Source of the DNA: Flavivirga amylovorans
GTDB lineage: Bacteria; Bacteroidota; Bacteroidia; Flavobacteriales; Flavobacteriaceae
NCBI RefSeq assembly: GCF_030540875.1
Contig: NZ_JAUOEM010000006.1
Span: forward strand, 248,001-312,000
Length of the DNA: 64,000 nt
Direction: 5' to 3'
Shown: in pieces, positions 1 through 64,000 of the stretch
Layout of the letters: the number at the start of each line of letters is the position of its first letter
How positions within the stretch are numbered: position 1 is the first letter of the stretch
The notes under the pieces: generated by a model
Told to the model about the DNA's origin: nothing
The model's database searches: none
What the model saw: only the letters and a program-made list of their open reading frames with translations
Program-made: the position numbers and the translations under genes

Positions 1-1276
1 CATTATTTTCAACAATAACATCATGTACACCTTCTTCGCTTATTGAATTTTGAGGATCGAATGTAATAGACCACGGGTTTTTTTGAGCAGAACCATCTCC
101 CAATGTATTATTAGCAACTACTATCCAACGACTAGCACTATTCATACTGTCTTTTGCTAAGATTTCGTCCTCCTTTAATAATATACCGCCACTATGTAGT
201 TTAATATTATGATGGGCAGAACCTGCATTATAGAATAAATTATGACCAATAAATGTATTTACTGCATATCTAGGCCTTATATTATGCTGTGCGGGATTTG
301 CTAACTCGGTACCTAACATATTAAACCCATTTGATAATACCCAAGAGTTAAAACTAGTAGTGGGTGCTGTATTTGTTGATTCATACATAAAAATATTTGA
401 AGGGTATCGCATACTTTGTGATTCGTTTGCCGTACCATTCAAGACATAATACTCAACAGTAGTCCCTACATAAAAACTAGTGTTAGTTCCTCTAATAATA
501 TAAATATCTTCAGAAGTATTAGGAAGGTTTATAGCTTGTGAATTTAAATCTGAAACGACTACACGAGCGGCCCAATCTGATGTGGATGGTTTACCTCTTT
601 CTATGTTTACCTCGTCTATAATAGGGTCTGCATTTGTTCCATTTTTGCCTATTTGTATATCCTGAACTTTTTTAAGGTTTATTGGACCAAATGAAGTGAA
701 ATCTTGACCAGACATTAATAGGTAACGTTTTCCAGATTCCCATACAGGCCAAAAAGTTTGATCTGTTAGTAAAAGAGCGTCTTCTGGAGCTTCAGAAACA
801 TGCGAATTTGTACTTATTACAACGGTATTTTCTTCAATATATACTTTATCAGGGTCTGTTACTGTAATTTCAACAAATGCGTCATTAAAATTTCCTTCAC
901 TATCCTGAGCTCTTACTTTTACTGTATAAAATCCTGCAGACTCAAAAACATGAGAAGCAATTGGACCTCCGATTTGCGAGTTTTTGGATTTGTTACTATG
1001 TTTCCATACGCCACTAGCTTCGTCGTTGAATGTAAAATGATATGCTAATTCCCTAAAGGTATTGACATCTTTATTTTCGTGAGTCGTTTCTATGGCACTA
1101 AATTGAATAGCTAAAGGAGCTGGTCCACTAGTTCTACTGGCTTTTAATACTGTTGATATAACACTCTCATTGTCAATGCTTGAGTCAGGGTCGTCTACTT
1201 GGGAACCATCATCAGAACTACAGGCAGTCACTATTATAATGCATATTGCAGCAAGCCATACAAATAAATTTTTCAT
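1..1276 (-). CDS. Partial PKD-domain surface lipoprotein with beta-helix-like region
   Basis: I read this frame from the reverse strand; it is open from an ATG at 1276 to the left edge, so the C-terminus is missing (425 codons visible). Residues 1-19 form a lipoprotein signal ending VTAC (Cys19), followed by a Ser/Asp-rich linker, as in exported Bacteroidota surface lipoproteins. Roughly residues 45-130 look like a PKD fold (APLAIQFSA near the start, HVFESAGFYTVKVRAQD near the end). The rest has short Asn- and Gly-rich repeats such as NTFIGHNLFYNAG and HDVIVENN, typical of right-handed parallel beta-helix proteins. No catalytic residues could be assigned. It may bind or process polysaccharide, but that is a guess from the architecture. 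Confidence 0.8.
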   Translation of the reverse strand, partial: MKNLFVWLAAICIIIVTACSSDDGSQVDDPDSSIDNESVISTVLKASRTSGPAPLAIQFSAIETTHENKDVNTFRELAYHFTFNDEASGVWKHSNKSKNSQIGGPIASHVFESAGFYTVKVRAQDSEGNFNDAFVEITVTDPDKVYIEENTVVISTNSHVSEAPEDALLLTDQTFWPVWESGKRYLLMSGQDFTSFGPINLKKVQDIQIGKNGTNADPIIDEVNIERGKPSTSDWAARVVVSDLNSQAINLPNTSEDIYIIRGTNTSFYVGTTVEYYVLNGTANESQSMRYPSNIFMYESTNTAPTTSFNSWVLSNGFNMLGTELANPAQHNIRPRYAVNTFIGHNLFYNAGSAHHNIKLHSGGILLKEDEILAKDSMNSASRWIVVANNTLGDGSAQKNPWSITFDPQNSISEEGVHDVIVENN

Positions 1277-1305
1277 AGTATTTTTATTGATTGGGGGTTT
1301 AATTT

Positions 1306-1313
1306 CAAATATA
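1306..1313 (-). promoter_or_regulatory. -7 promoter element TATATTTG for the PKD lipoprotein
   Basis: TATATTTG on the minus strand matches the Bacteroidota -7 consensus TAnnTTTG and lies about 30 bases upstream of the ATG at 1276. I see no clear -33 TTTG at the usual distance. Confidence 0.5.
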
Positions 1314-1564
1314 GTAAAAGTGTAAGATTCACTATACTTTTTTTACTTTATATTCAAAATATGTTTTTTATACAATATTTTGAAAAACAGGTATTGCTTG
1401 AATGTGATGATTTTAGCTTCTTCATATTAATTTAATTTTTTTATTTCAGAATTGAGATATAATTCATTAAATCTATTTATGTAATTCATAAAATATATAA
1501 ATAAAAATATATGAATTATAATATAGATATTTGTTTATCTATAAATAGTACAAAAATAAAAGTT

Positions 1565-2344
1565 ATGAAAACGAATTTTTTTCTTTTAATTGGAGTGTTA
1601 GTATTATGCTCTAATTGTGCAGTAATAAAACCTGGTGAAGCTGGGGTAAAACAGACATTAGGTAAATTTTCAAATGAAGTATCAACTCAAGGGACTGTAT
1701 TTTATAACCCTTTTATAAGCAAAGTGATTAAAGAATCTACACAAACCAAAAATATAAAACTTATTTTGACTTTACCTAGTAAAGAAGGGCTTAGCGTAAA
1801 TTCTGAAATCTCTATTTTATACCGTTTAGTACAAAACAAGATTCCTTCTGTGTTAGAGAATTTAGGACAAGGGTATGAATCTATAATTACTAGTGTGTTT
1901 AGATCAGCCTCTTCCGATGTTTGCGCGCAATTTTACGCTAAGGATATGCATTCTGGAATGCGAGCAAAAATAGAAGAGGAAATTAAAAATAAAATGGAAA
2001 TAAATCTTAAAAAGCAAGCAGACGGAATAGAACTCATTGCTGTTTTAATGAAACGTATACAATTACCCAAAGGTTTAGCCAATTCTATAGAGCGAAAATT
2101 ACAGGCAGAACAAGATGCCATGCGAATGGAGTTTGTATTACAGCAAGCAACGCTAGAAGCCGAAAGAAAAGTAATAAATGCCAAAGGAGAACGAGATGCC
2201 CAAAAAATACTTTCTGAAGGATTAACACAGGAAATTATTAAAATTAGAAGCATAGAGGCTTTCAATAAATTAGCTGAATCAACTAATAGTAAAATAATTA
2301 TTACTGATGGAAAAACACCTCTATTGATTAATTCGGATGAGTAA
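1565..2344 (+). CDS. Prohibitin/SPFH-domain lipoprotein
   Basis: The longer frame opens at 1511, but the ATG at 1565 gives a clean lipoprotein signal (MKTNFFLLIGVLVLCSNC, lipid Cys at residue 18), so I choose 1565. The mature protein is an SPFH/prohibitin-type domain: it starts VIKPGEAGVKQTLG, has the region QTKNIKLILTLPSKEGLSV typical of the family, and ends in a charged coiled-coil stretch (ERKLQAEQDAMRMEF to AEGERDAQKI-like). SPFH proteins form membrane-associated ring scaffolds, usually anchored by an N-terminal helix. Here a lipobox replaces that helix, so the anchor is predicted to be a lipid on the periplasmic side. The 75-aa gene at 2396 follows in the same direction. Partner proteins are unknown. 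Confidence 0.85.
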   Translation: MKTNFFLLIGVLVLCSNCAVIKPGEAGVKQTLGKFSNEVSTQGTVFYNPFISKVIKESTQTKNIKLILTLPSKEGLSVNSEISILYRLVQNKIPSVLENLGQGYESIITSVFRSASSDVCAQFYAKDMHSGMRAKIEEEIKNKMEINLKKQADGIELIAVLMKRIQLPKGLANSIERKLQAEQDAMRMEFVLQQATLEAERKVINAKGERDAQKILSEGLTQEIIKIRSIEAFNKLAESTNSKIIITDGKTPLLINSDE

Positions 2345-2395
2345 GCGAAATATACATTAAGATATAATATAAACTGTATAAAAAATGTTCGTATT

Positions 2396-2623
2396 ATGAA
2401 AGACTTAATAGAAAAAGCTTTAGAATTTGATAAAAGGAAAGTGAGCAAGATGACCACAAGCGATCGAGTTTCAGCATCAAGAGAAGCAAAATCGTTAATA
2501 CTTAGTATTAATGAGCTCTATAAAAAAAATAAGGATCCATACCTGATGCATATTATGAAACTGCTAACTAAGAAAAAACATAAGATTGAAAGAAGGCTAA
2601 AAGGAGGTTTATCGATTACATAA
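2396..2623 (+). CDS. Small basic helical protein, 75 aa
   Basis: A short frame 51 bases downstream of the SPFH gene and on the same strand, so possibly co-transcribed. The translation is rich in Lys and Arg and appears all-helical, with no signal peptide or cysteines. It ends in a strongly basic segment (LLTKKKHKIERRLKGG). I do not recognise a family. The opposite-strand frame overlapping this gene and the SPFH C-terminus is a shadow. Coding is supported by normal composition and position, but not by any motif. Confidence 0.6.
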   Translation: MKDLIEKALEFDKRKVSKMTTSDRVSASREAKSLILSINELYKKNKDPYLMHIMKLLTKKKHKIERRLKGGLSIT

Positions 2624-3065
2624 AATAGTATATGGTGGTTATGCCATTTTATATGCCTCTATAATAATCTAAAATTTTCACTCGTAATAAATTACTCGTA
2701 TTTGATTCAAGTTTAGCTCAGCACTATTCATATTATTTTTACTGGTAATATACTCTACAATGTTTGATACCACCTTTATTGTATTGTACTTCGTTAACAC
2801 GAAAATATTCTTTAAAAGCGGTTTTTGCAAGTTTCCATGCATATTGACTGTTCAATATTTGTATCTAGCGAAGTGAAAATTGTGCTTTAGAAAAGGATGA
2901 AAAGAATCTCTATATAATTTTGTTTTGTCAGTTGATTCAAAATAAGGTTTTAAATTATAATAAACCTTGTTTTGTTGCTTAACTATGCTTTTAAATTAGT
3001 TATTTTACACGAACAATTAACATTAAAGTGTATATTATATTTTAATTAAGAGCGTTAAGCTACAT
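2624..3065. other. 442-bp intergenic region, mostly empty
   Basis: No full gene is visible. One minus-strand stretch (2739-2864) reads like the tail of a protein and is listed separately. The rest is AT-rich and contains the unrecognised promoter region of the peptidase at 3066. Confidence 0.6.
2739..2864 (-). pseudogene. Possible C-terminal gene remnant
   Basis: On the minus strand, 41 codons are open between an in-frame TAG and a TAA at 2741-2739. There is no ATG start. The translation has coding-like composition (for example AWKLAKTAFKEYF and NKGGIKHCRVYYQ), unlike the surrounding bases. It could be the decayed end of a gene or chance; I do not recognise a family. Confidence 0.25.
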
Positions 3066-3917
3066 ATGTTCCAAATTTTAGTAATTCAACAATACAGTTT
3101 AGGTAGTCAGATCATTCTCGGTATTTTCTTTGTGGCCATGGGGTATATATTTATAAACTATGGTATGAAAATGATAGAAATGGGCTACGTGCTTAAATAC
3201 AAACGACCATTATATAATCATTTTTATCTTCGTTTAAGACGTTTAAATAAAAATCAAAAAGCTGTTTTAAGAAATCAATTTTCCTTTTATAAAAAACTCA
3301 CAACCCAAGAGAAAAAGTATTTTGAACATCGAGTAGCATCCTTTATAAAAGATAAAGATTTTATTGGCAGAGATGGCATCGTAATTAACGATGAAATAAA
3401 AGTTTTAATAGCGTCTACCGCTGTAATGCTAACGTTTGGTTTTCGTGATTTTTATATTGGGATTATTTCAAAAATAGTCATATATCCTGGAAACTATTAT
3501 TCTAATATAAATAAGGCATATCATAAGGGGGAATTTAATCCTAGGTTTAAAACTCTGGTATTATCCTGGGAAGACTTTGTAAAAGGTTTCGATAATGAAA
3601 GTGATAATTTGAATTTAGGAATCCATGAGATTACACATGCAATTCATATTAATAGTATGAAGGAACGGGATGTAAGCTCCATTATTTTTAGTGATTCTTT
3701 TAAAGAATTATCTGCTTTATTCTCTAAAAACGAATTACTACGTGATGAATTACAAGCGTCTGATTATTTTAGAAAATATGCCTACACAAATCAATTTGAG
3801 TTTTTAGCGGTTACTATTGAGAATTTTATAGAAACACCTCAAGAATTTAGATCTCAGTTTCCAGAAATTTATAGTAAAATAAAGCAGATGCTTAATTTTA
3901 AAGTTAAGGGGTATTAG
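3066..3917 (+). CDS. Zinc-dependent peptidase, MtfA/M90-like, membrane-anchored
   Basis: 283 aa with a membrane helix near the N-terminus (about residues 13-35), then a soluble domain. The zinc motif HEITH is at residues 187-191 and a likely third ligand is the Glu in NQFEFLAVTIENF near residue 245, the layout of the MtfA family (peptidase M90). The region before it (RDGIVINDEIKVLIASTAVMLTFG) also matches that family. E. coli MtfA is soluble; the extra N-terminal helix here predicts attachment to the inner membrane. The gene ends 14 bases inside the convergent PPOX gene. Substrate unknown. Confidence 0.85.
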   Translation: MFQILVIQQYSLGSQIILGIFFVAMGYIFINYGMKMIEMGYVLKYKRPLYNHFYLRLRRLNKNQKAVLRNQFSFYKKLTTQEKKYFEHRVASFIKDKDFIGRDGIVINDEIKVLIASTAVMLTFGFRDFYIGIISKIVIYPGNYYSNINKAYHKGEFNPRFKTLVLSWEDFVKGFDNESDNLNLGIHEITHAIHINSMKERDVSSIIFSDSFKELSALFSKNELLRDELQASDYFRKYAYTNQFEFLAVTIENFIETPQEFRSQFPEIYSKIKQMLNFKVKGY

Positions 3918-4518
3918 TTTTTAGAATATTTATTTCCTCTTGTAATGCTTTAATTTTATCATATAAAGGTTTTGTTACTTCTTCAATTTGCTCTATCGTA
4001 AAACGGCGTCGGATATGCTGTCTGCAATTAACATCCCAGGCTTCAACCGTAAAAATGATAGCTCTTTCAGATTTAGCATTATAGTTTTCATCAGATAATG
4101 AATTGATTAACTCCTTATCATTTTCAATAATTTCAGCTGTTCCCCAAATTTTGATTCTGGTTTGGTTGGAATAATCCATTAGAAAAATATAAGCTTTATT
4201 ATTCTCGCTAAGGTTTCCTATTGAAATATATTGCTTATTTCCAGAGAAATCTGCAAAAGCTAACCGTTTATTATCTAATACTTTTAAAAAACCTTTAGGC
4301 CCGCCTCTGTGCTGTATATATGGTTGATTGTTATTATTAGAGGTTGCGAAATAAAAAGAATCCATATTTTGTAGTATGTGGAATAAATTCGAATTGATCT
4401 CATGTTGCCATCCTCCGGATAGTTCCATACGTTCATAAGATTTTCGTGAGCCATATTTTTCCTGAAGTTCTTTTACTGCTGGTGTAAATGCAATATCGCT
4501 GGTATGTTTCATGGTCAT
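3904..4518 (-). CDS. Pyridoxamine 5'-phosphate oxidase-family (PPOX) flavoprotein
   Basis: 204 aa, soluble. The split-barrel FMN-binding core is recognisable: FYFATSNNNNQPYIQHRGGPKGFLKVLD, then LAFADFSGNKQYISIGNL and a later segment RIKIWGTAEII. These match the general-stress/PPOX class that binds FMN or F420-like cofactors rather than true PdxH. The C-terminus is a helical tail that includes CRQHIRRRFTIEQIEE. It is convergent with the upstream peptidase and shares its last 14 bases. A second start (MKHTSD) two codons in is equally possible. Confidence 0.85.
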   Translation of the reverse strand: MTMKHTSDIAFTPAVKELQEKYGSRKSYERMELSGGWQHEINSNLFHILQNMDSFYFATSNNNNQPYIQHRGGPKGFLKVLDNKRLAFADFSGNKQYISIGNLSENNKAYIFLMDYSNQTRIKIWGTAEIIENDKELINSLSDENYNAKSERAIIFTVEAWDVNCRQHIRRRFTIEQIEEVTKPLYDKIKALQEEINILKTNTP

Positions 4519-4553
4519 AACTGTTATAAAAAAGGTGAAAAAGTCTGATTTTT

Positions 4554-4626
4554 TGTCTGTTCGAGCGCAGTCGAGAACTAAAATACTTCGTTAAATATGA
4601 AGGTTTCGACTACGCTCAACCAGACA
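4554..4626. repeat. Imperfect inverted repeat of the TTCGACTRCGCTCAACC type
   Basis: Arms at about 4554-4578 and 4602-4626 pair imperfectly (TCGAGCGCAGTCGAGA against TTTCGACTACGCTCAACC). It lies between two minus-strand genes. A related sequence recurs at 46425-46525, so this is a dispersed intergenic palindromic repeat. It has no T-run typical of a terminator. Confidence 0.6.
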
Positions 4627-4656
4627 TTCAATTCTTATGTGTCTTTTTTATTTGGA

Positions 4657-5643
4657 TTATTTTATTTGGTTCTTTTTTAAAAAATTCAGTATGTAATTTG
4701 CTATTTCAATACCTTTTTCTTCAAGAGCAAAATGACCTGTGTCCAATAAGTGAGTTTCTAAGTTTTTTAAATCTTTTTTGTATGAATATGCCCCTTCAGC
4801 AGGGAATATAATATCATTTTTGCCCCAAACAATGAGTGTTGGTGGTTGATAATCTCTAAGATATTGTTGCCATTCTGGATATAATGTTACATTGGTTCTA
4901 TAATCATAAAACAAGGCTAATTGTATCTCATTATTTTCTGGTCTTGTAAGATGATGTAAATCTATTGTCCAGTTATCTGGACTAATTTTCGATATATCTT
5001 GTACGCCGTGCGTGTATTGCCATTTCAATCCATCAATAGAATGGGAACCTTCAAGGGTTTTGCCGTTTTCAATAGTATAATCATTCCAATACTTTTTAAT
5101 AGGGTTCCAGAATTCAAGTAAACCTTCTTCATAGGCATTCCCATTTTGAATAATTAACGACTCTATGCGGTTTGGATGTTTAGTGGCAATTCTATAACCA
5201 ATTGGCGCACCATAATCCATTAAGTATAAACTGTATTTTTCTACATTAAGTTCATTTATAAATGCTTCTACAATTTTTGACATATTATCGAAAGTATAAT
5301 CGAAATCTTTTATTAAAGGTTGATCGCTTTTTCCAAAACCAGGATAATCAGGAGCTAACACATGATACTGAACAGACAAGTCTGTTATTAAATTACGAAA
5401 CATATATGATGATGTTGGATAACCATGTAATAATATAATCGTTGGTTTATTAATGTCCCCAGCTTCACGGTAAAAAATATTTAATCCATTTATAGTGACG
5501 TTTTTGTGTAATGTTGGATAAGGGGTCTTTTCAATCGCATTACTAATTTTAGCATTTTTTAAGCCATTAAAAGACAATACTCCAAAGGATACAATTGCTA
5601 ATAGGGTTAAACCCAAAATTGATTTTAAAATTTGTGTTTTCAT
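4657..5643 (-). CDS. Exported alpha/beta hydrolase with Asp nucleophile (dehalogenase/epoxide hydrolase-like)
   Basis: 328 aa. An N-terminal hydrophobic helix (residues 7-25) predicts export or membrane anchoring. The alpha/beta-hydrolase core has the oxyanion motif HGYPTSS (73-79), a nucleophile elbow LMDYGAPIG with Asp143, an acid Asp277 in GKNDIIF and His304 in TGHFALEE. An Asp nucleophile is the hallmark of haloalkane dehalogenases and epoxide hydrolases. The Trp that usually follows the nucleophile in those enzymes is Tyr here, so the exact reaction is uncertain. It stands alone, with a repeat downstream and a MITE-like element upstream. Confidence 0.85.
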   Translation of the reverse strand: MKTQILKSILGLTLLAIVSFGVLSFNGLKNAKISNAIEKTPYPTLHKNVTINGLNIFYREAGDINKPTIILLHGYPTSSYMFRNLITDLSVQYHVLAPDYPGFGKSDQPLIKDFDYTFDNMSKIVEAFINELNVEKYSLYLMDYGAPIGYRIATKHPNRIESLIIQNGNAYEEGLLEFWNPIKKYWNDYTIENGKTLEGSHSIDGLKWQYTHGVQDISKISPDNWTIDLHHLTRPENNEIQLALFYDYRTNVTLYPEWQQYLRDYQPPTLIVWGKNDIIFPAEGAYSYKKDLKNLETHLLDTGHFALEEKGIEIANYILNFLKKNQIK

Positions 5644-5732
5644 AATGTTTTATTTAATTGTTATTTAATATGACGCATTTATCGGTATCGTCTTTTAATA
5701 TTCCAAATATTAATTTTGGGTGTTTTTGCTAT

Positions 5733-5914
5733 GAACTCATCTTGACTTTTTGTTTTTAACCGAACCCGCCTGCCGGATGGGCAGGAATGAGATAAGATTT
5801 GTTCAGATGAAGCATTTTTTGCAAGGCATAACAGTGCTAAGCATAAAAAAAAGTAACAAAATATGGGTGAATTTTAGCCATTCTTTAGGAAATAGAAAAA
5901 GTCAAGATGAGTTC
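5733..5914. mobile_element. MITE-like element, 19-bp perfect terminal inverted repeats
   Basis: Perfect 19-bp inverted repeats lie at 5733-5751 (GAACTCATCTTGACTTTTT) and 5896-5914, 144 bp apart. The element is bordered by TAT on both sides (5730-5732 and 5915-5917), consistent with a 3-bp target duplication. The inside has no convincing gene; it contains a small hairpin, CCTGCC...GGCAGG, near 5771-5787. This is the structure of a non-autonomous miniature transposable element. No transposase with such ends is in the window. Confidence 0.55.
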
Positions 5915-5955
5915 TATACTTGTAATTTGGTTGCTATTTAATGTTTTCATAATTT

Positions 5956-6363
5956 TTATAATTTGCGTTCGTTTTCATTTATTTTTATATCATTGGCACT
6001 CATATCTCTCACTCTCATTAATCCGTCATTATCAAATTCCCAATGTTCATTACCATGTGTTCTATACCATTGTTGTGTTTTTTCGTTTAGCCATTCATAT
6101 TCAAAGCGAACAGAAATTCTGTTTTCGGAAAAGCACCATAAATATTTTTTTAATTTATAATGTGATTCTTTTTTCCATTTTCTGCTTAAAAACTGTTCAA
6201 TGGCATCTCTGCCTTGAAAAAATAAGTTTCTATTACGCCATTTTGAATTTTTAGAGTAGGCTAACGATACTCTATATGGATCTTTGCTATTCCAAGCATC
6301 TTCTGCTGCTCGTACTTTGGCTTCTGCTGTTTCTTTGTTAAAAGGTGGTGTTAATTTTTTCAT
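5956..6363 (-). CDS. DUF1348 family protein (NTF2/SnoaL-like fold)
   Basis: 135 aa, soluble. The start [23 protein letters not shown], the middle [18 protein letters not shown] and the segment [14 protein letters not shown] are characteristic of DUF1348, a family with the cone-shaped NTF2/SnoaL fold and no established activity. A 20-bp palindrome identical in core to the one before the tetR gene sits 13 bases upstream of the start. This gene is therefore the likely target of the TetR regulator immediately upstream on the same strand. Confidence 0.9.
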
Positions 6364-6376
6364 TGTTTCAGCTAAC

Positions 6377-6396
6377 AGAACAGACAGGTCTGTTCT
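6377..6396. promoter_or_regulatory. TetR operator upstream of the DUF1348 gene
   Basis: AGAACAGAC-AG-GTCTGTTCT is a perfect palindrome with 9-bp arms and a 2-bp centre. The core AACAGAC-AG-GTCTGTT is repeated exactly at 7007-7022 upstream of the tetR gene, which is strong evidence for one regulator binding both sites. Confidence 0.75.
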
Positions 6397-6426
6397 TTTT
6401 GTTTATAAAAATATTATCTTGGTGTT

Positions 6427-6987
6427 TTATTTTAATAAATTAATACATGCATTTTTAGCGGCTATAATAGGCCATTTGTTTTTTTGAATTTGGGATAAAA
6501 TAATAGCACCTTCAATAAGTATTATAATTTGATCTCCTAAACTTTCTGCTTGTTCTAAGGAATATTCAGGAGCATCTTTTAACAAGCTATGAATATAATG
6601 TCTTATTTCATTTTTATGATTTATGGCTTGATCTCTAATTTTATCATGATCACTTGGTAAGTCTGTTATAATATTTTGCCATCCACAGCCTCTAAAATCT
6701 ACTTCACACAACCAATCTGTTAAAAAATCAAAACAACGAATTACTTTTCCTTTACTAGTGTTTTCTGTTGATAGATAATCAAATAATTTTCCCATCCACA
6801 TACTATGCCTATCTATTAGGTAAGCGACTGCAATATCTTCTTTAGACCTGAAATGTTGGTACATACTAGCTTTAGCAACTCCAGCTTCAGCAATAATTTG
6901 ATTAATACCAGTTTGATTATAGCCATTATGATAAAACAGATCTGATGCTGTTTCTATAATACGTTCTTTTACTCCTAATCTTTTCAT
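6427..6987 (-). CDS. TetR/AcrR family transcriptional repressor
   Basis: 186 aa. Residues about 5-60 form the TetR helix-turn-helix (IIETASDLFYHNGYNQTGINQII then AGVAKASMYQHFRSKEDI). The C-terminal ligand domain is typical of the family, with the conserved CGWQNIITDLPSDH region. A palindromic operator overlaps its own promoter and a second copy precedes the downstream DUF1348 gene, so it probably represses itself and that gene. The inducing ligand is unknown. The flavoprotein and hydrolase genes nearby lack the operator. Confidence 0.92.
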   Translation of the reverse strand: MKRLGVKERIIETASDLFYHNGYNQTGINQIIAEAGVAKASMYQHFRSKEDIAVAYLIDRHSMWMGKLFDYLSTENTSKGKVIRCFDFLTDWLCEVDFRGCGWQNIITDLPSDHDKIRDQAINHKNEIRHYIHSLLKDAPEYSLEQAESLGDQIIILIEGAIILSQIQKNKWPIIAAKNACINLLK

Positions 6988-6991
6988 AATG

Positions 6992-6999
6992 CAAATATA
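6992..6999 (-). promoter_or_regulatory. -7 promoter element of tetR
   Basis: TATATTTG on the minus strand matches TAnnTTTG and is 4 bases upstream of the tetR ATG, implying a nearly leaderless transcript or a start slightly further in. The operator at 7007-7022 lies just upstream, in the -10 to -33 spacer. Confidence 0.55.
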
Positions 7000-7006
7000 T
7001 AATAAA

Positions 7007-7022
7007 AACAGACAGGTCTGTT
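7007..7022. promoter_or_regulatory. TetR operator in the tetR promoter
   Basis: AACAGAC-AG-GTCTGTT, a perfect 7-bp-arm palindrome identical to the core at 6379-6394. Its position between the promoter elements predicts autorepression. Confidence 0.75.
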
Positions 7023-7142
7023 CGTTATTAACATAACTTTAACATTTTATTTTCTCGTTTTTAATGTTTGCTACATGATTTTTATCATACTTTATTTTCC
7101 TTTTCATGCTTAATTTTAATATGGAATTTAAAACCAAGTGAG

Positions 7143-7559
7143 ATGAAAAGAAGAACTCCAGTTTCAGAAATAATGAGCAAGGATCTTATTGCTTTATATA
7201 AAGAAGATACTTTAGAAACAGCTGAAATGCTTTTTAAAAAGAATGGCATTAGACATATTCCTGTTGTTAGTGGTGAATCTATTATTGGTATGTTAAGTTA
7301 TACTGATTTACTTAGAATTAGTTTTGCAGATGCAACAGATGATGAGAATAGTATTGACACAATAGTTTATAATATGTTTACTATTGAACAGGTCATGACA
7401 AAAAACCTAGTAAGTGTTTCTAGCGATACAACTATTAAAGAAGTCGCTGAAATTTTAGCTAATAATGAGTTTCATGCTTTACCAATTGTAGACGATTCAC
7501 TTTTGGTCGGTATTGTAACTACAACAGATTTAATAAACTATCTGCTAAAGCAATATTAA
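7143..7559 (+). CDS. CBS-domain protein (tandem CBS pair)
   Basis: The frame opens at 7068, but residues before MKRRTPVSEIM look like untranslated leader, so the ATG at 7143 is preferred (139 aa). Two CBS domains follow in order: PVSEIMSKDLIALYKEDT to IIGMLSYTDLLRI, then IEQVMTKNLVSVSSDTTIKEVAEIL to LVGIVTTTDLINYLL. Stand-alone CBS pairs bind adenine nucleotides and act as energy sensors. The stop overlaps the stop of the convergent rpe gene by a few bases. No partner enzyme is evident next door. Confidence 0.9.
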   Translation: MKRRTPVSEIMSKDLIALYKEDTLETAEMLFKKNGIRHIPVVSGESIIGMLSYTDLLRISFADATDDENSIDTIVYNMFTIEQVMTKNLVSVSSDTTIKEVAEILANNEFHALPIVDDSLLVGIVTTTDLINYLLKQY

Positions 7560-8218
7560 GAATTAGCTAGCGCTTTAAGATCTTTGATAGTGGTGATTTG
7601 GTCACTACTTTTAAAGACATAACTTCCGGCAACTAAAACATCGGCGCCAGCATCTACAAGTGCTTTAGCATTTTTATTAGTCACACCGCCATCAATTTCT
7701 ATAATTGTTGAAGCACCTTTACGTACAATTAATTCTTTTAACTGCGATACTTTGTTATATGTGTTTTCAATAAAACTCTGCCCTCCAAACCCTGGATTTA
7801 CACTCATAATACAAACTAAATCAATGTCATTTATAGTGTCTTCTAAAACATTTATATTAGTATGTGGGTTTAGTGCTACACCAGCTTTCATCCCTTCAGC
7901 TTTTATAGCTTGTAAAGTTCTATGTAAATGCGTACAAGCTTCGTAATGTACGGTAAGTACATCACTACCTAATTCTGCAAACGTTTTAATATACCTATCA
8001 GGATCAACAATCATTAAATGTACATCAATCGTTTTTTTTGCATATTTTGTAATAGCCTGTAAAACAGGCATTCCAAAAGAAATGTTAGGTACAAATACCC
8101 CATCCATAATATCAATGTGAAACCAGTCGGCGTCACTGGTATTAACCATTTCTATATCACGTTGAAGGTTTGCAAAATCTGCAGCCAGAATTGATGGAGC
8201 AATTAGTTTAGAACTCAT
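7556..8218 (-). CDS. rpe: Ribulose-phosphate 3-epimerase
   Basis: Interconverts ribulose 5-phosphate and xylulose 5-phosphate in the pentose phosphate pathway, in the cytoplasm. The start at 8218 (MSSKLIAPSILAADFANL) fits the family; the frame extends 8 codons further to 8242 without homology. Family signatures are visible: DWFHIDIMDGVFVPNISFGMPVL, DVHLMIVDPDRYI, VNPGFGGQSFI and IEIDGGV. The length of 220 aa is normal. The start is followed upstream by the BLUF gene in the same direction. Confidence 0.97.
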   Translation of the reverse strand: MSSKLIAPSILAADFANLQRDIEMVNTSDADWFHIDIMDGVFVPNISFGMPVLQAITKYAKKTIDVHLMIVDPDRYIKTFAELGSDVLTVHYEACTHLHRTLQAIKAEGMKAGVALNPHTNINVLEDTINDIDLVCIMSVNPGFGGQSFIENTYNKVSQLKELIVRKGASTIIEIDGGVTNKNAKALVDAGADVLVAGSYVFKSSDQITTIKDLKALANS

Positions 8219-8257
8219 GGAATATTTTTGTTTATTCGGCAAAAATAACTGTTTTAC

Positions 8258-8677
8258 TTATTGTTTAGCTATTTTTTGCGCAATAAAATTTTCAACCATG
8301 TTAACAACTTTATTAGCTGACTTATTATCTGCTTTTCTTAGCCATTCGAGATATTCGTTAAGTTCACCTAGTTCTTTGCTGTTATCAACTATAGTGAACC
8401 CGAAATTATAGTCTTCAAAAATACGTTGTTGTGTATTTATGTCGATAACTTTAAAAAGATTTCTGTGTCTTCTATCTAAACTTATTCTTTTAAAAGTGGC
8501 ATCAACGCTAACTCGATCACCTTCAAGAACTTGTAGGAAATTAGCGTTAGAGTATATCAATACACCTGTTATGTTATATTTTGAATTATTTTTTTTCGCT
8601 TTTGAAAATAAAATTTTGAGAGTATTTAATGATTCTTCCTGACAAGAATCACTAATATAGCATATTGTCTTTAGCAT
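8258..8677 (-). CDS. BLUF-domain blue-light sensor
   Basis: 139 aa consisting essentially of one BLUF domain, which binds FAD non-covalently and senses blue light. The diagnostic residues are present: Tyr7 (ICYISDS), Asn35 (YNITGVLIY) and Gln49 (FLQVLEGD), the trio that rearranges hydrogen bonds on light absorption. No output domain is fused, so it belongs to the short BLUF class that acts through a protein partner. It lies 39 bases upstream of rpe; the neighbours do not reveal a target. Confidence 0.93.
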   Translation of the reverse strand: MLKTICYISDSCQEESLNTLKILFSKAKKNNSKYNITGVLIYSNANFLQVLEGDRVSVDATFKRISLDRRHRNLFKVIDINTQQRIFEDYNFGFTIVDNSKELGELNEYLEWLRKADNKSANKVVNMVENFIAQKIAKQ

Positions 8678-8764
8678 TTAAAAAAAATTGGTTCAATCTA
8701 AAATACAAAAAATAATATAATGGAGTGATTGGAGATCAATATTTATATTAAAGGGAATAAAAAC

Positions 8765-8791
8765 GAACCCCCGGTAATCAGCCGAGGGTTC
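8765..8791 (-). terminator. Rho-independent terminator downstream of rpoD
   Basis: On the minus strand GAACCC-TCGG pairs with CCG-GGGGTTC around a short loop and is followed by GTTTTT. It lies about 70 bases beyond the rpoD stop codon. Confidence 0.7.
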
Positions 8792-8860
8792 TTTCATCAA
8801 TCAAAAAACGAACAGTTATGTGTAACTGTTTGTTGTCGTAATTTAGTCGTAAAAAAATTA

Positions 8861-9724
8861 CTAACCTAAATATGTTTTTAATATTTTACTTCTAGAAGTA
8901 TGCTTGAGTCTTCTAATCGCTTTTTCTTTAATTTGTCTCACACGCTCACGTGTTAAGTCAAATGTTTCACCAATTTCTTCTAAAGTCATTGGATGTTGAT
9001 TTCCTAAACCAAAGTATAAGCGGATTACGTCTGCTTCACGGGGTGTTAATGTTTCCAAAGCACGCTCAATCTCAGTACGTAAAGACTCATGTAATAATTC
9101 TCTATCTGGATTTGGCGATTCACCACTGTTAAGTACATCGTATAAGTTTGAATCTTCACCTTCAACTAAAGGAGCATCCATACTTACGTGGCGACCAGAG
9201 TTTTTCATAGATTCTTTAACATCATTAATAGTCATGTCTAGTTCCTTAGCAATTTCCTCTGCACTTGGAGGACGTTCATGACTTTGCTCAAGAAAAGCAA
9301 ATGTTTTATTAATTTTATTAATAGATCCAATTTTGTTTAATGGTAAACGTACAATACGAGATTGTTCAGCCAATGCTTGCAAAATTGATTGACGAATCCA
9401 CCAAACAGCGTATGATATAAATTTAAAACCACGTGTTTCATCAAAACGTTGTGCCGCTTTAATTAAACCTAAATTACCTTCATTAATTAAATCTGGTAAT
9501 GTTAAACCTTGGTTTTGATATTGTTTTGCAACCGATACAACGAAACGTAAATTAGCTTTTGTCAACTTCTCTAAAGCTATCTGATCTCCAGCTTTAATAC
9601 GTTGTGCTAATTCTACTTCCTCGTCAGCTGTAATTAAATCAACCTTTCCTATTTCCTGTAGATATTTATCTAACGAAGCGGTTTCTCTATTAGTAACCTG
9701 CTTCGTAATTTTAAGTTGTCTCAT
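8861..9724 (-). CDS. rpoD: Primary RNA polymerase sigma factor (RpoD/SigA type)
   Basis: 287 aa, the compact form usual in Bacteroidota. Regions run in order: 1.2 ([24 protein letters not shown]), 2.1-2.4 with [13 protein letters not shown], 3 ([20 protein letters not shown]) and 4.2 with the helix-turn-helix [22 protein letters not shown]. The long acidic region 1.1 of proteobacterial RpoD is absent. This sigma is the one expected to read the TAnnTTTG promoters seen elsewhere in this window. A hairpin terminator follows the gene. Confidence 0.96.
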
Positions 9725-10064
9725 CTAAAGTTATCCTGTGATTTTTAATTGAATATTTGGGCATTCATGTGGTTATACGTATATATGTCGTATAATGTTA
9801 CAAAAAGTTTCAAATTATTTTTTGTATTCATTTTTTAGACCCGAAAAAATTAAGAAAGTCACATTAATACCTTTGTAGATTACACGAAAAATGAGATATT
9901 TACTATTTTTATGAATCATATAAATATTTTTTTTACTACTCTTTATTGAAAATCTAAAAGATATTTAAAGCAGTTCAAACCGCTTAAAATCTCCAGTATT
10001 AATAAGGTTTTTGAGGCAAAAAAGAAACAGAACAAACCCTATATTAAGAATTTGTCCCGCTCAG
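9725..10064. other. 340-bp intergenic region upstream of rpoD
   Basis: AT-rich leader region of rpoD. I found no open frame with coding character and no perfect TAnnTTTG element. The rpoD promoter must lie here. Confidence 0.6.
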
Positions 10065-10138
10065 TGACCGCGAAGGGATTCGAACCCCCAACCCTCAGAG
10101 CCGAAATCTGATATTCTATCCAGTTGAACTACGCAGCC
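10065..10138 (-). tRNA. tRNA-Arg (anticodon UCG)
   Basis: Cloverleaf read on the minus strand: acceptor GGCTGCG pairs with CGCGGTC (two G-U pairs), anticodon stem TCAGA/TCTGA with loop TTTCGGC giving anticodon TCG, and T-arm loop TTCGAAT. Discriminator base is A; the CCA end is not encoded. 74 nt. It would read CGA and related Arg codons. Confidence 0.92.
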
Positions 10139-10156
10139 ATTTATTTAATTATAAAT

Positions 10157-10262
10157 TGTCATTTCGACAGAGTGAAGCATGAACGACGAGAAATCTTTAA
10201 TTTCAATAAAAATAAACCTTATAATTATGAGATTCCTCCTCATACTTCGTTCGGAATGACAA
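10157..10262. repeat. Dispersed inverted repeat GTCATTTCGAC...TTCGGAATGAC
   Basis: The ends TTGTCATTTCGAC (10157-10169) and TTCGGAATGACAA (10250-10262) pair, and the inner parts GAGAAATCTTT and GAGATTCCTCCTC also pair partly. This is the palindromic intergenic repeat commonly seen in Bacteroidota. A degenerate half-copy lies near 10770-10826. Confidence 0.6.
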
Positions 10263-10284
10263 CTAATATTTGTTAACTATTAAT

Positions 10285-10734
10285 TTATGCTAATTTTTGT
10301 CGTACAATATTAGAAATGGTTTTACCATCAGCTTGCCCTGCTAACTCTTTGCTAACAATTCCCATAACTTTTCCCATATCTTTCATACCCTCTGCTCCTA
10401 TTTGATCTATAGTCATAACAACTACTTTTTCAATTTCTTCATCGGTTAAAGCTTCTGGTAAAAATTGAGCAATAACATCTGCCTCTGCTAATTCCGGTGA
10501 AGCTAAGTCTTCTCTTCCTTGCTCCAAATAAATAGCAGCGCTATCTCTTCGTTGTTTTACTTGTTTTTGAAGTATTTTAAGCTCTTGTTCTTCTGTTAAA
10601 TCCTCTTTTGCTCCACTTTCAGTTTGTGCCAATAAAATAGCAGATTTTACAGCACGCAAAGCCGTTAAAGCTGTTTGATTTTTAGCTTTCATTGCTTCTT
10701 TTAAAGCTGACATAACATCTTGTTGTAAACCCAT
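10285..10734 (-). CDS. yqeY: GatB/YqeY domain protein
   Basis: 149 aa from the ATG at 10734 (MGLQQDVMSALKEAMKAKN); the frame extends upstream to 10836 through repeat sequence, so the shorter start is right. The whole protein is a YqeY domain, related to the tRNA-binding tail of amidotransferase subunit GatB: ALRAVKSAILLAQTESGAKEDLTEEQ, RRDSAAIYLEQGREDLA and MGKVMGIVSKELAGQADGKTI-type segments are typical. Function as a free protein is not settled. A terminator separates it from ftsZ. Confidence 0.93.
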   Translation of the reverse strand: MGLQQDVMSALKEAMKAKNQTALTALRAVKSAILLAQTESGAKEDLTEEQELKILQKQVKQRRDSAAIYLEQGREDLASPELAEADVIAQFLPEALTDEEIEKVVVMTIDQIGAEGMKDMGKVMGIVSKELAGQADGKTISNIVRQKLA

Positions 10735-10846
10735 TATAATTTTATTTAAATGCGAAGATATAAAAAAGTTGGAAGCATGAAGAACGAAGTACCAAGAAAA
10801 AAGATTCCCTCGTAGGAGGAAATGACAAAATTTCAATTAATAAAAA

Positions 10847-10878
10847 AACCCGAAAAGACGAGGTTTCCTTTTCGGGTT
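10847..10878 (-). terminator. Terminator at the end of the dcw cluster
   Basis: Perfect 11-bp stem AACCCGAAAAG/CTTTTCGGGTT with a 10-nt loop. The minus-strand transcript continues into seven Ts. It is 28 bases past the ftsZ stop codon and ends the division cluster. Confidence 0.85.
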
Positions 10879-10905
10879 CATAACAAAGTTAGGCCAGTGT
10901 TCTAT

Positions 10906-12906
10906 TTAATCTACGTTATCGTGTAAAAACGAATTATTGCTTCTTAATTGTATATCGTCATTATCATCTAATCCTATACTGGTTCTAGACATATCTGTTT
11001 CTGATGAATGTTTAGCTTCATTTAAATTAACGCCTTGACGCTTATAGGCAGGCTCTTTTTCTATATCATCAATCTTTGCATTATTGAATTTATAATTGAA
11101 GTCTTTCATTTTACGCCTGCGCTCTTCTGCACGTTCTTTAAGCAACTCAGAAATTGGTGTATTCATCGGGTCTATTTCTTCTGTAGCTTCCTCATTTAAA
11201 GCAGGCTCATTTGTTACCTTTTTTTCAAAAACAACATCATTATCTACTTCTTCTAAAACCTCATTAGATGCTGGGTTCTTTTTATTAATTGAAGACTCAA
11301 CCTCAACATAATCGTCCAGTGCGTAACGAATATCTCCATTTTCATTAGTTTCTGTAACTGGAATAATTTCTACGTAATCATTGACTGGTATTTTTTTTAT
11401 GTCCTCATCCATTAATTGATGAGAAATAACATCTTCCTCTTCTTTAATCTCTTTATTATTATCTGATGATGATAGTGGCAAGTCAAAGGTTAAAGTAATT
11501 TGTTGTTCTTCTTCAATATAATCTGAAATAATTTCTACATCAGTAATATCTTCAACATCATCAGACATTCTTGTAACTGGCTTAATAATAAAATCCTCAT
11601 CCTCTTCTTCAATATTAGCCTTTACTTCGTCATATACAACATTGATATTTTTAATAATTTCCGATGTTGGTATTAAATCGATATTTTTAGTTGGTTCTAC
11701 CGTTTTTTGTTTATTAACGGTTCGTTTTTTTAAATTACTATCTTCATCTTCTACAGTACTCACATCTAAAGTGTGACGAACTACAGGTGGTTCCTTTTTC
11801 TTTTCTAACTCAATTATTGGAGCAATAATCGCTGGTTCTTTTTCTTTAGGATTTAGATCCTGTTCTTCGCTAAGCGAGTGTACTACTTTTTTGGTTTCTG
11901 TATTAGAAATTTCGTCTTGTTGTTCAATGTTAAATCCTGTTGCAATAATGGTTACTGCTATAGATTCTTCCAATGATTCATCTTCACCAACACCCATGAT
12001 AATATTGGCACCATGTCCTGCTTCATTTTGAATGTGATCGTTAATCTCTCCTATTTCATCAATAGTAATTTCCTGAGAGCCAGAAACAATTAACAACAAT
12101 ACATTTTTAGCTCCTGTAATTTTATTATCGTTTAATAAAGGAGAATCTAAAGCTTTACGAATGGCATCTTGAGCACGATTTTGACCTGAAGCTAAAGAAG
12201 ACCCCATAATAGCCGTTCCACTATTACTCAATACTGTTTTAGCATCACGCAAATCAATATTTTGTGTGTAGTGATGTGTAATAACTTCAGCTATACCACG
12301 AGCAGCCGTAGATAGCACTTCATCTGCTTTAGAGAATCCAGCTTTAAAACCAAGATTACCATAAACTTCACGAAGTTTGTTATTATTTATTACAATTAAA
12401 GAATCTACAACATCTCTTAATTTTTCAATCCCTTTTTGAGATTGTTCAATACGCATTCTACCCTCAAATTGAAATGGCATGGTTACAATACCTACTGTTA
12501 AAATGTCTAACTCTCTAGCCATTTTAGCAATAATAGGAGCAGCTCCTGTTCCTGTACCACCGCCCATTCCTGCAGTTATAAATACCATTTTAGTATTAGA
12601 GTCTAACATTTGAGAGATATCATCAAAACTCTCAACGGCAGACTGTTCTCCAATATCTGGATTTGCACCTGCACCTAACCCTTCAGTTAAACTAAGACCT
12701 AATTGGATTTTGTTTGGAACACCGCTGTTCTGAAGTGCTTGCGCATCGGTATTACATATGTAAAAATCAACACCTTTAATACCTTGTTGGAACATGTGAT
12801 TAATGGCATTGCTACCACCTCCTCCAACACCAATAACTTTAATAACATTTGACTGGTTTTTAGGCAAATCAAATGCAATGCTTTCGAATTCTTCTTTGCT
12901 GCTCAT
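10906..12906 (-). CDS. ftsZ: Cell division GTPase FtsZ (long acidic C-terminal linker)
   Basis: Tubulin-like GTPase that forms the Z-ring at midcell. The GTP-binding signature GGGTGTG is at residues 115-121, after VIGVGGGGSNAINHM (25-38); the T7 loop NIDLRD is at 216-221. The globular part ends near residue 330. The remaining half is an acidic, low-complexity linker ending in a conserved-looking tail DIQLRSNNSFLHDNVD, the peptide expected to contact FtsA. At 666 aa it is nearly twice the E. coli protein, but long tails are common in Flavobacteriia. It is the last gene of the dcw cluster. Confidence 0.97.
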   Translation of the reverse strand: MSSKEEFESIAFDLPKNQSNVIKVIGVGGGGSNAINHMFQQGIKGVDFYICNTDAQALQNSGVPNKIQLGLSLTEGLGAGANPDIGEQSAVESFDDISQMLDSNTKMVFITAGMGGGTGTGAAPIIAKMARELDILTVGIVTMPFQFEGRMRIEQSQKGIEKLRDVVDSLIVINNNKLREVYGNLGFKAGFSKADEVLSTAARGIAEVITHHYTQNIDLRDAKTVLSNSGTAIMGSSLASGQNRAQDAIRKALDSPLLNDNKITGAKNVLLLIVSGSQEITIDEIGEINDHIQNEAGHGANIIMGVGEDESLEESIAVTIIATGFNIEQQDEISNTETKKVVHSLSEEQDLNPKEKEPAIIAPIIELEKKKEPPVVRHTLDVSTVEDEDSNLKKRTVNKQKTVEPTKNIDLIPTSEIIKNINVVYDEVKANIEEEDEDFIIKPVTRMSDDVEDITDVEIISDYIEEEQQITLTFDLPLSSSDNNKEIKEEEDVISHQLMDEDIKKIPVNDYVEIIPVTETNENGDIRYALDDYVEVESSINKKNPASNEVLEEVDNDVVFEKKVTNEPALNEEATEEIDPMNTPISELLKERAEERRRKMKDFNYKFNNAKIDDIEKEPAYKRQGVNLNEAKHSSETDMSRTSIGLDDNDDIQLRSNNSFLHDNVD

Positions 12907-13011
12907 AAATTCTATTTTACTGAGGTTTTATACTTTATTTTTTAATTCTATGGATATTTTCTATATGCTTTTACTAAAATGATCTATTAGACCATTTTAG
13001 TACACTCATTT

Positions 13012-14325
13012 TTACTCTGCGTTATCTAAAAAATCTTTAACGCGTTCGGTTAACTTATCTAAAAAAGAACGACGCTCTTTGACTGGCTGTTCTTTAATGT
13101 CTTCAATTGGTTTTTCTTCTTCATTTTCTTCAATAGCAACTTCTTCTTGTTCTATTTTTTTTCTTTCTTGGCGTTTTAATCCGTCTAAAACTAGTCCTAC
13201 TGCCGTAGCATATAATGGGCTTGTAATATCGTCATCGCTATCTCCAGCTAAATGCTCATTTGGATATCCAATTCTGGTATCCATTCCAGTTATGTACTCT
13301 ACTAGTTGCTTTAAATGTTTTAACTGGCTACCACCACCTGTTAATACGATACCTGCTATTAGTTTTTTCTTTTGCTCTTCGTGTCCATAATTTTTAATTT
13401 CAACATATACTTGTTCAACAATTTCAACAACACGAGCATGTATTATCTTTGAGAGATTTTTTAATGTTATTTCTTTTGGTTCTCTACCTCGTAATCCTGG
13501 TATAGATACTATTTCGTTATCTTTATTTTCCCCTGGCCACGCAGAACCAAATTTTATTTTTAATAATTCAGCTTGCTTCTCAATAATGGAGCAACCTTCT
13601 TTTATATCTTCAGTAATCACATTACCTCCAAAAGGAATCACAGCTGTGTGACGTATAATTCCATCTCTAAAAATGGCCAAATCTGTTGTTCCTCCTCCTA
13701 TATCTATAAGTGCTACACCTGCTTCTTTTTCTTCTTGGCTTAAAACCGCATTTGCTGAAGCTAGTGGCTCTAACGTAATGCCTTCTAAATTCAAACCTGC
13801 ACTTTGCACACAACGGCCAATATTCCTAATAGAAGATACTTGACCTACAACCACATGGAAATTAGCCTCTAAACGGCCTCCGTACATTCCTATTGGTTCC
13901 TTGATTTCTGCTTGCCCATCTACTTTATACTCTTGTGGCAACACATGTATAATTTCTTCTCCAGGAAGCATAACCAGTTTATGCACTTGGTTTATTAGTC
14001 TATCAATATCTTCGTCATCTATAACATGCTCTGAATTTGGTCTTGTTATATAATCACTGTGTTGTAAACTTCTAATATGTTGCCCAGCTATGCCAACAGT
14101 AACACCCTCAATTTTCATTTCTGCAGAAGCTTCTGCTTCTTGAACAGCTTGTTGTATAGATTGAATAGTTTGCGTAATATTATTTACAACACCACGGTGC
14201 ACTCCTAAACTTTTAGATTTACCTATTCCTAAAATTTCAACTTTACCGTATTCATTTTTACGTCCAATCATGGCCACAATCTTTGTGGTTCCTATGTCTA
14301 ATCCTACTGCTAAATTATGCTCCAT
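13012..14325 (-). CDS. ftsA: Cell division protein FtsA
   Basis: Actin-like ATPase that tethers FtsZ to the membrane. The phosphate-1 loop is in LAVGLDIGTTKIVAMIG (5-21) and the phosphate-2 loop is DIGGGTTD at 208-215. The SHS2/1C domain (about 85-165) sits between. The end, SFLDKLTERVKDFLD, is the amphipathic membrane-targeting helix, preceded by a charged Glu/Lys linker. It starts 3 bases after the ftsQ stop codon, so the two are translated together. Confidence 0.97.
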   Translation of the reverse strand: MEHNLAVGLDIGTTKIVAMIGRKNEYGKVEILGIGKSKSLGVHRGVVNNITQTIQSIQQAVQEAEASAEMKIEGVTVGIAGQHIRSLQHSDYITRPNSEHVIDDEDIDRLINQVHKLVMLPGEEIIHVLPQEYKVDGQAEIKEPIGMYGGRLEANFHVVVGQVSSIRNIGRCVQSAGLNLEGITLEPLASANAVLSQEEKEAGVALIDIGGGTTDLAIFRDGIIRHTAVIPFGGNVITEDIKEGCSIIEKQAELLKIKFGSAWPGENKDNEIVSIPGLRGREPKEITLKNLSKIIHARVVEIVEQVYVEIKNYGHEEQKKKLIAGIVLTGGGSQLKHLKQLVEYITGMDTRIGYPNEHLAGDSDDDITSPLYATAVGLVLDGLKRQERKKIEQEEVAIEENEEEKPIEDIKEQPVKERRSFLDKLTERVKDFLDNAE

Positions 14326-14328
14326 GGT

Positions 14329-15048
14329 TTATATTTTGGTACATACTACTTGGTTGTCAAACTGCAAATTGACTTTACTATAATTATTAAGTGTTTTCTC
14401 TTTCATGTTTTTTTGATAAAATGCCTTTAAATTATTAATCTTTTTATCTAAAAAACTTACGTCACCTAATTGTACTATAAAATTACAATGCCTAAATTTT
14501 AAGGATACAACTTTATCTATATTTTGATGAATCTCGATAACATTTTTTTTCAAGAATTCATCATTCATAATTTTACTAGCAATCTTACGAATGCTTTTTA
14601 AATTATTCTTCTCAACATAACCAGTAACTAATGGTACTCTTGCTGAATAATTGATAGACAAAGGCATGTAGAAACCTTCGTCATCAACATAATAAGACGC
14701 ATTTGTACTCACTCGTGCTATTGGTGTTTTTTGTTCTATTTCTGCATTAAGTGTACCATTTACAGAAACATACACTTCTGCCGCTTTGATCATTGGATTA
14801 GATTTCAGGGCATTTTCTAGCTCATTCAAATCTAAAGTTTCTTTGGGTACATTTTTAACACCCCCATATTTTTGTATTAACAATTTACTAACAGTTTCAT
14901 TTGTAACAAATAAGTTATTTTCTCCAATAAATTTTACATGCGGATTTGATACTTTTCTAGCAGCATTTCTTTTTGATGCAAAAGCGAATAAAAAGCCCAC
15001 TAGCACCAATAAAACAAACATCTTTATGTAATTCCAATTAACCCGCAA
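14329..15048 (-). CDS. ftsQ: Cell division protein FtsQ/DivIB
   Basis: 239 aa with one N-terminal membrane helix (about residues 8-25) and a periplasmic domain. The segment NNLFVTNETVSKLLIQKYGG followed by ENALKSNPMIKAAEVYVSVNGTLNAEIEQKTPIARV is a divergent POTRA and beta domain, as in FtsQ. Sequence identity in this family is low, so position between murC and ftsA is the decisive evidence. The first 11 bases overlap the end of murC. Confidence 0.9.
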   Translation of the reverse strand: MRVNWNYIKMFVLLVLVGFLFAFASKRNAARKVSNPHVKFIGENNLFVTNETVSKLLIQKYGGVKNVPKETLDLNELENALKSNPMIKAAEVYVSVNGTLNAEIEQKTPIARVSTNASYYVDDEGFYMPLSINYSARVPLVTGYVEKNNLKSIRKIASKIMNDEFLKKNVIEIHQNIDKVVSLKFRHCNFIVQLGDVSFLDKKINNLKAFYQKNMKEKTLNNYSKVNLQFDNQVVCTKI

Positions 15049-16390
15049 TACTTAATTCTTTTTTAATACGTTTTACTTGTTCTCCAATATCTCCTGCTCC
15101 GATAGTTAATATAATGTCTGCATTGCTGTCTTGTATAGCCAACAATAGCCCTTCTTTACTAACCAATTTCTTATTTTTATTATTTATTTTATTTAGTAAC
15201 CAAGTTGATGTTACACCTTCAATAGGTAGCTCTCTAGCTGGATAAATATCTAATAATATCAATTCATCAAACTGCGATAAGCTTTTAGCAAAATCGCCTA
15301 TAAAATCTCGTGTTCTAGTATATAAGTGTGGCTGAAAAACAGCTAAGACTCTTTTGCTAGGATACATTTCCCTAACAGCCTGATGAACAGCATTAATTTC
15401 CTCTGGATGATGTGCATAATCATCTATAAAAACTAAATCATCAGTTTTTATATGATATGTAAACCTGCGTTTAACACCTTTGTAAGATGCCAAAGCTTTA
15501 GTAAGCTGAACAGAAGAACACCCATATTCCAAAGCCATAGCCAAAGCTACTAGTGCATTTAGCAAATTATGCCTGCCAGGCAAATTAAATTGTATATTTT
15601 CGAGTATCGTTTTTGGCGTTTTTACATCAAAAATATATGTGCCGTTTTCTATTTTTATATTTTGAATTGCGTAATCTGAATTATCTTCTATACCATAAGT
15701 AGTACCCTGTAAAGGCAATCCATTTCTAACAAATAATTTTCCTTGTGGCTTTAATCTTTTTGAAAAATCTTCAAACGATTTTTTCAATTCTGAAGGGTCT
15801 CCATAAATATCTAAATGATCTGCATCCATCGATGTAATACATGCTATATCTGGAGATAGTGTCAAAAAAGAACGATCAAATTCATCTGCTTCAACTACTG
15901 AAACATCAGTTCCATTTAGTATTAAATTAGAATTATAGTTTTCACTAATTCCACCCAAAAAAGCAGTTAAAGGCACATTGCATTCGTTCATTATATGTCC
16001 TAAAATACTAGTTGTGGTCGTTTTTCCATGAGTACCTGCAACCGCTAAACAAAATGTATTTTCTGTTATTAATCCTAAAATCTGGGAACGTTTTAACACA
16101 TGATATTTATTCGTATTAAAATAGTTTAATTCTGAATGGCTCTCAGGAATTGCTGGCGTATAAACTACCAGTGTTTTTTCTACATCTAAAAAAGAACCAG
16201 GAATATTATCTACTAAATCATTAAAATGAACTTCAATACCCAAAGCCACCAAACCATCTGTTATTTCAGTTTGAGTTTTATCGTACCCTGCAACATGTTT
16301 ATTATTAGCATAAAAATATCGAGCTAATGCGCTCATCCCGATACCTCCGATACCAATCAAATAAATATTATGTATGTTATTTAAATTCAT
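15038..16390 (-). CDS. murC: UDP-N-acetylmuramate--L-alanine ligase
   Basis: Adds L-Ala to UDP-MurNAc, the first peptide step of peptidoglycan synthesis, in the cytoplasm. The N-terminal nucleotide-sugar motif GIGGIGMSALA is at 13-23, the ATP loop GTHGKTTTT at 119-127, the central metal and substrate region includes VVEADEFDRSF, and YAHHPEEI marks the C-terminal domain. 450 aa is normal. It overlaps ftsQ by 11 bases and follows murG by 3 bases. Confidence 0.98.
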   Translation of the reverse strand: MNLNNIHNIYLIGIGGIGMSALARYFYANNKHVAGYDKTQTEITDGLVALGIEVHFNDLVDNIPGSFLDVEKTLVVYTPAIPESHSELNYFNTNKYHVLKRSQILGLITENTFCLAVAGTHGKTTTTSILGHIMNECNVPLTAFLGGISENYNSNLILNGTDVSVVEADEFDRSFLTLSPDIACITSMDADHLDIYGDPSELKKSFEDFSKRLKPQGKLFVRNGLPLQGTTYGIEDNSDYAIQNIKIENGTYIFDVKTPKTILENIQFNLPGRHNLLNALVALAMALEYGCSSVQLTKALASYKGVKRRFTYHIKTDDLVFIDDYAHHPEEINAVHQAVREMYPSKRVLAVFQPHLYTRTRDFIGDFAKSLSQFDELILLDIYPARELPIEGVTSTWLLNKINNKNKKLVSKEGLLLAIQDSNADIILTIGAGDIGEQVKRIKKELSIAG

Positions 16391-16393
16391 TTA

Positions 16394-17491
16394 TTATTTA
16401 TTCAGAAGCTTTTCAACCTCATCTGCTATTTGAGTTGTAGCATGTACTAATGCCATTTTTTTTATGTTACTTCCTAATTTTTTTTGTTTTTCTGGAGATG
16501 CTATAAGTTGCGAGAATTTGTTTTCAAAATCCACATCTAAATCTGCTTCTTTAATTAACATCGCCGCATCATTATTTACAATTGCCATCGCATTTTTTGT
16601 TTGATGATCTTCTGCCACATTTGGGGATGGTATAAAAATGACCGGCTTACCTACAATACATAATTCTGAAACTGAACTTGCTCCTGCTCTAGATATCACG
16701 ACATCTGCTGCTGCATAAGCAAAGTCCATATTATTTAAGAATTCATACACTTGTACATTGTTCGTATTATTATAAATTTTGTATTGCTGATAATACAGCT
16801 TACCACACTGCCATATAATTTGAATGTTTTGTGCATCTAAAAAATCCAACTTATTCTCAATCAATTCATTTACTCTTCTAGCTCCTAAACTCCCTCCTAA
16901 AACCAAGAGTGTATATTTCCCATGTTTTAGATTAAAAAACTCCTTAGCTTCTACTATTTTACTATCTACATCTAATAAGTCTTGACGTACTGGATTTCCT
17001 GTTTTTATAATTTTTTCACGAGGAAAGAAACGCTCCAATCCATCATAAGCCACGCATATTTTTTGTGTTTTTTTAGACAATAACTTATTAGTAATTCCTG
17101 GATATGAATTCTGTTCTTGTATCAAGCTTGGAATATTACTTGATGCCGCTACATATAGCAATGGACCACTAGCAAATCCTCCTGTCCCAATTGCCACATC
17201 TGGTTTAAATGATTTTATTATGCTTCGCGCACTCCAAATACTACTAATTAACTTAAGAGGAAATGCCAAATTTTTCAGACTTAGCTTTCGCTGAATTCCA
17301 GAGATCCAAAGTCCTTCAATATCATATCCTGCTTGTGGCACTTTTTCCATTTCCATTCTATCTTTAGCTCCCACAAATAGAAACTCAGCACCTGGAAAAC
17401 GAGACTTCAACTCATTTGCAATAGCAATAGCAGGATAAATATGTCCTCCTGTTCCTCCTCCAGATAATATGATTTTGTATTTACGATTCAC
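16394..17491 (-). CDS. murG: UDP-N-acetylglucosamine--MurNAc-(pentapeptide) pyrophosphoryl-undecaprenol GlcNAc transferase
   Basis: Makes lipid II from lipid I at the inner face of the membrane. The family-28 glycosyltransferase signature [15 protein letters not shown] starts at residue 11; [37 protein letters not shown] and [12 protein letters not shown] are the other MurG motifs, the last near the UDP-GlcNAc site. 365 aa is the usual length. Confidence 0.98.
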
Positions 17492-17570
17492 TATGTATGA
17501 TTTACGAATGTTCTTCTAAAAACGCTCTTTCTCTTATACTTTTTTTTCTTTAATCTTTATTCTTGACCTC

Positions 17571-18764
17571 TTAAATGGTTTCTGATAAAATTTCCAACGG
17601 ATTATCTTCATTTAATTCTCGCTCTTTAATCTCTTCTCGTTTTGCGCTCACACTTAGAATAATACCTAAAGCCAAACACGTCATCCATATAGATGTTCCT
17701 CCACTACTCACTAATGGCAATGTTTGTCCCGTTACAGGAAATAATTCTACAGCTACAGCCATATTAATTAATGCTTGAAACACTATTGGTAATCCGACAC
17801 CAAGCACCAAAAGCTTACCGAATATCGTATCGGATTTTTGAGATACTATGACAATTCTAAACAACAACCACATGTAAAGAATCATAATTGTAAAGCCTCC
17901 TATTAAGCCATATTCTTCAATAATAATTGCAAAAATGAAATCTGATGATGATTGAGGCAAAGCATGTTTTTGAATGCTTTTACCAGGACCTACACCAAAA
18001 ACTTTACCAGATGCTATAGCTACTTTTGCTTTTTCTATTTGGTAATCTGCTTCTGTATCTTCGTTATTTGAGTAGTTTTTAATTCTATTTTCCCATGTGG
18101 TCACCTTAACATGCAATGGTCCTGTTGTTAATTTAGCGAACATTACAAAAAACACTAATGCCAACAAACCTGAGCCCAAAATAACTCCTAAATAACGGAC
18201 GGGATATCCGCCTAAAAAAACTAAGAATATGACCATTAAAAACATAATCGCTGCCGTTGAAAAGTTTGATGGCAAGATTAATGCTAATACAAAAAAAACA
18301 GGCATCCAAAGTGGCAAAATAGATTTCTTTAATGTAACATCAACATCTTTAATTTTAGACATGTATCTGGCCACATAAACCATAAGCACTACAGAAGCAA
18401 AAGTTGATGTTTGAAAAGACATGCCAACTATAGGTATTTTAATCCACCTACTAGCACTAGCGCCTCCCATTACCGTACCTTGCAACATTGTAATAACCAA
18501 CAAGACTAAAACTATAGGAATCATAACCAAAGACAGTCCCTTAAAATACCTATAAGGAATTTTATGAACGCCATACATAATAGCAAAACCTAAAAACAAA
18601 TGCATAAAATGCTTTACAAACGAAATGAACGTATTACCGTTATACTTGACATAAGCCAAATCACTTGCAGCACTATAAACAGGTAAAAACGATGCTATAG
18701 CCAACAAGGTTACTATGGCCCAAATCAATCGATCTCCTTTTATGTTTTTAAATACTGTTTGCAC
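17571..18764 (-). CDS. ftsW: SEDS peptidoglycan polymerase FtsW
   Basis: Polytopic membrane protein of 397 aa that polymerises lipid II with FtsI at the septum. Conserved SEDS features: ASRWIKIPIVGMSFQTS after the first helices, YQIEKAKVAIASGKVFGVGPGKSIQKHALPQSSSDFIFAIIIEEYG in the large loop, and PLVSSGGTSIWM near the C-terminus. About ten membrane helices can be counted. Its place between murG and murD identifies it as FtsW rather than RodA. Confidence 0.97.
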   Translation of the reverse strand: MQTVFKNIKGDRLIWAIVTLLAIASFLPVYSAASDLAYVKYNGNTFISFVKHFMHLFLGFAIMYGVHKIPYRYFKGLSLVMIPIVLVLLVITMLQGTVMGGASASRWIKIPIVGMSFQTSTFASVVLMVYVARYMSKIKDVDVTLKKSILPLWMPVFFVLALILPSNFSTAAIMFLMVIFLVFLGGYPVRYLGVILGSGLLALVFFVMFAKLTTGPLHVKVTTWENRIKNYSNNEDTEADYQIEKAKVAIASGKVFGVGPGKSIQKHALPQSSSDFIFAIIIEEYGLIGGFTIMILYMWLLFRIVIVSQKSDTIFGKLLVLGVGLPIVFQALINMAVAVELFPVTGQTLPLVSSGGTSIWMTCLALGIILSVSAKREEIKERELNEDNPLEILSETI

Positions 18765-18842
18765 TCTTCAACTTTGTTTTTCCTACTTAAATGAGATGCT
18801 TCAACAAGCTAAGCACGACATAAGCATCATTAATTGTGTTAA

Positions 18843-20174
18843 TTATAGATTTCTAACGGCATTTTTAAATTGGCGACCTCTATCTTCATAATTCTCAAAC
18901 AAATCAAAACTTGCACATGCTGGAGACAATAAAACACTATCTCCTGCTTCTGTAATTTTATAAGCAATTTTCACTGCTTCACTCATAAACTGTGTTTCTA
19001 CAATAACATCAACCATACCTTCAAACGTTCTCATTAATTTTTCGTTATCTACTCCCAAACAGATAATGGCCTTCACTTTTTCATTTACAAAAGAGAATAA
19101 TTCTTCATAATTATTACCTTTATCTTCTCCTCCTACAATCCACACAGTAGGCGTATCCATACTCTCTAGAGCATAATACGTTGCATTTACATTAGTTGCT
19201 TTAGAATCGTTTATATATTGAACTTTATTAATTTTTAAAACCTGTTCTAAACGATGCTCAACGCCTTGAAAATTCTCTAAACTTTCCCTTATGGTTTGTT
19301 TTCTAATTTTCAATAAATGCGATACTGTAGAAGCAGCCATAGCATTTTTTATGTTGTGTTTTCCCTCTAATGTTAAATTTGTTGTTGGCATAATTATCTG
19401 GTTGTTGTTTATTGCTATTTTAATCTTATTATCTTCTAAATACGCACCGTTTTCGATTTTTTTAGTTAACGAAAACGGTAATAATGTTGATTGAACCGGG
19501 TTGTTTTTTAGATGATTTTCTATAACGTCATCATCCGCATCATAAATCAAATAATCATCTTTAGTTTGATTCATTGCTATTCTGAATTTTGAAGCGATAT
19601 ACTTCTCAAATTGATAGTCATACCTATCTAAATGATCAGGTGTTATATTAGTAATAATTGCTATATGCGGCTTAAAACTGACGATATCATCTAATTGAAA
19701 ACTACTAATTTCTAATACGTAATTCTCAAAATCCTCCTCTAAAACCTGCTTAGCGAAACTATCCCCTATGTTACCAGCTAAGCCCACATTTAATTCTTGT
19801 TTCAAAATATGATGTGCTAAGGATGCCGTTGTTGTTTTACCATTACTTCCCGTAATTCCAACAATGGTAGCATCAGTAAACTTTGATGCAAATTCAATTT
19901 CAGACACTACTAATATCCCTTTATCACGAATTTGCTTAACCAAGGGTGCTTTATCAGGAATACCAGGGCTTTTCATAACAATGTCTGCATTCAGAATGTT
20001 CCTTTCAGAATGTTTTCCATCTTCCCATTCAATCTCATTATGTATAAGAACTTGCCTATATGCTTCTTTAATTATTCCTTTGTCTGAAACAAAAACATCA
20101 TAGCCTTTTTCTTTTCCTAAAAGCGCTGTCCCTACTCCGCTTTCTCCTCCTCCTAAAATGACTAAACGCCCCAT
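18843..20174 (-). CDS. murD: UDP-N-acetylmuramoyl-L-alanine--D-glutamate ligase
   Basis: Adds D-Glu to UDP-MurNAc-L-Ala. The N-terminal Rossmann start RLVILGGGESGVGTA (3-16), the ATP loop GITGSNGKTTT at 106-116, the LDRYDYQFEKYIASKFRI region and the C-terminal YINDSKATN are MurD signatures. 443 aa is normal. A small hairpin (CCTTaCCC/GGGGAAGG) sits just upstream of the start at about 20184-20203. Confidence 0.97.
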   Translation of the reverse strand: MGRLVILGGGESGVGTALLGKEKGYDVFVSDKGIIKEAYRQVLIHNEIEWEDGKHSERNILNADIVMKSPGIPDKAPLVKQIRDKGILVVSEIEFASKFTDATIVGITGSNGKTTTASLAHHILKQELNVGLAGNIGDSFAKQVLEEDFENYVLEISSFQLDDIVSFKPHIAIITNITPDHLDRYDYQFEKYIASKFRIAMNQTKDDYLIYDADDDVIENHLKNNPVQSTLLPFSLTKKIENGAYLEDNKIKIAINNNQIIMPTTNLTLEGKHNIKNAMAASTVSHLLKIRKQTIRESLENFQGVEHRLEQVLKINKVQYINDSKATNVNATYYALESMDTPTVWIVGGEDKGNNYEELFSFVNEKVKAIICLGVDNEKLMRTFEGMVDVIVETQFMSEAVKIAYKITEAGDSVLLSPACASFDLFENYEDRGRQFKNAVRNL

Positions 20175-20309
20175 CCTAAATCCTTCCCCAAAGGGTAAGG
20201 ACTTACCACTCTGCTTTTATTAATTGTTTTTATGTAAATTTCTTTTATCACTTTTCTAATTCTATTTCTCTTTATTCACGATTACAAAACCCCTACCTTC
20301 CCAGAAATT

Positions 20310-21551
20310 TTATCGTATTTTCAATGTTACAATTGAAAGAATCGCTAACAGAATACCTACAATCCAAAATCGGGTTACAATCTTACTTTCATGATATCCT
20401 GATTTTTGATAGTGATGATGGAGTGGTGACATTTTAAAAATGCGGCGCCCTTCTCCATATTTTTTCTTAGTATATTTAAACCAACTCACTTGCATAATTA
20501 CCGATAGATTTTCTGCTAAAAAGATTCCACATAGCACTGGAATTAACCATTCTTTGCGAACCGCAATAGCTATAACCGCGATAATACCCCCAATGGTTAA
20601 ACTTCCTGTGTCTCCCATAAAAACTTGAGCTGGAAATGTATTGTACCATAAAAATCCTATTAACGCTCCTACAAAAGCAGCGATATAAATAGTAATCTCT
20701 TCTACTCTTGGTATATACATGATGTTGAGATAATCTGAGAAAATAATATTACCAGAAACCCACGCAAAGATTCCTAAAGTAAGTACTATTATAGCCGAAG
20801 TTCCTGCGGCCAATCCATCAATACCATCTGTTAAATTAGCACCGTTTGAAACAGCTGTAATGATAAGAATGACTATCAAAATAAAAATAATCCATGCGTA
20901 TTTCCCTAAACTCGGACTTATCCATGTTACCAAATCTGCGTAATCAAACTCATTGCCTTTTACAAAAGGAATTGTCGTTTTTGTTGATTTTATCTCTTCA
21001 TCAAATAATTTTGAAGCTTCCACTTTTGGGTTTTCAGCTAAAAGAATTTGCTGCTCAGCTACTGGAAGTTTTTCTTTCATAGTAACATTTGAATGAAAAA
21101 ACAAAGTGGCTCCAACTATAATACCAAGTCCCACTTGTCCCAAAATCTTAAACCGCCCTTTTAACCCTTCTTTATCATTCTTGAATTTTTTAATATAATC
21201 GTCAATAAAGCCAATAACACCCATCCAAAGCGTTGTTACTATCAACAAAATGATGTAAATATTTTCTAGTTTAGCCAATAACAACACAGGAATCAACGTC
21301 GCTAGAATAATAATAACACCTCCCATAGTTGGTGTCCCTGCCTTCTCCTGCTGTCCTGCCAATCCTAAATCTCTAATAGTCTCACCTACTTGTTGTCTTT
21401 GCAAAAAACGAATAATCCGTTTTCCATATATTGTTGAAATAAGCAGTGACAAAATCATTGCCAAAGCTGCTCTGAAGGTTAAAAAACCAAAAAGAGATGC
21501 TCCTGGTATTTGAAACTGTTTTTCTAAATAATCGAATAGATAATACAACAT
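20310..21551 (-). CDS. mraY: Phospho-N-acetylmuramoyl-pentapeptide transferase
   Basis: Integral membrane enzyme that makes lipid I from UDP-MurNAc-pentapeptide and undecaprenyl phosphate. Key motifs: AGTPTMGG, the Asp pair in [32 protein letters not shown] and [11 protein letters not shown] near the end. At 413 aa it is about 50 residues longer than the E. coli enzyme because of an insert at roughly 160-215, which is usual in Bacteroidota. The start is one base from the murE stop region. Confidence 0.98.
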
Positions 21552-21552
21552 G

Positions 21553-23016
21553 TTATTTTTGTATTTGCTTTAAAAATGCTTGCACTATTTTATAATCATC
21601 AAAATCGAAACGTTCACCTTTAATTTCTTGATATGTTTCATGCCCCTTACCTGCTATTAAAATAATATCGTTAGGCTTAGCTAATTGACAAGCTGTTTTT
21701 ATGGCTTGCTTTCTATCTACAATGGTTAATGTTTTTTTGTAATTCTGAGGTTCAACTCCTTTTTCTATATCATTAAGAATTTTTTCTGGAACTTCACTAC
21801 GCGGATTATCGCTTGTAAAAATGACTTTTGTACTTAAAGCCGAAGCTATGTGTCCCATTTTTGGGCGTTTGGTTTTATCCCTATCTCCTCCACAGCCAAC
21901 TACTGTAATTAATTCTTCATTCTTAGTTCGAATACTATTAATGGTTTCCAATACATTCTTTAATGCATCTGGTGTGTGCGCATAGTCTACTATGGCTGTA
22001 ATTTTTTCATCAGAAATTAAATACTGGAATCGTCCACTTACATTATCTAATTCACTTATCAAACGTAATATTTCAACCTTTTCTAAGCCTAATAATTTAG
22101 CAGTAGCATAGATAGCTAGCATATTATAAGCATTAAAGCCCCCTATTAATCTAGCCCAAACCTCACTGTCATTTATTTTAAGCAATAAGCCACTAAATTG
22201 GTTTTCTAAAATTTGAGCTTTATAATCTGCATATTCTTTTAAAGCATACGTAAGCTTTTTAGCCTTAGTATTTTGCAGCATAACCAGCCCATTTTTATCA
22301 TCGACATTTACCAATGCAAAAGCTTTCTCTGGAAGTCCATCAAAAAACGCTTTCTTAACATCTCTATATTCCGAAAAGGTGTTATGATAGTCTAAGTGAT
22401 CGTGAGATAAGTTAGTAAATATGCCCCCTGTAAAATGCAAACCTTCTGTTCTGTGTTGATGAATCCCATGTGAACTCACTTCCATAAAACAAAACTCAAC
22501 ACCTACGCTATTCATTTCCTTTAAATAGCTATTTATAGTTAATGAATCCGGCGTTGTATGTGTTGCTTTATACTCGGTATTATCAACCATAATTTTAACT
22601 GTTGATAACAACCCAACTTTGTAACCTGCTTTTTTAAACAACTGATATAGTAAGCTCGCTACCGTTGTTTTTCCATTGGTTCCAGTAACACCAACAAGTT
22701 TTAAATTTTCCGATGGGTTCTCGTAATAATTCGCTGCCATAACAGCTAAAGCCCTGCTAGTGTTATCAACTTCTACATAAGTAATACCGTCAATCAAATT
22801 TTCTGGCAACTTCTCACACACAACTCCTATCGCTCCATTATTTATAGCAATGTCAATAAAATCATGTCCATCTGCTATATTTCCTCGAATGGCAACAAAC
22901 AAATCGCTTTTAGTGATTTTCCGAGAATCAAAATCAACAGCACCCACATCAACACTAGTACTACCTACTACAGCATTAATGGTTACCTTGTATAATATAT
23001 CTTTTAATACCATCAT
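21553..23016 (-). CDS. murE: UDP-MurNAc-tripeptide synthetase (meso-diaminopimelate adding)
   Basis: Adds the third residue of the stem peptide. ATP loop [10 protein letters not shown] at 109-118; the substrate motif DNPR at 403-406 is the form that selects meso-diaminopimelate (Lys-adding enzymes have DNPA or similar), so the wall is predicted to be DAP type. The first Met (23016) makes an ATGA overlap with the ftsI stop codon, which supports that start over the next Met. Confidence 0.97.
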
Positions 23017-25025
23017 GACGCTTTTAAAACCACTGTTTGATTATTCTTTAATTTCTCGCTTTTATCAACAGATTGCGATTTTATAACACCATTCCCACTA
23101 AGCTCAACCTTTATATCCACATCCATATTCTCTAAAAGCGCTAACGCATCCATTGCTGGTAAACCAACAACATTTGGCATTATTGTTCTATAAGTTGTTG
23201 CCGTTTTATAAAAGCTTTCATATTCTTTTTCTGCAGAAGCAACCTTAACTTCTAGCAATTCAACCTCATCAATCTTTGGTGTATCTGTATATATTTTTTG
23301 CGCTATTCTTTTAAATACGGGTCCCGTAACATCTGCTCCAAAAAAACCAACCTCTGTACTTGGCTTATGAATAACCACTATGCATGAATATTTTGGATTT
23401 TCCACAGGGAAATATCCCGAAAAAGAAGAGATATATCTTTTATTTTCTACCCAATCCTTCATCCAATATTCCGTTCTCGCAGTCCCCGTTTTTCCTGCCA
23501 TTGAGAAATTTTCAGAATATAACTTCTCACCTGTACCTCTAACCACTATATTTTTTAAAATCTCTCGAATTTTACTTAAAGTTTCATCAGAGCAAATCTT
23601 TTTCTTAATCACTTCTTTATCAAAAGTTTCAATTTCTTTATCAAATTCTTTTACCGCTTTTAAAAATCTTGGCTTCACAAGTTCTCCGTCGTTAGCTATC
23701 GCATTATAAAAGGCCAATGTTTGAAGCGGTGTTAATTCTAAATTGTAACCGTATGCCATTGAAGGAAGCGCATTTCTACTCCATTTCTCACCGCCTGGCT
23801 CTGGAATATCGGGCTCTCCTTCACCAATAATTGAAATACCTAAACGCTCGTTTAATCCCCATTCCTTAAGCTTATTTATGAATTTCTTAGGATTATCTGA
23901 ATAATGCTTATCTATTATAGTAGCCAAACCAATATTAGAAGAAACTTCTAACGCTCGAGCTGCTGAAATTTCCCCGTACCCTCCATAATGAGAATCATTT
24001 ATATATCTACCATAAAACTTTTTTCTACCTTTTTGAGTATCAACAATTGTAGATGTATCAATAACCTTATCCTCTAAAGCTGCCATCATTGCCATCACCT
24101 TAAATGTAGAACCTGGCTCATGACTTTCTCCTACTGCATAATTTAATTTTTCATAATACACGCCTTTACTTGTTCTACCCAAATTTGAAATGGCCCTAAC
24201 TTCTCCTGTTTTCACCTCCATAACTACCACACAACCATGTTCTGCCTTATACTTATTTAACTGTTTCAAAAGCGCATGATGAGCTATATCTTGAATATTA
24301 ACATCTATAGTTGTGTAAACATCATACCCATCTTTTGGTTCCACTTGGTTATGATCGGTCATTGGCTTCCACTTACCATTGCCTATTTTTTGTTTTTTTC
24401 TTATTCCGTCTGTCCCTCTTAAATATTTCAATCCAAAAGCACCATCAATACCAGGTCTGGTCACATTTCCTTCTTCATCAAAACGCTCGTACCCAATAGT
24501 ACGTCTCGCAATATTTCCCATAGGAAACTCCCGCTTCGTTTTTTGCTCAACAATTAATCCTCCAGAAATAGCACCACGTTCTAAAAGCGGGAAATTCCTA
24601 AATCGAACATAATCTGTATAATTAATATTCTTGACTAATAAGTAATATTGATTCTTATTCAATCTTGCCTTCCTTATCCCTCTCTCATAGTAGCTTGAAG
24701 GTTTACCTAAATACCCCGAAAGCGAGTCACATAAAGGCTTTATAAATTCTTCAAAGGTTTTATTTTGAGATGTCACAGCATCTATAGCAATGTTATACTT
24801 TGGAATTGATGTTGCCAACAAACTACCATCGTTAGCATACACATTCCCCCTGTTTGCCGGTATAGTAATATCCTGAATATCTCTTTTATCAACCAGAGCA
24901 CGATATTTGTCTCCTTGTAAATACTGAATGCTTAACAATTTAAACATCACAGCAAGCCCAAAGACGAACATACATCCTGCTATAAAATACAATCGGTTCA
25001 ATATGCCTTTTTCGTTTACTGCCAA
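23013..25025 (-). CDS. ftsI: Septal transpeptidase FtsI/PBP3 with C-terminal PASTA domain
   Basis: Class B penicillin-binding protein that cross-links septal peptidoglycan. One N-terminal membrane helix (about 12-34), a dimerisation domain with RGNVYANDGSLLATS, then the transpeptidase domain: STFK with active Ser306, SSN at 362-364 and KTGT at 512-515. A single PASTA domain (about 612-670, starting MPNVVGLPAMDAL) ends the protein. E. coli FtsI lacks PASTA; it is common in this phylum. It overlaps murE by 4 bases. Confidence 0.96.
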   Translation of the reverse strand: MAVNEKGILNRLYFIAGCMFVFGLAVMFKLLSIQYLQGDKYRALVDKRDIQDITIPANRGNVYANDGSLLATSIPKYNIAIDAVTSQNKTFEEFIKPLCDSLSGYLGKPSSYYERGIRKARLNKNQYYLLVKNINYTDYVRFRNFPLLERGAISGGLIVEQKTKREFPMGNIARRTIGYERFDEEGNVTRPGIDGAFGLKYLRGTDGIRKKQKIGNGKWKPMTDHNQVEPKDGYDVYTTIDVNIQDIAHHALLKQLNKYKAEHGCVVVMEVKTGEVRAISNLGRTSKGVYYEKLNYAVGESHEPGSTFKVMAMMAALEDKVIDTSTIVDTQKGRKKFYGRYINDSHYGGYGEISAARALEVSSNIGLATIIDKHYSDNPKKFINKLKEWGLNERLGISIIGEGEPDIPEPGGEKWSRNALPSMAYGYNLELTPLQTLAFYNAIANDGELVKPRFLKAVKEFDKEIETFDKEVIKKKICSDETLSKIREILKNIVVRGTGEKLYSENFSMAGKTGTARTEYWMKDWVENKRYISSFSGYFPVENPKYSCIVVIHKPSTEVGFFGADVTGPVFKRIAQKIYTDTPKIDEVELLEVKVASAEKEYESFYKTATTYRTIMPNVVGLPAMDALALLENMDVDIKVELSGNGVIKSQSVDKSEKLKNNQTVVLKAS

Positions 25026-25034
25026 AGACTCGCT

Positions 25035-25352
25035 TTATTTTTGAGATTTTATTTTTATTTTTTTAGGCGGTATCACCGAAGGTGACAAGCCTTTTTCTTT
25101 CATTTTACGAATAACTGCCGATTCCATTTTAAGCCTCATAAGTTTTGAACGTCCATCAACAAAAGCCGAACGCATTTCTTTGACTTCATTTTTTAATCGG
25201 GCTATTTCATATACTTTTTTATCAGCGCTATGTGAGCTTGCTATCATTATAATTGCCAAAACAGAAATAAAAATGATAAACCTCCAGTTCTTAAAAGAAT
25301 CGTCACTTACCAAAAAGGTTCCTTTTAATATGTTATAGATATTTTTTTTCAT
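25035..25352 (-). CDS. ftsL: FtsL-like cell division protein
   Basis: 105 aa with one membrane helix (about 25-43) and a short coiled coil after it (KVYEIARLKNEVKEMRSAFVDGRSKLMRLKM), the bitopic layout of FtsL. Sequence conservation in this family is poor, so the identification rests on size, topology and position between rsmH and ftsI. The tail is strongly basic. FtsL would join FtsQ and the FtsWI synthase at the septum. Confidence 0.85.
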   Translation of the reverse strand: MKKNIYNILKGTFLVSDDSFKNWRFIIFISVLAIIMIASSHSADKKVYEIARLKNEVKEMRSAFVDGRSKLMRLKMESAVIRKMKEKGLSPSVIPPKKIKIKSQK

Positions 25353-25360
25353 TTCTCTCT

Positions 25361-25392
25361 GTCTCTTTGAGACATCTCTCCATAGGAGAGAT
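25361..25392 (-). promoter_or_regulatory. Two tandem hairpins between rsmH and ftsL
   Basis: ATCTCTCC-ATA-GGAGAGAT (25374-25392 on the plus strand, 8-bp stem) is directly followed by GTCTC-TTT-GAGAC (25361-25373). No T-run follows, so they are not a standard terminator. They lie in the mRNA just upstream of ftsL and might stabilise or partition the dcw transcript. Confidence 0.4.
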
Positions 25393-25403
25393 TTTAATTA
25401 TTT

Positions 25404-26300
25404 TTAAAGTTTTTCCGCAATTCGCAACTTTGCACTTCTAGCTCTACTATTCATATTTATTTCTTCTTTTGTAGGCACAATTAAACCGTTTACTTTTTTT
25501 AATGGCACTTCAAAATTTCCAAACATATCCCGTTCTGGCTCCCCTTCAAACATCCCATTTCTAATAAAACGTTTAACCAATCTATCTTCCAGAGAGTGAT
25601 AGGATATAAAACTTAATCGTCCTCCTTTAAATAAGACCTCTGGTGTTTGTTCTAAAAACTCTTTTAAAACTTCAATTTCTTGATTCACTTCTATGCGAAT
25701 GGCCTGATAAATTTGGGCCAACACTTTGTTTTCATGTCTTGGCGGCAAAAATTTTCTCAATACATTTTTTAACTGCTCGCTTGTTATTATCGGCTCCGTT
25801 TTTCTATACTCAACTATTAGTCTTGCCATGGCTGGTGCTGCTCGCAATTCTCCATATTGCAAAAACACTTGCTTTAATTGCTCTTCTTCATATTCATTTA
25901 CTACATGAAAAGCAGAGAGGTCATTTTGCTGGTTCATCCGCATATCTAAATCTGCTTCAAAGCGTGTAGAAAATCCTCGTTCAGCAACATCAAATTGGTG
26001 AGAGGAGACTCCAAAATCAGCCAAAACACCATCCACTTGTTTTACACCATGAAAGCGCAAAAACCGTTTTATATATCTAAAGTTCTCATGAATCAATGTA
26101 AAGCGAGGATCATCAATTGTATTCTCCAAAGCATCTTTATCTTGATCAAAAGCAAACAGTTTTCCGTTTTCTCCCAGCCTACTTAATATCTCTTTACTGT
26201 GACCACCGCCACCAAATGTCACATCCACATAGACACCATCAGCTTTGATAGCCAAACCATCTACGGTTTCTTTTAACAATACAGGGTTATGATATTCCAT
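25404..26300 (-). CDS. rsmH: 16S rRNA (cytosine1402-N4)-methyltransferase
   Basis: S-adenosylmethionine-dependent methylase of 16S rRNA, also called MraW. Start chosen at 26300 (MEYHNPVLLKETVDGL), the conserved beginning; two more Mets lie three codons upstream. The SAM loop is in YVDVTFGGGGHSKEIL, followed by ADFGVSSHQFDVAERGFS and the late SYHSLEDRLVKRF. The gene overlaps the end of mraZ by 14 bases, typical translational coupling. Confidence 0.97.
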   Translation of the reverse strand: MEYHNPVLLKETVDGLAIKADGVYVDVTFGGGGHSKEILSRLGENGKLFAFDQDKDALENTIDDPRFTLIHENFRYIKRFLRFHGVKQVDGVLADFGVSSHQFDVAERGFSTRFEADLDMRMNQQNDLSAFHVVNEYEEEQLKQVFLQYGELRAAPAMARLIVEYRKTEPIITSEQLKNVLRKFLPPRHENKVLAQIYQAIRIEVNQEIEVLKEFLEQTPEVLFKGGRLSFISYHSLEDRLVKRFIRNGMFEGEPERDMFGNFEVPLKKVNGLIVPTKEEINMNSRARSAKLRIAEKL

Positions 26301-26757
26301 TGTCATCATCGTCTTGTCCCATTACTTCTTCAGCTAAATCGGCAAAATCAATAGCAGCATCATCAATAGCTTGTTCATATAAATCTTTATCCCAAATCTC
26401 AATAATATTTATAGCCGAGGCCACAACTATATTTTTCGAAATATTTGCAAACACTGTTAAATCTTTTGGGATTAATAAACGCCCATTAATATCAACATCA
26501 ACTACTTTTGCCCCCGCAGTAAACCTGCGAATAAAATCGTTGTTTTTCTTTTTAAACTTATTAAGCTTATTCATTTTTTGCATTAAAACTTGCCACTCAC
26601 CCATTGGATACAACTCTAAACATTTTTGAAACACGGAACGACGTAATACAAAACCGTCAGATAAAATAGAAGACAACTGCTTTTTTAAAGCAGCGGGCAT
26701 CATTAACCTTCCTTTTGCATCAACTTTACAATCGTATGTCCCTGTTATTAAGTCCAA
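26287..26757 (-). CDS. mraZ: Transcriptional regulator MraZ
   Basis: 156 aa with two SpoVT/AbrB-type DNA-binding halves: residues 5-50 (GTYDCKVDAKGRLMMPAALKK) and about 80-125 (VVDVDINGRLLIPKDLTVFA). MraZ forms a ring and binds direct repeats in front of its own operon. Three TGGTA repeats at 10-bp intervals upstream fit this (see next entries). It is the first gene of the dcw cluster. Confidence 0.96.
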   Translation of the reverse strand: MDLITGTYDCKVDAKGRLMMPAALKKQLSSILSDGFVLRRSVFQKCLELYPMGEWQVLMQKMNKLNKFKKKNNDFIRRFTAGAKVVDVDINGRLLIPKDLTVFANISKNIVVASAINIIEIWDKDLYEQAIDDAAIDFADLAEEVMGQDDDDNGIS

Positions 26758-26789
26758 AGCAGTTTGTTGAAATTTTAACGTTTAATTTT

Positions 26790-26797
26790 CAAATATA
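26790..26797 (-). promoter_or_regulatory. -7 promoter element of the mraZ/dcw operon
   Basis: TATATTTG on the minus strand (TAnnTTTG), about 33 bases upstream of the mraZ ATG. It is embedded in a near-palindrome TTTCAA-TATAT-TTGAAA. The MraZ-box repeats begin 10 bases further upstream. Confidence 0.6.
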
Positions 26798-26807
26798 TTG
26801 AAAAATA

Positions 26808-26833
26808 TACCACTTTTTACCACATTATACCAC
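26808..26833 (-). promoter_or_regulatory. MraZ boxes: three GTGGTA repeats at 10-bp spacing
   Basis: On the minus strand GTGGTA occurs at 26833-26828, 26823-26818 and 26813-26808, exactly one helical turn apart. In E. coli MraZ binds TGGGN repeats separated by 5 bases. Here the repeat is TGGTA with the same 5-base spacer. The array overlaps the expected -33 region of the mraZ promoter, so binding should block or modulate transcription of the cluster. Confidence 0.7.
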
Positions 26834-27017
26834 TTTGTTAATAATTTTTCGACTAAATGGAGGCAAAAAACGTTTTTAGCATAAAAAAAGGACGCTTAAC
26901 TCTTACTATCAAGATGTTAAAGACAAAAATTTAATAACAAATATTTTATCAACATTCCTTACAGAATGTTTTATTTTTGACAAATAATTTAAATGGTTAA
27001 AATATGAATGAATTAAC

Positions 27018-27025
27018 TATATTTG
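27018..27025 (+). promoter_or_regulatory. -7 promoter element of the hydrolase gene
   Basis: TATATTTG matches TAnnTTTG and lies 25 bases before the ATG at 27051. It is divergent from the mraZ promoter; the 293-bp region between holds nothing else recognisable. Confidence 0.5.
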
Positions 27026-27050
27026 TTTTTAATGCAATGACCGACCAATA

Positions 27051-27815
27051 ATGATGTATCGTTTAAAAAAGGAAAAAGAATACAGTTACATTGAAGCTGG
27101 AGAAGGCACGCCAATTGTGGTGTTACATGGCCTTATGGGAGGATTAAGTAACTTTAATGCTGTTTCAGATTTTTTTAGCTCAAAAGACTATAAAATCATT
27201 ATTCCAGAATTACCTATTTACACTATGTCTTTGTTAAAAACCAATGTAAAAAGCTTCGCTAAATATTTACACGATTTTATAGAATTCAAAGGTTTTGACG
27301 AAGTTATTTTACTAGGAAATTCGCTAGGTGGACACATAGGCTTATACCACACCAAATTGTATCCAGAAAAAGTAAAAGCGCTTATTATTACGGGTAGCTC
27401 TGGACTTTATGAAAGTGCTATGGGTGGTGGTTACACAAAACGTAGCGATTATGAAGTCATTAAAAAGAAAGCGCAAGAGGTTTTTTATGATCCAGAAGTG
27501 GCCACTAAAGAGATTGTTGATGAAGTTTATGAAACTGTAAACGATCGCAATAAACTTATAAAGACATTAGCCATTGCTAAAAGTGCCATAAGACATAATA
27601 TGGCAAAGGATTTACCAAATATGAATATACCTACTTGTATTATCTGGGGTAAAAACGATACCGTTACACCTCCGGAAGTTGCTGAAGAATTTAACGAGCT
27701 TCTACCAGATTCTGATTTGTATTGGATAGATAAATGCGGGCATGCTGCTATGATGGAGCATCCAGATGAATTCAACACTATTCTTGATGCATGGCTGAAT
27801 AAAAGAGGGTTTTAA
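27051..27815 (+). CDS. Alpha/beta hydrolase, serine nucleophile
   Basis: 254 aa, cytoplasmic. Oxyanion motif LHGLMGG (25-31), nucleophile elbow GNSLGG with Ser91, acid Asp203 in GKNDTV and His231 in CGHAAMMEHP: a complete catalytic triad. The substrate cannot be told from sequence. The gene is divergent from the dcw cluster and followed by ysxC, an arrangement I have seen in related Flavobacteria. Either of two adjacent ATGs could start it. Confidence 0.92.
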   Translation: MMYRLKKEKEYSYIEAGEGTPIVVLHGLMGGLSNFNAVSDFFSSKDYKIIIPELPIYTMSLLKTNVKSFAKYLHDFIEFKGFDEVILLGNSLGGHIGLYHTKLYPEKVKALIITGSSGLYESAMGGGYTKRSDYEVIKKKAQEVFYDPEVATKEIVDEVYETVNDRNKLIKTLAIAKSAIRHNMAKDLPNMNIPTCIIWGKNDTVTPPEVAEEFNELLPDSDLYWIDKCGHAAMMEHPDEFNTILDAWLNKRGF

Positions 27816-27925
27816 ATTTTTAAGCCTGCTAAATCAAGTTATATTACAAAAAAACTAAGTTCAATTAATAAGGTTCCCGGCTTTATTGAAATAAATTCAG
27901 TACTGATCTCGGGAATGATTAAAAT

Positions 27926-28540
27926 ATGAAGATTAAATCTGCCGAATTTGTGATGAGCAATTCTGATGTTGCAAAATGCCCAAAAAGCATGATACCTGAA
28001 TATGCTTTTATTGGTAGAAGTAATGTTGGTAAATCGTCACTAATAAACATGTTGACCAGTAGAAAAAGCTTAGCTAAAACGTCTGGCAGACCCGGAAAAA
28101 CGCAGTTAATTAACCATTTTTTAATTAATAAAAATTGGCATTTGGTAGATTTACCTGGTTATGGGTATGCACGTGTTTCTAAAAGTTCTAAAAAAGTATT
28201 TCAAAAATTTATAACACAATATTTTGGTTTACGCGAGCAACTTGTAAATGCTTTTGTTTTAGTGGATATTAGACATGAACCTCAACCTATAGATTTAGAA
28301 TTCATGCAATGGCTAGGAGAGAATGGTATTCCATTCTCCATTATTTTCACAAAAGCGGATAAGCTGAAACCAAAGGCAATCGATAATCATGTGGAGGCTT
28401 ATAAAGCTATTCTTTTAGAGACTTGGGAAGAAACACCAAATTACTTTATAACCTCTTCTTCTAAGGATATTGGTAAAGAGGACGTTTTAGGATATATAGA
28501 TTCTTTGAATGAAAACATGCGTTTAGATTCTAATAGTTAG
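27926..28540 (+). CDS. ysxC: Ribosome biogenesis GTPase YsxC/YihA
   Basis: 204-aa EngB-family GTPase required for late 50S assembly. G1 loop GRSNVGKSS at 30-38, G2 region [11 protein letters not shown]3 DLPGYG and G4 TKADK are all present. Length is normal. Its final stop codon overlaps, on the other strand, the stop of a decayed gene. Confidence 0.97.
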
Positions 28541-28656
28541 AACCTGTTTTTTTCAAAATTACTGTCTACCATTTTATCTAAAACTTCTTTTCTATGGTTT
28601 CCACTAACTGGAATAAGGCTTGAATAGTTACAAATTTTGTAAAGTGATCTCAAACA
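28537..28656 (-). pseudogene. Decayed gene: C-terminal remnant
   Basis: On the minus strand 39 codons are open before a TAA at 28539-28537, with clear coding character (for example SLIPVSGNHRKEVLDKMVDS, then NFEKNRF at the end). An in-frame TAA lies just upstream and no start exists. It reads like the tail of a gene whose front has been lost, next to ysxC. I do not recognise the family. Confidence 0.35.
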
Positions 28657-28752
28657 TTAAAATATACGATAAAGGGTTCTGAATTGAAAATATATAATAA
28701 TAACTCTAGAAAAGTATATTGAGTAAAAATACCCTGCCCAATACATGGCCAT

Positions 28753-29847
28753 TTAATTCTTAACATCCAAAGCATCACGTAAGGCATTCCCAATAAGCAT
28801 AAACGCCATAACCAAACTCATAATACATAGTCCGGGTATAACAGCCAAATAAGGTTTACCGAGTATAATATAATTATAGTGATCTTTAATCATAGCGCCC
28901 CAGCTGGCCATAGGTGGTTGCGCTCCGATACCTAAAAAACTAAGTCCGCTTTCTATTAAAATGGCTCCCGCAAAATTAGCTGCTGAAATCACAATAACCG
29001 GAGCCATTATGTTAGGTAAAATATGTCTGGTTATAATTCTAAAATCATTAAATCCCAAGGCTCTAGCTGCTGTTACATATTGCATTTCTTTAGCACTAAT
29101 TATTTGTCCACGTACTACTCTAGCAACTTCAACCCACATAGTAAGCCCTACAGCTATAAACACTTGCCAAAAACCTTTCCCTAAAGCTAGAGTTATAGCA
29201 ATAACAAGTAACAACGTTGGGATTGACCAAGTAACATTAATAATCCACATAATAACAGCATCAACTTTACCTCCAAAATACCCAGCTACACTACCCATAA
29301 AAACACCGATAAGTAACGAAATAAAAACTGCTACAAACCCTATAAAAAAAGAAATCCTAGCACCTATCAATACACGACTTAACAAATCTCTCCCATATTT
29401 ATCTGTACCAAAAAGAAAAGTCTTTGCTTTTATATATTTACCTACTTCATTATTAGGAAAAACACTTAGCGAAGTTGTTTTCTCAACACCTTCTAGTCCA
29501 TCTGATGCATACTCTTTATACATTAGCAAGTCTTCTTCTATTAAATATTCTGAAATAGGAACCTCAGTATCTGTATTTTTTTTTCCAAAGAAAACTTTGC
29601 CTAACCAACTTTGATTACTTTCTAATTGTGATGGTATCGTTAGCATTTCAATTTTAAAACCTGGTTTTTTAGAATGAATTGATAAGTGCATTTGGTTTGC
29701 AAACTGCGAATCATCTGGAGCAAAAACATAAGCAAATACAGATACTAAACCAACAAATACAATAAAGCCAAAACTAAAAACGCCCCAAAAGTTCTTTTTA
29801 AACTTTTGGAGCGCTAATTGTTTTAATGAGCTTGATTTATGACTCAT
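28753..29847 (-). CDS. ABC transporter permease, OppC/DppC type
   Basis: 364 aa with an N-terminal helix (about 18-40), a large periplasmic insert (about 45-145) and five or six helices with the permease motif ARALGFNDFRIITRHILPN. LFGTDKYGRDLLSRVLIGARIS and SFLGIGAQPPMASWG are hallmarks of the oligopeptide/nickel permease family. No binding protein, ATPase or second permease is adjacent, so partners must be elsewhere. It lies 8 bases downstream of prc on the same strand. Confidence 0.9.
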   Translation of the reverse strand: MSHKSSSLKQLALQKFKKNFWGVFSFGFIVFVGLVSVFAYVFAPDDSQFANQMHLSIHSKKPGFKIEMLTIPSQLESNQSWLGKVFFGKKNTDTEVPISEYLIEEDLLMYKEYASDGLEGVEKTTSLSVFPNNEVGKYIKAKTFLFGTDKYGRDLLSRVLIGARISFFIGFVAVFISLLIGVFMGSVAGYFGGKVDAVIMWIINVTWSIPTLLLVIAITLALGKGFWQVFIAVGLTMWVEVARVVRGQIISAKEMQYVTAARALGFNDFRIITRHILPNIMAPVIVISAANFAGAILIESGLSFLGIGAQPPMASWGAMIKDHYNYIILGKPYLAVIPGLCIMSLVMAFMLIGNALRDALDVKN

Positions 29848-29855
29848 AAATAAAT

Positions 29856-32000
29856 TTATTTTCTTACAGTAGATGCCACTTTTTTAATCGGATACGACAT
29901 TTTTAAATCTTCTAATACATTAAGTGCTTCCTCAATATAAACATCTTGACTTAAACTCTGATGCCAACGTTCACGTTTCTCTTTTAAATCTGTTCCATCT
30001 TTAGTGAAAAGCGATTTTTCATAGCTATGCGATTTAAACGTTAAGTTTGTTTGATATTTAGATATAGCCTTAAATTTTTCAGACTCTTCATCATTTAAAT
30101 CTAGCTTTGCTTTATACTTTTTGTAATTCAATGAATATACTGTTTCATCAATTTTACTCTTCACCCATTTAGCCTTTTCTTCAATAAGCTTTAACTGCTC
30201 ATTATCGACCATACGTTCTTTACTTCTTTTTACAGTTTCATTGTAATCGAAATAATATTCCCAAGGCGTGTAATTTGCGGCGTCAATTTCATCCCATGGC
30301 AATGGATTTTCTTTATCTTTTTCTCCTACATCAATAAAGCTAAAACGTCCAGGTACTTCCACATCACTTTTAACACCTTCTAGCTGTACCGACCCACCAT
30401 TAATCCTATAATACTTCTGAGTTGTTAAAGCTAAAGCTCCTAAATCCCCACTTGTATTACTTCTTATCATCTTATTTAAATTAATAACATTTTGAACGGT
30501 TCCTTTACCATACGTTTGTTTACTCCCTATAATTATGGCACGCTTATAATCTTGCATAGCAGCAGCCATAATTTCGGAAGCCGATGCAGATATTTCATTA
30601 ACCAAAACAACCAAAGGGCCATCCCAAGAAATAGATTTATCCATATCTTTCAGGACTTCTTTAGCTTCACCTGTAGAACGTACTTGTACAATGGGGCCTT
30701 CTTTTATAAACAAACCAGCCATATCTACAACTGCTGGTAATGATCCACCTCCATTATTACGTAAATCTAAAACCAGGCCTTCCATACCTTCCTTTTTCAA
30801 ACGCTCAATCTCATTTTTCACATCTATAGCAGCATTTACATTTTTATAGTCCTTAAAATCAACATAAAAAGCTGGCAAGTTAATCACTCCAAATTTCTTG
30901 TTACCTTTAACAACTACTGAAGATTTAGCATACGTTTCAACCAACTCCACAACATCTCTTACGATATCAATATCTTTAACTGTTCCATCTACTTTTTTTA
31001 CAGTTAGCGTTACTTTGGTATCCTTAGGCCCTTTAATATATTTAATCGCATCATTAATACGCATTCCAACTATATTTACAGGAAATTCTTCATCTTCCTG
31101 CTTTACTTTTAAAATAAGATCTTCAACTTCTAGCTCTTTACTTCTCCAAGCTGGTCCTCCAGAAATAAGCTCTACTACTTTAATATAATCCATTCTTTTT
31201 TCCAACCTAGCCCCAATACCTTCTAATTTACCAGACATACGCTGATCAAAATCTTCTTTTCCTTTAGGTGCTAAATAATAAGTGTGCGGATCGAACTCTT
31301 CAACAATAGTATTGATATAAATGGCAAACCAATCTTCACGCTGCAAATCATCAATATTATCATTAAAATAAATATCAATAGAATTTAAAGTTGCATCACG
31401 AGCTTCTTTTTCAATTTGAGCTTCTGTCTTCATTACATATGATGCATCTTTTTCTTTTGCTAATTCTTCCTCCTCCATCAAATCATCATAATTAGAAAGT
31501 GTAGAGAACTTAAGCTGCTTTCTCCAACGCTCCTTCATATCTTTTCTGCTATTTACATACTCACTATTTTCATGATTTGTATCAAAATCTTCATTAATTG
31601 TGTAATCAAAAGGTTTGGCTAAAACTTCTTTATAAATTTCTTTTGCTTCTTCTATACGTTCCAACATGCGCTTATTCACAACATTGAAAAATGTAATCTC
31701 TGGCTCTCTTGCTTTTAGTTGGTTATCGAGAAAAAACTTATACTTTTCAAAATCCTTATAATCAGATTCATAAAAATAACGCTTCACTGGATCCAGAATT
31801 TCAATATAATCTGTAAACAATTCAGCTGAAAAATTGTCATTCATAGCAATAGGATCGAAATGACCTTCCTGCAATACAAATCTTATGATTTGAATTAGTT
31901 TTTTATCTTTATCTGGATTGTTGAATTTCTTTGTAGTAAAACTGCAAGATCCAAATGCTAATAATAATAAGAGAGACAATATTTTATAATTCCTTTTCAT
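29856..32000 (-). CDS. prc: C-terminal processing peptidase (tail-specific protease Prc), lipoprotein
   Basis: S41 family periplasmic protease. I take the start at 32000 (MKRNYKILSLLLLLAFGSC); an ATG four codons upstream (32012) is also possible. Lipid Cys follows LLAFGS. Counting from 32012, a PDZ domain lies at about 262-350, the catalytic SASASE motif at 475-480 and the catalytic Lys in YGKG at 501-504. The long N-terminal helical domain and C-terminal extension are those of Prc rather than the shorter CtpA. Degrades or trims misfolded envelope proteins; affects peptidoglycan hydrolase levels in E. coli. Confidence 0.94.
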   Translation of the reverse strand: MKRNYKILSLLLLLAFGSCSFTTKKFNNPDKDKKLIQIIRFVLQEGHFDPIAMNDNFSAELFTDYIEILDPVKRYFYESDYKDFEKYKFFLDNQLKAREPEITFFNVVNKRMLERIEEAKEIYKEVLAKPFDYTINEDFDTNHENSEYVNSRKDMKERWRKQLKFSTLSNYDDLMEEEELAKEKDASYVMKTEAQIEKEARDATLNSIDIYFNDNIDDLQREDWFAIYINTIVEEFDPHTYYLAPKGKEDFDQRMSGKLEGIGARLEKRMDYIKVVELISGGPAWRSKELEVEDLILKVKQEDEEFPVNIVGMRINDAIKYIKGPKDTKVTLTVKKVDGTVKDIDIVRDVVELVETYAKSSVVVKGNKKFGVINLPAFYVDFKDYKNVNAAIDVKNEIERLKKEGMEGLVLDLRNNGGGSLPAVVDMAGLFIKEGPIVQVRSTGEAKEVLKDMDKSISWDGPLVVLVNEISASASEIMAAAMQDYKRAIIIGSKQTYGKGTVQNVINLNKMIRSNTSGDLGALALTTQKYYRINGGSVQLEGVKSDVEVPGRFSFIDVGEKDKENPLPWDEIDAANYTPWEYYFDYNETVKRSKERMVDNEQLKLIEEKAKWVKSKIDETVYSLNYKKYKAKLDLNDEESEKFKAISKYQTNLTFKSHSYEKSLFTKDGTDLKEKRERWHQSLSQDVYIEEALNVLEDLKMSYPIKKVASTVRK

Positions 32001-32175
32001 AATTTTTTTCATCTATTAATATTTAATTACTCTTATAAAGTAATATATATAATTCACTAAAATAAAGAAAAAATTATGCCAACATAGGCAATTGACACTA
32101 ATTTTTTGTTAAACAGAAGAAATTTACAGTTTACTGGCTAAATTGTGTATTTTAGCGACGCCTTAAAAGTATTAT

Positions 32176-32952
32176 ATGACAGAAAAACCACTCATATTAA
32201 TTACAAACGACGACGGTATTAGTGCTCCAGGGATTAGATCATTAATTTCGATTATGAATTCTATTGGTGAAGTTGTAGTTGTTGCTCCAGACAGTCCACA
32301 AAGCGGCATGGGCCATGCTATCACACTAGACTCAACACTTTACGCCGAACGTATTTATATGGATAACGGACCTCAAATTGAATACAGCTGTTCTGGAACA
32401 CCTGCCGATTGCGTAAAATTAGCTATTAGAGAATTGTTAGACAGAAAACCAGACCTTTGTGTTTCTGGTATTAACCATGGTTCAAACTCATCTATAAACG
32501 TTATTTACTCTGGTACTATGAGTGCTGCTATTGAAGCTGGTATTGAGGGAATTCCAGCTATTGGTTTTTCTTTACTTGATTATACCTGGAATGCTAATTT
32601 TGAGCCTTCAAAAACATATATAAAAACGATTACCGAACAACTTTTAAATAATAGTCTGCCAGACGGTATTGTGTTAAATGTTAATATCCCTAATATTTTA
32701 CAAAAAGACATTAAAGGCATTAAAATTTGCAGGCAGGCAAAAGCGAATTGGGTTGAAGAATTTGATAAACGTAAAAATCCACAAGGGAAAGACTACTATT
32801 GGCTTTCAGGAAAATTTGTTAATTTAGATGGTGGTGAAGATACAGATGAATGGGCTTTAGAACAAGGATACGTTTCTGTTGTCCCTATTCAATTTGATTT
32901 AACTGCTCATCAACATATTAAAAACTTAAAGACTTGGAATTTGAATGATTAA
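32176..32952 (+). CDS. surE: 5'/3'-nucleotidase SurE
   Basis: 258-aa metal-dependent phosphatase acting on nucleoside monophosphates. The metal site ITNDDGISAPGI starts at residue 9 with the Asp pair at 12-13; SGTPADCVKLAI, GINHGSN and YSGTMSAAIEAGIEGIPAIGFS are the other family blocks. Cytoplasmic. Its last 8 bases overlap the next gene. Confidence 0.97.
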   Translation: MTEKPLILITNDDGISAPGIRSLISIMNSIGEVVVVAPDSPQSGMGHAITLDSTLYAERIYMDNGPQIEYSCSGTPADCVKLAIRELLDRKPDLCVSGINHGSNSSINVIYSGTMSAAIEAGIEGIPAIGFSLLDYTWNANFEPSKTYIKTITEQLLNNSLPDGIVLNVNIPNILQKDIKGIKICRQAKANWVEEFDKRKNPQGKDYYWLSGKFVNLDGGEDTDEWALEQGYVSVVPIQFDLTAHQHIKNLKTWNLND

Positions 32953-33229
32953 AAAAGATGTTTTTATAGGAATATTTGTTGGTTTAATAGCTAATGCCAT
33001 TGGTCTATTTTTTTCAGCTACTTTTTTAGGACAAGGAGATGATTTTATAACAGTTATTAAAGCCGCGTCTGCACAAGGCTTTTTAGGCAAGTTAATAAGT
33101 TTAGGTGCCATTCTAAATTTAATAGTATTCTTTATTTTTATAAGAAAAAAACAAGATTATAGAGCAAGAGGTGTTTTATTAATTACTGTTTTTATTGCTG
33201 TTTTCACATTTATTTTCAAACTTTTTTAA
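32945..33229 (+). CDS. Small integral membrane protein, 94 aa
   Basis: Three predicted membrane helices (about 4-27, 45-66 and 73-93) with short charged loops. It starts inside the last codons of surE (8-base overlap) and precedes lpxB by 46 bases, so the three genes probably form an operon. No family recognised. The overlap and hydrophobic pattern argue it is real. Confidence 0.75.
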   Translation: MIKKDVFIGIFVGLIANAIGLFFSATFLGQGDDFITVIKAASAQGFLGKLISLGAILNLIVFFIFIRKKQDYRARGVLLITVFIAVFTFIFKLF

Positions 33230-33275
33230 ATAGTGAAGTTACATCTGAGTATTTTTACAAATTAATTTTAGACAG

Positions 33276-34385
33276 ATGAAATATTACATTCTAGCAGGAG
33301 AAGCATCAGGAGATTTACATGGTTCTAACTTAATGAAAGCATTATTAAAAGAGGATGTTAATGCAGATATTAGGTTTTGGGGAGGCGATCTTATGCAAGC
33401 TGCTGGTGGCACTTTAGTAAAACACTATAAAGAGCGTGCATTCATGGGTTTCGTTGAAGTCATTACGAATTTATCTAAAATTTTCAAACTCATCTCGTTT
33501 TGTAAAAGTGACATTAAAACCTATAATCCTGACGTTATTGTTTTTATTGATAACTCTGGGTTTAATCTACGGATAGCAAAATGGGCAAAACAGCATAATT
33601 TTAGAACTAATTATTATATTTCCCCTCAGGTTTGGGCTTCAAGAGCTGGCAGAGTAAAGGCCATAAAACGGGATATTGATCGCATGTATGTTATTCTTCC
33701 TTTTGTAAAACCTTTTTACAAAAAATACAATTATGATGTGACATTTGTTGGGCATCCATTAATTGATGCTATTACAAATCGTGAGCAAATTGACGAATTT
33801 GAATTTCGGGAAACTTATAACTTAGGAAATAAACCTATTATTTCATTATTACCAGGAAGTAGAAAACAAGAAATAACGAAAATGCTTTCTGTTATGCTAA
33901 GTCTTGTTAGTGATTATCCAGATTATCAATTTGTAATTGCTGGTGCCCCTAGCCAAGATTATAGTTTTTATGAAACTTTTATAAAATCTTACGATGTCAA
34001 ATTTATTTCTAATAAAACGTATGATTTATTAAGTGTTTCAAATGCAGCTTTAGTAACATCTGGAACTGCTACTTTAGAGACTGCTCTGTTTAAAGTACCT
34101 CAGGTAGTATGCTATAAAGGGAGTGCTATTTCTTATCAAATTGCAAAGAGAATTGTCACGTTAAAGTTTATTTCGTTAGTTAATTTAGTTATGGATAAAG
34201 AAGTGGTTACTGAACTTATTCAAAACAATCTTAATAAAAAAAGCCTCAAGTTAGAACTAGACAAAATCTTAAACCCTGATATTCGCCACACATTATTTTT
34301 AGAATATTATGAGTTAGAAAAAGCTCTAGGCGGAAAAGGTGCCAGTGAAAAAACAGCTAAATTGATTTACGATAATTTAAGCTAA
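33276..34385 (+). CDS. lpxB: Lipid-A-disaccharide synthase
   Basis: Joins UDP-2,3-diacylglucosamine and lipid X in lipid A synthesis, at the inner membrane surface. GEASGDLHGSNLMKAL at 8-23, VFIDNSGFNLRIAKWAK, YYISPQVWASRAGRVKAIKRDIDRM and LLPGSRKQEI are the family blocks; the later TSGTATLETALFKVPQVVCYK is the nucleotide-binding site. 369 aa is normal. Confirms a Gram-negative outer membrane. Confidence 0.97.
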   Translation: MKYYILAGEASGDLHGSNLMKALLKEDVNADIRFWGGDLMQAAGGTLVKHYKERAFMGFVEVITNLSKIFKLISFCKSDIKTYNPDVIVFIDNSGFNLRIAKWAKQHNFRTNYYISPQVWASRAGRVKAIKRDIDRMYVILPFVKPFYKKYNYDVTFVGHPLIDAITNREQIDEFEFRETYNLGNKPIISLLPGSRKQEITKMLSVMLSLVSDYPDYQFVIAGAPSQDYSFYETFIKSYDVKFISNKTYDLLSVSNAALVTSGTATLETALFKVPQVVCYKGSAISYQIAKRIVTLKFISLVNLVMDKEVVTELIQNNLNKKSLKLELDKILNPDIRHTLFLEYYELEKALGGKGASEKTAKLIYDNLS

Positions 34386-34630
34386 AAAGAGACAGACTAC
34401 TAGCAAAGCATAATAAAACAGTGCTATTTTGCTAAGATTATTTTGTTTGCGATGAAATAACTTTTGATTGATTTTTTTGTTATTGAAATAAACTTTCTAT
34501 TTACTTATAAATCAATTCGTAGTATGAATAAAACCACAGTTGACAAAACAGCTCCTAAAAAATAAAATTTATTTGTATCTTATTTTATTATAAATTTACA
34601 ATTAGCAACCCAAACCTACTTTAATTTATA

Positions 34631-35176
34631 ATGAAAAGAACCATCTTAATTCTTTTAATGATTATTGGCTTCACTAGCTGTAAATCTTCAAAACGTGCTA
34701 AAAGCAGGAAAGAAGCTTCTACTACAATCATAAGTAAAAAAAACAGAAAAGAAACTGCTTCCTACAAAGCCAAGACAAAGAAAAAAGGATCTAAAGCTGA
34801 TAACATTGTAAACTATGCAAAACAGTTTGAAGGTGTTCGTTATAAATGGGGAGGTACTACAAAATATGGAATGGATTGTTCTGGGTTAGTTTTTAAATCT
34901 TTTGGAGCTTATAACATAACATTACCTAGAATAGCAAGAGATATTGCTAAAAAAGGGAATAAAATACCTCTAAGGAAAGCACAACAAGGTGATTTACTTT
35001 TCTTTAAAACTAGTAAAGAAAGGAGGCATCGTATTAATCATGTTGGTTTGGTTGTAAAATCTAAATCTGGAGACATTAGTTTTATACATGCAAGCACTAG
35101 CAAAGGTGTTATTATTTCTAAACTTTCTGAAAACTATTGGAAATCAGCATTTGTAGAAGCACGTAAAATATTGTAA
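34631..35176 (+). CDS. C40 (NlpC/P60) peptidoglycan endopeptidase, lipoprotein
   Basis: 181 aa. Lipoprotein signal MKRTILILLMIIGFTSC (lipid Cys17), a Lys-rich linker (18-55), then an NlpC/P60 domain with Cys83 (MDCSGLVF), His137 (RINHVGLV) and a third polar residue His153 (FIHAST). Hydrolyses gamma-D-Glu-DAP type bonds in wall peptides. The basic linker may bind the wall or outer membrane. A 245-bp gap lies upstream; comEC follows 23 bases downstream. Confidence 0.93.
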   Translation: MKRTILILLMIIGFTSCKSSKRAKSRKEASTTIISKKNRKETASYKAKTKKKGSKADNIVNYAKQFEGVRYKWGGTTKYGMDCSGLVFKSFGAYNITLPRIARDIAKKGNKIPLRKAQQGDLLFFKTSKERRHRINHVGLVVKSKSGDISFIHASTSKGVIISKLSENYWKSAFVEARKIL

Positions 35177-35199
35177 GGTATTTCGTATATTGCAAAAAC

Positions 35200-37239
35200 A
35201 TGCAATTACTAAATTTTACAATAATTAAGCTTACGATTTGTCTCGTTATAGGAATTTCTGTCGGCTATTTTTTTAGCATTTCTTTACATCGCCTTTTATA
35301 TATACAGGCCTCATTTTTTGTTGCCTTATCCGTGTTTTACTTCATAGCAAAAAAGAAAATAGACCAAACCAATTGGTTTGGTCTATTTTCTTTTTTAATG
35401 ATGATTAGCATAGGTGTATTGGCAGTAAATTTTCATAACGAAAAAAGCTTTTCTAATCATTACACTAATCAAATTTCAATAGAAAATGATACTTTAAAAA
35501 CGATAACATTTAGAATCAGGAGTATTTTGAAACCTGGAAGTTTTCATGACAAATATATTATAGATCTTTTAGAAATTGATGGTCATAAAGCAACAGGAAA
35601 ATCCCTTTTAAATATTCAAAAAGACTCATCTTTAAAGACTTTAAAAGTCGACGATATATTTATAAGTACAATCGCTTTTACAAGTTTAAACCAGCCATTA
35701 AATCCTTATCAATTTAATTACAAAGCCTACTTAGAGAAAAAATACATTTACCACCAGCTATTTGCTTCTAATCAATCACTTTTACAAGTAAGTTCGAGTG
35801 CACATACTCTTTTAGGGCTTGCCAACAACATTCGCGAGCATATTAATTCAAAATTAAAATCTCATCATTTTAAACCTGACGAACTTGCCATAATTAACGC
35901 TTTAATATTAGGGCAGCGACAAAGTATTAGTAAAACGATTTATTCAAATTATACAAACGCTGGTGCTATACATATTTTGGCTGTATCTGGATTACACATC
36001 GGTATTATATTAATTATTCTAAGCTTCGCGCTTAAGCCTATAGAAAACTTCAAACATGGAAAACTTATAAAAACTATTCTATTAGTCATATTTTTATGGT
36101 GCTTTGCTTTTATTGCAGGGCTATCAGCTTCAATTACTAGAGCTGTTACGATGTTTAGTATTATAACCATAGCTTCAAGCTTAAAAAGACCTACCAATAT
36201 TTACAACACACTGGCTATATCTATATTTACAATATTACTTTTTAAACCTATGTTTTTATTCGATATTGGTTTTCAATTAAGTTATTTAGCCGTTTTTGCT
36301 ATTGTTATTGTTGATCCAATTATCTATAAACGGTGGAAACCAAAATCTAAAATAATAGATTTTTATTGGCATACATTTACGATCACCCTTTCTGCCCAAT
36401 TAGGTGTTATACCTATAAGTCTATATTATTTTCATCAATTTCCGAGTTTGTTTTTTATATCCAATTTAGTAATCATCCCTTTTTTAGGCTTTATTTTAGG
36501 AATCGGAATACTTATCATTCTGTTAGCTAGTTTAAATATGCTTCCAGAATATCTGGCAAATACTTACGGTTACATTATAAGTTTAATGAATGATTTTATT
36601 GCATGGGTTTCAAGACAAGAAGTCTTTTTACTGAAAGATATTCCTTTTAATCTTTCATATGTTATCGCTACTTATATTGTTATTATTTGCTTGATAAGAA
36701 TTTTAAAAAAATGGCACTACTCTAGCCTTAAATATGTATTAATTGCTTTCATAATTTTTCAGAGTGTTGCTATTTATACGAATTATAATAAACCTACAAA
36801 TGAGTTTATCGTTTTTCACAAAAACAAGCATAGCCTTATAAGCAACACCATACATAATAAAATGTTATTAGCTTATGATTTTGATAGTTTATCCAGTAGT
36901 GCAAACAACATCGTAAAAGATTATGCTATTGGTAATCATATTAATAGTATAAAAAAAGACTCTTTACAATCTATTTATCTTCTTAAGAATAAAAGACTTC
37001 TGGTTATTGACAGCTTGGGAGTTTACAATATAAAATCATTTGAACCTGATTATTTGTTACTAAGGCAATCACCAAAAATAAATTTGAATAGATTGATTGA
37101 TTCTATCAAACCAAAATATATTATAGCAGATGGGAGCAATTATAAATCTTATATAAAAACTTGGGAAACCATTTGCAAAAAAAGAGAACTCCCTTTTCAC
37201 CAAACTAGCAAAAAAGGAGCTTTTATTATTCCATATTAG
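35200..37239 (+). CDS. comEC: ComEC/Rec2-family DNA-uptake channel protein
   Basis: 679 aa polytopic membrane protein. N-terminal helices and a soluble DUF4131-like segment (about 75-200) precede the competence domain (about 225-500) with ALILGQRQSIS, HILAVSGLHIGIILIIL and ARGLxxSITRAxTM-like AGLSASITRAVTMFS. The usual C-terminal metallo-beta-lactamase domain is absent; a short divergent tail replaces it, as in many Bacteroidota. ComEC carries single-stranded DNA through the inner membrane during transformation. A 48-bp perfect palindrome lies in codons 50-66. Confidence 0.92.
   Translation: MQLLNFTIIKLTICLVIGISVGYFFSISLHRLLYIQASFFVALSVFYFIAKKKIDQTNWFGLFSFLMMISIGVLAVNFHNEKSFSNHYTNQISIENDTLKTITFRIRSILKPGSFHDKYIIDLLEIDGHKATGKSLLNIQKDSSLKTLKVDDIFISTIAFTSLNQPLNPYQFNYKAYLEKKYIYHQLFASNQSLLQVSSSAHTLLGLANNIREHINSKLKSHHFKPDELAIINALILGQRQSISKTIYSNYTNAGAIHILAVSGLHIGIILIILSFALKPIENFKHGKLIKTILLVIFLWCFAFIAGLSASITRAVTMFSIITIASSLKRPTNIYNTLAISIFTILLFKPMFLFDIGFQLSYLAVFAIVIVDPIIYKRWKPKSKIIDFYWHTFTITLSAQLGVIPISLYYFHQFPSLFFISNLVIIPFLGFILGIGILIILLASLNMLPEYLANTYGYIISLMNDFIAWVSRQEVFLLKDIPFNLSYVIATYIVIICLIRILKKWHYSSLKYVLIAFIIFQSVAIYTNYNKPTNEFIVFHKNKHSLISNTIHNKMLLAYDFDSLSSSANNIVKDYAIGNHINSIKKDSLQSIYLLKNKRLLVIDSLGVYNIKSFEPDYLLLRQSPKINLNRLIDSIKPKYIIADGSNYKSYIKTWETICKKRELPFHQTSKKGAFIIPY
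35349..35396. repeat. 48-bp perfect palindrome inside comEC
   Basis: Two 24-base arms with no spacer, A6-G-AAAATAGACCAAACCAA and its exact reverse complement ending CTATTTTC-T6. It encodes a loop between membrane helices (residues 50-66: KKKIDQTNWFG region). The A6 and T6 ends give it the form of a bidirectional intrinsic terminator in the coding sequence. Confidence 0.9.
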
Positions 37240-37277
37240 ACAAAAACTGTGTCAGTGTGAACCTAACGTTTACACAG

Positions 37278-37820
37278 TTACCCCTTAAACTCAGGTTTAA
37301 AGGCTTTGTAGTACACATTAAATTTTTCTTGAGTGTCAATTTCTTTATGATCGTCTTTACTAAACATTTTTAGATATAATTCTAATTGAGGTGGTGTTTG
37401 ATAACCTCTAATTGGAGCAATGACCTCGCCTTTTTCATCTAAAAACACAATTGTTGGATACGCTTGTACTTGAAGGTATCGTGACAACTCGTGCGCAGAA
37501 TTACGTCTTTTTGCATTTGCTGGATTATAGTTAGGGTTCGAAAATACTTTCCCTTTATAATTAACCTTCTCATTTCCTTCTGCATTAAATTTTACTGCAT
37601 AATAGTTTTTATTTACATAATCTACTACGTCTTTATTATGGAATGTATTTTTATCCAGCATTTTACAAGGCCCACACCAGCTAGTATAAACATCCATCAT
37701 AATTTTTTTAGGTGTTTTCTTTTGAAGTCCTATAGCTTCCTCAAAAGTCACCCAATTAATCTTCTGTGCATTTGTAAAAGCTGTTGTAAAAACAGCTAAT
37801 AATAACAATATCCTTTTCAT
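37278..37820 (-). CDS. Exported thioredoxin-like protein (WCGPC)
   Basis: The start at 37820 gives a clean signal peptide, MKRILLLLAVFTTAFTNAQ; the frame begins three codons earlier at 37829. The thioredoxin fold carries the redox pair WCGPC (Cys52 and Cys55 in the longer frame), a cis-Pro region VQAYPTIVFLDEKG and an additional C-terminal helical tail. Predicted periplasmic thiol oxidoreductase. A second thioredoxin-like gene lies immediately upstream in the same direction. Confidence 0.92.
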   Translation of the reverse strand: MKRILLLLAVFTTAFTNAQKINWVTFEEAIGLQKKTPKKIMMDVYTSWCGPCKMLDKNTFHNKDVVDYVNKNYYAVKFNAEGNEKVNYKGKVFSNPNYNPANAKRRNSAHELSRYLQVQAYPTIVFLDEKGEVIAPIRGYQTPPQLELYLKMFSKDDHKEIDTQEKFNVYYKAFKPEFKG

Positions 37821-37881
37821 CTGTTTCATTTTTTATCTATCTAAATGTAATTCACCAATAATCATATTTATTGGTGTCAAC

Positions 37882-38340
37882 TTACAACATAGACATCGCT
37901 TTATCGATCCATTTAATTGGGCCTCCAGCTACATATCCTGTACTTCCAAGGCTTCTTAAATTTATTTGTTTTTCAGAATTAATTTCTGGATTAACAAACC
38001 AAATTGTAGGATAACCTCTTACTTTAAAAATACTTTGCAGTTGACGATTTTGAGCTTTAATATTAGCATCTTGAGGAGTTCTTTTTGGAAAATCCAATTC
38101 TACAAGAACAACATTTTCATTGGCCCATTTTTTAAATTCGTCTGTTTTAAAAACTTCTTTTTGTAAACGTATGCACCAACCGCACCAATCTGATCCTGTA
38201 AAAAACATTAACAGCGGTTTTTTTTCTTGCATAGCAAATTCGGATGCTTTGCTCATATCTGTATGCCAAGTTAGTTCTTGAGCATTAACAAATACTATAG
38301 TAAAAAAGCTTATTAAAAATATATAAATTGTTTTCCTCAT
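37882..38340 (-). CDS. Exported thioredoxin-like protein (WCGWC)
   Basis: 152 aa from the ATG at 38340 (MRKTIYIFLISFFTIVFVNAQ, signal peptide); the frame reads back to 38400 through a terminator, so that extension is excluded. Active site SDWCGWC (Cys53, Cys56), then VVLVELDFPKRTP and cis-Pro motif VRGYPTIWFV. This resembles the DUF255/thioredoxin_7 group in which the protein reduces or isomerises disulfides in the periplasm. It is 50 bases upstream of the WCGPC gene, so the two may be one operon. Confidence 0.92.
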   Translation of the reverse strand: MRKTIYIFLISFFTIVFVNAQELTWHTDMSKASEFAMQEKKPLLMFFTGSDWCGWCIRLQKEVFKTDEFKKWANENVVLVELDFPKRTPQDANIKAQNRQLQSIFKVRGYPTIWFVNPEINSEKQINLRSLGSTGYVAGGPIKWIDKAMSML

Positions 38341-38377
38341 ACCTATGTTTGTTGCAAAACGTATACCGAACTTACAA

Positions 38378-38403
38378 AAAATGCTCCAAATCTGGAGCAT
38401 TTT
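38378..38403 (-). terminator. Terminator downstream of the first POT transporter
   Basis: Perfect 10-bp stem AAAATGCTCC/GGAGCATTTT with a 6-base loop. The minus transcript continues into T6. It lies 26 bases past the stop of the transporter gene at 38429. Confidence 0.8.
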
Positions 38404-38428
38404 GAAATTATTTTAGCTGTTTTTTCGA

Positions 38429-40213
38429 CTAACGAACGCCGTGCATTAGTTTTTTTAATACAGGATTAAGGACTATAGATATGAAACCAACACCTATTGG
38501 TATTAATGTGAATATTAAAAAGAATGTCCCTAATGAGTATTGTTCGGAAATTTTATCGATCATACCTCCCATCGTTCCTGCTGCTTTTTGTCCAACGGCA
38601 ATTGCTAAATACCAAACCCCAAACATAAACCCAATCATTCTAGGCGGTACCAATTTACTTAAATAGGATAAACCTACTGGCGATAAACACAGTTCTCCCA
38701 TAGTATGAAACAAATAAGCCAAGATTAAAAATATAATACTTACAGAAGCCGTTTTTGCTCCTGAAGGAATATCTGAAGCACCATAAGACAACACAGCAAA
38801 ACCAATACCTAATAAGATCAAACCTATTCCATATTTCATGGCTGCACTTGGATTATATTTGCTTTCCCACCACCTAGAGAACAATGGAGCTAGCGTAATT
38901 ATAAAAAACGAATTCAAAATCCCAAACCAAGTGGCCTCGATCTCATTTCCTGGCTCAGAAAACTTATTTACCAATCTAAAAATCACCAAATACCAAATAC
39001 CAATAAATGCAATAGCAAGAATGATGTTAGACAATCCTATCCTTGAAAATGTTTTTTTAGATAATAAAAAAAGTACCCAAGTAATAATAATAAGAGGTAT
39101 TGTTGTTAATAAAGCATCAACAATTTTAAAAATTAATGCTGAGTTTCCAACAAGCGTCCTATTGGTATAATCTCTGGCAAATAAAGTCATTGAACCCAAC
39201 GACTGTTCAAAGAAAGCAAAGAAAAACACTGTAAATACTCCAAAGATTGACACTGCAATAATTCTATCTCTAACTATCGGAATATATCTGGATATTCTAG
39301 TTACAAGTAATATTAAAAACAAAACCAATGCTGCTAATACAATAATATTAGAACCATTCATTCCTCCAATTTCAAAAGGCGCTAAACTTTTTCCTCCAAT
39401 TTTTTCTAAAGGATCATTAAATAAATATAGCAATCCACCTATAGAAGATAAAACAATCAACACCTTATCCAACATAGTGAAAGGGTTTAATTTATCATCT
39501 ACATTCGTTTTTTGTTCTTCTGCAGGGCTCTCTTCATTTATATTTTGAGGCAACTCAACTTCATAAACTTTTGAAGGTTTTGCTCCGATACTTCCAAACA
39601 AACTACCAGCTAACCAAAACTGAAGCATTCCCAAAAACATAAAAATTCCAGCTAAACCAAAGCCCCAAGACCAACCATAATTTTCAGCTAAATAACCACA
39701 TAACATCATACCAAAGAAGGCACCAGCATTAACCCCCATATAAAAAATAGTATAAGCACCATCTTTTTTAGATTCTTTCCCCTTATACATCTCAGAAATA
39801 ATAGAGGTGATATTTGGTTTAAAAAAACCTGTTCCAATTACCAATAAAGCTAATCCGATATAAAAGGTCATAGTTGTTTCCAAGGCCATAGCTGCATGAC
39901 CCAAGGTCATAATTAAGCAGCCAATAACCACAGCAATACGATAACCTGTGATCTTATCAGCAATCCACCCTCCTATAATTGGAGTTAAATATAATAACGA
40001 CGCATAAGTCCCTATTAAAGCCAAAGCATGCTCCCTTGGCCATTCCCATCCTGGATTATCACTCAAAATAGGAGCGGTTAAAAATAACACCAAAAGTATA
40101 CGCATCCCATAAAATGAAAAACGTTCCCACATTTCGGTAAAAAATAACACAAACAGTCCAGCTGGGTGTCCAATAACTCTGTCCTCAAATAGGTTTTCAA
40201 TATCAGTATTCAT
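38429..40213 (-). CDS. Proton-coupled peptide transporter (POT/PTR family), long form
   Basis: 594 aa, about 12-14 membrane helices. The POT signature FFTEMWERFSFYGMR contains the ExxER motif (Glu27, Glu30, Arg31), and GGWIADKITGYR and FYMGVNAGAF follow. Imports di- and tripeptides with protons. It is longer than its neighbour because of a cytoplasmic loop (about residues 215-245). Downstream of a dipeptidyl peptidase and a second POT gene, it fits a peptide-use operon, though a hairpin separates the two transporters. Confidence 0.94.
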   Translation of the reverse strand: MNTDIENLFEDRVIGHPAGLFVLFFTEMWERFSFYGMRILLVLFLTAPILSDNPGWEWPREHALALIGTYASLLYLTPIIGGWIADKITGYRIAVVIGCLIMTLGHAAMALETTMTFYIGLALLVIGTGFFKPNITSIISEMYKGKESKKDGAYTIFYMGVNAGAFFGMMLCGYLAENYGWSWGFGLAGIFMFLGMLQFWLAGSLFGSIGAKPSKVYEVELPQNINEESPAEEQKTNVDDKLNPFTMLDKVLIVLSSIGGLLYLFNDPLEKIGGKSLAPFEIGGMNGSNIIVLAALVLFLILLVTRISRYIPIVRDRIIAVSIFGVFTVFFFAFFEQSLGSMTLFARDYTNRTLVGNSALIFKIVDALLTTIPLIIITWVLFLLSKKTFSRIGLSNIILAIAFIGIWYLVIFRLVNKFSEPGNEIEATWFGILNSFFIITLAPLFSRWWESKYNPSAAMKYGIGLILLGIGFAVLSYGASDIPSGAKTASVSIIFLILAYLFHTMGELCLSPVGLSYLSKLVPPRMIGFMFGVWYLAIAVGQKAAGTMGGMIDKISEQYSLGTFFLIFTLIPIGVGFISIVLNPVLKKLMHGVR

Positions 40214-40237
40214 ATAAAAAATCGTTAGTTATAGAAA

Positions 40238-40258
40238 AAACCCTCTTAAAGAGGGTTT
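40238..40258 (-). terminator. Hairpin between the two POT genes
   Basis: AAACCCTCTT/AAGAGGGTTT, a perfect 10-bp stem with a one-base centre, followed on the minus strand by T6. It may be a partial terminator or attenuator because the next gene starts only 24 bases later on the same strand. Confidence 0.7.
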
Positions 40259-40266
40259 ACATATTT

Positions 40267-41652
40267 TTAATTATCCGCAAGTTCAAAACCTTCAGCTTCT
40301 TCATATATAGTTCCTTCATTGTCTTCAGCTCCATGTGTAAGCTTTTCTAATTTTTTGCGGAATACCATAACTAAACTACCAAATAGTACACAAAAAACAG
40401 CAATTCCAGTAAATACTGTAAATTCGCCTAAACCTTCAGCAGACTCCCCTAAAAGTCCTGCTAGTTTATTGCCAAAACCAGTCATAGCAAAATAGACACC
40501 CATCATTAATGATGCATATTTAACTGGAGCTAGTTTTGTGATATAAGACAATGCTACTGGCGAAATACATAATTCCCCAACGGTATGAAACAAGTACGCT
40601 AAAACTAACCAGTACATAGCAGAAGCTCCTGTGCTATTAAATTCTGATGCTGCTGCAGACATAAAGAAGAATCCTGTCCCCATGATAATTAATCCAATTA
40701 TCATTTTAAATAAAGACGTAGAGATTTTTCCTTTTAATTTTCTATTTGCCCAATATAATGCTACTGATGTCCCTAAAAATATAATAAACATTGCATTTAA
40801 TGACTGGAACCAGGAAGCTGGTACTTCCCACCCCATTAACATTCTATTAGTATTCTCCTTAGCATATATATTCATTAAACCACCTGCTTGCTCAAAAGCT
40901 CCCCAGAATACAATTACTAGTAAAAAAGATATAAATAACACTACCACTCTATCTTTTTCTATGGCTGTTAAAGGCTTTTTCATGGCTTCCTTTTCTTCTA
41001 GATTTTCAGAAGCTCCTAAAAAATTCCCAACGTGTTTCAAATGTTTTTGCCCTACAACATATTGTATTAACCCTAAAGCCATACCTATTCCTGCCAATCC
41101 AAAACCATAATGCCAACCATGTACTTCTCCGACATAACCAACTATTAAACTTGATAAAAAAGCACCAACATTAATACCTATATAAAAAATGGTAAACCCT
41201 TTATCTCTTCTTATATCTCCTTGCTGGTATAAACCTCCAACCATTGTTGAAATATTTGGTTTTAACATCCCTACTCCGGCAATAATTAAACCTAAACCAG
41301 TATAAAACGCCCACATTTCTTCTACCGCTAATATACTATGACCAGCAACTAGAAGTAAACCTCCGTAAAGAACAGATTTTTTTTGACCTAAAAACTTGTC
41401 TGCAATCCAACCTCCCGGTATAGACATCACATATACTAACATTGTATAAGTACCATAAAGCGATAAGGCATCACCATTAGTCCATCCTAATCCGGCATTT
41501 CCTGATTGAGTTTCTGCCACCAAGTACAGCACCAATATTGCTCGCATTCCATAATACGAGAAACGTTCCCACATTTCAGTAAAAAATAGCACATACAATC
41601 CTATCGGATGCCCAAATAATTCCTTTTGCTTTATTGTAGTTGAATTTGACAT
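40267..41652 (-). CDS. Proton-coupled peptide transporter (POT/PTR family)
   Basis: 461 aa, about 12 membrane helices. ExxER motif in FFTEMWERFSYYGMR (Glu26, Glu29, Arg30), then GGWIADKFLGQKK and FYIGINVGAF. It is a paralogue of the 594-aa transporter next to it; the two likely differ in peptide preference. It begins 19 bases after the dipeptidyl peptidase gene, so peptides cut in the periplasm could be taken up directly. Confidence 0.94.
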   Translation of the reverse strand: MSNSTTIKQKELFGHPIGLYVLFFTEMWERFSYYGMRAILVLYLVAETQSGNAGLGWTNGDALSLYGTYTMLVYVMSIPGGWIADKFLGQKKSVLYGGLLLVAGHSILAVEEMWAFYTGLGLIIAGVGMLKPNISTMVGGLYQQGDIRRDKGFTIFYIGINVGAFLSSLIVGYVGEVHGWHYGFGLAGIGMALGLIQYVVGQKHLKHVGNFLGASENLEEKEAMKKPLTAIEKDRVVVLFISFLLVIVFWGAFEQAGGLMNIYAKENTNRMLMGWEVPASWFQSLNAMFIIFLGTSVALYWANRKLKGKISTSLFKMIIGLIIMGTGFFFMSAAASEFNSTGASAMYWLVLAYLFHTVGELCISPVALSYITKLAPVKYASLMMGVYFAMTGFGNKLAGLLGESAEGLGEFTVFTGIAVFCVLFGSLVMVFRKKLEKLTHGAEDNEGTIYEEAEGFELADN

Positions 41653-41671
41653 AAATTTATAATTAGTTAGT

Positions 41672-43903
41672 TTATCCTTTTATCTTTATTTTTTTTACTT
41701 CGTTTTCTTTTTGCTTTTCAATTTTATCACCAAGCTTATCATTGATAAAATTTGTCATTTTTTTAAACAGATGTAGTCTGGTGTTACCTCCATAAATACC
41801 ATGATTTTTATCTGGATATACCGCCCAATCAAATTGCTTATCTGCTTGAATTAATGCTTCTGCTAAACGCATGGTATTTTGTAGATGGACATTATCATCT
41901 CCTGACCCATGTACCAATAAAAAATCCCCTTTTAATTTATCTACATGATTTATTGGGGAATTATCATCATAACCACTTGCATTTTCCTGAGGTGTTGTCA
42001 TATAACGCTCTGTATAAATAGTATCGTAAAAACGCCAGCTACTTACTGGAGCCACAGCAATAGCCATTTTAAACACATCGTTTCCTTTAAACAAACAATT
42101 ACTACTCATAAAGCCGCCATAACTCCATCCCCAGATTCCTATTCTGGAAGCATCAATATAAGGGCGTTCCCCTAATTGTTTTGCCGCTGCTATTTGATCC
42201 TCTACTTCGTATTTACCAAGTTCGTTTTGAGTTACTTTTTTAAACGCAGCGCCTTTTAAACCTGTTCCACGGCCATCAACACATACAATAACATAGCCTT
42301 GTTGTGCTAAATGCTGAAACCAATAATCATTCGCACTATTCCAACTATTCGAAACAGACTGAGAGCCTGGTCCCGAATATTGCGTCATAAATAGTGGATA
42401 TTGTTTTGATTCATCAAAATCTGCTGGTTTAATCATCCACATATTAAGGTCGTTACCATTGACATGAATCGTACTAAATTCTTTCTTTGATGTCTTATAA
42501 TCTGAAAGCTTTTGAGATAATACATCATTATCCTTTATACTTTTTATTAAATTTCCAGAAGCTGCACTATTTAAAGTATATTCTGGTGGTGTAGTGGCAC
42601 TTGAAAATGTGTTAATGAAGTAAGAGAAATCAGCACTAAAAGAGGCTTTATTAGTCCCTTCACTTTTTGTTAATCTTGTTTTATTGCGCCCATTTAATTT
42701 AATGGAGTATACATCGCGATTGATGGAACCATTTTCAACCGATTGGTAGAAGATTCTATTCGTATTTTTATCATAACCATAATAGTTAGTAACCTCCCAG
42801 TTCCCTTTGGTTATTTGATTGATAAGCTTACCATTTTTATCATAGTGATAAATATGATTAAATCCATCTTTTTCACTTGTCCAAATAAAACTATTGTCCT
42901 TTAAAAAAGTTAGATTATCTGTAATGTCAATATAGGCAGCATCTCTTTCTTCTAAAACTAAATTTGCTGTATTTGATTTTGAATTTATCATCCATAAATC
43001 CAATTCGTTTTGGTGCCTGTTCATATAATGAGCACTCAAAATATCTGAATTGTTAGTCCATTTTATACGTGGAATATAAACATCCTTATAATCTTTATCT
43101 ACTTTTACTTCTTTTGTTTCATTTGTACTTAGATCATGAATATGTAATGAGACTATAGAATTGGCTTCTCCAGCTTTAGGATATTTAAACACTTGCTGTG
43201 TTTGATAAAGTCCTTCACCATAAACATCCATTGAAAACTCTGGCACATTGGCTTCATCAAATCGTATAAATGCTATTTTATCACTTGCGGCATTCCACTC
43301 AAAAGCACGTACAAACGAAAACTCTTCCTCATAAACCCAATCTGTTATTCCATTTATAATAACATTCTTTTTGCCATCAAAAGTTATTTGAGTCGTTTCA
43401 CCAGATTGTAAATCTTTTACATATAAATTGTTATTCTTCGCAAAGGCAACTTTATTTCCGTCTGGTGAAAATGTAGGCTCTTGAATTTTATCTTCAGTAA
43501 TTAACGTTAAGGATGCGTCATTTACATTATAAACATAGTAGTTCCCCAAGGTAGAGCGACGAAAAATTGAAGTTTCGTTTGTTGCTAAAATCACTTGATT
43601 TTCATCATCACTAAAAGTATAATCGGTAAAATATGCTATGCCATCAAGGGAATCTGAATTCACTAATGTTTTAACTTTTTTCAAAGTCTTATAATCGTAA
43701 ATATCAATAGTTGTAATTCGTGATTGTCTATCGAAGTTTAAAACGGAGTATTCCTGTCCGTTTTTCATAGAGTGTAAAACATCCATTCTTTCAGTTCTAT
43801 AGGAACCATTCCAAATGGATTCAAGGGAAATTTCTTTCGTTTGTGCTATTAAAAAAAATGTTGTGAAAAAGCAAACACAAAAAGACAATTTTAGGTATTT
43901 CAT
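41672..43903 (-). CDS. Dipeptidyl peptidase IV (S9 family)
   Basis: 743 aa with an N-terminal signal peptide (about 1-20). Residues about 45-480 form a beta-propeller (DPP-IV N-terminal domain, with WVYEEEFSFVRAFEWN containing the Glu pair that holds the substrate amino group). The hydrolase domain has Ser594 (GWSYGG), Asp669 (GSGDDNVH) and His701 (KNHGI), with the same spacing as human DPP-IV. Removes Xaa-Pro dipeptides from peptides in the periplasm, feeding the downstream POT transporters. Confidence 0.95.
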   Translation of the reverse strand: MKYLKLSFCVCFFTTFFLIAQTKEISLESIWNGSYRTERMDVLHSMKNGQEYSVLNFDRQSRITTIDIYDYKTLKKVKTLVNSDSLDGIAYFTDYTFSDDENQVILATNETSIFRRSTLGNYYVYNVNDASLTLITEDKIQEPTFSPDGNKVAFAKNNNLYVKDLQSGETTQITFDGKKNVIINGITDWVYEEEFSFVRAFEWNAASDKIAFIRFDEANVPEFSMDVYGEGLYQTQQVFKYPKAGEANSIVSLHIHDLSTNETKEVKVDKDYKDVYIPRIKWTNNSDILSAHYMNRHQNELDLWMINSKSNTANLVLEERDAAYIDITDNLTFLKDNSFIWTSEKDGFNHIYHYDKNGKLINQITKGNWEVTNYYGYDKNTNRIFYQSVENGSINRDVYSIKLNGRNKTRLTKSEGTNKASFSADFSYFINTFSSATTPPEYTLNSAASGNLIKSIKDNDVLSQKLSDYKTSKKEFSTIHVNGNDLNMWMIKPADFDESKQYPLFMTQYSGPGSQSVSNSWNSANDYWFQHLAQQGYVIVCVDGRGTGLKGAAFKKVTQNELGKYEVEDQIAAAKQLGERPYIDASRIGIWGWSYGGFMSSNCLFKGNDVFKMAIAVAPVSSWRFYDTIYTERYMTTPQENASGYDDNSPINHVDKLKGDFLLVHGSGDDNVHLQNTMRLAEALIQADKQFDWAVYPDKNHGIYGGNTRLHLFKKMTNFINDKLGDKIEKQKENEVKKIKIKG

Positions 43904-44027
43904 TAAAAAAAATATTTATTTCATAAAATGATGTCAAGTTTACTAAAAATTCTGCAAAAAACCGTCATTATTAACACTTAAATAACCTTGCATAAATCAA
44001 GATATTCAATATTCATACCAAGAGTAG

Positions 44028-44035
44028 TATCTTTG
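44028..44035 (+). promoter_or_regulatory. -7 promoter element of the mevalonate gene pair
   Basis: TATCTTTG fits TAnnTTTG exactly and is 19 bases upstream of the mvaA ATG. It is divergent from the DPP-IV gene. Confidence 0.55.
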
Positions 44036-44054
44036 CATTGTAAATTATCATGTT

Positions 44055-45377
44055 ATGAGTAAATCTATTGCCGGCTTTTCTAAACTATCTAAATCTAAAA
44101 AAATCGATTGGATCGTTGAGACTTATTTTTCTAATAAAGAAGATGCAAATCGTATTTTAAAACAATATTGGAATACCGATGAAAAGCTACAACAACTTCA
44201 CGACGAATTTATTGAAAACACTATAACAAATTATTATTTACCACTTGGTGTAGCTCCTAATTTTTTAATAAATGATACGTTGTATACCATCCCTATGGCT
44301 ATTGAAGAAAGTTCGGTAGTAGCAGCGGCTAGTAAAGCAGCTAAATTTTGGCTGGAACGAGGTGGTTTTAAAACACGTGTTATTTCTACAACTAAAATTG
44401 GTCAGGTTCACTTTATTTACAAAGGAGATTTTAATAAATTAAAACAGTTTTTCGACAAAACAAAGCCCAAGCTCATTAAAGACTCTAAAGCTATTACTGC
44501 GAACATGGAAAAACGCGGTGGCGGTATTATTGATATTGAGTTACGGGATAAAACTGATGATATAAAAGACTACTATCAGCTTCATGCTTCTTTTGAAACA
44601 CTTGATGCTATGGGTGCTAATTTTATAAATTCTTGCTTAGAACAGTTTGCAAAGACTTTTAAAAATGACGCATTGAAATTTGATGTATTCTCTGCTCAAG
44701 AGAAACAAATTGATATCGTTATGAGCATTTTGTCTAACTATGTTCCAGATTGTTTAGTACGCGCCGAAGTAAGTTGCAAGGTTGAAGATTTAAGTGATAA
44801 TGATACTATTTCTGGTGAAGACTTTGCTACTAAGTTTATCCAAGCCGTTAATATTGCTGAAGTAGAACCTTATCGCGCTGTGACTCATAACAAAGGGATC
44901 ATGAATGGTATTGATGCTGTTGTTTTAGCTACTGGAAATGATTTTAGAGCCGTTGAAGCTGGTGTGCATGCGTATGCATCAAGACATGGCAAATACAGTA
45001 GCTTAACGCATGCTAAAATTGAAAATGGCATATTCACTTTTTGGATGGAAATTCCATTAGCATTGGGTACAGTTGGAGGCCTTACTGGCTTGCATCCTTT
45101 AGTAAAATTAGCATTAGAGTTATTACATAAACCATCGGCTAAAGCCCTTATGCAAATTGTAGCAGTAGCAGGTTTGGCTCAAAATTTCGCTGCGCTTCGT
45201 TCGCTTACCACTACAGGTATTCAACAAGGTCATATGAAAATGCATTTAATGAATATTCTTAATCAGTTTGAAGCTAGTAATGACGAAAAGGAAACTATAA
45301 CAGAGCATTTTAAAACAAATACTGTGACTCATAGTGCGGTTGTTGAAGCTATTAATAAGCTAAGAGTAAAAAATTAA
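44055..45377 (+). CDS. mvaA: Hydroxymethylglutaryl-CoA reductase, class II (degradative-type)
   Basis: 440 aa. Motifs TIPMAIEESSVVAAAS (78-93, with the catalytic Glu), DAMGAN (184-189) and GNDFRAVEAGVHAYASRHGKYSSLTH are those of class II HMG-CoA reductases. In Flavobacteria this enzyme serves isoprenoid synthesis by the mevalonate route, producing mevalonate from HMG-CoA, despite the degradative label. It is directly joined to the GHMP kinase (stop and next start adjacent), supporting a biosynthetic role. Confidence 0.95.
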   Translation: MSKSIAGFSKLSKSKKIDWIVETYFSNKEDANRILKQYWNTDEKLQQLHDEFIENTITNYYLPLGVAPNFLINDTLYTIPMAIEESSVVAAASKAAKFWLERGGFKTRVISTTKIGQVHFIYKGDFNKLKQFFDKTKPKLIKDSKAITANMEKRGGGIIDIELRDKTDDIKDYYQLHASFETLDAMGANFINSCLEQFAKTFKNDALKFDVFSAQEKQIDIVMSILSNYVPDCLVRAEVSCKVEDLSDNDTISGEDFATKFIQAVNIAEVEPYRAVTHNKGIMNGIDAVVLATGNDFRAVEAGVHAYASRHGKYSSLTHAKIENGIFTFWMEIPLALGTVGGLTGLHPLVKLALELLHKPSAKALMQIVAVAGLAQNFAALRSLTTTGIQQGHMKMHLMNILNQFEASNDEKETITEHFKTNTVTHSAVVEAINKLRVKN

Positions 45378-46289
45378 ATGAAGTCTTACTACAGTAACGG
45401 AAAACTTTTACTTACGGGGGAATATGTTGTTCTAGACGGAGCGCAATCATTAGCTATTCCTACAAAATATGGACAGTCTTTAGATGTTGAAACTATTCTT
45501 GAGCCTAAACTTCTTTGGAGGAGTTTGGATGAAAATGGGACTGTTTGGTTTGAAACTATTTTTGAAATCACAAATAATGAGCTTTCTATCGCTAGTAGAG
45601 ATGACAACAGCCTTTCTAAAAGGCTTATTCAAATTTTAAATGCAGCTAAGCAGCTCAATACAAATTTTTTAAGCACTGGTAAGGGCTTCAAAGTCACAAC
45701 CAAGTTAGATTTTCCTCGACAATGGGGTTTAGGCACGTCTTCTACATTAATAAACAACATAGCAGCATGGGCAAATATTGATGCTTATAAATTACTAGAA
45801 ATTACTTTTGGAGGTAGTGGTTACGATATTGCTTGTGCTCAACATAACACACCTGTTATTTATCGATTAGAGCATGCTAAACCGTTCGTTAAACCAATCG
45901 ATTTTAACCCGCTTTTTAAAGATGATTTATATTTTGTTTATTTAAACAAAAAGCAAAATAGCAGGGATGGGATTAAGCACTATAATACTACCAAAGGCCA
46001 CTTAAAAAGTGATATTGAAAACATCAACACTATCACCTCACAAATAGTCACCACAAATTCTTTTGAAGACTTTGAATCCTTAATAACTCAACACGAAGAC
46101 ATTATATCTAAGCTTACCAAGCAAAAGGTCATTAAATCACTTCTGTTTGATGATTTTAAGGGCAGTATTAAAAGTCTTGGAGCTTGGGGTGGTGACTTTA
46201 TTTTAGTAACCTCAAAGAGCAACCCTAGTTCTTATTTCAGTAAAAAAGGTTTTGAGACTGTTATCCCCTATACTGATATGATTTTATAA
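45378..46289 (+). CDS. GYDIA-family GHMP kinase (mevalonate-pathway kinase candidate)
   Basis: 303 aa. The GHMP ATP-loop PRQWGLGTSST is at 113-123 and the family's name motif GGSGYDIA at 145-152; the start MKSYYSNGKLLLTGEYVVLDGAQSLAIPT is the usual GHMP beginning. The ATG directly follows the HMG-CoA reductase stop. It probably phosphorylates mevalonate or phosphomevalonate, but which one cannot be decided by sequence. Confidence 0.9.
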   Translation: MKSYYSNGKLLLTGEYVVLDGAQSLAIPTKYGQSLDVETILEPKLLWRSLDENGTVWFETIFEITNNELSIASRDDNSLSKRLIQILNAAKQLNTNFLSTGKGFKVTTKLDFPRQWGLGTSSTLINNIAAWANIDAYKLLEITFGGSGYDIACAQHNTPVIYRLEHAKPFVKPIDFNPLFKDDLYFVYLNKKQNSRDGIKHYNTTKGHLKSDIENINTITSQIVTTNSFEDFESLITQHEDIISKLTKQKVIKSLLFDDFKGSIKSLGAWGGDFILVTSKSNPSSYFSKKGFETVIPYTDMIL

Positions 46290-46424
46290 GTTGTATTTTA
46301 CTTCAATCAAATTCCACATATAGACAATCACAATAATTGGTCAAGTATGACTGAAGCTATTAACATAACCTGAGCGACATAAGAATAAAATTATTAATCT
46401 GAATTTCAAAAAGTTAAAAATTAA

Positions 46425-46525
46425 TGTCAGGTTGAGCCTTTCGACTCAGCTCAAGACAGGCTAAAGTCGAAACCTATTTAAACATCTAGATTTTAATGAC
46501 CTTTCGACTGCGCTCAAGGCGACAT
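46425..46525. repeat. Dispersed palindromic repeats TTCGACT...GCTCAAG
   Basis: In the 391-bp gap after the GHMP kinase, GTCAGGTTGAGCCTTTCGACTCAGC and a later GACCTTTCGACTGCGCTCAAGG are copies of the repeat type seen at 4554-4626, with an inverted partial copy (TAAAGTCGAAACC) between. The rest of the gap is AT-rich and has no gene. Confidence 0.6.
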
Positions 46526-46633
46526 GTAATATTATTAGTGAACTTATCGTTAGAAATATGCTTGTATTAAATCGAAATCACGTTAACATAAGAAATGATT
46601 AGATCTTTTTAATCATTAGATAACAAAAAACAA

Positions 46634-46660
46634 AAAAGGCCTCGTAAAACGAGACCTTTT
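46634..46660 (-). terminator. Terminator downstream of ppiD
   Basis: Stem AAAAGGCCTCG/CGAGACCTTTT (one G-U type mismatch), 5-base loop, followed on the minus strand by six Ts. 20 bases past the ppiD stop; it ends the coaX-ppiD operon. Confidence 0.8.
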
Positions 46661-46680
46661 AAACTTTATCTTCTTAGTTC

Positions 46681-48804
46681 TTATTGAACTTGAGTTTCAA
46701 CTCTATTATCTTCAATGTCTGCAGCCTCCTTTAAGGCGTTATACAATTTAGAATTAACGACGTTTATTTTTTGTTGCTCTACTCTATTAGCAGCAGCTTG
46801 GTAATTATCAAGTTCTACAGCTGGTGTTACTTTAACTACCTGAATCATATAAACACCATTTTCTCCATCAATTAATTTTGAAGGTTCTCCTTCTTTCAAT
46901 CCAAAAGCAGCTCCTACTACTAAAGGTTCTCTTCCTGCTCCTGAGATTGTTGGGCTTTTCATATTTATTGCAGATGCAGACCTAACATTTGTGTTTTCAG
47001 CAGCTGCTAAATCTTCAAGTGTTTTAGCAGAGACTCTATCTCTAATCATTTTAGCTTTCTTTTCTTTTCTAACTTTAGGCAACACTTTAGCAGTAGCGTC
47101 TTCAACAGACATTAATCCTGCTTTATGCTTTGCTACCAACTGTGCTATTACATACCCATTAGGAATATTAAAACGTTTAACAGCTCCAACTTCTGCATCT
47201 TCTTCAAAAGCCCAACGTACAATTGGTCTTTGATTTCCAATACCTGGTATATTTTCATCTAAAACTTTAATACCGTTTACTGGACGTACTGTATAGTTAG
47301 CTTCTTTTGATAAGGCTTCAAAATCACCTTCCCCAGCTTTAATTTCAAAGTTAGAAGCGTCTCTAAATATTTTTGCAGTTGTAGCTTCAGAAGGTTCTAT
47401 CTTTCTAGCTATGGTTCCAACTTGTATTGCTTTAACTTTTTCTTTCTGTCCTTCTATCTCTATAATGTGAAATCCGAAAATTGTTTTTACAACGCCTAAA
47501 TCTCCTGTTTTTCCTTCAAATTCGAAATCATTAAATTCTGAAACCATTGTATTGTAAGGATGCCAATCGTAACGACCTTCTTTTTCCACACTTCCTTTAT
47601 CAGAAGAAAACTCTTTTACTAATTCTGGAAATTTAGAACGATTTGATTTTATTACTGTTAATAAGCTATCTGCAGTCACCTTAGCTTCAGCCTCCGTTTG
47701 TGTCACTTCAGAAGCTGCACTTTGAGATCCCACAAAAGGAATTAAAATGTGTCTTACTTTTACTGAATCTGGAATTTGTTTAACAGCTACAACTTTAGTT
47801 ATTTTAAAGTGCCCATTATCTTTATATGGACCATATACACCACCTTCTTCAAGATTGTAAATAGTATCTGCAACTGCTGCTGGTAGGCTTGATTTAAATA
47901 CAAAACGCTTATCAAATTTTATATCTGAATTTACGTTAATATAATCTTCGTTATCTTTTACTTTTGAAAAAGCAACTATAGTATCTTTTCTTCCTGTTTC
48001 ATCAACAAATCGGCCATTTAAATACACATTAAGATCTGCCTTAATAGCATTTTCATCTTCAACAGATGCTACTTCATTAAACTGAACAAATTTAATATCC
48101 CTTGAAGCTTCTACCTCATACTCTTTCTTATTTTTATTGATATAGTTAGAAATATCCGATTTAGAAACTTCAACTAAAGAATCTTTAATAGACGCATAAG
48201 ATACTTGTACAAACTTAATGTCTACTTTATTTCCTTCTAATTGATGTTCTAATTTACCTTCAGCTAAAGTTCCTGTTAAACCTGCTTTAACTAAATTAAA
48301 ATAATTTTGTTGCAAACCGTTTGCTGCAACAGATTTTTCATAATTAACCCAACTAATATATGCTTGTTTGGACGTTTCTTTTAAATTAGCAATGTATTCG
48401 TTTAATTTATTTTCATCAAAAAGACCTGCTTCATTTAAAAACTCTGGACTTGTAGCCAAAGATGTTTTCAACAAATCTCTCATTTGATCTTTTTCAACAG
48501 AAATACCTAATTCATCGTATTGCGTCTGCATGACAGCTCTTCTAACTTCTTGATCCCATACTCTATTCATTACCTGAGTATTTGTTGCATTTGGTCCGGC
48601 TTGCCTTTGAGCAGCTTCTACTTTTTGCATGAAATCTTCACGTGTAATATCTTTACCATTTATAGTAGCAACAATATTTTGTGATTTTGAAGCAAGCGCA
48701 TCACTGTTCTTAAATAAATCTGCTAATACAAAAGAAAATAACGCTAATGCTATTATTATTATTAAAAATAGTGAACGTTGTCTAATCTTATTTAAAACTG
48801 CCAT
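46681..48804 (-). CDS. ppiD: PpiD-like periplasmic peptidyl-prolyl isomerase/chaperone
   Basis: 707 aa with an N-terminal membrane helix (about 11-30), a SurA/PpiD N-terminal chaperone domain (ATINGKDITREDFMQKVEAAQRQ) and a parvulin (PPIC) domain near 345-450 (VRHILIPF, then SSDKGSVEKEGRYDWHPYNTMVSEFNDF). A second divergent PPIC-like region follows. Helps fold outer-membrane and secreted proteins at the Sec exit. It ends an operon that also includes lptC and an outer-membrane protein. Confidence 0.9.
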   Translation of the reverse strand: MAVLNKIRQRSLFLIIIIALALFSFVLADLFKNSDALASKSQNIVATINGKDITREDFMQKVEAAQRQAGPNATNTQVMNRVWDQEVRRAVMQTQYDELGISVEKDQMRDLLKTSLATSPEFLNEAGLFDENKLNEYIANLKETSKQAYISWVNYEKSVAANGLQQNYFNLVKAGLTGTLAEGKLEHQLEGNKVDIKFVQVSYASIKDSLVEVSKSDISNYINKNKKEYEVEASRDIKFVQFNEVASVEDENAIKADLNVYLNGRFVDETGRKDTIVAFSKVKDNEDYINVNSDIKFDKRFVFKSSLPAAVADTIYNLEEGGVYGPYKDNGHFKITKVVAVKQIPDSVKVRHILIPFVGSQSAASEVTQTEAEAKVTADSLLTVIKSNRSKFPELVKEFSSDKGSVEKEGRYDWHPYNTMVSEFNDFEFEGKTGDLGVVKTIFGFHIIEIEGQKEKVKAIQVGTIARKIEPSEATTAKIFRDASNFEIKAGEGDFEALSKEANYTVRPVNGIKVLDENIPGIGNQRPIVRWAFEEDAEVGAVKRFNIPNGYVIAQLVAKHKAGLMSVEDATAKVLPKVRKEKKAKMIRDRVSAKTLEDLAAAENTNVRSASAINMKSPTISGAGREPLVVGAAFGLKEGEPSKLIDGENGVYMIQVVKVTPAVELDNYQAAANRVEQQKINVVNSKLYNALKEAADIEDNRVETQVQ

Positions 48805-48855
48805 TTGTAATTTAAATTTTTAAACCCCATTGTTAGGGTTTAGCTTATTAACTAG

Positions 48856-48880
48856 TTGTCAATTTAGTTATAATTGACAA
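48856..48880. promoter_or_regulatory. Inverted repeat upstream of ppiD
   Basis: TTGTCAATT-7-AATTGACAA, perfect 9-bp arms, about 50 bases before the ppiD start. No T-run follows, so a protein-binding site is more likely than a terminator. The 222-bp gap has no gene. Confidence 0.45.
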
Positions 48881-49026
48881 AATATCGTGCGCGAAAATAC
48901 CATTTTCTATTTAATAATAAAAGTAGAAAGGTGCATTAATTGTATTAAACTCCCAGATTTTTACTTTAATAGGAAAGACACTAGAAATGGAACTCAAGTA
49001 GATCGCTTTGGACAATTCTTCTTAAA

Positions 49027-50316
49027 TCAATCTTCCTCTAAACGTTTAAGTTCTATCATATCAATTTTAGTATTTGATACTTCTAATATTGTAAATTGAA
49101 ACGTTTCAATTTTTACTATATCGTTTTGAGCTGGAATTTCTTCGGTATGATTAACAATAAGCCCGCCCAATGTCTCATAGTTTTCGTTTTCTGGTAAATT
49201 TAGTTTATAGGCTTCATTAATATAATCAACTTCTAAACGTGCAGAAAATTTATATGTAGTTTTATCTACTACCTCTTCAATTAAGTCTACTGTGTCATGT
49301 TCATCTTCAATTTCACCAAATAGCTCTTCTACAATATCTTCAACAGTCATAATTCCTGATGTCCCTCCGTATTCATCTAAAACAACCGCTATACTTTTTC
49401 GCTTTTTCGTTAACACCCCTAATACATCTTTTATAAGCACAGTTTCTGGTACAAATTCAACAGGTAACATCATAGACTTTATACTCTTTGGCTTTTTAAA
49501 CAATTCGAAAGAATGTACATATCCCAAAATATCGTCCATAGTTTCTTTATAGACTAATATTTTAGTGCAACCTGTTTCAGTAAATAATGCATTAAGTGAT
49601 TTAATAGAATCACTAATTTCTACAGCTATGATTTCGGTACGAGGTACCATAACTTCTCTTGCTTTTACTTCTGAAAACTCAAGAGCGTTTTGAAAAATTT
49701 GTATTTCTGTATCGATCTCTTCATGAGCCTCAACAGATTCCATTTGTTCACTAATATAGTTACCTAGTTCTACTTTTGTAAATGCCAATTGTATTTGATC
49801 ACCTTCCGTTTTAAAAAAATGTTTAAGCACGAAATCTGAGATCCAAATAACAAAATCTGATATAAAAGTGAATATAATATAAAACACATAGGCAGGGATT
49901 GCCAAAAATTTAATTAATGTGTTTGAATAAATTTGAAAAAATACTTTCGGTAAAAATTCTGCAGTTATTAAAATAATAATCGTGGATATTACGGTTTGAG
50001 ACAGTAGACTTAAATCGGTTAACATGTAGTTTATAAAACTATATGATGTTGGTAATATAGTTTGAAACCAATTGACTAACATGTCTCCCATAAAAAACCC
50101 ATAAATAACCAATGCTATATTATTACCTATAAGCATTGTTGCTATAAATTTTGAAGGTTTGGCTGTAAGTTTTCTTAAAACTTTAGCAAAAATACCTTCT
50201 TGTTTTTTTTCAATTTCTATATGAATTTTATTTGAAGATACATAAGCGATCTCCATACCTGAGAAAAAAGCGGAAAGAATTAATGATGCAATTATAATAA
50301 TGGCATAAATGCTCAT
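49027..50316 (-). CDS. Hemolysin/CorC-like CNNM-CBS membrane protein
   Basis: 429 aa. Residues about 1-190 are a CNNM/DUF21 membrane domain (SGMEIAYVSSNKIHIEIEKK is its signature); two CBS domains follow (EVMVPRTEIIAVEI to HSFELFKK, and IKSMMLPVEFVPETVLI to LDEYGGTSGIMTVEDIVEELFGEI), then a C-terminal CorC_HlyC domain (about 345-425). This family is linked to magnesium or cobalt efflux, not haemolysis. It resembles GldE in architecture, but gldD is not adjacent, so I do not call it GldE. Confidence 0.92.
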   Translation of the reverse strand: MSIYAIIIIASLILSAFFSGMEIAYVSSNKIHIEIEKKQEGIFAKVLRKLTAKPSKFIATMLIGNNIALVIYGFFMGDMLVNWFQTILPTSYSFINYMLTDLSLLSQTVISTIIILITAEFLPKVFFQIYSNTLIKFLAIPAYVFYIIFTFISDFVIWISDFVLKHFFKTEGDQIQLAFTKVELGNYISEQMESVEAHEEIDTEIQIFQNALEFSEVKAREVMVPRTEIIAVEISDSIKSLNALFTETGCTKILVYKETMDDILGYVHSFELFKKPKSIKSMMLPVEFVPETVLIKDVLGVLTKKRKSIAVVLDEYGGTSGIMTVEDIVEELFGEIEDEHDTVDLIEEVVDKTTYKFSARLEVDYINEAYKLNLPENENYETLGGLIVNHTEEIPAQNDIVKIETFQFTILEVSNTKIDMIELKRLEED

Positions 50317-50511
50317 TTAGTTTGAGTTATCTTTATTTTGAAACTTTTTGCTGAACTTGTTTCTAAAGAAAAACATAAAAATAGCTAAAGCTCCAAGCAA
50401 TATTGAAGGATATTCAATGTTTCCTGTATTTATATACTTAGCAATAGCATCGTATATAAATAGTGCTGCAAAAACTAAATAGGCATATTGAAAAATCTTA
50501 GAATATTTCAT
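50317..50511 (-). CDS. Small membrane protein, 64 aa
   Basis: Two hydrophobic helices (about 8-24 and 35-50) and a basic C-terminal tail (RNKFSKKFQNKDN). It abuts the CNNM-CBS gene with no gap, so it is probably translated together with it. No family recognised. Confidence 0.7.
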   Translation of the reverse strand: MKYSKIFQYAYLVFAALFIYDAIAKYINTGNIEYPSILLGALAIFMFFFRNKFSKKFQNKDNSN

Positions 50512-50668
50512 CTGTTAATATTTATTTTTTTTAAGTCAGATGTAATAAACCATTTAGCATTTTGGTTGGTATCAACTTAATTACTATGGTTTATTTCATA
50601 GATTATGAATCGTAAATTAATTAAGACAAAGATAGTAAAATCGAAAAAGAAACTATGGAAAGCGTAGG

Positions 50669-51226
50669 TTAATCGTCTAGTGAAATAATTCCAGTTACCT
50701 CAAGCACTTCTGCATTGGTAAATTTTAAATTAGAGTCGAAGCCATTACCCTTTATAATATCTTGTTTCGTTGTAAACGTTACAGGTACATTAGTAAATAA
50801 CCATTCTCTTTTTTTATCAAAATACAACTGTTCTGTTTTTAATACATTTCCATCATGTGTCGTAATAACAACATTTCCTTGCAAATCTATGAGACCAGTC
50901 TTATCATATGAAATTGCATAATCTGAAATAATTGTGCTTTTTTTATTGTCCTCATCATACACATACAATGTAATACCTCCTACAAACTCATTATAAGGAA
51001 AATCTCTATTCGAATAATCGAGCATTTTAGCACTTAAAAGGTTGGCTGTTACCCTACCAGAGTCTGTATGTTTTAAATTTATGTTTTCTGCAACTCCAAT
51101 AGGTTCATTTTCTGAAACACCCATTTTTTGAATCTTATTAAAGTTGTCACTACATGAAAAAAACATAGCCACAGTAATTATTACTGTGACTATGCTTAAT
51201 ATATTATATATATACTTTTTGTTCAT
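50669..51226 (-). CDS. lptC: LPS export protein LptC
   Basis: The frame opens at 51265, but ATG at 51226 (MNKKYIYNILSIVTVIITVAMFFSC) shares a TAATG overlap with the upstream stop and yields a lipoprotein signal. The remainder is an LptC/OstA-type beta-jellyroll: IGVAENINLKHTDSGRVTANLLSAKMLDYS, then DLQGNVVITTHDGNVLKTEQLYFDKKREWLFTNVPV. LptC bridges LptF/G and LptA in the periplasm. In Flavobacteria it is often predicted as a lipoprotein rather than a bitopic protein. Confidence 0.9.
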   Translation of the reverse strand: MNKKYIYNILSIVTVIITVAMFFSCSDNFNKIQKMGVSENEPIGVAENINLKHTDSGRVTANLLSAKMLDYSNRDFPYNEFVGGITLYVYDEDNKKSTIISDYAISYDKTGLIDLQGNVVITTHDGNVLKTEQLYFDKKREWLFTNVPVTFTTKQDIIKGNGFDSNLKFTNAEVLEVTGIISLDD

Positions 51227-52608
51227 TAAATCTTTGGCACTGTAACCGAAGCTCCAATCCAACATGCTATTTTAATTACCTTTCCTGAGCAGGCACAGCT
51301 AAAAATCTCAGATTTTTGCGGTGCTTTAGCTAAATAATTGGCAACAGATTTAGCAGAGTTTTTCTTTTGTGTAGGATCTACACGCGCTGCTTTTCTAGCT
51401 TCGTCTGCAGCTAACCAATACACTGCTCTTTTATCAAAGTTAGTTTTCCCACAGTTATTTGCGCTGGCAGCATACATCGCTGCTATTGATAAATATGGAC
51501 GTCCATTAGATGGATTTAACTTTAAAGCTTTTCTGAAATAGTTTCTAGCTTGACCATATCTTTTTTTCTTTTTAAGAATAAGTCCAATCCTGTTAGCTAA
51601 TTTAGCCTTTTTAAATCTTTCTGTTTCTAAATCAAAAGACTGTTGAAAATACTTAATAGCCTCGTTTTCTTTGTGATTTTTAAATAAAATAGTCCCAACA
51701 AAGTATTTTGTATCTGCAGAAGGTGCTGTCTTATCATAAGACTTTACTAATTTCTCATATAAAGGATCATCTGTACACTCTTTATGGTACATTTTACTTA
51801 CAGCACGTTTCAACCAAACTGCATTGTCTTTATTCTCTTCATAATCTTTCTTATATAAAGGGATTAAATTTTCACAATTAGCTCTTTCTCCCAATTTTTG
51901 ATCAACTCCAGCAGAAACTTTATCGAAAGCTTCTAAAATTTGTCCATAGTATTTTTTATACCTTTCTTCTTTTTTAGTCAATGCTGTACCAGCATCTTCC
52001 TTTTCGATTAATTTATTAAGCTTTAACGAAGCAATTTTTACTTCATCTTCAATTTTCTCTACAACATCATCATATTTATTAAATAAATCTACAGCTGGCT
52101 TCTTTTTTGCGTCATATAAATCTACCATTAAAGAAAAATAGGTATATAGACTTTGAGGGTTAGTAAAAGTAGCTTTATCTAATTTATAAGCGGCGTCATA
52201 ACACTCATAAAGCTCTTCATCTGTTTTATTTAATATTTTTTTGTTGGTGTACATTAATTGACACGCTTTAGCAGCATACTCTCCTTTTTTAGTTTTGCTG
52301 GCAAAATGTACGCCTCTTTGCTCCCATAGCTTCAATAAATCATTTATATAATTTATCTTATCTGCATTTACCGTAGCTTTTTTAATTTTATGGTTTAAAA
52401 TTTTCTCACCATCTATATAAATAGCATTATTAAATTTTGGGCATTTATTTCTTACCGCCATCCATGGCTCATAAGCTGCATCATAATTTTTAGCTTTCAC
52501 ATATTCATGAAAAATAGAAAGCTTAGTCATACATTCTTCATCTTGCTGTGCAAAGCCTGTATTTAAACCAATTAATAATGTAAATAATAATGTAATTTTT
52601 GTTTTCAT
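51226..52608 (-). CDS. Secreted TPR-repeat protein
   Basis: 460 aa. Signal peptide MKTKITLLFTLLIGLNTGFA-Q. The body is helical and repeats of TPR type are clearest at the C-terminus (NEAIKYFQQSFDLETERFKKAKLANRIG, then YGQARNYFRKALKLNPSNGRPYLSIAAMY). It ends with a Cys-containing tail (FSCACSGKVIKIACWIGASVTVP). The stop codon overlaps the lptC start. A periplasmic scaffold in the envelope operon is plausible but not proven. Confidence 0.85.
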   Translation of the reverse strand: MKTKITLLFTLLIGLNTGFAQQDEECMTKLSIFHEYVKAKNYDAAYEPWMAVRNKCPKFNNAIYIDGEKILNHKIKKATVNADKINYINDLLKLWEQRGVHFASKTKKGEYAAKACQLMYTNKKILNKTDEELYECYDAAYKLDKATFTNPQSLYTYFSLMVDLYDAKKKPAVDLFNKYDDVVEKIEDEVKIASLKLNKLIEKEDAGTALTKKEERYKKYYGQILEAFDKVSAGVDQKLGERANCENLIPLYKKDYEENKDNAVWLKRAVSKMYHKECTDDPLYEKLVKSYDKTAPSADTKYFVGTILFKNHKENEAIKYFQQSFDLETERFKKAKLANRIGLILKKKKRYGQARNYFRKALKLNPSNGRPYLSIAAMYAASANNCGKTNFDKRAVYWLAADEARKAARVDPTQKKNSAKSVANYLAKAPQKSEIFSCACSGKVIKIACWIGASVTVPKI

Positions 52609-52626
52609 AATTATAATTTTATGCTG

Positions 52627-53946
52627 TTAGTCATACTTTCTTTTCTGGAACCATCTATCGTTCAAAGATAAACTTATTCGAAAATTAACAAAATCCTCTT
52701 CTATCAAAGCATTATTTGTTGTTCCTCGTTTACCAACCTCAAAACCTAAATTTGCATTAGATAAAAAATTGCCAACTGGTAATCCTACTCCAAAAGATAT
52801 GCCAAACTCATTTATTGATTCATTATCTATGTTTAATCCCGTTTCTTCATAACGGACTCCAGCTCTATAAACGATACGTTTAAAATAGCTATTATAAGAA
52901 TTATATTGCGGAATAAAAAATCCTCCAAGAGAAACTGTTGAAGCATCCTCATATATTGTAGGAGTACTTGTACTAGTATATAATTCATTTGAGAAATCAC
53001 TTATTTTCTGAAATGTATACTCTGCACCAACAAACCATTTTCTTGGTTTACCTATCCCAGCTCCAACTGAAAATCTTGATGGTAATATTAAATCTGTTTC
53101 TAACAATCCAAGGGCTTCTAAATCAGCTTCAACAATACTATTAAAATCTACAAATTCCTGACCAGTATCAGTATTTGTTCTTATAGCTGAAAACGATCTT
53201 AAATTTTTAGACACCAAATTACTTTCTGGTGTATATGTTATTCCGGAAGAAAGTTCTAAATTCTCTGTTATCATCTTTTTATAAGACAGTCCCAAATTAA
53301 AACTTAGACCACTTAAATCTGATCTATTATTTTCACGTGATTGAAATTCAAGCTGTGTACCATCTGCATCATACAAAAATTCAACTGTACTATTTTGAAT
53401 ATTTCCAAAGTTATATTGGGCATCAACACCAATACTTAATCCATCCATTATTTGATATCCTAACCCAAAAAACACTCTATTAAGTCCGCCTTCACCTCTA
53501 AACTTATTTTCAGTTCTACCTTCTGTGTTTAACGATTCTAATTTATACCCTACCGACGTGTAAGGTAGCAAGCCAAAGCCAAAGCCAAATTTCCCCATTG
53601 GTATAGATAAGGCCAGATAATCAAAAGTAGATGAAGATGTGTTATCTGACCCAGAATCACTTTTTAAGCTTATACTAGAATAGCTCCCTCCAACTGTAAA
53701 TTTTACAGGTCTGGTTTCATTATTAAAAGCAGCCATGTTTTTACCTGCATAGGAAGCGGGGTTTCGTAAATTAATATGTATACTATCGTTATAGATACTT
53801 AATCCTCCCATACTTCTATTTTCTACAGTACCTTTAAATTTAAGGCTTCCAATACCATAGAAAGAATAAGGCGAAGCAGTTCCTTCTTGGCCGTAACTGT
53901 GAATTGCAAAAGCTGCAATAAAAACTAATACAAGTTTTTTTATCAT
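52627..53946 (-). CDS. Outer-membrane beta-barrel protein (FadL/OmpP1-like)
   Basis: 439 aa. Signal peptide MIKKLVLVFIAAFAIHSYG, then ASPYSFYGIGSLKFKGTVENRSMGGLSIYNDSIHINLRNPASYAG, the beginning seen in FadL-like barrels of Bacteroidota. Alternating hydrophobic strands run to the end; the final residue pattern LRISLSLNDRWFQKRKYD is barrel-like. May import hydrophobic compounds. The start forms an ATGA overlap with the coaX stop. Confidence 0.85.
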   Translation of the reverse strand: MIKKLVLVFIAAFAIHSYGQEGTASPYSFYGIGSLKFKGTVENRSMGGLSIYNDSIHINLRNPASYAGKNMAAFNNETRPVKFTVGGSYSSISLKSDSGSDNTSSSTFDYLALSIPMGKFGFGFGLLPYTSVGYKLESLNTEGRTENKFRGEGGLNRVFFGLGYQIMDGLSIGVDAQYNFGNIQNSTVEFLYDADGTQLEFQSRENNRSDLSGLSFNLGLSYKKMITENLELSSGITYTPESNLVSKNLRSFSAIRTNTDTGQEFVDFNSIVEADLEALGLLETDLILPSRFSVGAGIGKPRKWFVGAEYTFQKISDFSNELYTSTSTPTIYEDASTVSLGGFFIPQYNSYNSYFKRIVYRAGVRYEETGLNIDNESINEFGISFGVGLPVGNFLSNANLGFEVGKRGTTNNALIEEDFVNFRISLSLNDRWFQKRKYD

Positions 53947-54674
53947 TCGTTTGAGTTAAATTGTAAAATATAGTTCAATCCCTCTAAAAGAAAATTAGAA
54001 TTGGCAAATATGCTACTTTTTAATTGTTTTGACAAAAAATTAGCATCGCCTCCTGTTAAAATTACTGTTAAATCTGAGTATTTTAGATTATATACTTCAA
54101 TATTACCATCTATTTCTTTTAAAAGACCATGTACTACCCCAGAGTGTATTGAGTCGTTCGTCGAATTTCCAATAATACTCTTTGGGGTTTCTGATTCTAA
54201 CAACGGTAAATTTGCTGTTAAATTATTTAATGATTCATAACGCATGCGAAGCCCAGGGGAGATGGCCCCTCCAAGGTATTCATTTTTTACTGTTACAAAA
54301 TCATAAGTAACACAGGTTCCTGCATCAATAATAAGAGCATTGCTATTTGGAAACTGTTCAACAGAAGCACAAACCAATGCAATTCTATCTACCCCCAAAG
54401 TATTTGGTGTTTTATAAAGGTTTTTAAATGGCAACTTGGTACTAGAATCTAAAATCGTGATATTAAAAGATTCTTTAATGATCTCAATAGTTTCTTTATC
54501 CAATCTTCCTACTGAAGAAATAATAGCCTTTTTTATTGATACATATTTATCTTTTAGACTATTTATACCTTCTAAAACAGAACCTAAAGTTACAGTTCCT
54601 TTGTATTTTAGTATGCCTGATTCAAAAACAGCAAGTTTTACATAGGAATTACCGACGTCTATTACTAAGTTCAT
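53943..54674 (-). CDS. coaX: Type III pantothenate kinase
   Basis: First step of coenzyme A synthesis. 243 aa with the ASKHA-fold loops MNLVIDVGNSYVKLAVFE (1-18), TLGVDRIALVCAS and ALIIDAGTCVTYDFV, plus EYLGGAISPGLRMRYESLNNLTANLP, characteristic of CoaX. Cytoplasmic; the type III enzyme is resistant to CoA feedback. First gene of the minus-strand envelope operon, which runs away from tRNA-Phe. Confidence 0.96.
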   Translation of the reverse strand: MNLVIDVGNSYVKLAVFESGILKYKGTVTLGSVLEGINSLKDKYVSIKKAIISSVGRLDKETIEIIKESFNITILDSSTKLPFKNLYKTPNTLGVDRIALVCASVEQFPNSNALIIDAGTCVTYDFVTVKNEYLGGAISPGLRMRYESLNNLTANLPLLESETPKSIIGNSTNDSIHSGVVHGLLKEIDGNIEVYNLKYSDLTVILTGGDANFLSKQLKSSIFANSNFLLEGLNYILQFNSNE

Positions 54675-54813
54675 AACTTTATTAAAAGGTGTAAATTTAC
54701 AAAATGAGCCATAATAAAGCTTTTATTTAACTTTATATTATGTCTAATCAGACATCTAAAATTAAAGCATACGATTTTTTATAATTTTCTTTGTGTAATT
54801 ACAAAAATGAATA

Positions 54814-54821
54814 TATATTTG
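54814..54821 (+). promoter_or_regulatory. -7 promoter element of tRNA-Phe
   Basis: TATATTTG matches TAnnTTTG, 15 bases upstream of the tRNA. A TTTG at 54790-54793 lies 20 bases before it, the expected -33 element, giving a complete Bacteroidota promoter. Confidence 0.75.
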
Positions 54822-54836
54822 CAACCGCTTTGGCGA

Positions 54837-54909
54837 GGTACCTTAGCTCAGTTGGTAGAGCAAAGGACTGAAAATCCTTGTGTCCCTGGTTCGATTCCTG
54901 GAGGTACCA
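54837..54909 (+). tRNA. tRNA-Phe (anticodon GAA)
   Basis: Cloverleaf: acceptor GGTACCT/AGGTACC, D-arm GCTC...GAGC, anticodon stem AAGGA/TCCTT with loop CTGAAAA (anticodon GAA), T-arm CCTGG-TTCGATT-CCTGG with its stem pairing normally, discriminator A. 73 nt; CCA not encoded. tRNA 3' ends are frequent integration sites; the accessory region begins here. Confidence 0.96.
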
Positions 54910-54922
54910 CAACAAATAATTC

Positions 54923-54956
54923 AAACCCTTGATAATCAATTTATTATCAAGGGTTT
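54923..54956 (+). terminator. Terminator of tRNA-Phe
   Basis: Perfect 14-bp stem AAACCCTTGATAAT/ATTATCAAGGGTTT, 6-base loop, followed by TATTTTTG. It begins 14 bases after the tRNA. Confidence 0.85.
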
Positions 54957-55006
54957 ATTTTTGTAACGTGGTAAAATACATTGGAAAATTAAATATTGTT
55001 ACAAAA

Positions 55007-55031
55007 AAAAGAGGATTCTAAAACCTCTTTT
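55007..55031 (-). terminator. Terminator overlapping the end of the 59-aa HTH gene
   Basis: AAAAGAGG/CCTCTTTT stem with a 9-base loop; the minus strand continues in a run of eight Ts in all. The stop codon of the HTH gene lies in the loop. Confidence 0.7.
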
Positions 55032-55197
55032 CTTCTCTGAACAAATTCATCACCTCACTTTTTAAGTAATACTTTTTCTTTCCAAATGGTCTATATGGTG
55101 TTATTAAACCTTGTTTTTCATACTTTATAAGCGATGTAGATGACTTAATTTTTAATAAACCCATTAACTCTTTTGGGTTTAATATCTCATCTTCCAT
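55018..55197 (-). CDS. 59-aa MerR/AlpA-like helix-turn-helix protein (excisionase-like)
   Basis: Read directly from the reverse strand, ATG at 55197 and TAG at 55020-55018. The protein is a single winged helix-turn-helix: ILNPKELMGLLKIKSSTSLIKYE, then GLITPYRPFGKKKYYLKSEVM, which is the MerR/AlpA/Xis layout. Such proteins regulate or direct excision in integrative elements. Its place just beyond tRNA-Phe supports that role, but no integrase is in the window. The upstream palindrome at 55238-55251 may be its binding site. Confidence 0.8.
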   Translation of the reverse strand: MEDEILNPKELMGLLKIKSSTSLIKYEKQGLITPYRPFGKKKYYLKSEVMNLFREEKRF

Positions 55198-55551
55198 TAT
55201 TACATAAGAACTTTACTGGCAATTGTTTATTACAATGTAACTATATAGTTATACTTATGACCCAACCGCACAAAAAATCATGCTAAATAGTTACATCACA
55301 AATAATAAACAAAATAATTGAGAAAGTCAACACTTAAAAGACCTATTCGGAATAAAAATAACACCAATATTGCTAATCAATTTTTTTACACCTATTAAAC
55401 ACTCTTTAAACTCTAATTAATTTAGTATTGGCCATGATTTTAGACAATAAAACTTGGTTACAAAATATTATCCAAAAAAGGACTAAAATGAAAAACTAAT
55501 AATTGAAGAAATAAAAACTTTCTATAAAATTATTTACTACTTTTATTTTGT
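55198..55551. other. 354-bp AT-rich gap at the island start
   Basis: No coding frame seen. It holds the palindrome listed at 55238-55251, a smaller repeat ATTGT-TTATT-ACAAT just before it, and the presumed promoters of the HTH gene (leftward) and channel gene (rightward). Confidence 0.6.
55238..55251. promoter_or_regulatory. Palindrome TAACTATATAGTTA, candidate operator
   Basis: 14-bp perfect palindrome 41 bases upstream of the 59-aa HTH gene. A half-like ATAGTTAC recurs near 55287-55294. Placement suggests autoregulation; not proven. Confidence 0.4.
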
Positions 55552-56469
55552 ATGAAAAATCGAATGAAAATTAATTTTAAGTATAGCTATTTTAGCTTTG
55601 TACTACTATATATCTTAATACAATTATTTTTTGCAATAATCTATTATAAAATTTATATACATGACAACAATAACTTCTTTTTTTTCAAAGAAATACTAAA
55701 CTCTCAAAGAAATATTAAAATAGAAGAATTCGAAAAAGAAAAGGAAAAGTTCAAACAAGAAAATGTCAGAGCTTATAAGAATTACTTAGCCTTAACCAAC
55801 GATACAATTTTAAAGGAAAAATACTTAAACACTGAATTACCATATTTGAAAAAAGTAATTAAAAAAATTCCAGATAAGTATTTCACAAAAACATTAATAA
55901 ACAGAGCCTTTAACAACAATGATACTGTTATTAGTTTCAACTATGACCATTGGAATTTTCAAAAAAAATATGATAATAAAAATAATAATTTTCCTGTTAA
56001 TTTAGTTCCTCTATACGACATCAAAAATTTTTATATTAATATTAGCAGTTATACCACATCCAAACCTGATAATTTAATTTTCAGTTATAACTACTTTTTA
56101 GATAAGAGGTCATATATATTTGATAAGCACAGTAAAAGTTTTTGGAATTTCAAAAAAGACCTATTAAGTAGTTTAGAAAATCAAGACGAATTAATAAATT
56201 TTTATTTCAATACGCATACAAAAGACGTAATATCAAAGTACAAAAACCAGATTAAAGAATACAAACAGTTAGCTAGTGCAACTAAGGACGTGTGGGGATT
56301 TTCTGATTTTATTTATTTTAGCGTAACTGTTGTTGGTAATGGAGATATTACACCAAATTCTACTTTATGCCGATTAATGGTAGCATTACAAACCATAGCA
56401 AATCTAATATTAACAGTTGTTCTAGCTGATTTCATCCTATCAAAAAAAAATACTATTAAAAAGAATTAA
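55552..56469 (+). CDS. Two-helix ion-channel-like protein with unusual filter VGNGD
   Basis: 305 aa. Helix TM1 at about 12-32, a long soluble, lysine-rich segment with coiled-coil character (55-75) to about 245, a pore helix (250-258), a filter at 259-265 reading T-V-V-G-N-G-D, and TM2 at about 274-296. This is the Ion_trans_2 potassium channel plan, in which the usual filter is TTVGYGD. Asn replaces the aromatic residue. The soluble part between the helices would face the periplasm. No RCK or cyclic-nucleotide domain is present. Ion selectivity cannot be predicted. Confidence 0.75.
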   Translation: MKNRMKINFKYSYFSFVLLYILIQLFFAIIYYKIYIHDNNNFFFFKEILNSQRNIKIEEFEKEKEKFKQENVRAYKNYLALTNDTILKEKYLNTELPYLKKVIKKIPDKYFTKTLINRAFNNNDTVISFNYDHWNFQKKYDNKNNNFPVNLVPLYDIKNFYINISSYTTSKPDNLIFSYNYFLDKRSYIFDKHSKSFWNFKKDLLSSLENQDELINFYFNTHTKDVISKYKNQIKEYKQLASATKDVWGFSDFIYFSVTVVGNGDITPNSTLCRLMVALQTIANLILTVVLADFILSKKNTIKKN

Positions 56470-56493
56470 AATTATCTAGGAGATTTAATAAAG

Positions 56494-57195
56494 TTAAATC
56501 TTCCAACCTGTAATTTTAGCACCTAATTCATGGCTTGTTACCTCATCGACTAAATTATTTCTGTGGTCATACACTACTCTAACGTGTATTTTTTTACTAT
56601 TTTGGGTCGCTCCAAAATAATATAACGAATATGTTAGTAGATTTTTTTGAAATACTTCATTTGGTTTTCCTAATAACTTATCAGCTTCATTTGGGTCTTT
56701 GGAATTAATCAATACTCCACGTATTTCTGAATATTTAGGTAAATTATCTTTTTTTGTATTAGTATTTTCTTTTCCTATTACTTTAAAGTAAAAATCTTCA
56801 TCATAATCAATTAAATCTTGCTCAGCACGTGTACCAAATATTAAATTATCACCCTTCTTATTAGTCCTAGTAATAACTTTTGCTGTCTTATCTATTAAAT
56901 TAATATCGGTTAAGATAAAGGTCTCTTTTCGCCTACCATCATTTGCACTAAATACTAAAGAGTCTTTAGATACTTCATAAAATGTTATATCATGTATCTT
57001 TTTATGAATTGTAAAGAACTTCCCTTCAAGTTCACCTTCTTCACTTCTAATAATATTAAATCCAGCTGGCAAACTTCTGTACTCCGGACTTACAACATAA
57101 AAATTTAAAAACTTATTTGTTTTATCAAATGAGTCTTCTTGTCCTTTGCAACCCAATATATTCAAAACTAAAATCAGATAAATCATTTTTTTCAT
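56494..57195 (-). CDS. Lipoprotein, 233 aa, unknown
   Basis: Signal MKKMIYLILVLNILGC gives lipid Cys16. No family recognised. The mid-region is beta-rich (GEFHKKIHDITFYEV-type strands) and the end has VYDHRNNLVDEVTSHELGAKITGW. Convergent with the channel gene (24-base gap) and divergent from the XRE regulator. Could be a cargo gene of the island; function unknown. Confidence 0.75.
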   Translation of the reverse strand: MKKMIYLILVLNILGCKGQEDSFDKTNKFLNFYVVSPEYRSLPAGFNIIRSEEGELEGKFFTIHKKIHDITFYEVSKDSLVFSANDGRRKETFILTDINLIDKTAKVITRTNKKGDNLIFGTRAEQDLIDYDEDFYFKVIGKENTNTKKDNLPKYSEIRGVLINSKDPNEADKLLGKPNEVFQKNLLTYSLYYFGATQNSKKIHVRVVYDHRNNLVDEVTSHELGAKITGWKI

Positions 57196-57300
57196 TATAA
57201 GAGATACTTTTAATTTTCATCAAATATAATAAAATATGCCGAGCATACAATCCCTATTTTACTTGGATGTATACCTAGCTTTCAGCCACTAATTATCTTT

Positions 57301-57552
57301 ATGATGGCACGAACTAGAAAAACACCAATACCCAAAGTGGTAATTGAATTTGGAAAAAAAATAAATACACTTAGAATAGAAAGAAAAATGTCACAGATGG
57401 ATTTAGGTGCAGCACTTGGAATAGACAGGGAAAATGTGCGTAAATATGAAAAAGGGCTACAAGAACCAAAACTTTCCACTATTATAAAATTTTCTGAAGT
57501 ATTTGAAGTCTCTTTTAATGACTTATTGAGCTACAAAAACTCAAAACCCTAA
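57301..57552 (+). CDS. XRE-family (Cro/CI-like) regulator
   Basis: 83 aa with one HTH_XRE domain: INTLRIERKMSQMDLGAALGIDRENVRKYEKGLQEPKLSTIIKFSEVFEVSFNDLL. The gene is 48 bases upstream of the ApeA-like gene on the same strand, so it probably controls it, as small XRE proteins often do next to defence genes. Start may be the first or second ATG. Confidence 0.9.
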   Translation: MMARTRKTPIPKVVIEFGKKINTLRIERKMSQMDLGAALGIDRENVRKYEKGLQEPKLSTIIKFSEVFEVSFNDLLSYKNSKP

Positions 57553-57600
57553 CTATATTACTTTAGCGATAGATACTTTTTAATAATCTAATTATCAAAA

Positions 57601-59058
57601 ATGCGTGAAAAAAGAGGTGAATGGTATTTACCAAATTCAGAACTTAAAATACCCGGTAAATTATATATTGATGAAGACAATAAGAAAATCATACTCCATC
57701 TTTTCACCTCAACTTATTTAAGTGGCAACGCAATAGAGCGTCAAACTTCAGATGAAGACTGGTATAATGAGATAATATTAGGAACAGGAATAAACAGTCT
57801 TACAACTTTGTATTCATGTACATTTTACTCCGATTCTCCTGTAAAAAAAGGTTTTCATGAACTAAAATATGAAGTAGAATATATATTTGATAGAGTACAT
57901 ATAAATAGCAATCAAAATCTTTTATTGAATAACATTTCCATAAGTTTCCCCAATATGAGAACCTTTTTTGATGGTTTTAAATCAATCTCTGGTGATGACA
58001 TTGAAGAACAATATTACAAACTCGATAGAGAAATCTTAATTAATGAAAATTTCAAAATTATTCTTAGCGACTCAAAACAAAAAATAATATCAACTAGAAA
58101 AGATTATAAAATAAAACATTCTAAAAGCGTTGACTTCGTATACCAAAAACCTGTAGACTTTAATATTATAAATAAAGACTGCTATACTTTTCTAAGAATG
58201 CTTGAATTCTCTTCAAGAAAAAACCTAGCATTTAAAATAAAACACGCTAGATTGGACATGAAAAATGTCTCCCAATATTCAGAAAACATATATATCCAAA
58301 ACAATGGCAAAATAGAAAAACCAAAATTCGCTACTACTTTTATTTATAGTAAATTGAATTTTAAAGAGGATATATTCTTAGATACAAAAAAATGGCATCA
58401 AAACTTTTTACTTTTTAGCGGATGGAGTGAATCAACTGAAGAATTAGATAGAATAATCAAAAAATGGTATTCAAATGAAAAACTAATGCCGGTATATGAT
58501 TTTTATATTGATTCTAATAATTGGTTTAGAGGAAAAGTAGCTCTATCTAATGTAATGTTCAACAATAAATTCCTAAATCTTATACAAGGACTTGAAGCTT
58601 ATTATGATTTTATCGACCCATCGTATACGTACACCAATGAAGAATTTACTAAAACCAGACAAGAAGTTCTTAACAAACTCGGTAATCCTGATTTAAAATC
58701 TTGGACTGAAGAACATTTGAGCTATCCAAAAAAATCAACATTAACCTATAAACTATCCCATTTATGCAACAAATACAAAAAAATAATATCACGTTTTTTT
58801 TTGGAAGATGATTTTATAAAAAAATACCCAAATGAAGCAAAAGAATTTAGACACAAATTATCTCACGGAAGAATTGACAAAACCTATCAAGGCACTAAAA
58901 TGGACGATTGTTACAAATTTTCTCAACTTCTTTTATGTATATGCCTTTTAGATTCTTTAGATATGAATTTTGACAGAATTATAGACCGAATAGGAACTAA
59001 TCCAGATTTAAATCACATGATAGGAGATATAAAAAACAGTATTAAAAACAATAGTTAA
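57601..59058 (+). CDS. ApeA-like HEPN-domain protein (probable anti-phage defence)
   Basis: 485 aa. The N-terminal part (GEWYLPNSELKIPGKLYIDED onwards, about 1-280) resembles the ApeA N-terminal domain, and the C-terminal part is a helical HEPN domain with the catalytic motif R-X4-H: Arg417, His418 and His422 in FRHKLSHG. ApeA was shown elsewhere to protect against phages, probably as an RNase activated on infection. The regulator immediately upstream and nuclease downstream support a defence locus. I judge this from motif and layout only; no search was run. Confidence 0.8.
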   Translation: MREKRGEWYLPNSELKIPGKLYIDEDNKKIILHLFTSTYLSGNAIERQTSDEDWYNEIILGTGINSLTTLYSCTFYSDSPVKKGFHELKYEVEYIFDRVHINSNQNLLLNNISISFPNMRTFFDGFKSISGDDIEEQYYKLDREILINENFKIILSDSKQKIISTRKDYKIKHSKSVDFVYQKPVDFNIINKDCYTFLRMLEFSSRKNLAFKIKHARLDMKNVSQYSENIYIQNNGKIEKPKFATTFIYSKLNFKEDIFLDTKKWHQNFLLFSGWSESTEELDRIIKKWYSNEKLMPVYDFYIDSNNWFRGKVALSNVMFNNKFLNLIQGLEAYYDFIDPSYTYTNEEFTKTRQEVLNKLGNPDLKSWTEEHLSYPKKSTLTYKLSHLCNKYKKIISRFFLEDDFIKKYPNEAKEFRHKLSHGRIDKTYQGTKMDDCYKFSQLLLCICLLDSLDMNFDRIIDRIGTNPDLNHMIGDIKNSIKNNS

Positions 59059-59072
59059 TTCTTTATTACTTT

Positions 59073-61442
59073 TTATTCAATACCTTTTTTTTTCTGATGT
59101 TTTTTCATCCATGCTTCATTTTGTAATTCTGAACAAGTCCTTAATCCTAGATGTTTTTCACAACTTAAATCTGCTATAGTTTTGACGTAATCAACTCCTG
59201 TATAGTTCTTAATAGTATCACTGTATTCTGATAAGCCAAAACCTCCTCGGTTAGGAATCAATTCACTCCCAGTCAATAATAGGACTGGATTAGTTGTATC
59301 GAACTCCTTAGTCCTGAAATCATTGACCAACTTTCTTAATAATACTTTTTCATCTTCCAAAAACTCTTCTTTCAATGTTGCAACAACTAAAGTTGTACCC
59401 TCCATTTGCTCGCCAAAAAACTTTAAACGAAAATAATCCTTTTCACCTATAGACTTAAAAGTTTTACACTCGCAAACAAATGATTCAACCTTATTTTCAT
59501 ATTTGAAGCTCTTAGACAATACAACCAAATCTACTTCAAAATCATTCTTGTCTTTTTTTGCTTCAAAATCAAAAATAAATGATATACCTTCAGTACCATC
59601 AGACATATCAAGTTTAAACAATCTAATAGTTAAAAAAACAGATAACAATCCATCTACTTTATTATTACGACTAAAAGGCCCTAGACCTCTGTAAACATAT
59701 TTCAAACTACTTTTGGGGTCACTTTTAGGTAACTCAAACGTATTTCTACAAACTGAACACTTAAGTTCGTCATTTAAATCTTGTAGTAAATAAAATGTTC
59801 TTTGTTCACATACAGAACATTGAATTTTAACCCCAAATTCAATAATTTGCTTTCTTAAAAGTAGTTCAATAACATCTTTAGGCTTTTTAAACTCCGGGTA
59901 AGGTTTATGCTGATTTATTTTTCCAACTAATTCTTCGACAGATACAACATTCCCATTTTCAAAAAGTTCAACGATTTTGATTGCATTACTTGTTGAGAAC
60001 AAATTAGCTCCATGAATTCCTCCTATATTTTTTAAAACCTCATAACCAAGTTTCCCAGATGCTGTTTGCTTTATAGAAATATCTTTATTCACAAAATACT
60101 TAGAAAAAAACTTAAATGATTCAGGCAAATAAAAACTCACATTATCATCTTCATGATTTATATATTTAAAAATTCCGTTTTTACTTACTTTCCATTCATT
60201 CCTAAAACTAAAATCTCTAGTAATACCAACCCAGTCTTTAGTAGTAATACCAGAAATTACCTCAGCATACTTACCTTCGTCTTCCCAATAACTTAGAGAC
60301 AAATTACTCTTTAATAGCCCACTATTTGAAAATCTACTTTTGAATGGCAAAGGAGGTAATTTAAAATTTACATAACCAGCTTCTTCACTTTCAATAGTAT
60401 CATGTTCACTATCAACAAAAATTTGAGGGCAAAAAACTAAATCACCTCTTAGGATTTCATTATAATCATGCCAAAAACGAGGAAACCAATGTTGATGTAG
60501 TAAAGAAACTTTTAGCTTTTCATCTGATATAATTGAGTTAACATAATCCATAATAGGTTTTGGTTTAAAACTGCTCGATATTAATACATCGATTATTTTA
60601 AACTTAAATCGTTTTTCCCTAATCTCTAAATCTTTTAAAATTTCAATTATAGCCTCTTTATAAGGCACAGTTTTCATTTTAGATACTGGGACTGGAAATA
60701 ATTTCCAACCTAAAGCTCTTAAATTCCAATAATCAATAACATCTAAAGTATCAGACGGATTAAGAAAGTACAGAACAGTGTTTTTAGAAATTCCCCTATC
60801 ATACAATAATCTTGTTTTGTAAATATTGATAAACCTTAAAGAAAGATTATTATTTTCAAAAAACTTATTGAAGGTTTTGTAATTAAAATCTATTTTTTCA
60901 ATAAATGATTCCTTCAATAAATAATTTTGCACATATTTTATGTTAATGCTATTTAAAAATGTACCCTGCCAAGCATTTAGTAAAAGGTCATCCTTATTAA
61001 TTTCAGGTATTCTGATTTTTAAATTATCAGTTCTATTATATTTAAATTCTTCTTTTATTAAACTGTTTATTACTAAATCTATGCTTATACCTTTTTCTAA
61101 ACTAAATCGTTCTAAATCTTCTTTAAACTTTGACAAAGAAATCATTTTCACTTCTACTCCAAAAGCAATTAATTCTTCTTTATCTATATCATCATCATAA
61201 ACAATAATATCTGGGTCATAATTTTTGATAATATTCCCGTAATAAACTTTACGAGATGCACCCATATTATACCTTAATCTATATTTTTCAGAAAACCTTT
61301 TGTAATATGGTATTATAGGAGAATAAATACCACACCAGACCGAAAACAAGCACTTAATAGATTCCAATAAATCTTTTCTATTCGGTTTAATAAAAAAGCA
61401 AAACTTAATAGGACTTAATTCTTGACGTAGATTAACTTTCAT
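59073..61442 (-). CDS. Zinc-ribbon PD-(D/E)XK nuclease-like protein, 789 aa, unassigned
   Basis: No recognised family. Residues 1-50 begin IKFCFFIKPNRKDLLESI with SVWCGIYSPIIP; the middle (about 60-520) has no clear motif, with helical segments near the end. A zinc ribbon follows: Cys542, Cys545, Cys562, Cys565 (CSVC-16-CSVC). A PD-(D/E)XK core then fits: FEVDLVVL (Asp638) and VCECKTF (Glu658, Lys660). This architecture suggests a DNA- or RNA-cutting enzyme. It is convergent with the ApeA-like gene (15-base gap). Whether it is a restriction-like defence effector is inference. Confidence 0.75.
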   Translation of the reverse strand: MKVNLRQELSPIKFCFFIKPNRKDLLESIKCLFSVWCGIYSPIIPYYKRFSEKYRLRYNMGASRKVYYGNIIKNYDPDIIVYDDDIDKEELIAFGVEVKMISLSKFKEDLERFSLEKGISIDLVINSLIKEEFKYNRTDNLKIRIPEINKDDLLLNAWQGTFLNSINIKYVQNYLLKESFIEKIDFNYKTFNKFFENNNLSLRFINIYKTRLLYDRGISKNTVLYFLNPSDTLDVIDYWNLRALGWKLFPVPVSKMKTVPYKEAIIEILKDLEIREKRFKFKIIDVLISSSFKPKPIMDYVNSIISDEKLKVSLLHQHWFPRFWHDYNEILRGDLVFCPQIFVDSEHDTIESEEAGYVNFKLPPLPFKSRFSNSGLLKSNLSLSYWEDEGKYAEVISGITTKDWVGITRDFSFRNEWKVSKNGIFKYINHEDDNVSFYLPESFKFFSKYFVNKDISIKQTASGKLGYEVLKNIGGIHGANLFSTSNAIKIVELFENGNVVSVEELVGKINQHKPYPEFKKPKDVIELLLRKQIIEFGVKIQCSVCEQRTFYLLQDLNDELKCSVCRNTFELPKSDPKSSLKYVYRGLGPFSRNNKVDGLLSVFLTIRLFKLDMSDGTEGISFIFDFEAKKDKNDFEVDLVVLSKSFKYENKVESFVCECKTFKSIGEKDYFRLKFFGEQMEGTTLVVATLKEEFLEDEKVLLRKLVNDFRTKEFDTTNPVLLLTGSELIPNRGGFGLSEYSDTIKNYTGVDYVKTIADLSCEKHLGLRTCSELQNEAWMKKHQKKKGIE

Positions 61443-61508
61443 TTGTAATTAAATTTTTAAAACTAAAAAAGTACATGAAATAACTTATAAAATAAAATCT
61501 AATATAAA

Positions 61509-61670
61509 CTATCCCAAAGAAGCTATCCTATTCTTAATAAATTCTATTTCTTTTTTTAAGTTCAAGCGTTTTAATTCCTTTTGTATTTCACTCCTTTTAT
61601 AAGATTCTTTCTCAATAGCTAATTGTTTTCTTTTTAAAGAAATTTTATTTTCTATGTCTTCTATTTCCAT
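61509..61670 (-). CDS. 53-aa coiled-coil peptide
   Basis: Read from the reverse strand (ATG at 61670, TAG at 61511-61509). Almost the whole length is a charged helix (ISLKRKQLAIEKESYKR, EIQKELKRLNLKKEIEFI) with heptad-like spacing. It lies 66 bases upstream of the nuclease gene in the same direction, so it could be a co-expressed partner or an antitoxin-like cofactor. No family recognised. Confidence 0.55.
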   Translation of the reverse strand: MEIEDIENKISLKRKQLAIEKESYKRSEIQKELKRLNLKKEIEFIKNRIASLG

Positions 61671-61817
61671 ATCAAAAAATTATATTCATTTTATTAATCA
61701 CTTAGAGTGAAATACCTATTTTATATCATAAACATTATATCTAAATGATTTTACTAGCACTTATAACCGTACGTACAAGTGCCAAATGGTACTCAAAAAA
61801 ATTATAAAAAAATTTCT

Positions 61818-61892
61818 TTAATCAATCCAAATATCTATATCAACAGCGCCATTGCCTAGTACATGAGAAAGGTTACAGCTGAAAACTCTCAT
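61818..61892 (-). CDS. 24-aa overlapping micro-ORF
   Basis: ATG at 61892, TAA at 61820-61818, overlapping the last 20 bases of the 78-aa gene in another frame. The translation is not random: it starts MRVFSCNLSHVLGNGAVDID and ends in IWID. It may be a real micro-protein, or the true C-terminus of the 78-aa gene separated by a frameshift. Confidence 0.35.
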   Translation of the reverse strand: MRVFSCNLSHVLGNGAVDIDIWID

Positions 61893-62109
61893 CTTCCAAC
61901 CTCATCTGTTCTGTAAGGACACCCCTCCTTTCACATTCAAAAAGGATATCTAGCATAGCATTATTTTTCAGATAGTTATACTCTTGCCATAAGTTATAAT
62001 CAGAAATATCAGCGTTTTCCTCATAATTATATTTAACATAATCTATCATTAACTTTTTTAAAACAGGATTTTTATCAAAACCTGTTACTTCATATTCGTA
62101 ATTTTCCAT
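61873..62109 (-). CDS. Small acidic protein, 78 aa
   Basis: Soluble, rich in Glu, Asp and Tyr, and predicted helical (YEVTGFDKNPVLKKLMIDYVKYNYEENADISD). No family recognised. It follows the HTH/Rep-like gene by 28 bases on the same strand. A micro-ORF overlaps its end, which raises the possibility of a frameshift at its C-terminus. Confidence 0.65.
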   Translation of the reverse strand: MENYEYEVTGFDKNPVLKKLMIDYVKYNYEENADISDYNLWQEYNYLKNNAMLDILFECERRGVLTEQMRLEDESFQL

Positions 62110-62137
62110 TTTCTCTTATTTTTTTAATTTTATTATT

Positions 62138-62569
62138 TTAAATCCATCTTTCTGGATATATGATTGCCACCCTGAGTGTTTTAATCAATTTTTTTCTATT
62201 AGAACAGTTAGTATACAAGTGAATGTGATTTTGACCGTTAGCCTTCTTCTTTTCGATGGTATAGCTTATTTCAATACCCTTTATGGGAAGCAACTCAACC
62301 ACATACTCCATAATTATTTTTATCTCGCTTTCCTTATAAGTATAATTTGGGTCAACAGTTAAAGCGTAATACTTTTTACCTCTTATCCTAACCGGTTTAA
62401 ACTTTGTTATAATCATTCTATGTATTTGCCACCTACCATTTGAATCCTTAATTAATAAGTTCTTATACTTACCACTTTCTTTATAATAAATAATTCTATT
62501 TCTAATCTGTTTGCCACTTAACTTCATTCTTTTACTAACTTCTGAAACACTATAATATTCTTTTTCCAT
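62138..62569 (-). CDS. HTH protein with an HUH-Rep-like half domain
   Basis: 143 aa from the ATG at 62569; the frame extends upstream to 62602. Residues about 5-30 form a helix-turn-helix (YYSVSEVSKRMKLSGKQIRNRI). The second half has a strand YYALTVDP (67-74), a helix, a strand ISYTIEKKK, and HIH at 115-117 in NHIHLYT. FLT-like and His-hydrophobic-His motifs in this order are features of rolling-circle Rep (HUH) enzymes. No catalytic Tyr motif follows and the protein ends soon after, so it may be a truncated or inactive Rep-like regulator. Confidence 0.6.
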   Translation of the reverse strand: MEKEYYSVSEVSKRMKLSGKQIRNRIIYYKESGKYKNLLIKDSNGRWQIHRMIITKFKPVRIRGKKYYALTVDPNYTYKESEIKIIMEYVVELLPIKGIEISYTIEKKKANGQNHIHLYTNCSNRKKLIKTLRVAIIYPERWI

Positions 62570-62754
62570 AATCACTTTTTTATATACCACATCCATTAAC
62601 AAGATGCCTTATTTCCCATTACCAATAGGTCTTTATTTTAAATAGTGAGAAATACAAAAAAGTTTAACCTTTTTATAACTTTTCCAGAAAATAATATGTA
62701 AGAGATTAATTATTAAATAATTACAATGGTTTTTATTTTATAATTATTATTTTT

Positions 62755-62780
62755 GATTGTTACTTTGTTATATAACAATC
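62755..62780. promoter_or_regulatory. Inverted repeat GATTGTTA-10-TAACAATC
   Basis: Perfect 8-bp arms in the 289-bp AT-rich gap between the HTH gene (leftward) and the 132-aa gene (rightward). A candidate operator for either promoter; nothing else is recognisable in the gap. Confidence 0.35.
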
Positions 62781-62891
62781 TCCCTATTTTCAATTTTCCC
62801 TATGTAATTGATTATTACGCAACATCCTATTCATTGTATGATTTACATTGAATATTTTTTGTATCACGTAACCAATTAAATTTTTTAAAAT

Positions 62892-63290
62892 ATGGAAAAT
62901 TACACAGTAGGCAACAACACCCCAATTAAAGTAAAAACTAGTATTTCAACCGAAGGCACGGCATTTACTTTCGTATCACTAGACAATCCAGAAGAGCCAA
63001 ATAAATATATTCCTGATATTGCTTATAATCTAACATTTAACTCCAGACGTAAACAAATTGCTGGAGGGAAAAATCTAAAAAACAGAGTAATTCGAATAAA
63101 AACCATTGTAGATTTTCTTATCAATTTCAACAATGAAGAAACATTCAATTTAGCTGTTGAACAAGCAAAGAATAGTTATAAAGTAGAAATGTTTGGAGGA
63201 ACTCCTTCTGAAATTGAGGCAAGCTATGATGTTTATCCAAACTTTGAACTTAACGGAATTGAATTTTTTACAGAAATCTCTTTATCTTAA
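62892..63290 (+). CDS. 132-aa protein of unknown function
   Basis: Soluble, no signal peptide. Beta-rich beginning (NYTVGNNTPIKVKTSIST) and IAGGKNLKNRVIRIKTIVDFLINFN in the middle. No family recognised. The stop lies 12 bases before the start of a predicted exported protein on the same strand, so they probably form an operon. Confidence 0.75.
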   Translation: MENYTVGNNTPIKVKTSISTEGTAFTFVSLDNPEEPNKYIPDIAYNLTFNSRRKQIAGGKNLKNRVIRIKTIVDFLINFNNEETFNLAVEQAKNSYKVEMFGGTPSEIEASYDVYPNFELNGIEFFTEISLS

Positions 63291-63302
63291 AAAGCACTAA
63301 TC

Positions 63303-64000
63303 ATGAAAAAATCACTTACTATAATGCTGATAATTTGCTATTTTACAATTTCAGCACAAGAAAACGGAAAAACAGATATAAAAAGTCTCGCACCACCAAA
63401 TTCACCAGCTTTCATTTTAATGGATATCAGTCCTTCTAGCATAGTTGTTCCTGATAATATACAAGTACTTGCTGTACAAACCTTGTCTGCTTTTTCTAAT
63501 GAAAATAATACTGATAGTAATTTTGCTATTGAATTTCAACCTTACTGGTATACAAAAAATAGAGAAGTAGATTTTTTTGAGTATAACAATTACAAATCTT
63601 CAAAGTCAAAAAAAAATATAACTAATGCGTTCGATTATGACAGGTATGATATATTTGGAGATATTGGAAAGAAGGCTTCTATATCTATTGCTTATACAAC
63701 AGGTACTTTTGACGTTTTTGAAGACAATCGCTCTTATATTTCCTTAGGAGCCAAGACTAGACTAATAAAAGTTGTTAGGAAAAATGATTTATTAAATTTT
63801 AAACAAGCTTATGATGATTACGAGAATATTAAAACAGACCCGTCAATTATGGCGGCAGTTGCTGCTGCTCAAGCAGGGCAATCACTTCAAGCAATAAAAA
63901 AAGAACCTCTTTATAAAGATTTACGTGAGAAATTATGGACTGCAATCAACAAAAGACCATTACTAGCAATTGATATAGCTTCAGCTTTTAGTTATTCAGT
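63303..64000 (+). CDS. Partial exported protein of unknown function
   Basis: Open to the right edge (232 full codons). Signal peptide MKKSLTIMLIICYFTISA-Q, then LAPPNSPAFILMDISPSSIVVPDNIQ and several beta-like segments (SISIAYTTGTFDVFEDN; YISLGAKTRL), which suggest a secreted or outer-membrane protein. The missing C-terminus would be needed to judge. It follows the 132-aa gene closely. Confidence 0.75.
   Translation, partial: MKKSLTIMLIICYFTISAQENGKTDIKSLAPPNSPAFILMDISPSSIVVPDNIQVLAVQTLSAFSNENNTDSNFAIEFQPYWYTKNREVDFFEYNNYKSSKSKKNITNAFDYDRYDIFGDIGKKASISIAYTTGTFDVFEDNRSYISLGAKTRLIKVVRKNDLLNFKQAYDDYENIKTDPSIMAAVAAAQAGQSLQAIKKEPLYKDLREKLWTAINKRPLLAIDIASAFSYS

Follow-up and report, generated by a model that had tools for sequence, protein, structure and literature searches.

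PrrC is an ABC-ATPase anticodon nuclease, and ApeA functions as a single-gene accessory defence protein. The excerpted text of PMC2610378 presents PrrC as a precedent for a guard of type I restriction. A different kind of effector is found among the CRISPR ancillary CARF nucleases Can2, Card1 and Cdn1 (Pfam PF09002, Card1_endonuc); for Can2, the excerpted text of PMC7969007 gives Glu276/Asp278 as active-site residues, describes a core carrying an added motif of four helices flanking two strands, and compares the structure with those of EndoMS and AgeI.

Can2, Card1 and Cdn1 are the best structural matches of a 789-residue protein encoded in the window, the 64,000-nucleotide stretch of Flavivirga amylovorans DNA analysed here (Table 1). 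As in these nucleases, so far as the excerpted text describes them, a PD-(D/E)XK core follows an accessory helical, winged-helix-like segment and bears ExD and ECK motifs. The protein is, however, about twice as long as Can2, with a 336-residue two-lobed module where Can2 has one CARF domain, and it has an extra β domain and a Cys4 knuckle that Can2, Card1 and Cdn1 lack. PF09002 was absent among its Pfam rows at E ≤ 1, and hhalign of the family against three Card1-type sequences returned a probability of 20.7. Because neither the Pfam model nor a CRISPR linkage was found when tested, we describe the protein as one that probably works like a Can2-type effector without filing it in the Can2 family. 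Unlike FokI and other PD-(D/E)XK restriction enzymes, it has no constant cognate methyltransferase, and its N-terminal module is unrelated as far as searched. It resembles PrrC/RloC-type guards in that its gene, as an accessory nuclease gene, lies in or beside an hsd locus in some genomes, but it differs from PrrC in being a PD-(D/E)XK protein with most copies away from hsd genes. With ApeA, which is encoded on the same island, it would share the character of a single-gene accessory defence protein, although ApeA has HEPN-type domains and the two have no family in common.

Sequence searches with the 789-residue protein gave no rows or chance-level rows in Pfam, NCBIfam, PADLOC and PHROGs (E ≤ 1) and among PDB sequences (E ≤ 10), in agreement with the first-pass annotation, which could not match the architecture to a described family. 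No family of PADLOC-DB (2023) matched at E ≤ 1, no HsdR, HsdM or HsdS Pfam domain was found inside the protein, and no viral structure in BFVD matched below E 0.001. A 76-row family profile run against PDB sequences matched a single entry, a de novo design (E 0.11). Neither the query nor a Citrobacter member of the family matched phage records, and the DNA of the Citrobacter member was unmatched in complete E. coli genomes. Text searches of the literature, where the family is not searchable by sequence, found no described counterpart of this architecture, and the excerpted texts of PMC7969007 and PMC4012209 do not describe it.

Table 1. Features of the family gene, its product and the surrounding island, with positions in the window
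Feature	Position	Strand	Basis
Family gene, 789-aa predicted PD-(D/E)XK nuclease of an unnamed family	59073..61442	-	ORF with ATG start, uninterrupted; relatives found
Residues 1-336, two-lobed α/β (Rossmann-like) N-terminal module, putative regulatory/sensor part	60435..61442	-	Models and conservation
Residues 337-440, mainly β linker domain, weakly conserved	60123..60434	-	Model secondary structure, entropy
Residues 442-541, winged-helix-like segment inside the stretch aligned with Can2/Cdn1	59820..60119	-	Model; name 'winged helix' inferred
Residues 542-575, Cys4 zinc-ribbon-like knuckle pair C542xxC545...C562xxC565, zinc binding putative	59718..59819	-	85/85 conserved
Residues 580-765, PD-(D/E)XK nuclease core	59148..59705	-	Model and structure matches
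E636-V-D638, predicted metal ligands	59529..59537	-	Conservation; ExD spacing as in Can2 Glu276/Asp278 (excerpted text of PMC7969007)
E658-C-K660, predicted catalytic ExK	59463..59471	-	Conservation
ApeA-type protein (ApeA_NTD1 E 7.8e-19; HEPN_Apea E 4e-11), convergent neighbour, 14 bases off	57601..59058	+	Pfam
Small Xre-type HTH protein upstream of ApeA	57301..57552	+	Pfam
tRNA-Phe(GAA), island insertion site	54837..54910	+	Left repeat formed by the final 13 bases (54898-54910)
305-aa protein with C-terminal Ion_trans_2 pore domain (E 1.5e-5), on island	55552-56469	+	Pfam
Small island ORF resembling an HTH/excisionase-type protein (impression only), without convincing family match	62138-62602	-	
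Small island ORF without convincing family match	61873-62109	-	

The CSVC-16-CSVC motif noted at first pass sits at residues 542-545/562-565 of the open reading frame, and D638, E658 and K660, which had been proposed as nuclease residues, were found where they had been placed. Each of C542, C545, C562, C565, D638, E658 and K660 is present in all 85 distinct sequences compared, so the proposal survives its conservation test; E636, the part of the D638 motif two residues upstream, is present in 84 of the 85. These sequences comprise the query and 84 distinct ones among 96 ORF hits, after identical copies, two remnants (L013, 311 aa; L015, 121 aa) and a gene split into two pieces (L088) had been dropped; L078, truncated by its contig end, yielded no ORF hit and lies outside the set. 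In alignment A4 (76 rows, omitting L051, L087, L088, L093, L096, L097, the plasmid copies and the loci from the genome-set searches), 14 columns are invariant, seven of which are the four cysteines, D638, E658 and K660. Judged from these alignments, conservation of the motifs is far beyond chance. The N-terminal module also has conserved positions (W36-x-G38, P42, P77-D78 and D234-x4-WNLR); since most relatives were retrieved with the scan pattern D[LIV]x[NDT][YF]WNLRA, part of the conservation of D234-WNLRA follows from the search itself, whereas that of the Cys, Asp, Glu and Lys residues is unaffected. Two far relatives differ in their nuclease motifs: L125 (745 aa, the complete form of L014) keeps the Cys4 part and DxD...ExK, and L123 (865 aa, a later find outside the 85) keeps the four cysteines and ExD and is missing the ExK lysine. 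The first-pass annotation mentions neither E636 nor the winged-helix-like part that precedes the cysteines, and neither the neighbouring ApeA gene nor the tRNA-Phe island.

An AlphaFold2 model built from 76 family rows had a mean pLDDT of 91.3 and a pTM of 0.90, and contains two α/β lobes (1-336), a β-rich part (337-440), a helical winged-helix-like part (442-541) and Cys4 knuckles, with a nuclease part composed of a helix (595-613), strands at 620-630, 633-644 (with D638) and 652-660 (with E658 and K660), a second helix (667-679) and a strand at 684-689. Only one Cdn1 and two Card1 chains fell under E 0.001 in Foldseek, with low whole-length TM scores of 0.14-0.17. On the VIA-align scale, where 7-8 is the usual best score without a true relative, the model scored 10.9 with Cdn1, 10.3 with Can2, 10.2 with VC1899 (rmsd 13.4) and 10.2 with Card1, followed by FokI at 8.6; the matches to the four leading structures cover mostly about residues 420-755. 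EndoMS and AgeI were also among the structural matches, so the restriction-endonuclease fold by which the earlier nuclease assignment was to be judged is present in the model. With a modelled PD-(D/E)XK fold, predicted catalytic residues conserved across the 85 sequences and no name for the family, the original description as a nuclease-like protein of unknown family holds, and it is very probable that the protein is a nuclease.

Residues 1-336, modelled separately with a pLDDT of 92.1, gave no clear relative in the PDB. Conservation in lobe 2 is higher in loops that follow strands than in loops that precede them (mean entropy 2.22 versus 3.22), and the former include a consensus QxWYPRxW; lobe 1, with RP, WGG and FDPD, shows the opposite (2.65 after versus 1.45 before). 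Given this loop conservation in both lobes, a pocket in the N-terminal module is possible. The earlier suggestion that the roughly 500 residues ahead of the cysteines could hold a sensing domain thus gains a two-lobed α/β module, at the level of the model, and a C-terminal half like those of ligand-gated nucleases, while sensing itself stays putative. Because the effector half resembles Can2/Card1, we infer by analogy that the N-terminal module might gate the nuclease, a tentative assignment.

The family is sporadic. Relatives were found in 3 of 395 genomes in an order-level search and in 7 of 395 in a phylum-level search, both counts including the window's genome and the latter also including remnants in G530 and G429 and a divergent copy in G221. 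A search with the N-terminal module in another phylum matched in 6 of 398 genomes, the centre genome included: one match is the known Methylobacter copy (L117), another a full family member (L119), a third the far relative L123 that is missing the ExK lysine, two extend past their contig ends (L118, L124), and L120 (498 aa) is probably broken or mis-assembled, because its stop lies 12 bases from the contig end and before the Cys4 part. An exchange of the nuclease half for a different effector was not observed among these matches, and module and nuclease half are joined in the complete relatives examined. A species genome collection contributed 100 confirmed relatives, of which 80 were kept; their record titles name Bacteroidota, proteobacteria, Poribacteria, Chloroflexi, candidate phyla and Streptomyces, many of them MAGs. 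Other relatives lie on two plasmids and two viral-collection contigs. An element with topoisomerase and DUF1896 genes is common to members L006/L022, L020 and L024, and a pair on this element, from Flavobacterium ichthyis and a Sediminibacterium MAG, is 98.7% identical (mis-binning of the MAG is possible).

Two of these loci deserve separate description. On L017, an IMG/VR contig listed as viral, the member (7992-10397, + strand) lies downstream of ORFs that give the impression of a transposase and Mu-B, an arrangement that suggests prophage cargo. At L123, a 1,226-aa protein (530-4210) is encoded 9 bases upstream of the far member without the ExK lysine (4220-6817); it shows a P-loop-like stretch by eye and matched no Pfam or PADLOC family, and the two genes possibly form a two-gene system.

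In the window itself, the family gene and the ApeA gene probably lie in an integrative island of about 11.2 kb in tRNA-Phe, running from window position 54837 to the equivalent of 66077 (L008:6077). The 13-base repeat at the tRNA end recurs once in the roughly 80 kb examined, with its right copy beyond the window (window-equivalent 66065-66077) adjoining a phage-integrase-like gene in two pieces at about 64429-65900 (window-equivalent), of which the larger matches Phage_integrase at E 1.4e-4 (22.1 bits, under the Pfam cut-off). Of 11 genomes from the same genus, 6 have a tRNA-Phe end behind which the DNA that starts at the right repeat can be aligned, in one case across just 28 bases, and this is the pattern expected of an unoccupied site; no empty site was seen in the same species. 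The left copy is also followed by similar sequence, and the repeat could therefore be imperfect and extend beyond 13 bases. The Ion_trans_2 protein of the island is possibly a membrane effector. By blastp or phmmer (E 1e-3), ORFs at the family loci include no relative of the window's ApeA, and we therefore treat ApeA as a co-resident, not a partner.

Elsewhere, the family is enriched in the vicinity of genes for restriction and other kinds of defence. We scanned 137 of 152 immediate neighbours, omitting 15 for size or origin and skipping the duplicate locus L006/L022. Among the 25 of 114 families listed, these included HsdS (5), Schlafen AlbA (4), GmrSD_N (3), a Fic-like C-terminal domain (3) and N6 methylase (2), with SWI2_SNF2, McrBC, DarT, Tsp45I and Type ISP at one each; the PADLOC matches listed were nearly all type I specificity models, at five members each. 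In a distal comparison set (110 of 112 genes scanned, at least 6.5 kb from the family gene), HsdS, AlbA and GmrSD_N were not found at two or more members among the matches listed, which held one N6 methylase and one McrBC. At a stricter cut-off, PADLOC still finds restriction and other defence models in the distal set, and whole regions are therefore defence-rich. At single loci, the family gene is flanked on its two sides by an OLD/GajA-like ATPase and a SIR2/ThsA-like gene (L027), or has a GmrSD/NsnA-like gene nearby (L021). Since the family is rare, mobile and near defence genes, a defence role is likely.

The family gene lies beside or inside type I restriction loci in at least six cases (Pfam check of six). 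At L090 and L094 it ends 4 bases before hsdS (assigned by BLAST cluster at L094), with hsdR beyond hsdS and other ORFs between the family gene and the upstream hsdM; at L050 it begins on the last base of hsdS; at L052 it starts 75 bp after hsdS and at L074 85 bp after hsdR; and at L053 it follows hsdR with one gene in between, in a locus that also has a PDC-S11 gene. Together with the PrrC precedent, the adjoining or overlapping genes of L090, L094, L050, L052 and L074 speak for a guard that is silenced by HsdRMS and freed when a phage anti-restriction protein disables the complex. Such a guard is nevertheless improbable: only 9 of the 87 loci examined contain genes of the HsdR BLAST cluster (the window's stretch included, and L006/L022 being one locus counted twice), and Pfam found no hsd domain among the scanned window neighbours. 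A modification- or sequence-directed restriction enzyme of type II/IV-like kind, which would read DNA through its N-terminal part, the winged helix and the Cys4 knuckle without a separate signal, is somewhat less improbable but still unlikely, as a methyltransferase is not constant beside the gene, none was found by Pfam among the eight window proteins scanned (seven neighbours), and ligand-gated nucleases form the top fold cluster.

The same fold cluster raises the question of an effector gated by cyclic oligonucleotides in the manner of Card1/Can2, whose sensor would be CARF-like but diverged and whose Cas10 or CBASS cyclase would lie elsewhere in the genome. The Can2/Card1-like effector half is what such an effector should have, a SMODS cyclase (CD-NTase) is present in three of five carrier genomes, and one carrier, G753, has a clear Cas10. 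Yet neither Cas10 nor SMODS is matched at E ≤ 0.001 in the window's genome, which is 99.99% complete, SMODS was likewise lacking in G483, and the Cas10 palm model, which also matches in E. coli, matched in none of the five carriers (the window's genome included) and then in 3 of 12, two over the cut-off and only G753 strongly (E 1.3e-34); one of the 12, G762 (via L023), is G507 of the five. These counts leave a constant cyclic-oligoadenylate partner unsupported, and with PF09002 unmatched and the low probability from the Card1-type profile comparison, we consider this explanation about as improbable as the type I guard. An accessory, EndoMS-like DNA-repair nuclease is the least credible of the four in view of the sporadic distribution, mobile context and defence-type neighbours.

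We therefore favour, with reasonable though not strong confidence, a single-gene, mobile, accessory defence nuclease that combines a Can2-like effector half with a putative N-terminal regulatory half. In such a protein, the N-terminal module would keep the nuclease inactive until an infection signal arrives. Candidate signals are a small ligand, a product of the phage, or the loss of a partner, for example a type I restriction complex. The winged helix and Cys4 knuckle would hold nucleic acid, the ExD/ExK site would then cut DNA and perhaps, as Can2 is reported to do, RNA, and cutting would halt the invader or the infected cell. More speculatively, and rather unlikely as a whole, the family could represent an undescribed class of signal-gated immune nucleases outside CRISPR and CBASS, in which a Can2-like half that cuts DNA or RNA is joined to a new two-lobed sensor of an infection signal and some lineages are wired into type I restriction loci as a back-up for cases where restriction fails against the invader.

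If the favoured reading is true, a broadly spread, unnamed nuclease family would join bacterial immunity, and the Can2/Card1 effector fold would operate without CRISPR signalling. The hsd-linked copies would then serve as natural experiments on what the N-terminal module senses.
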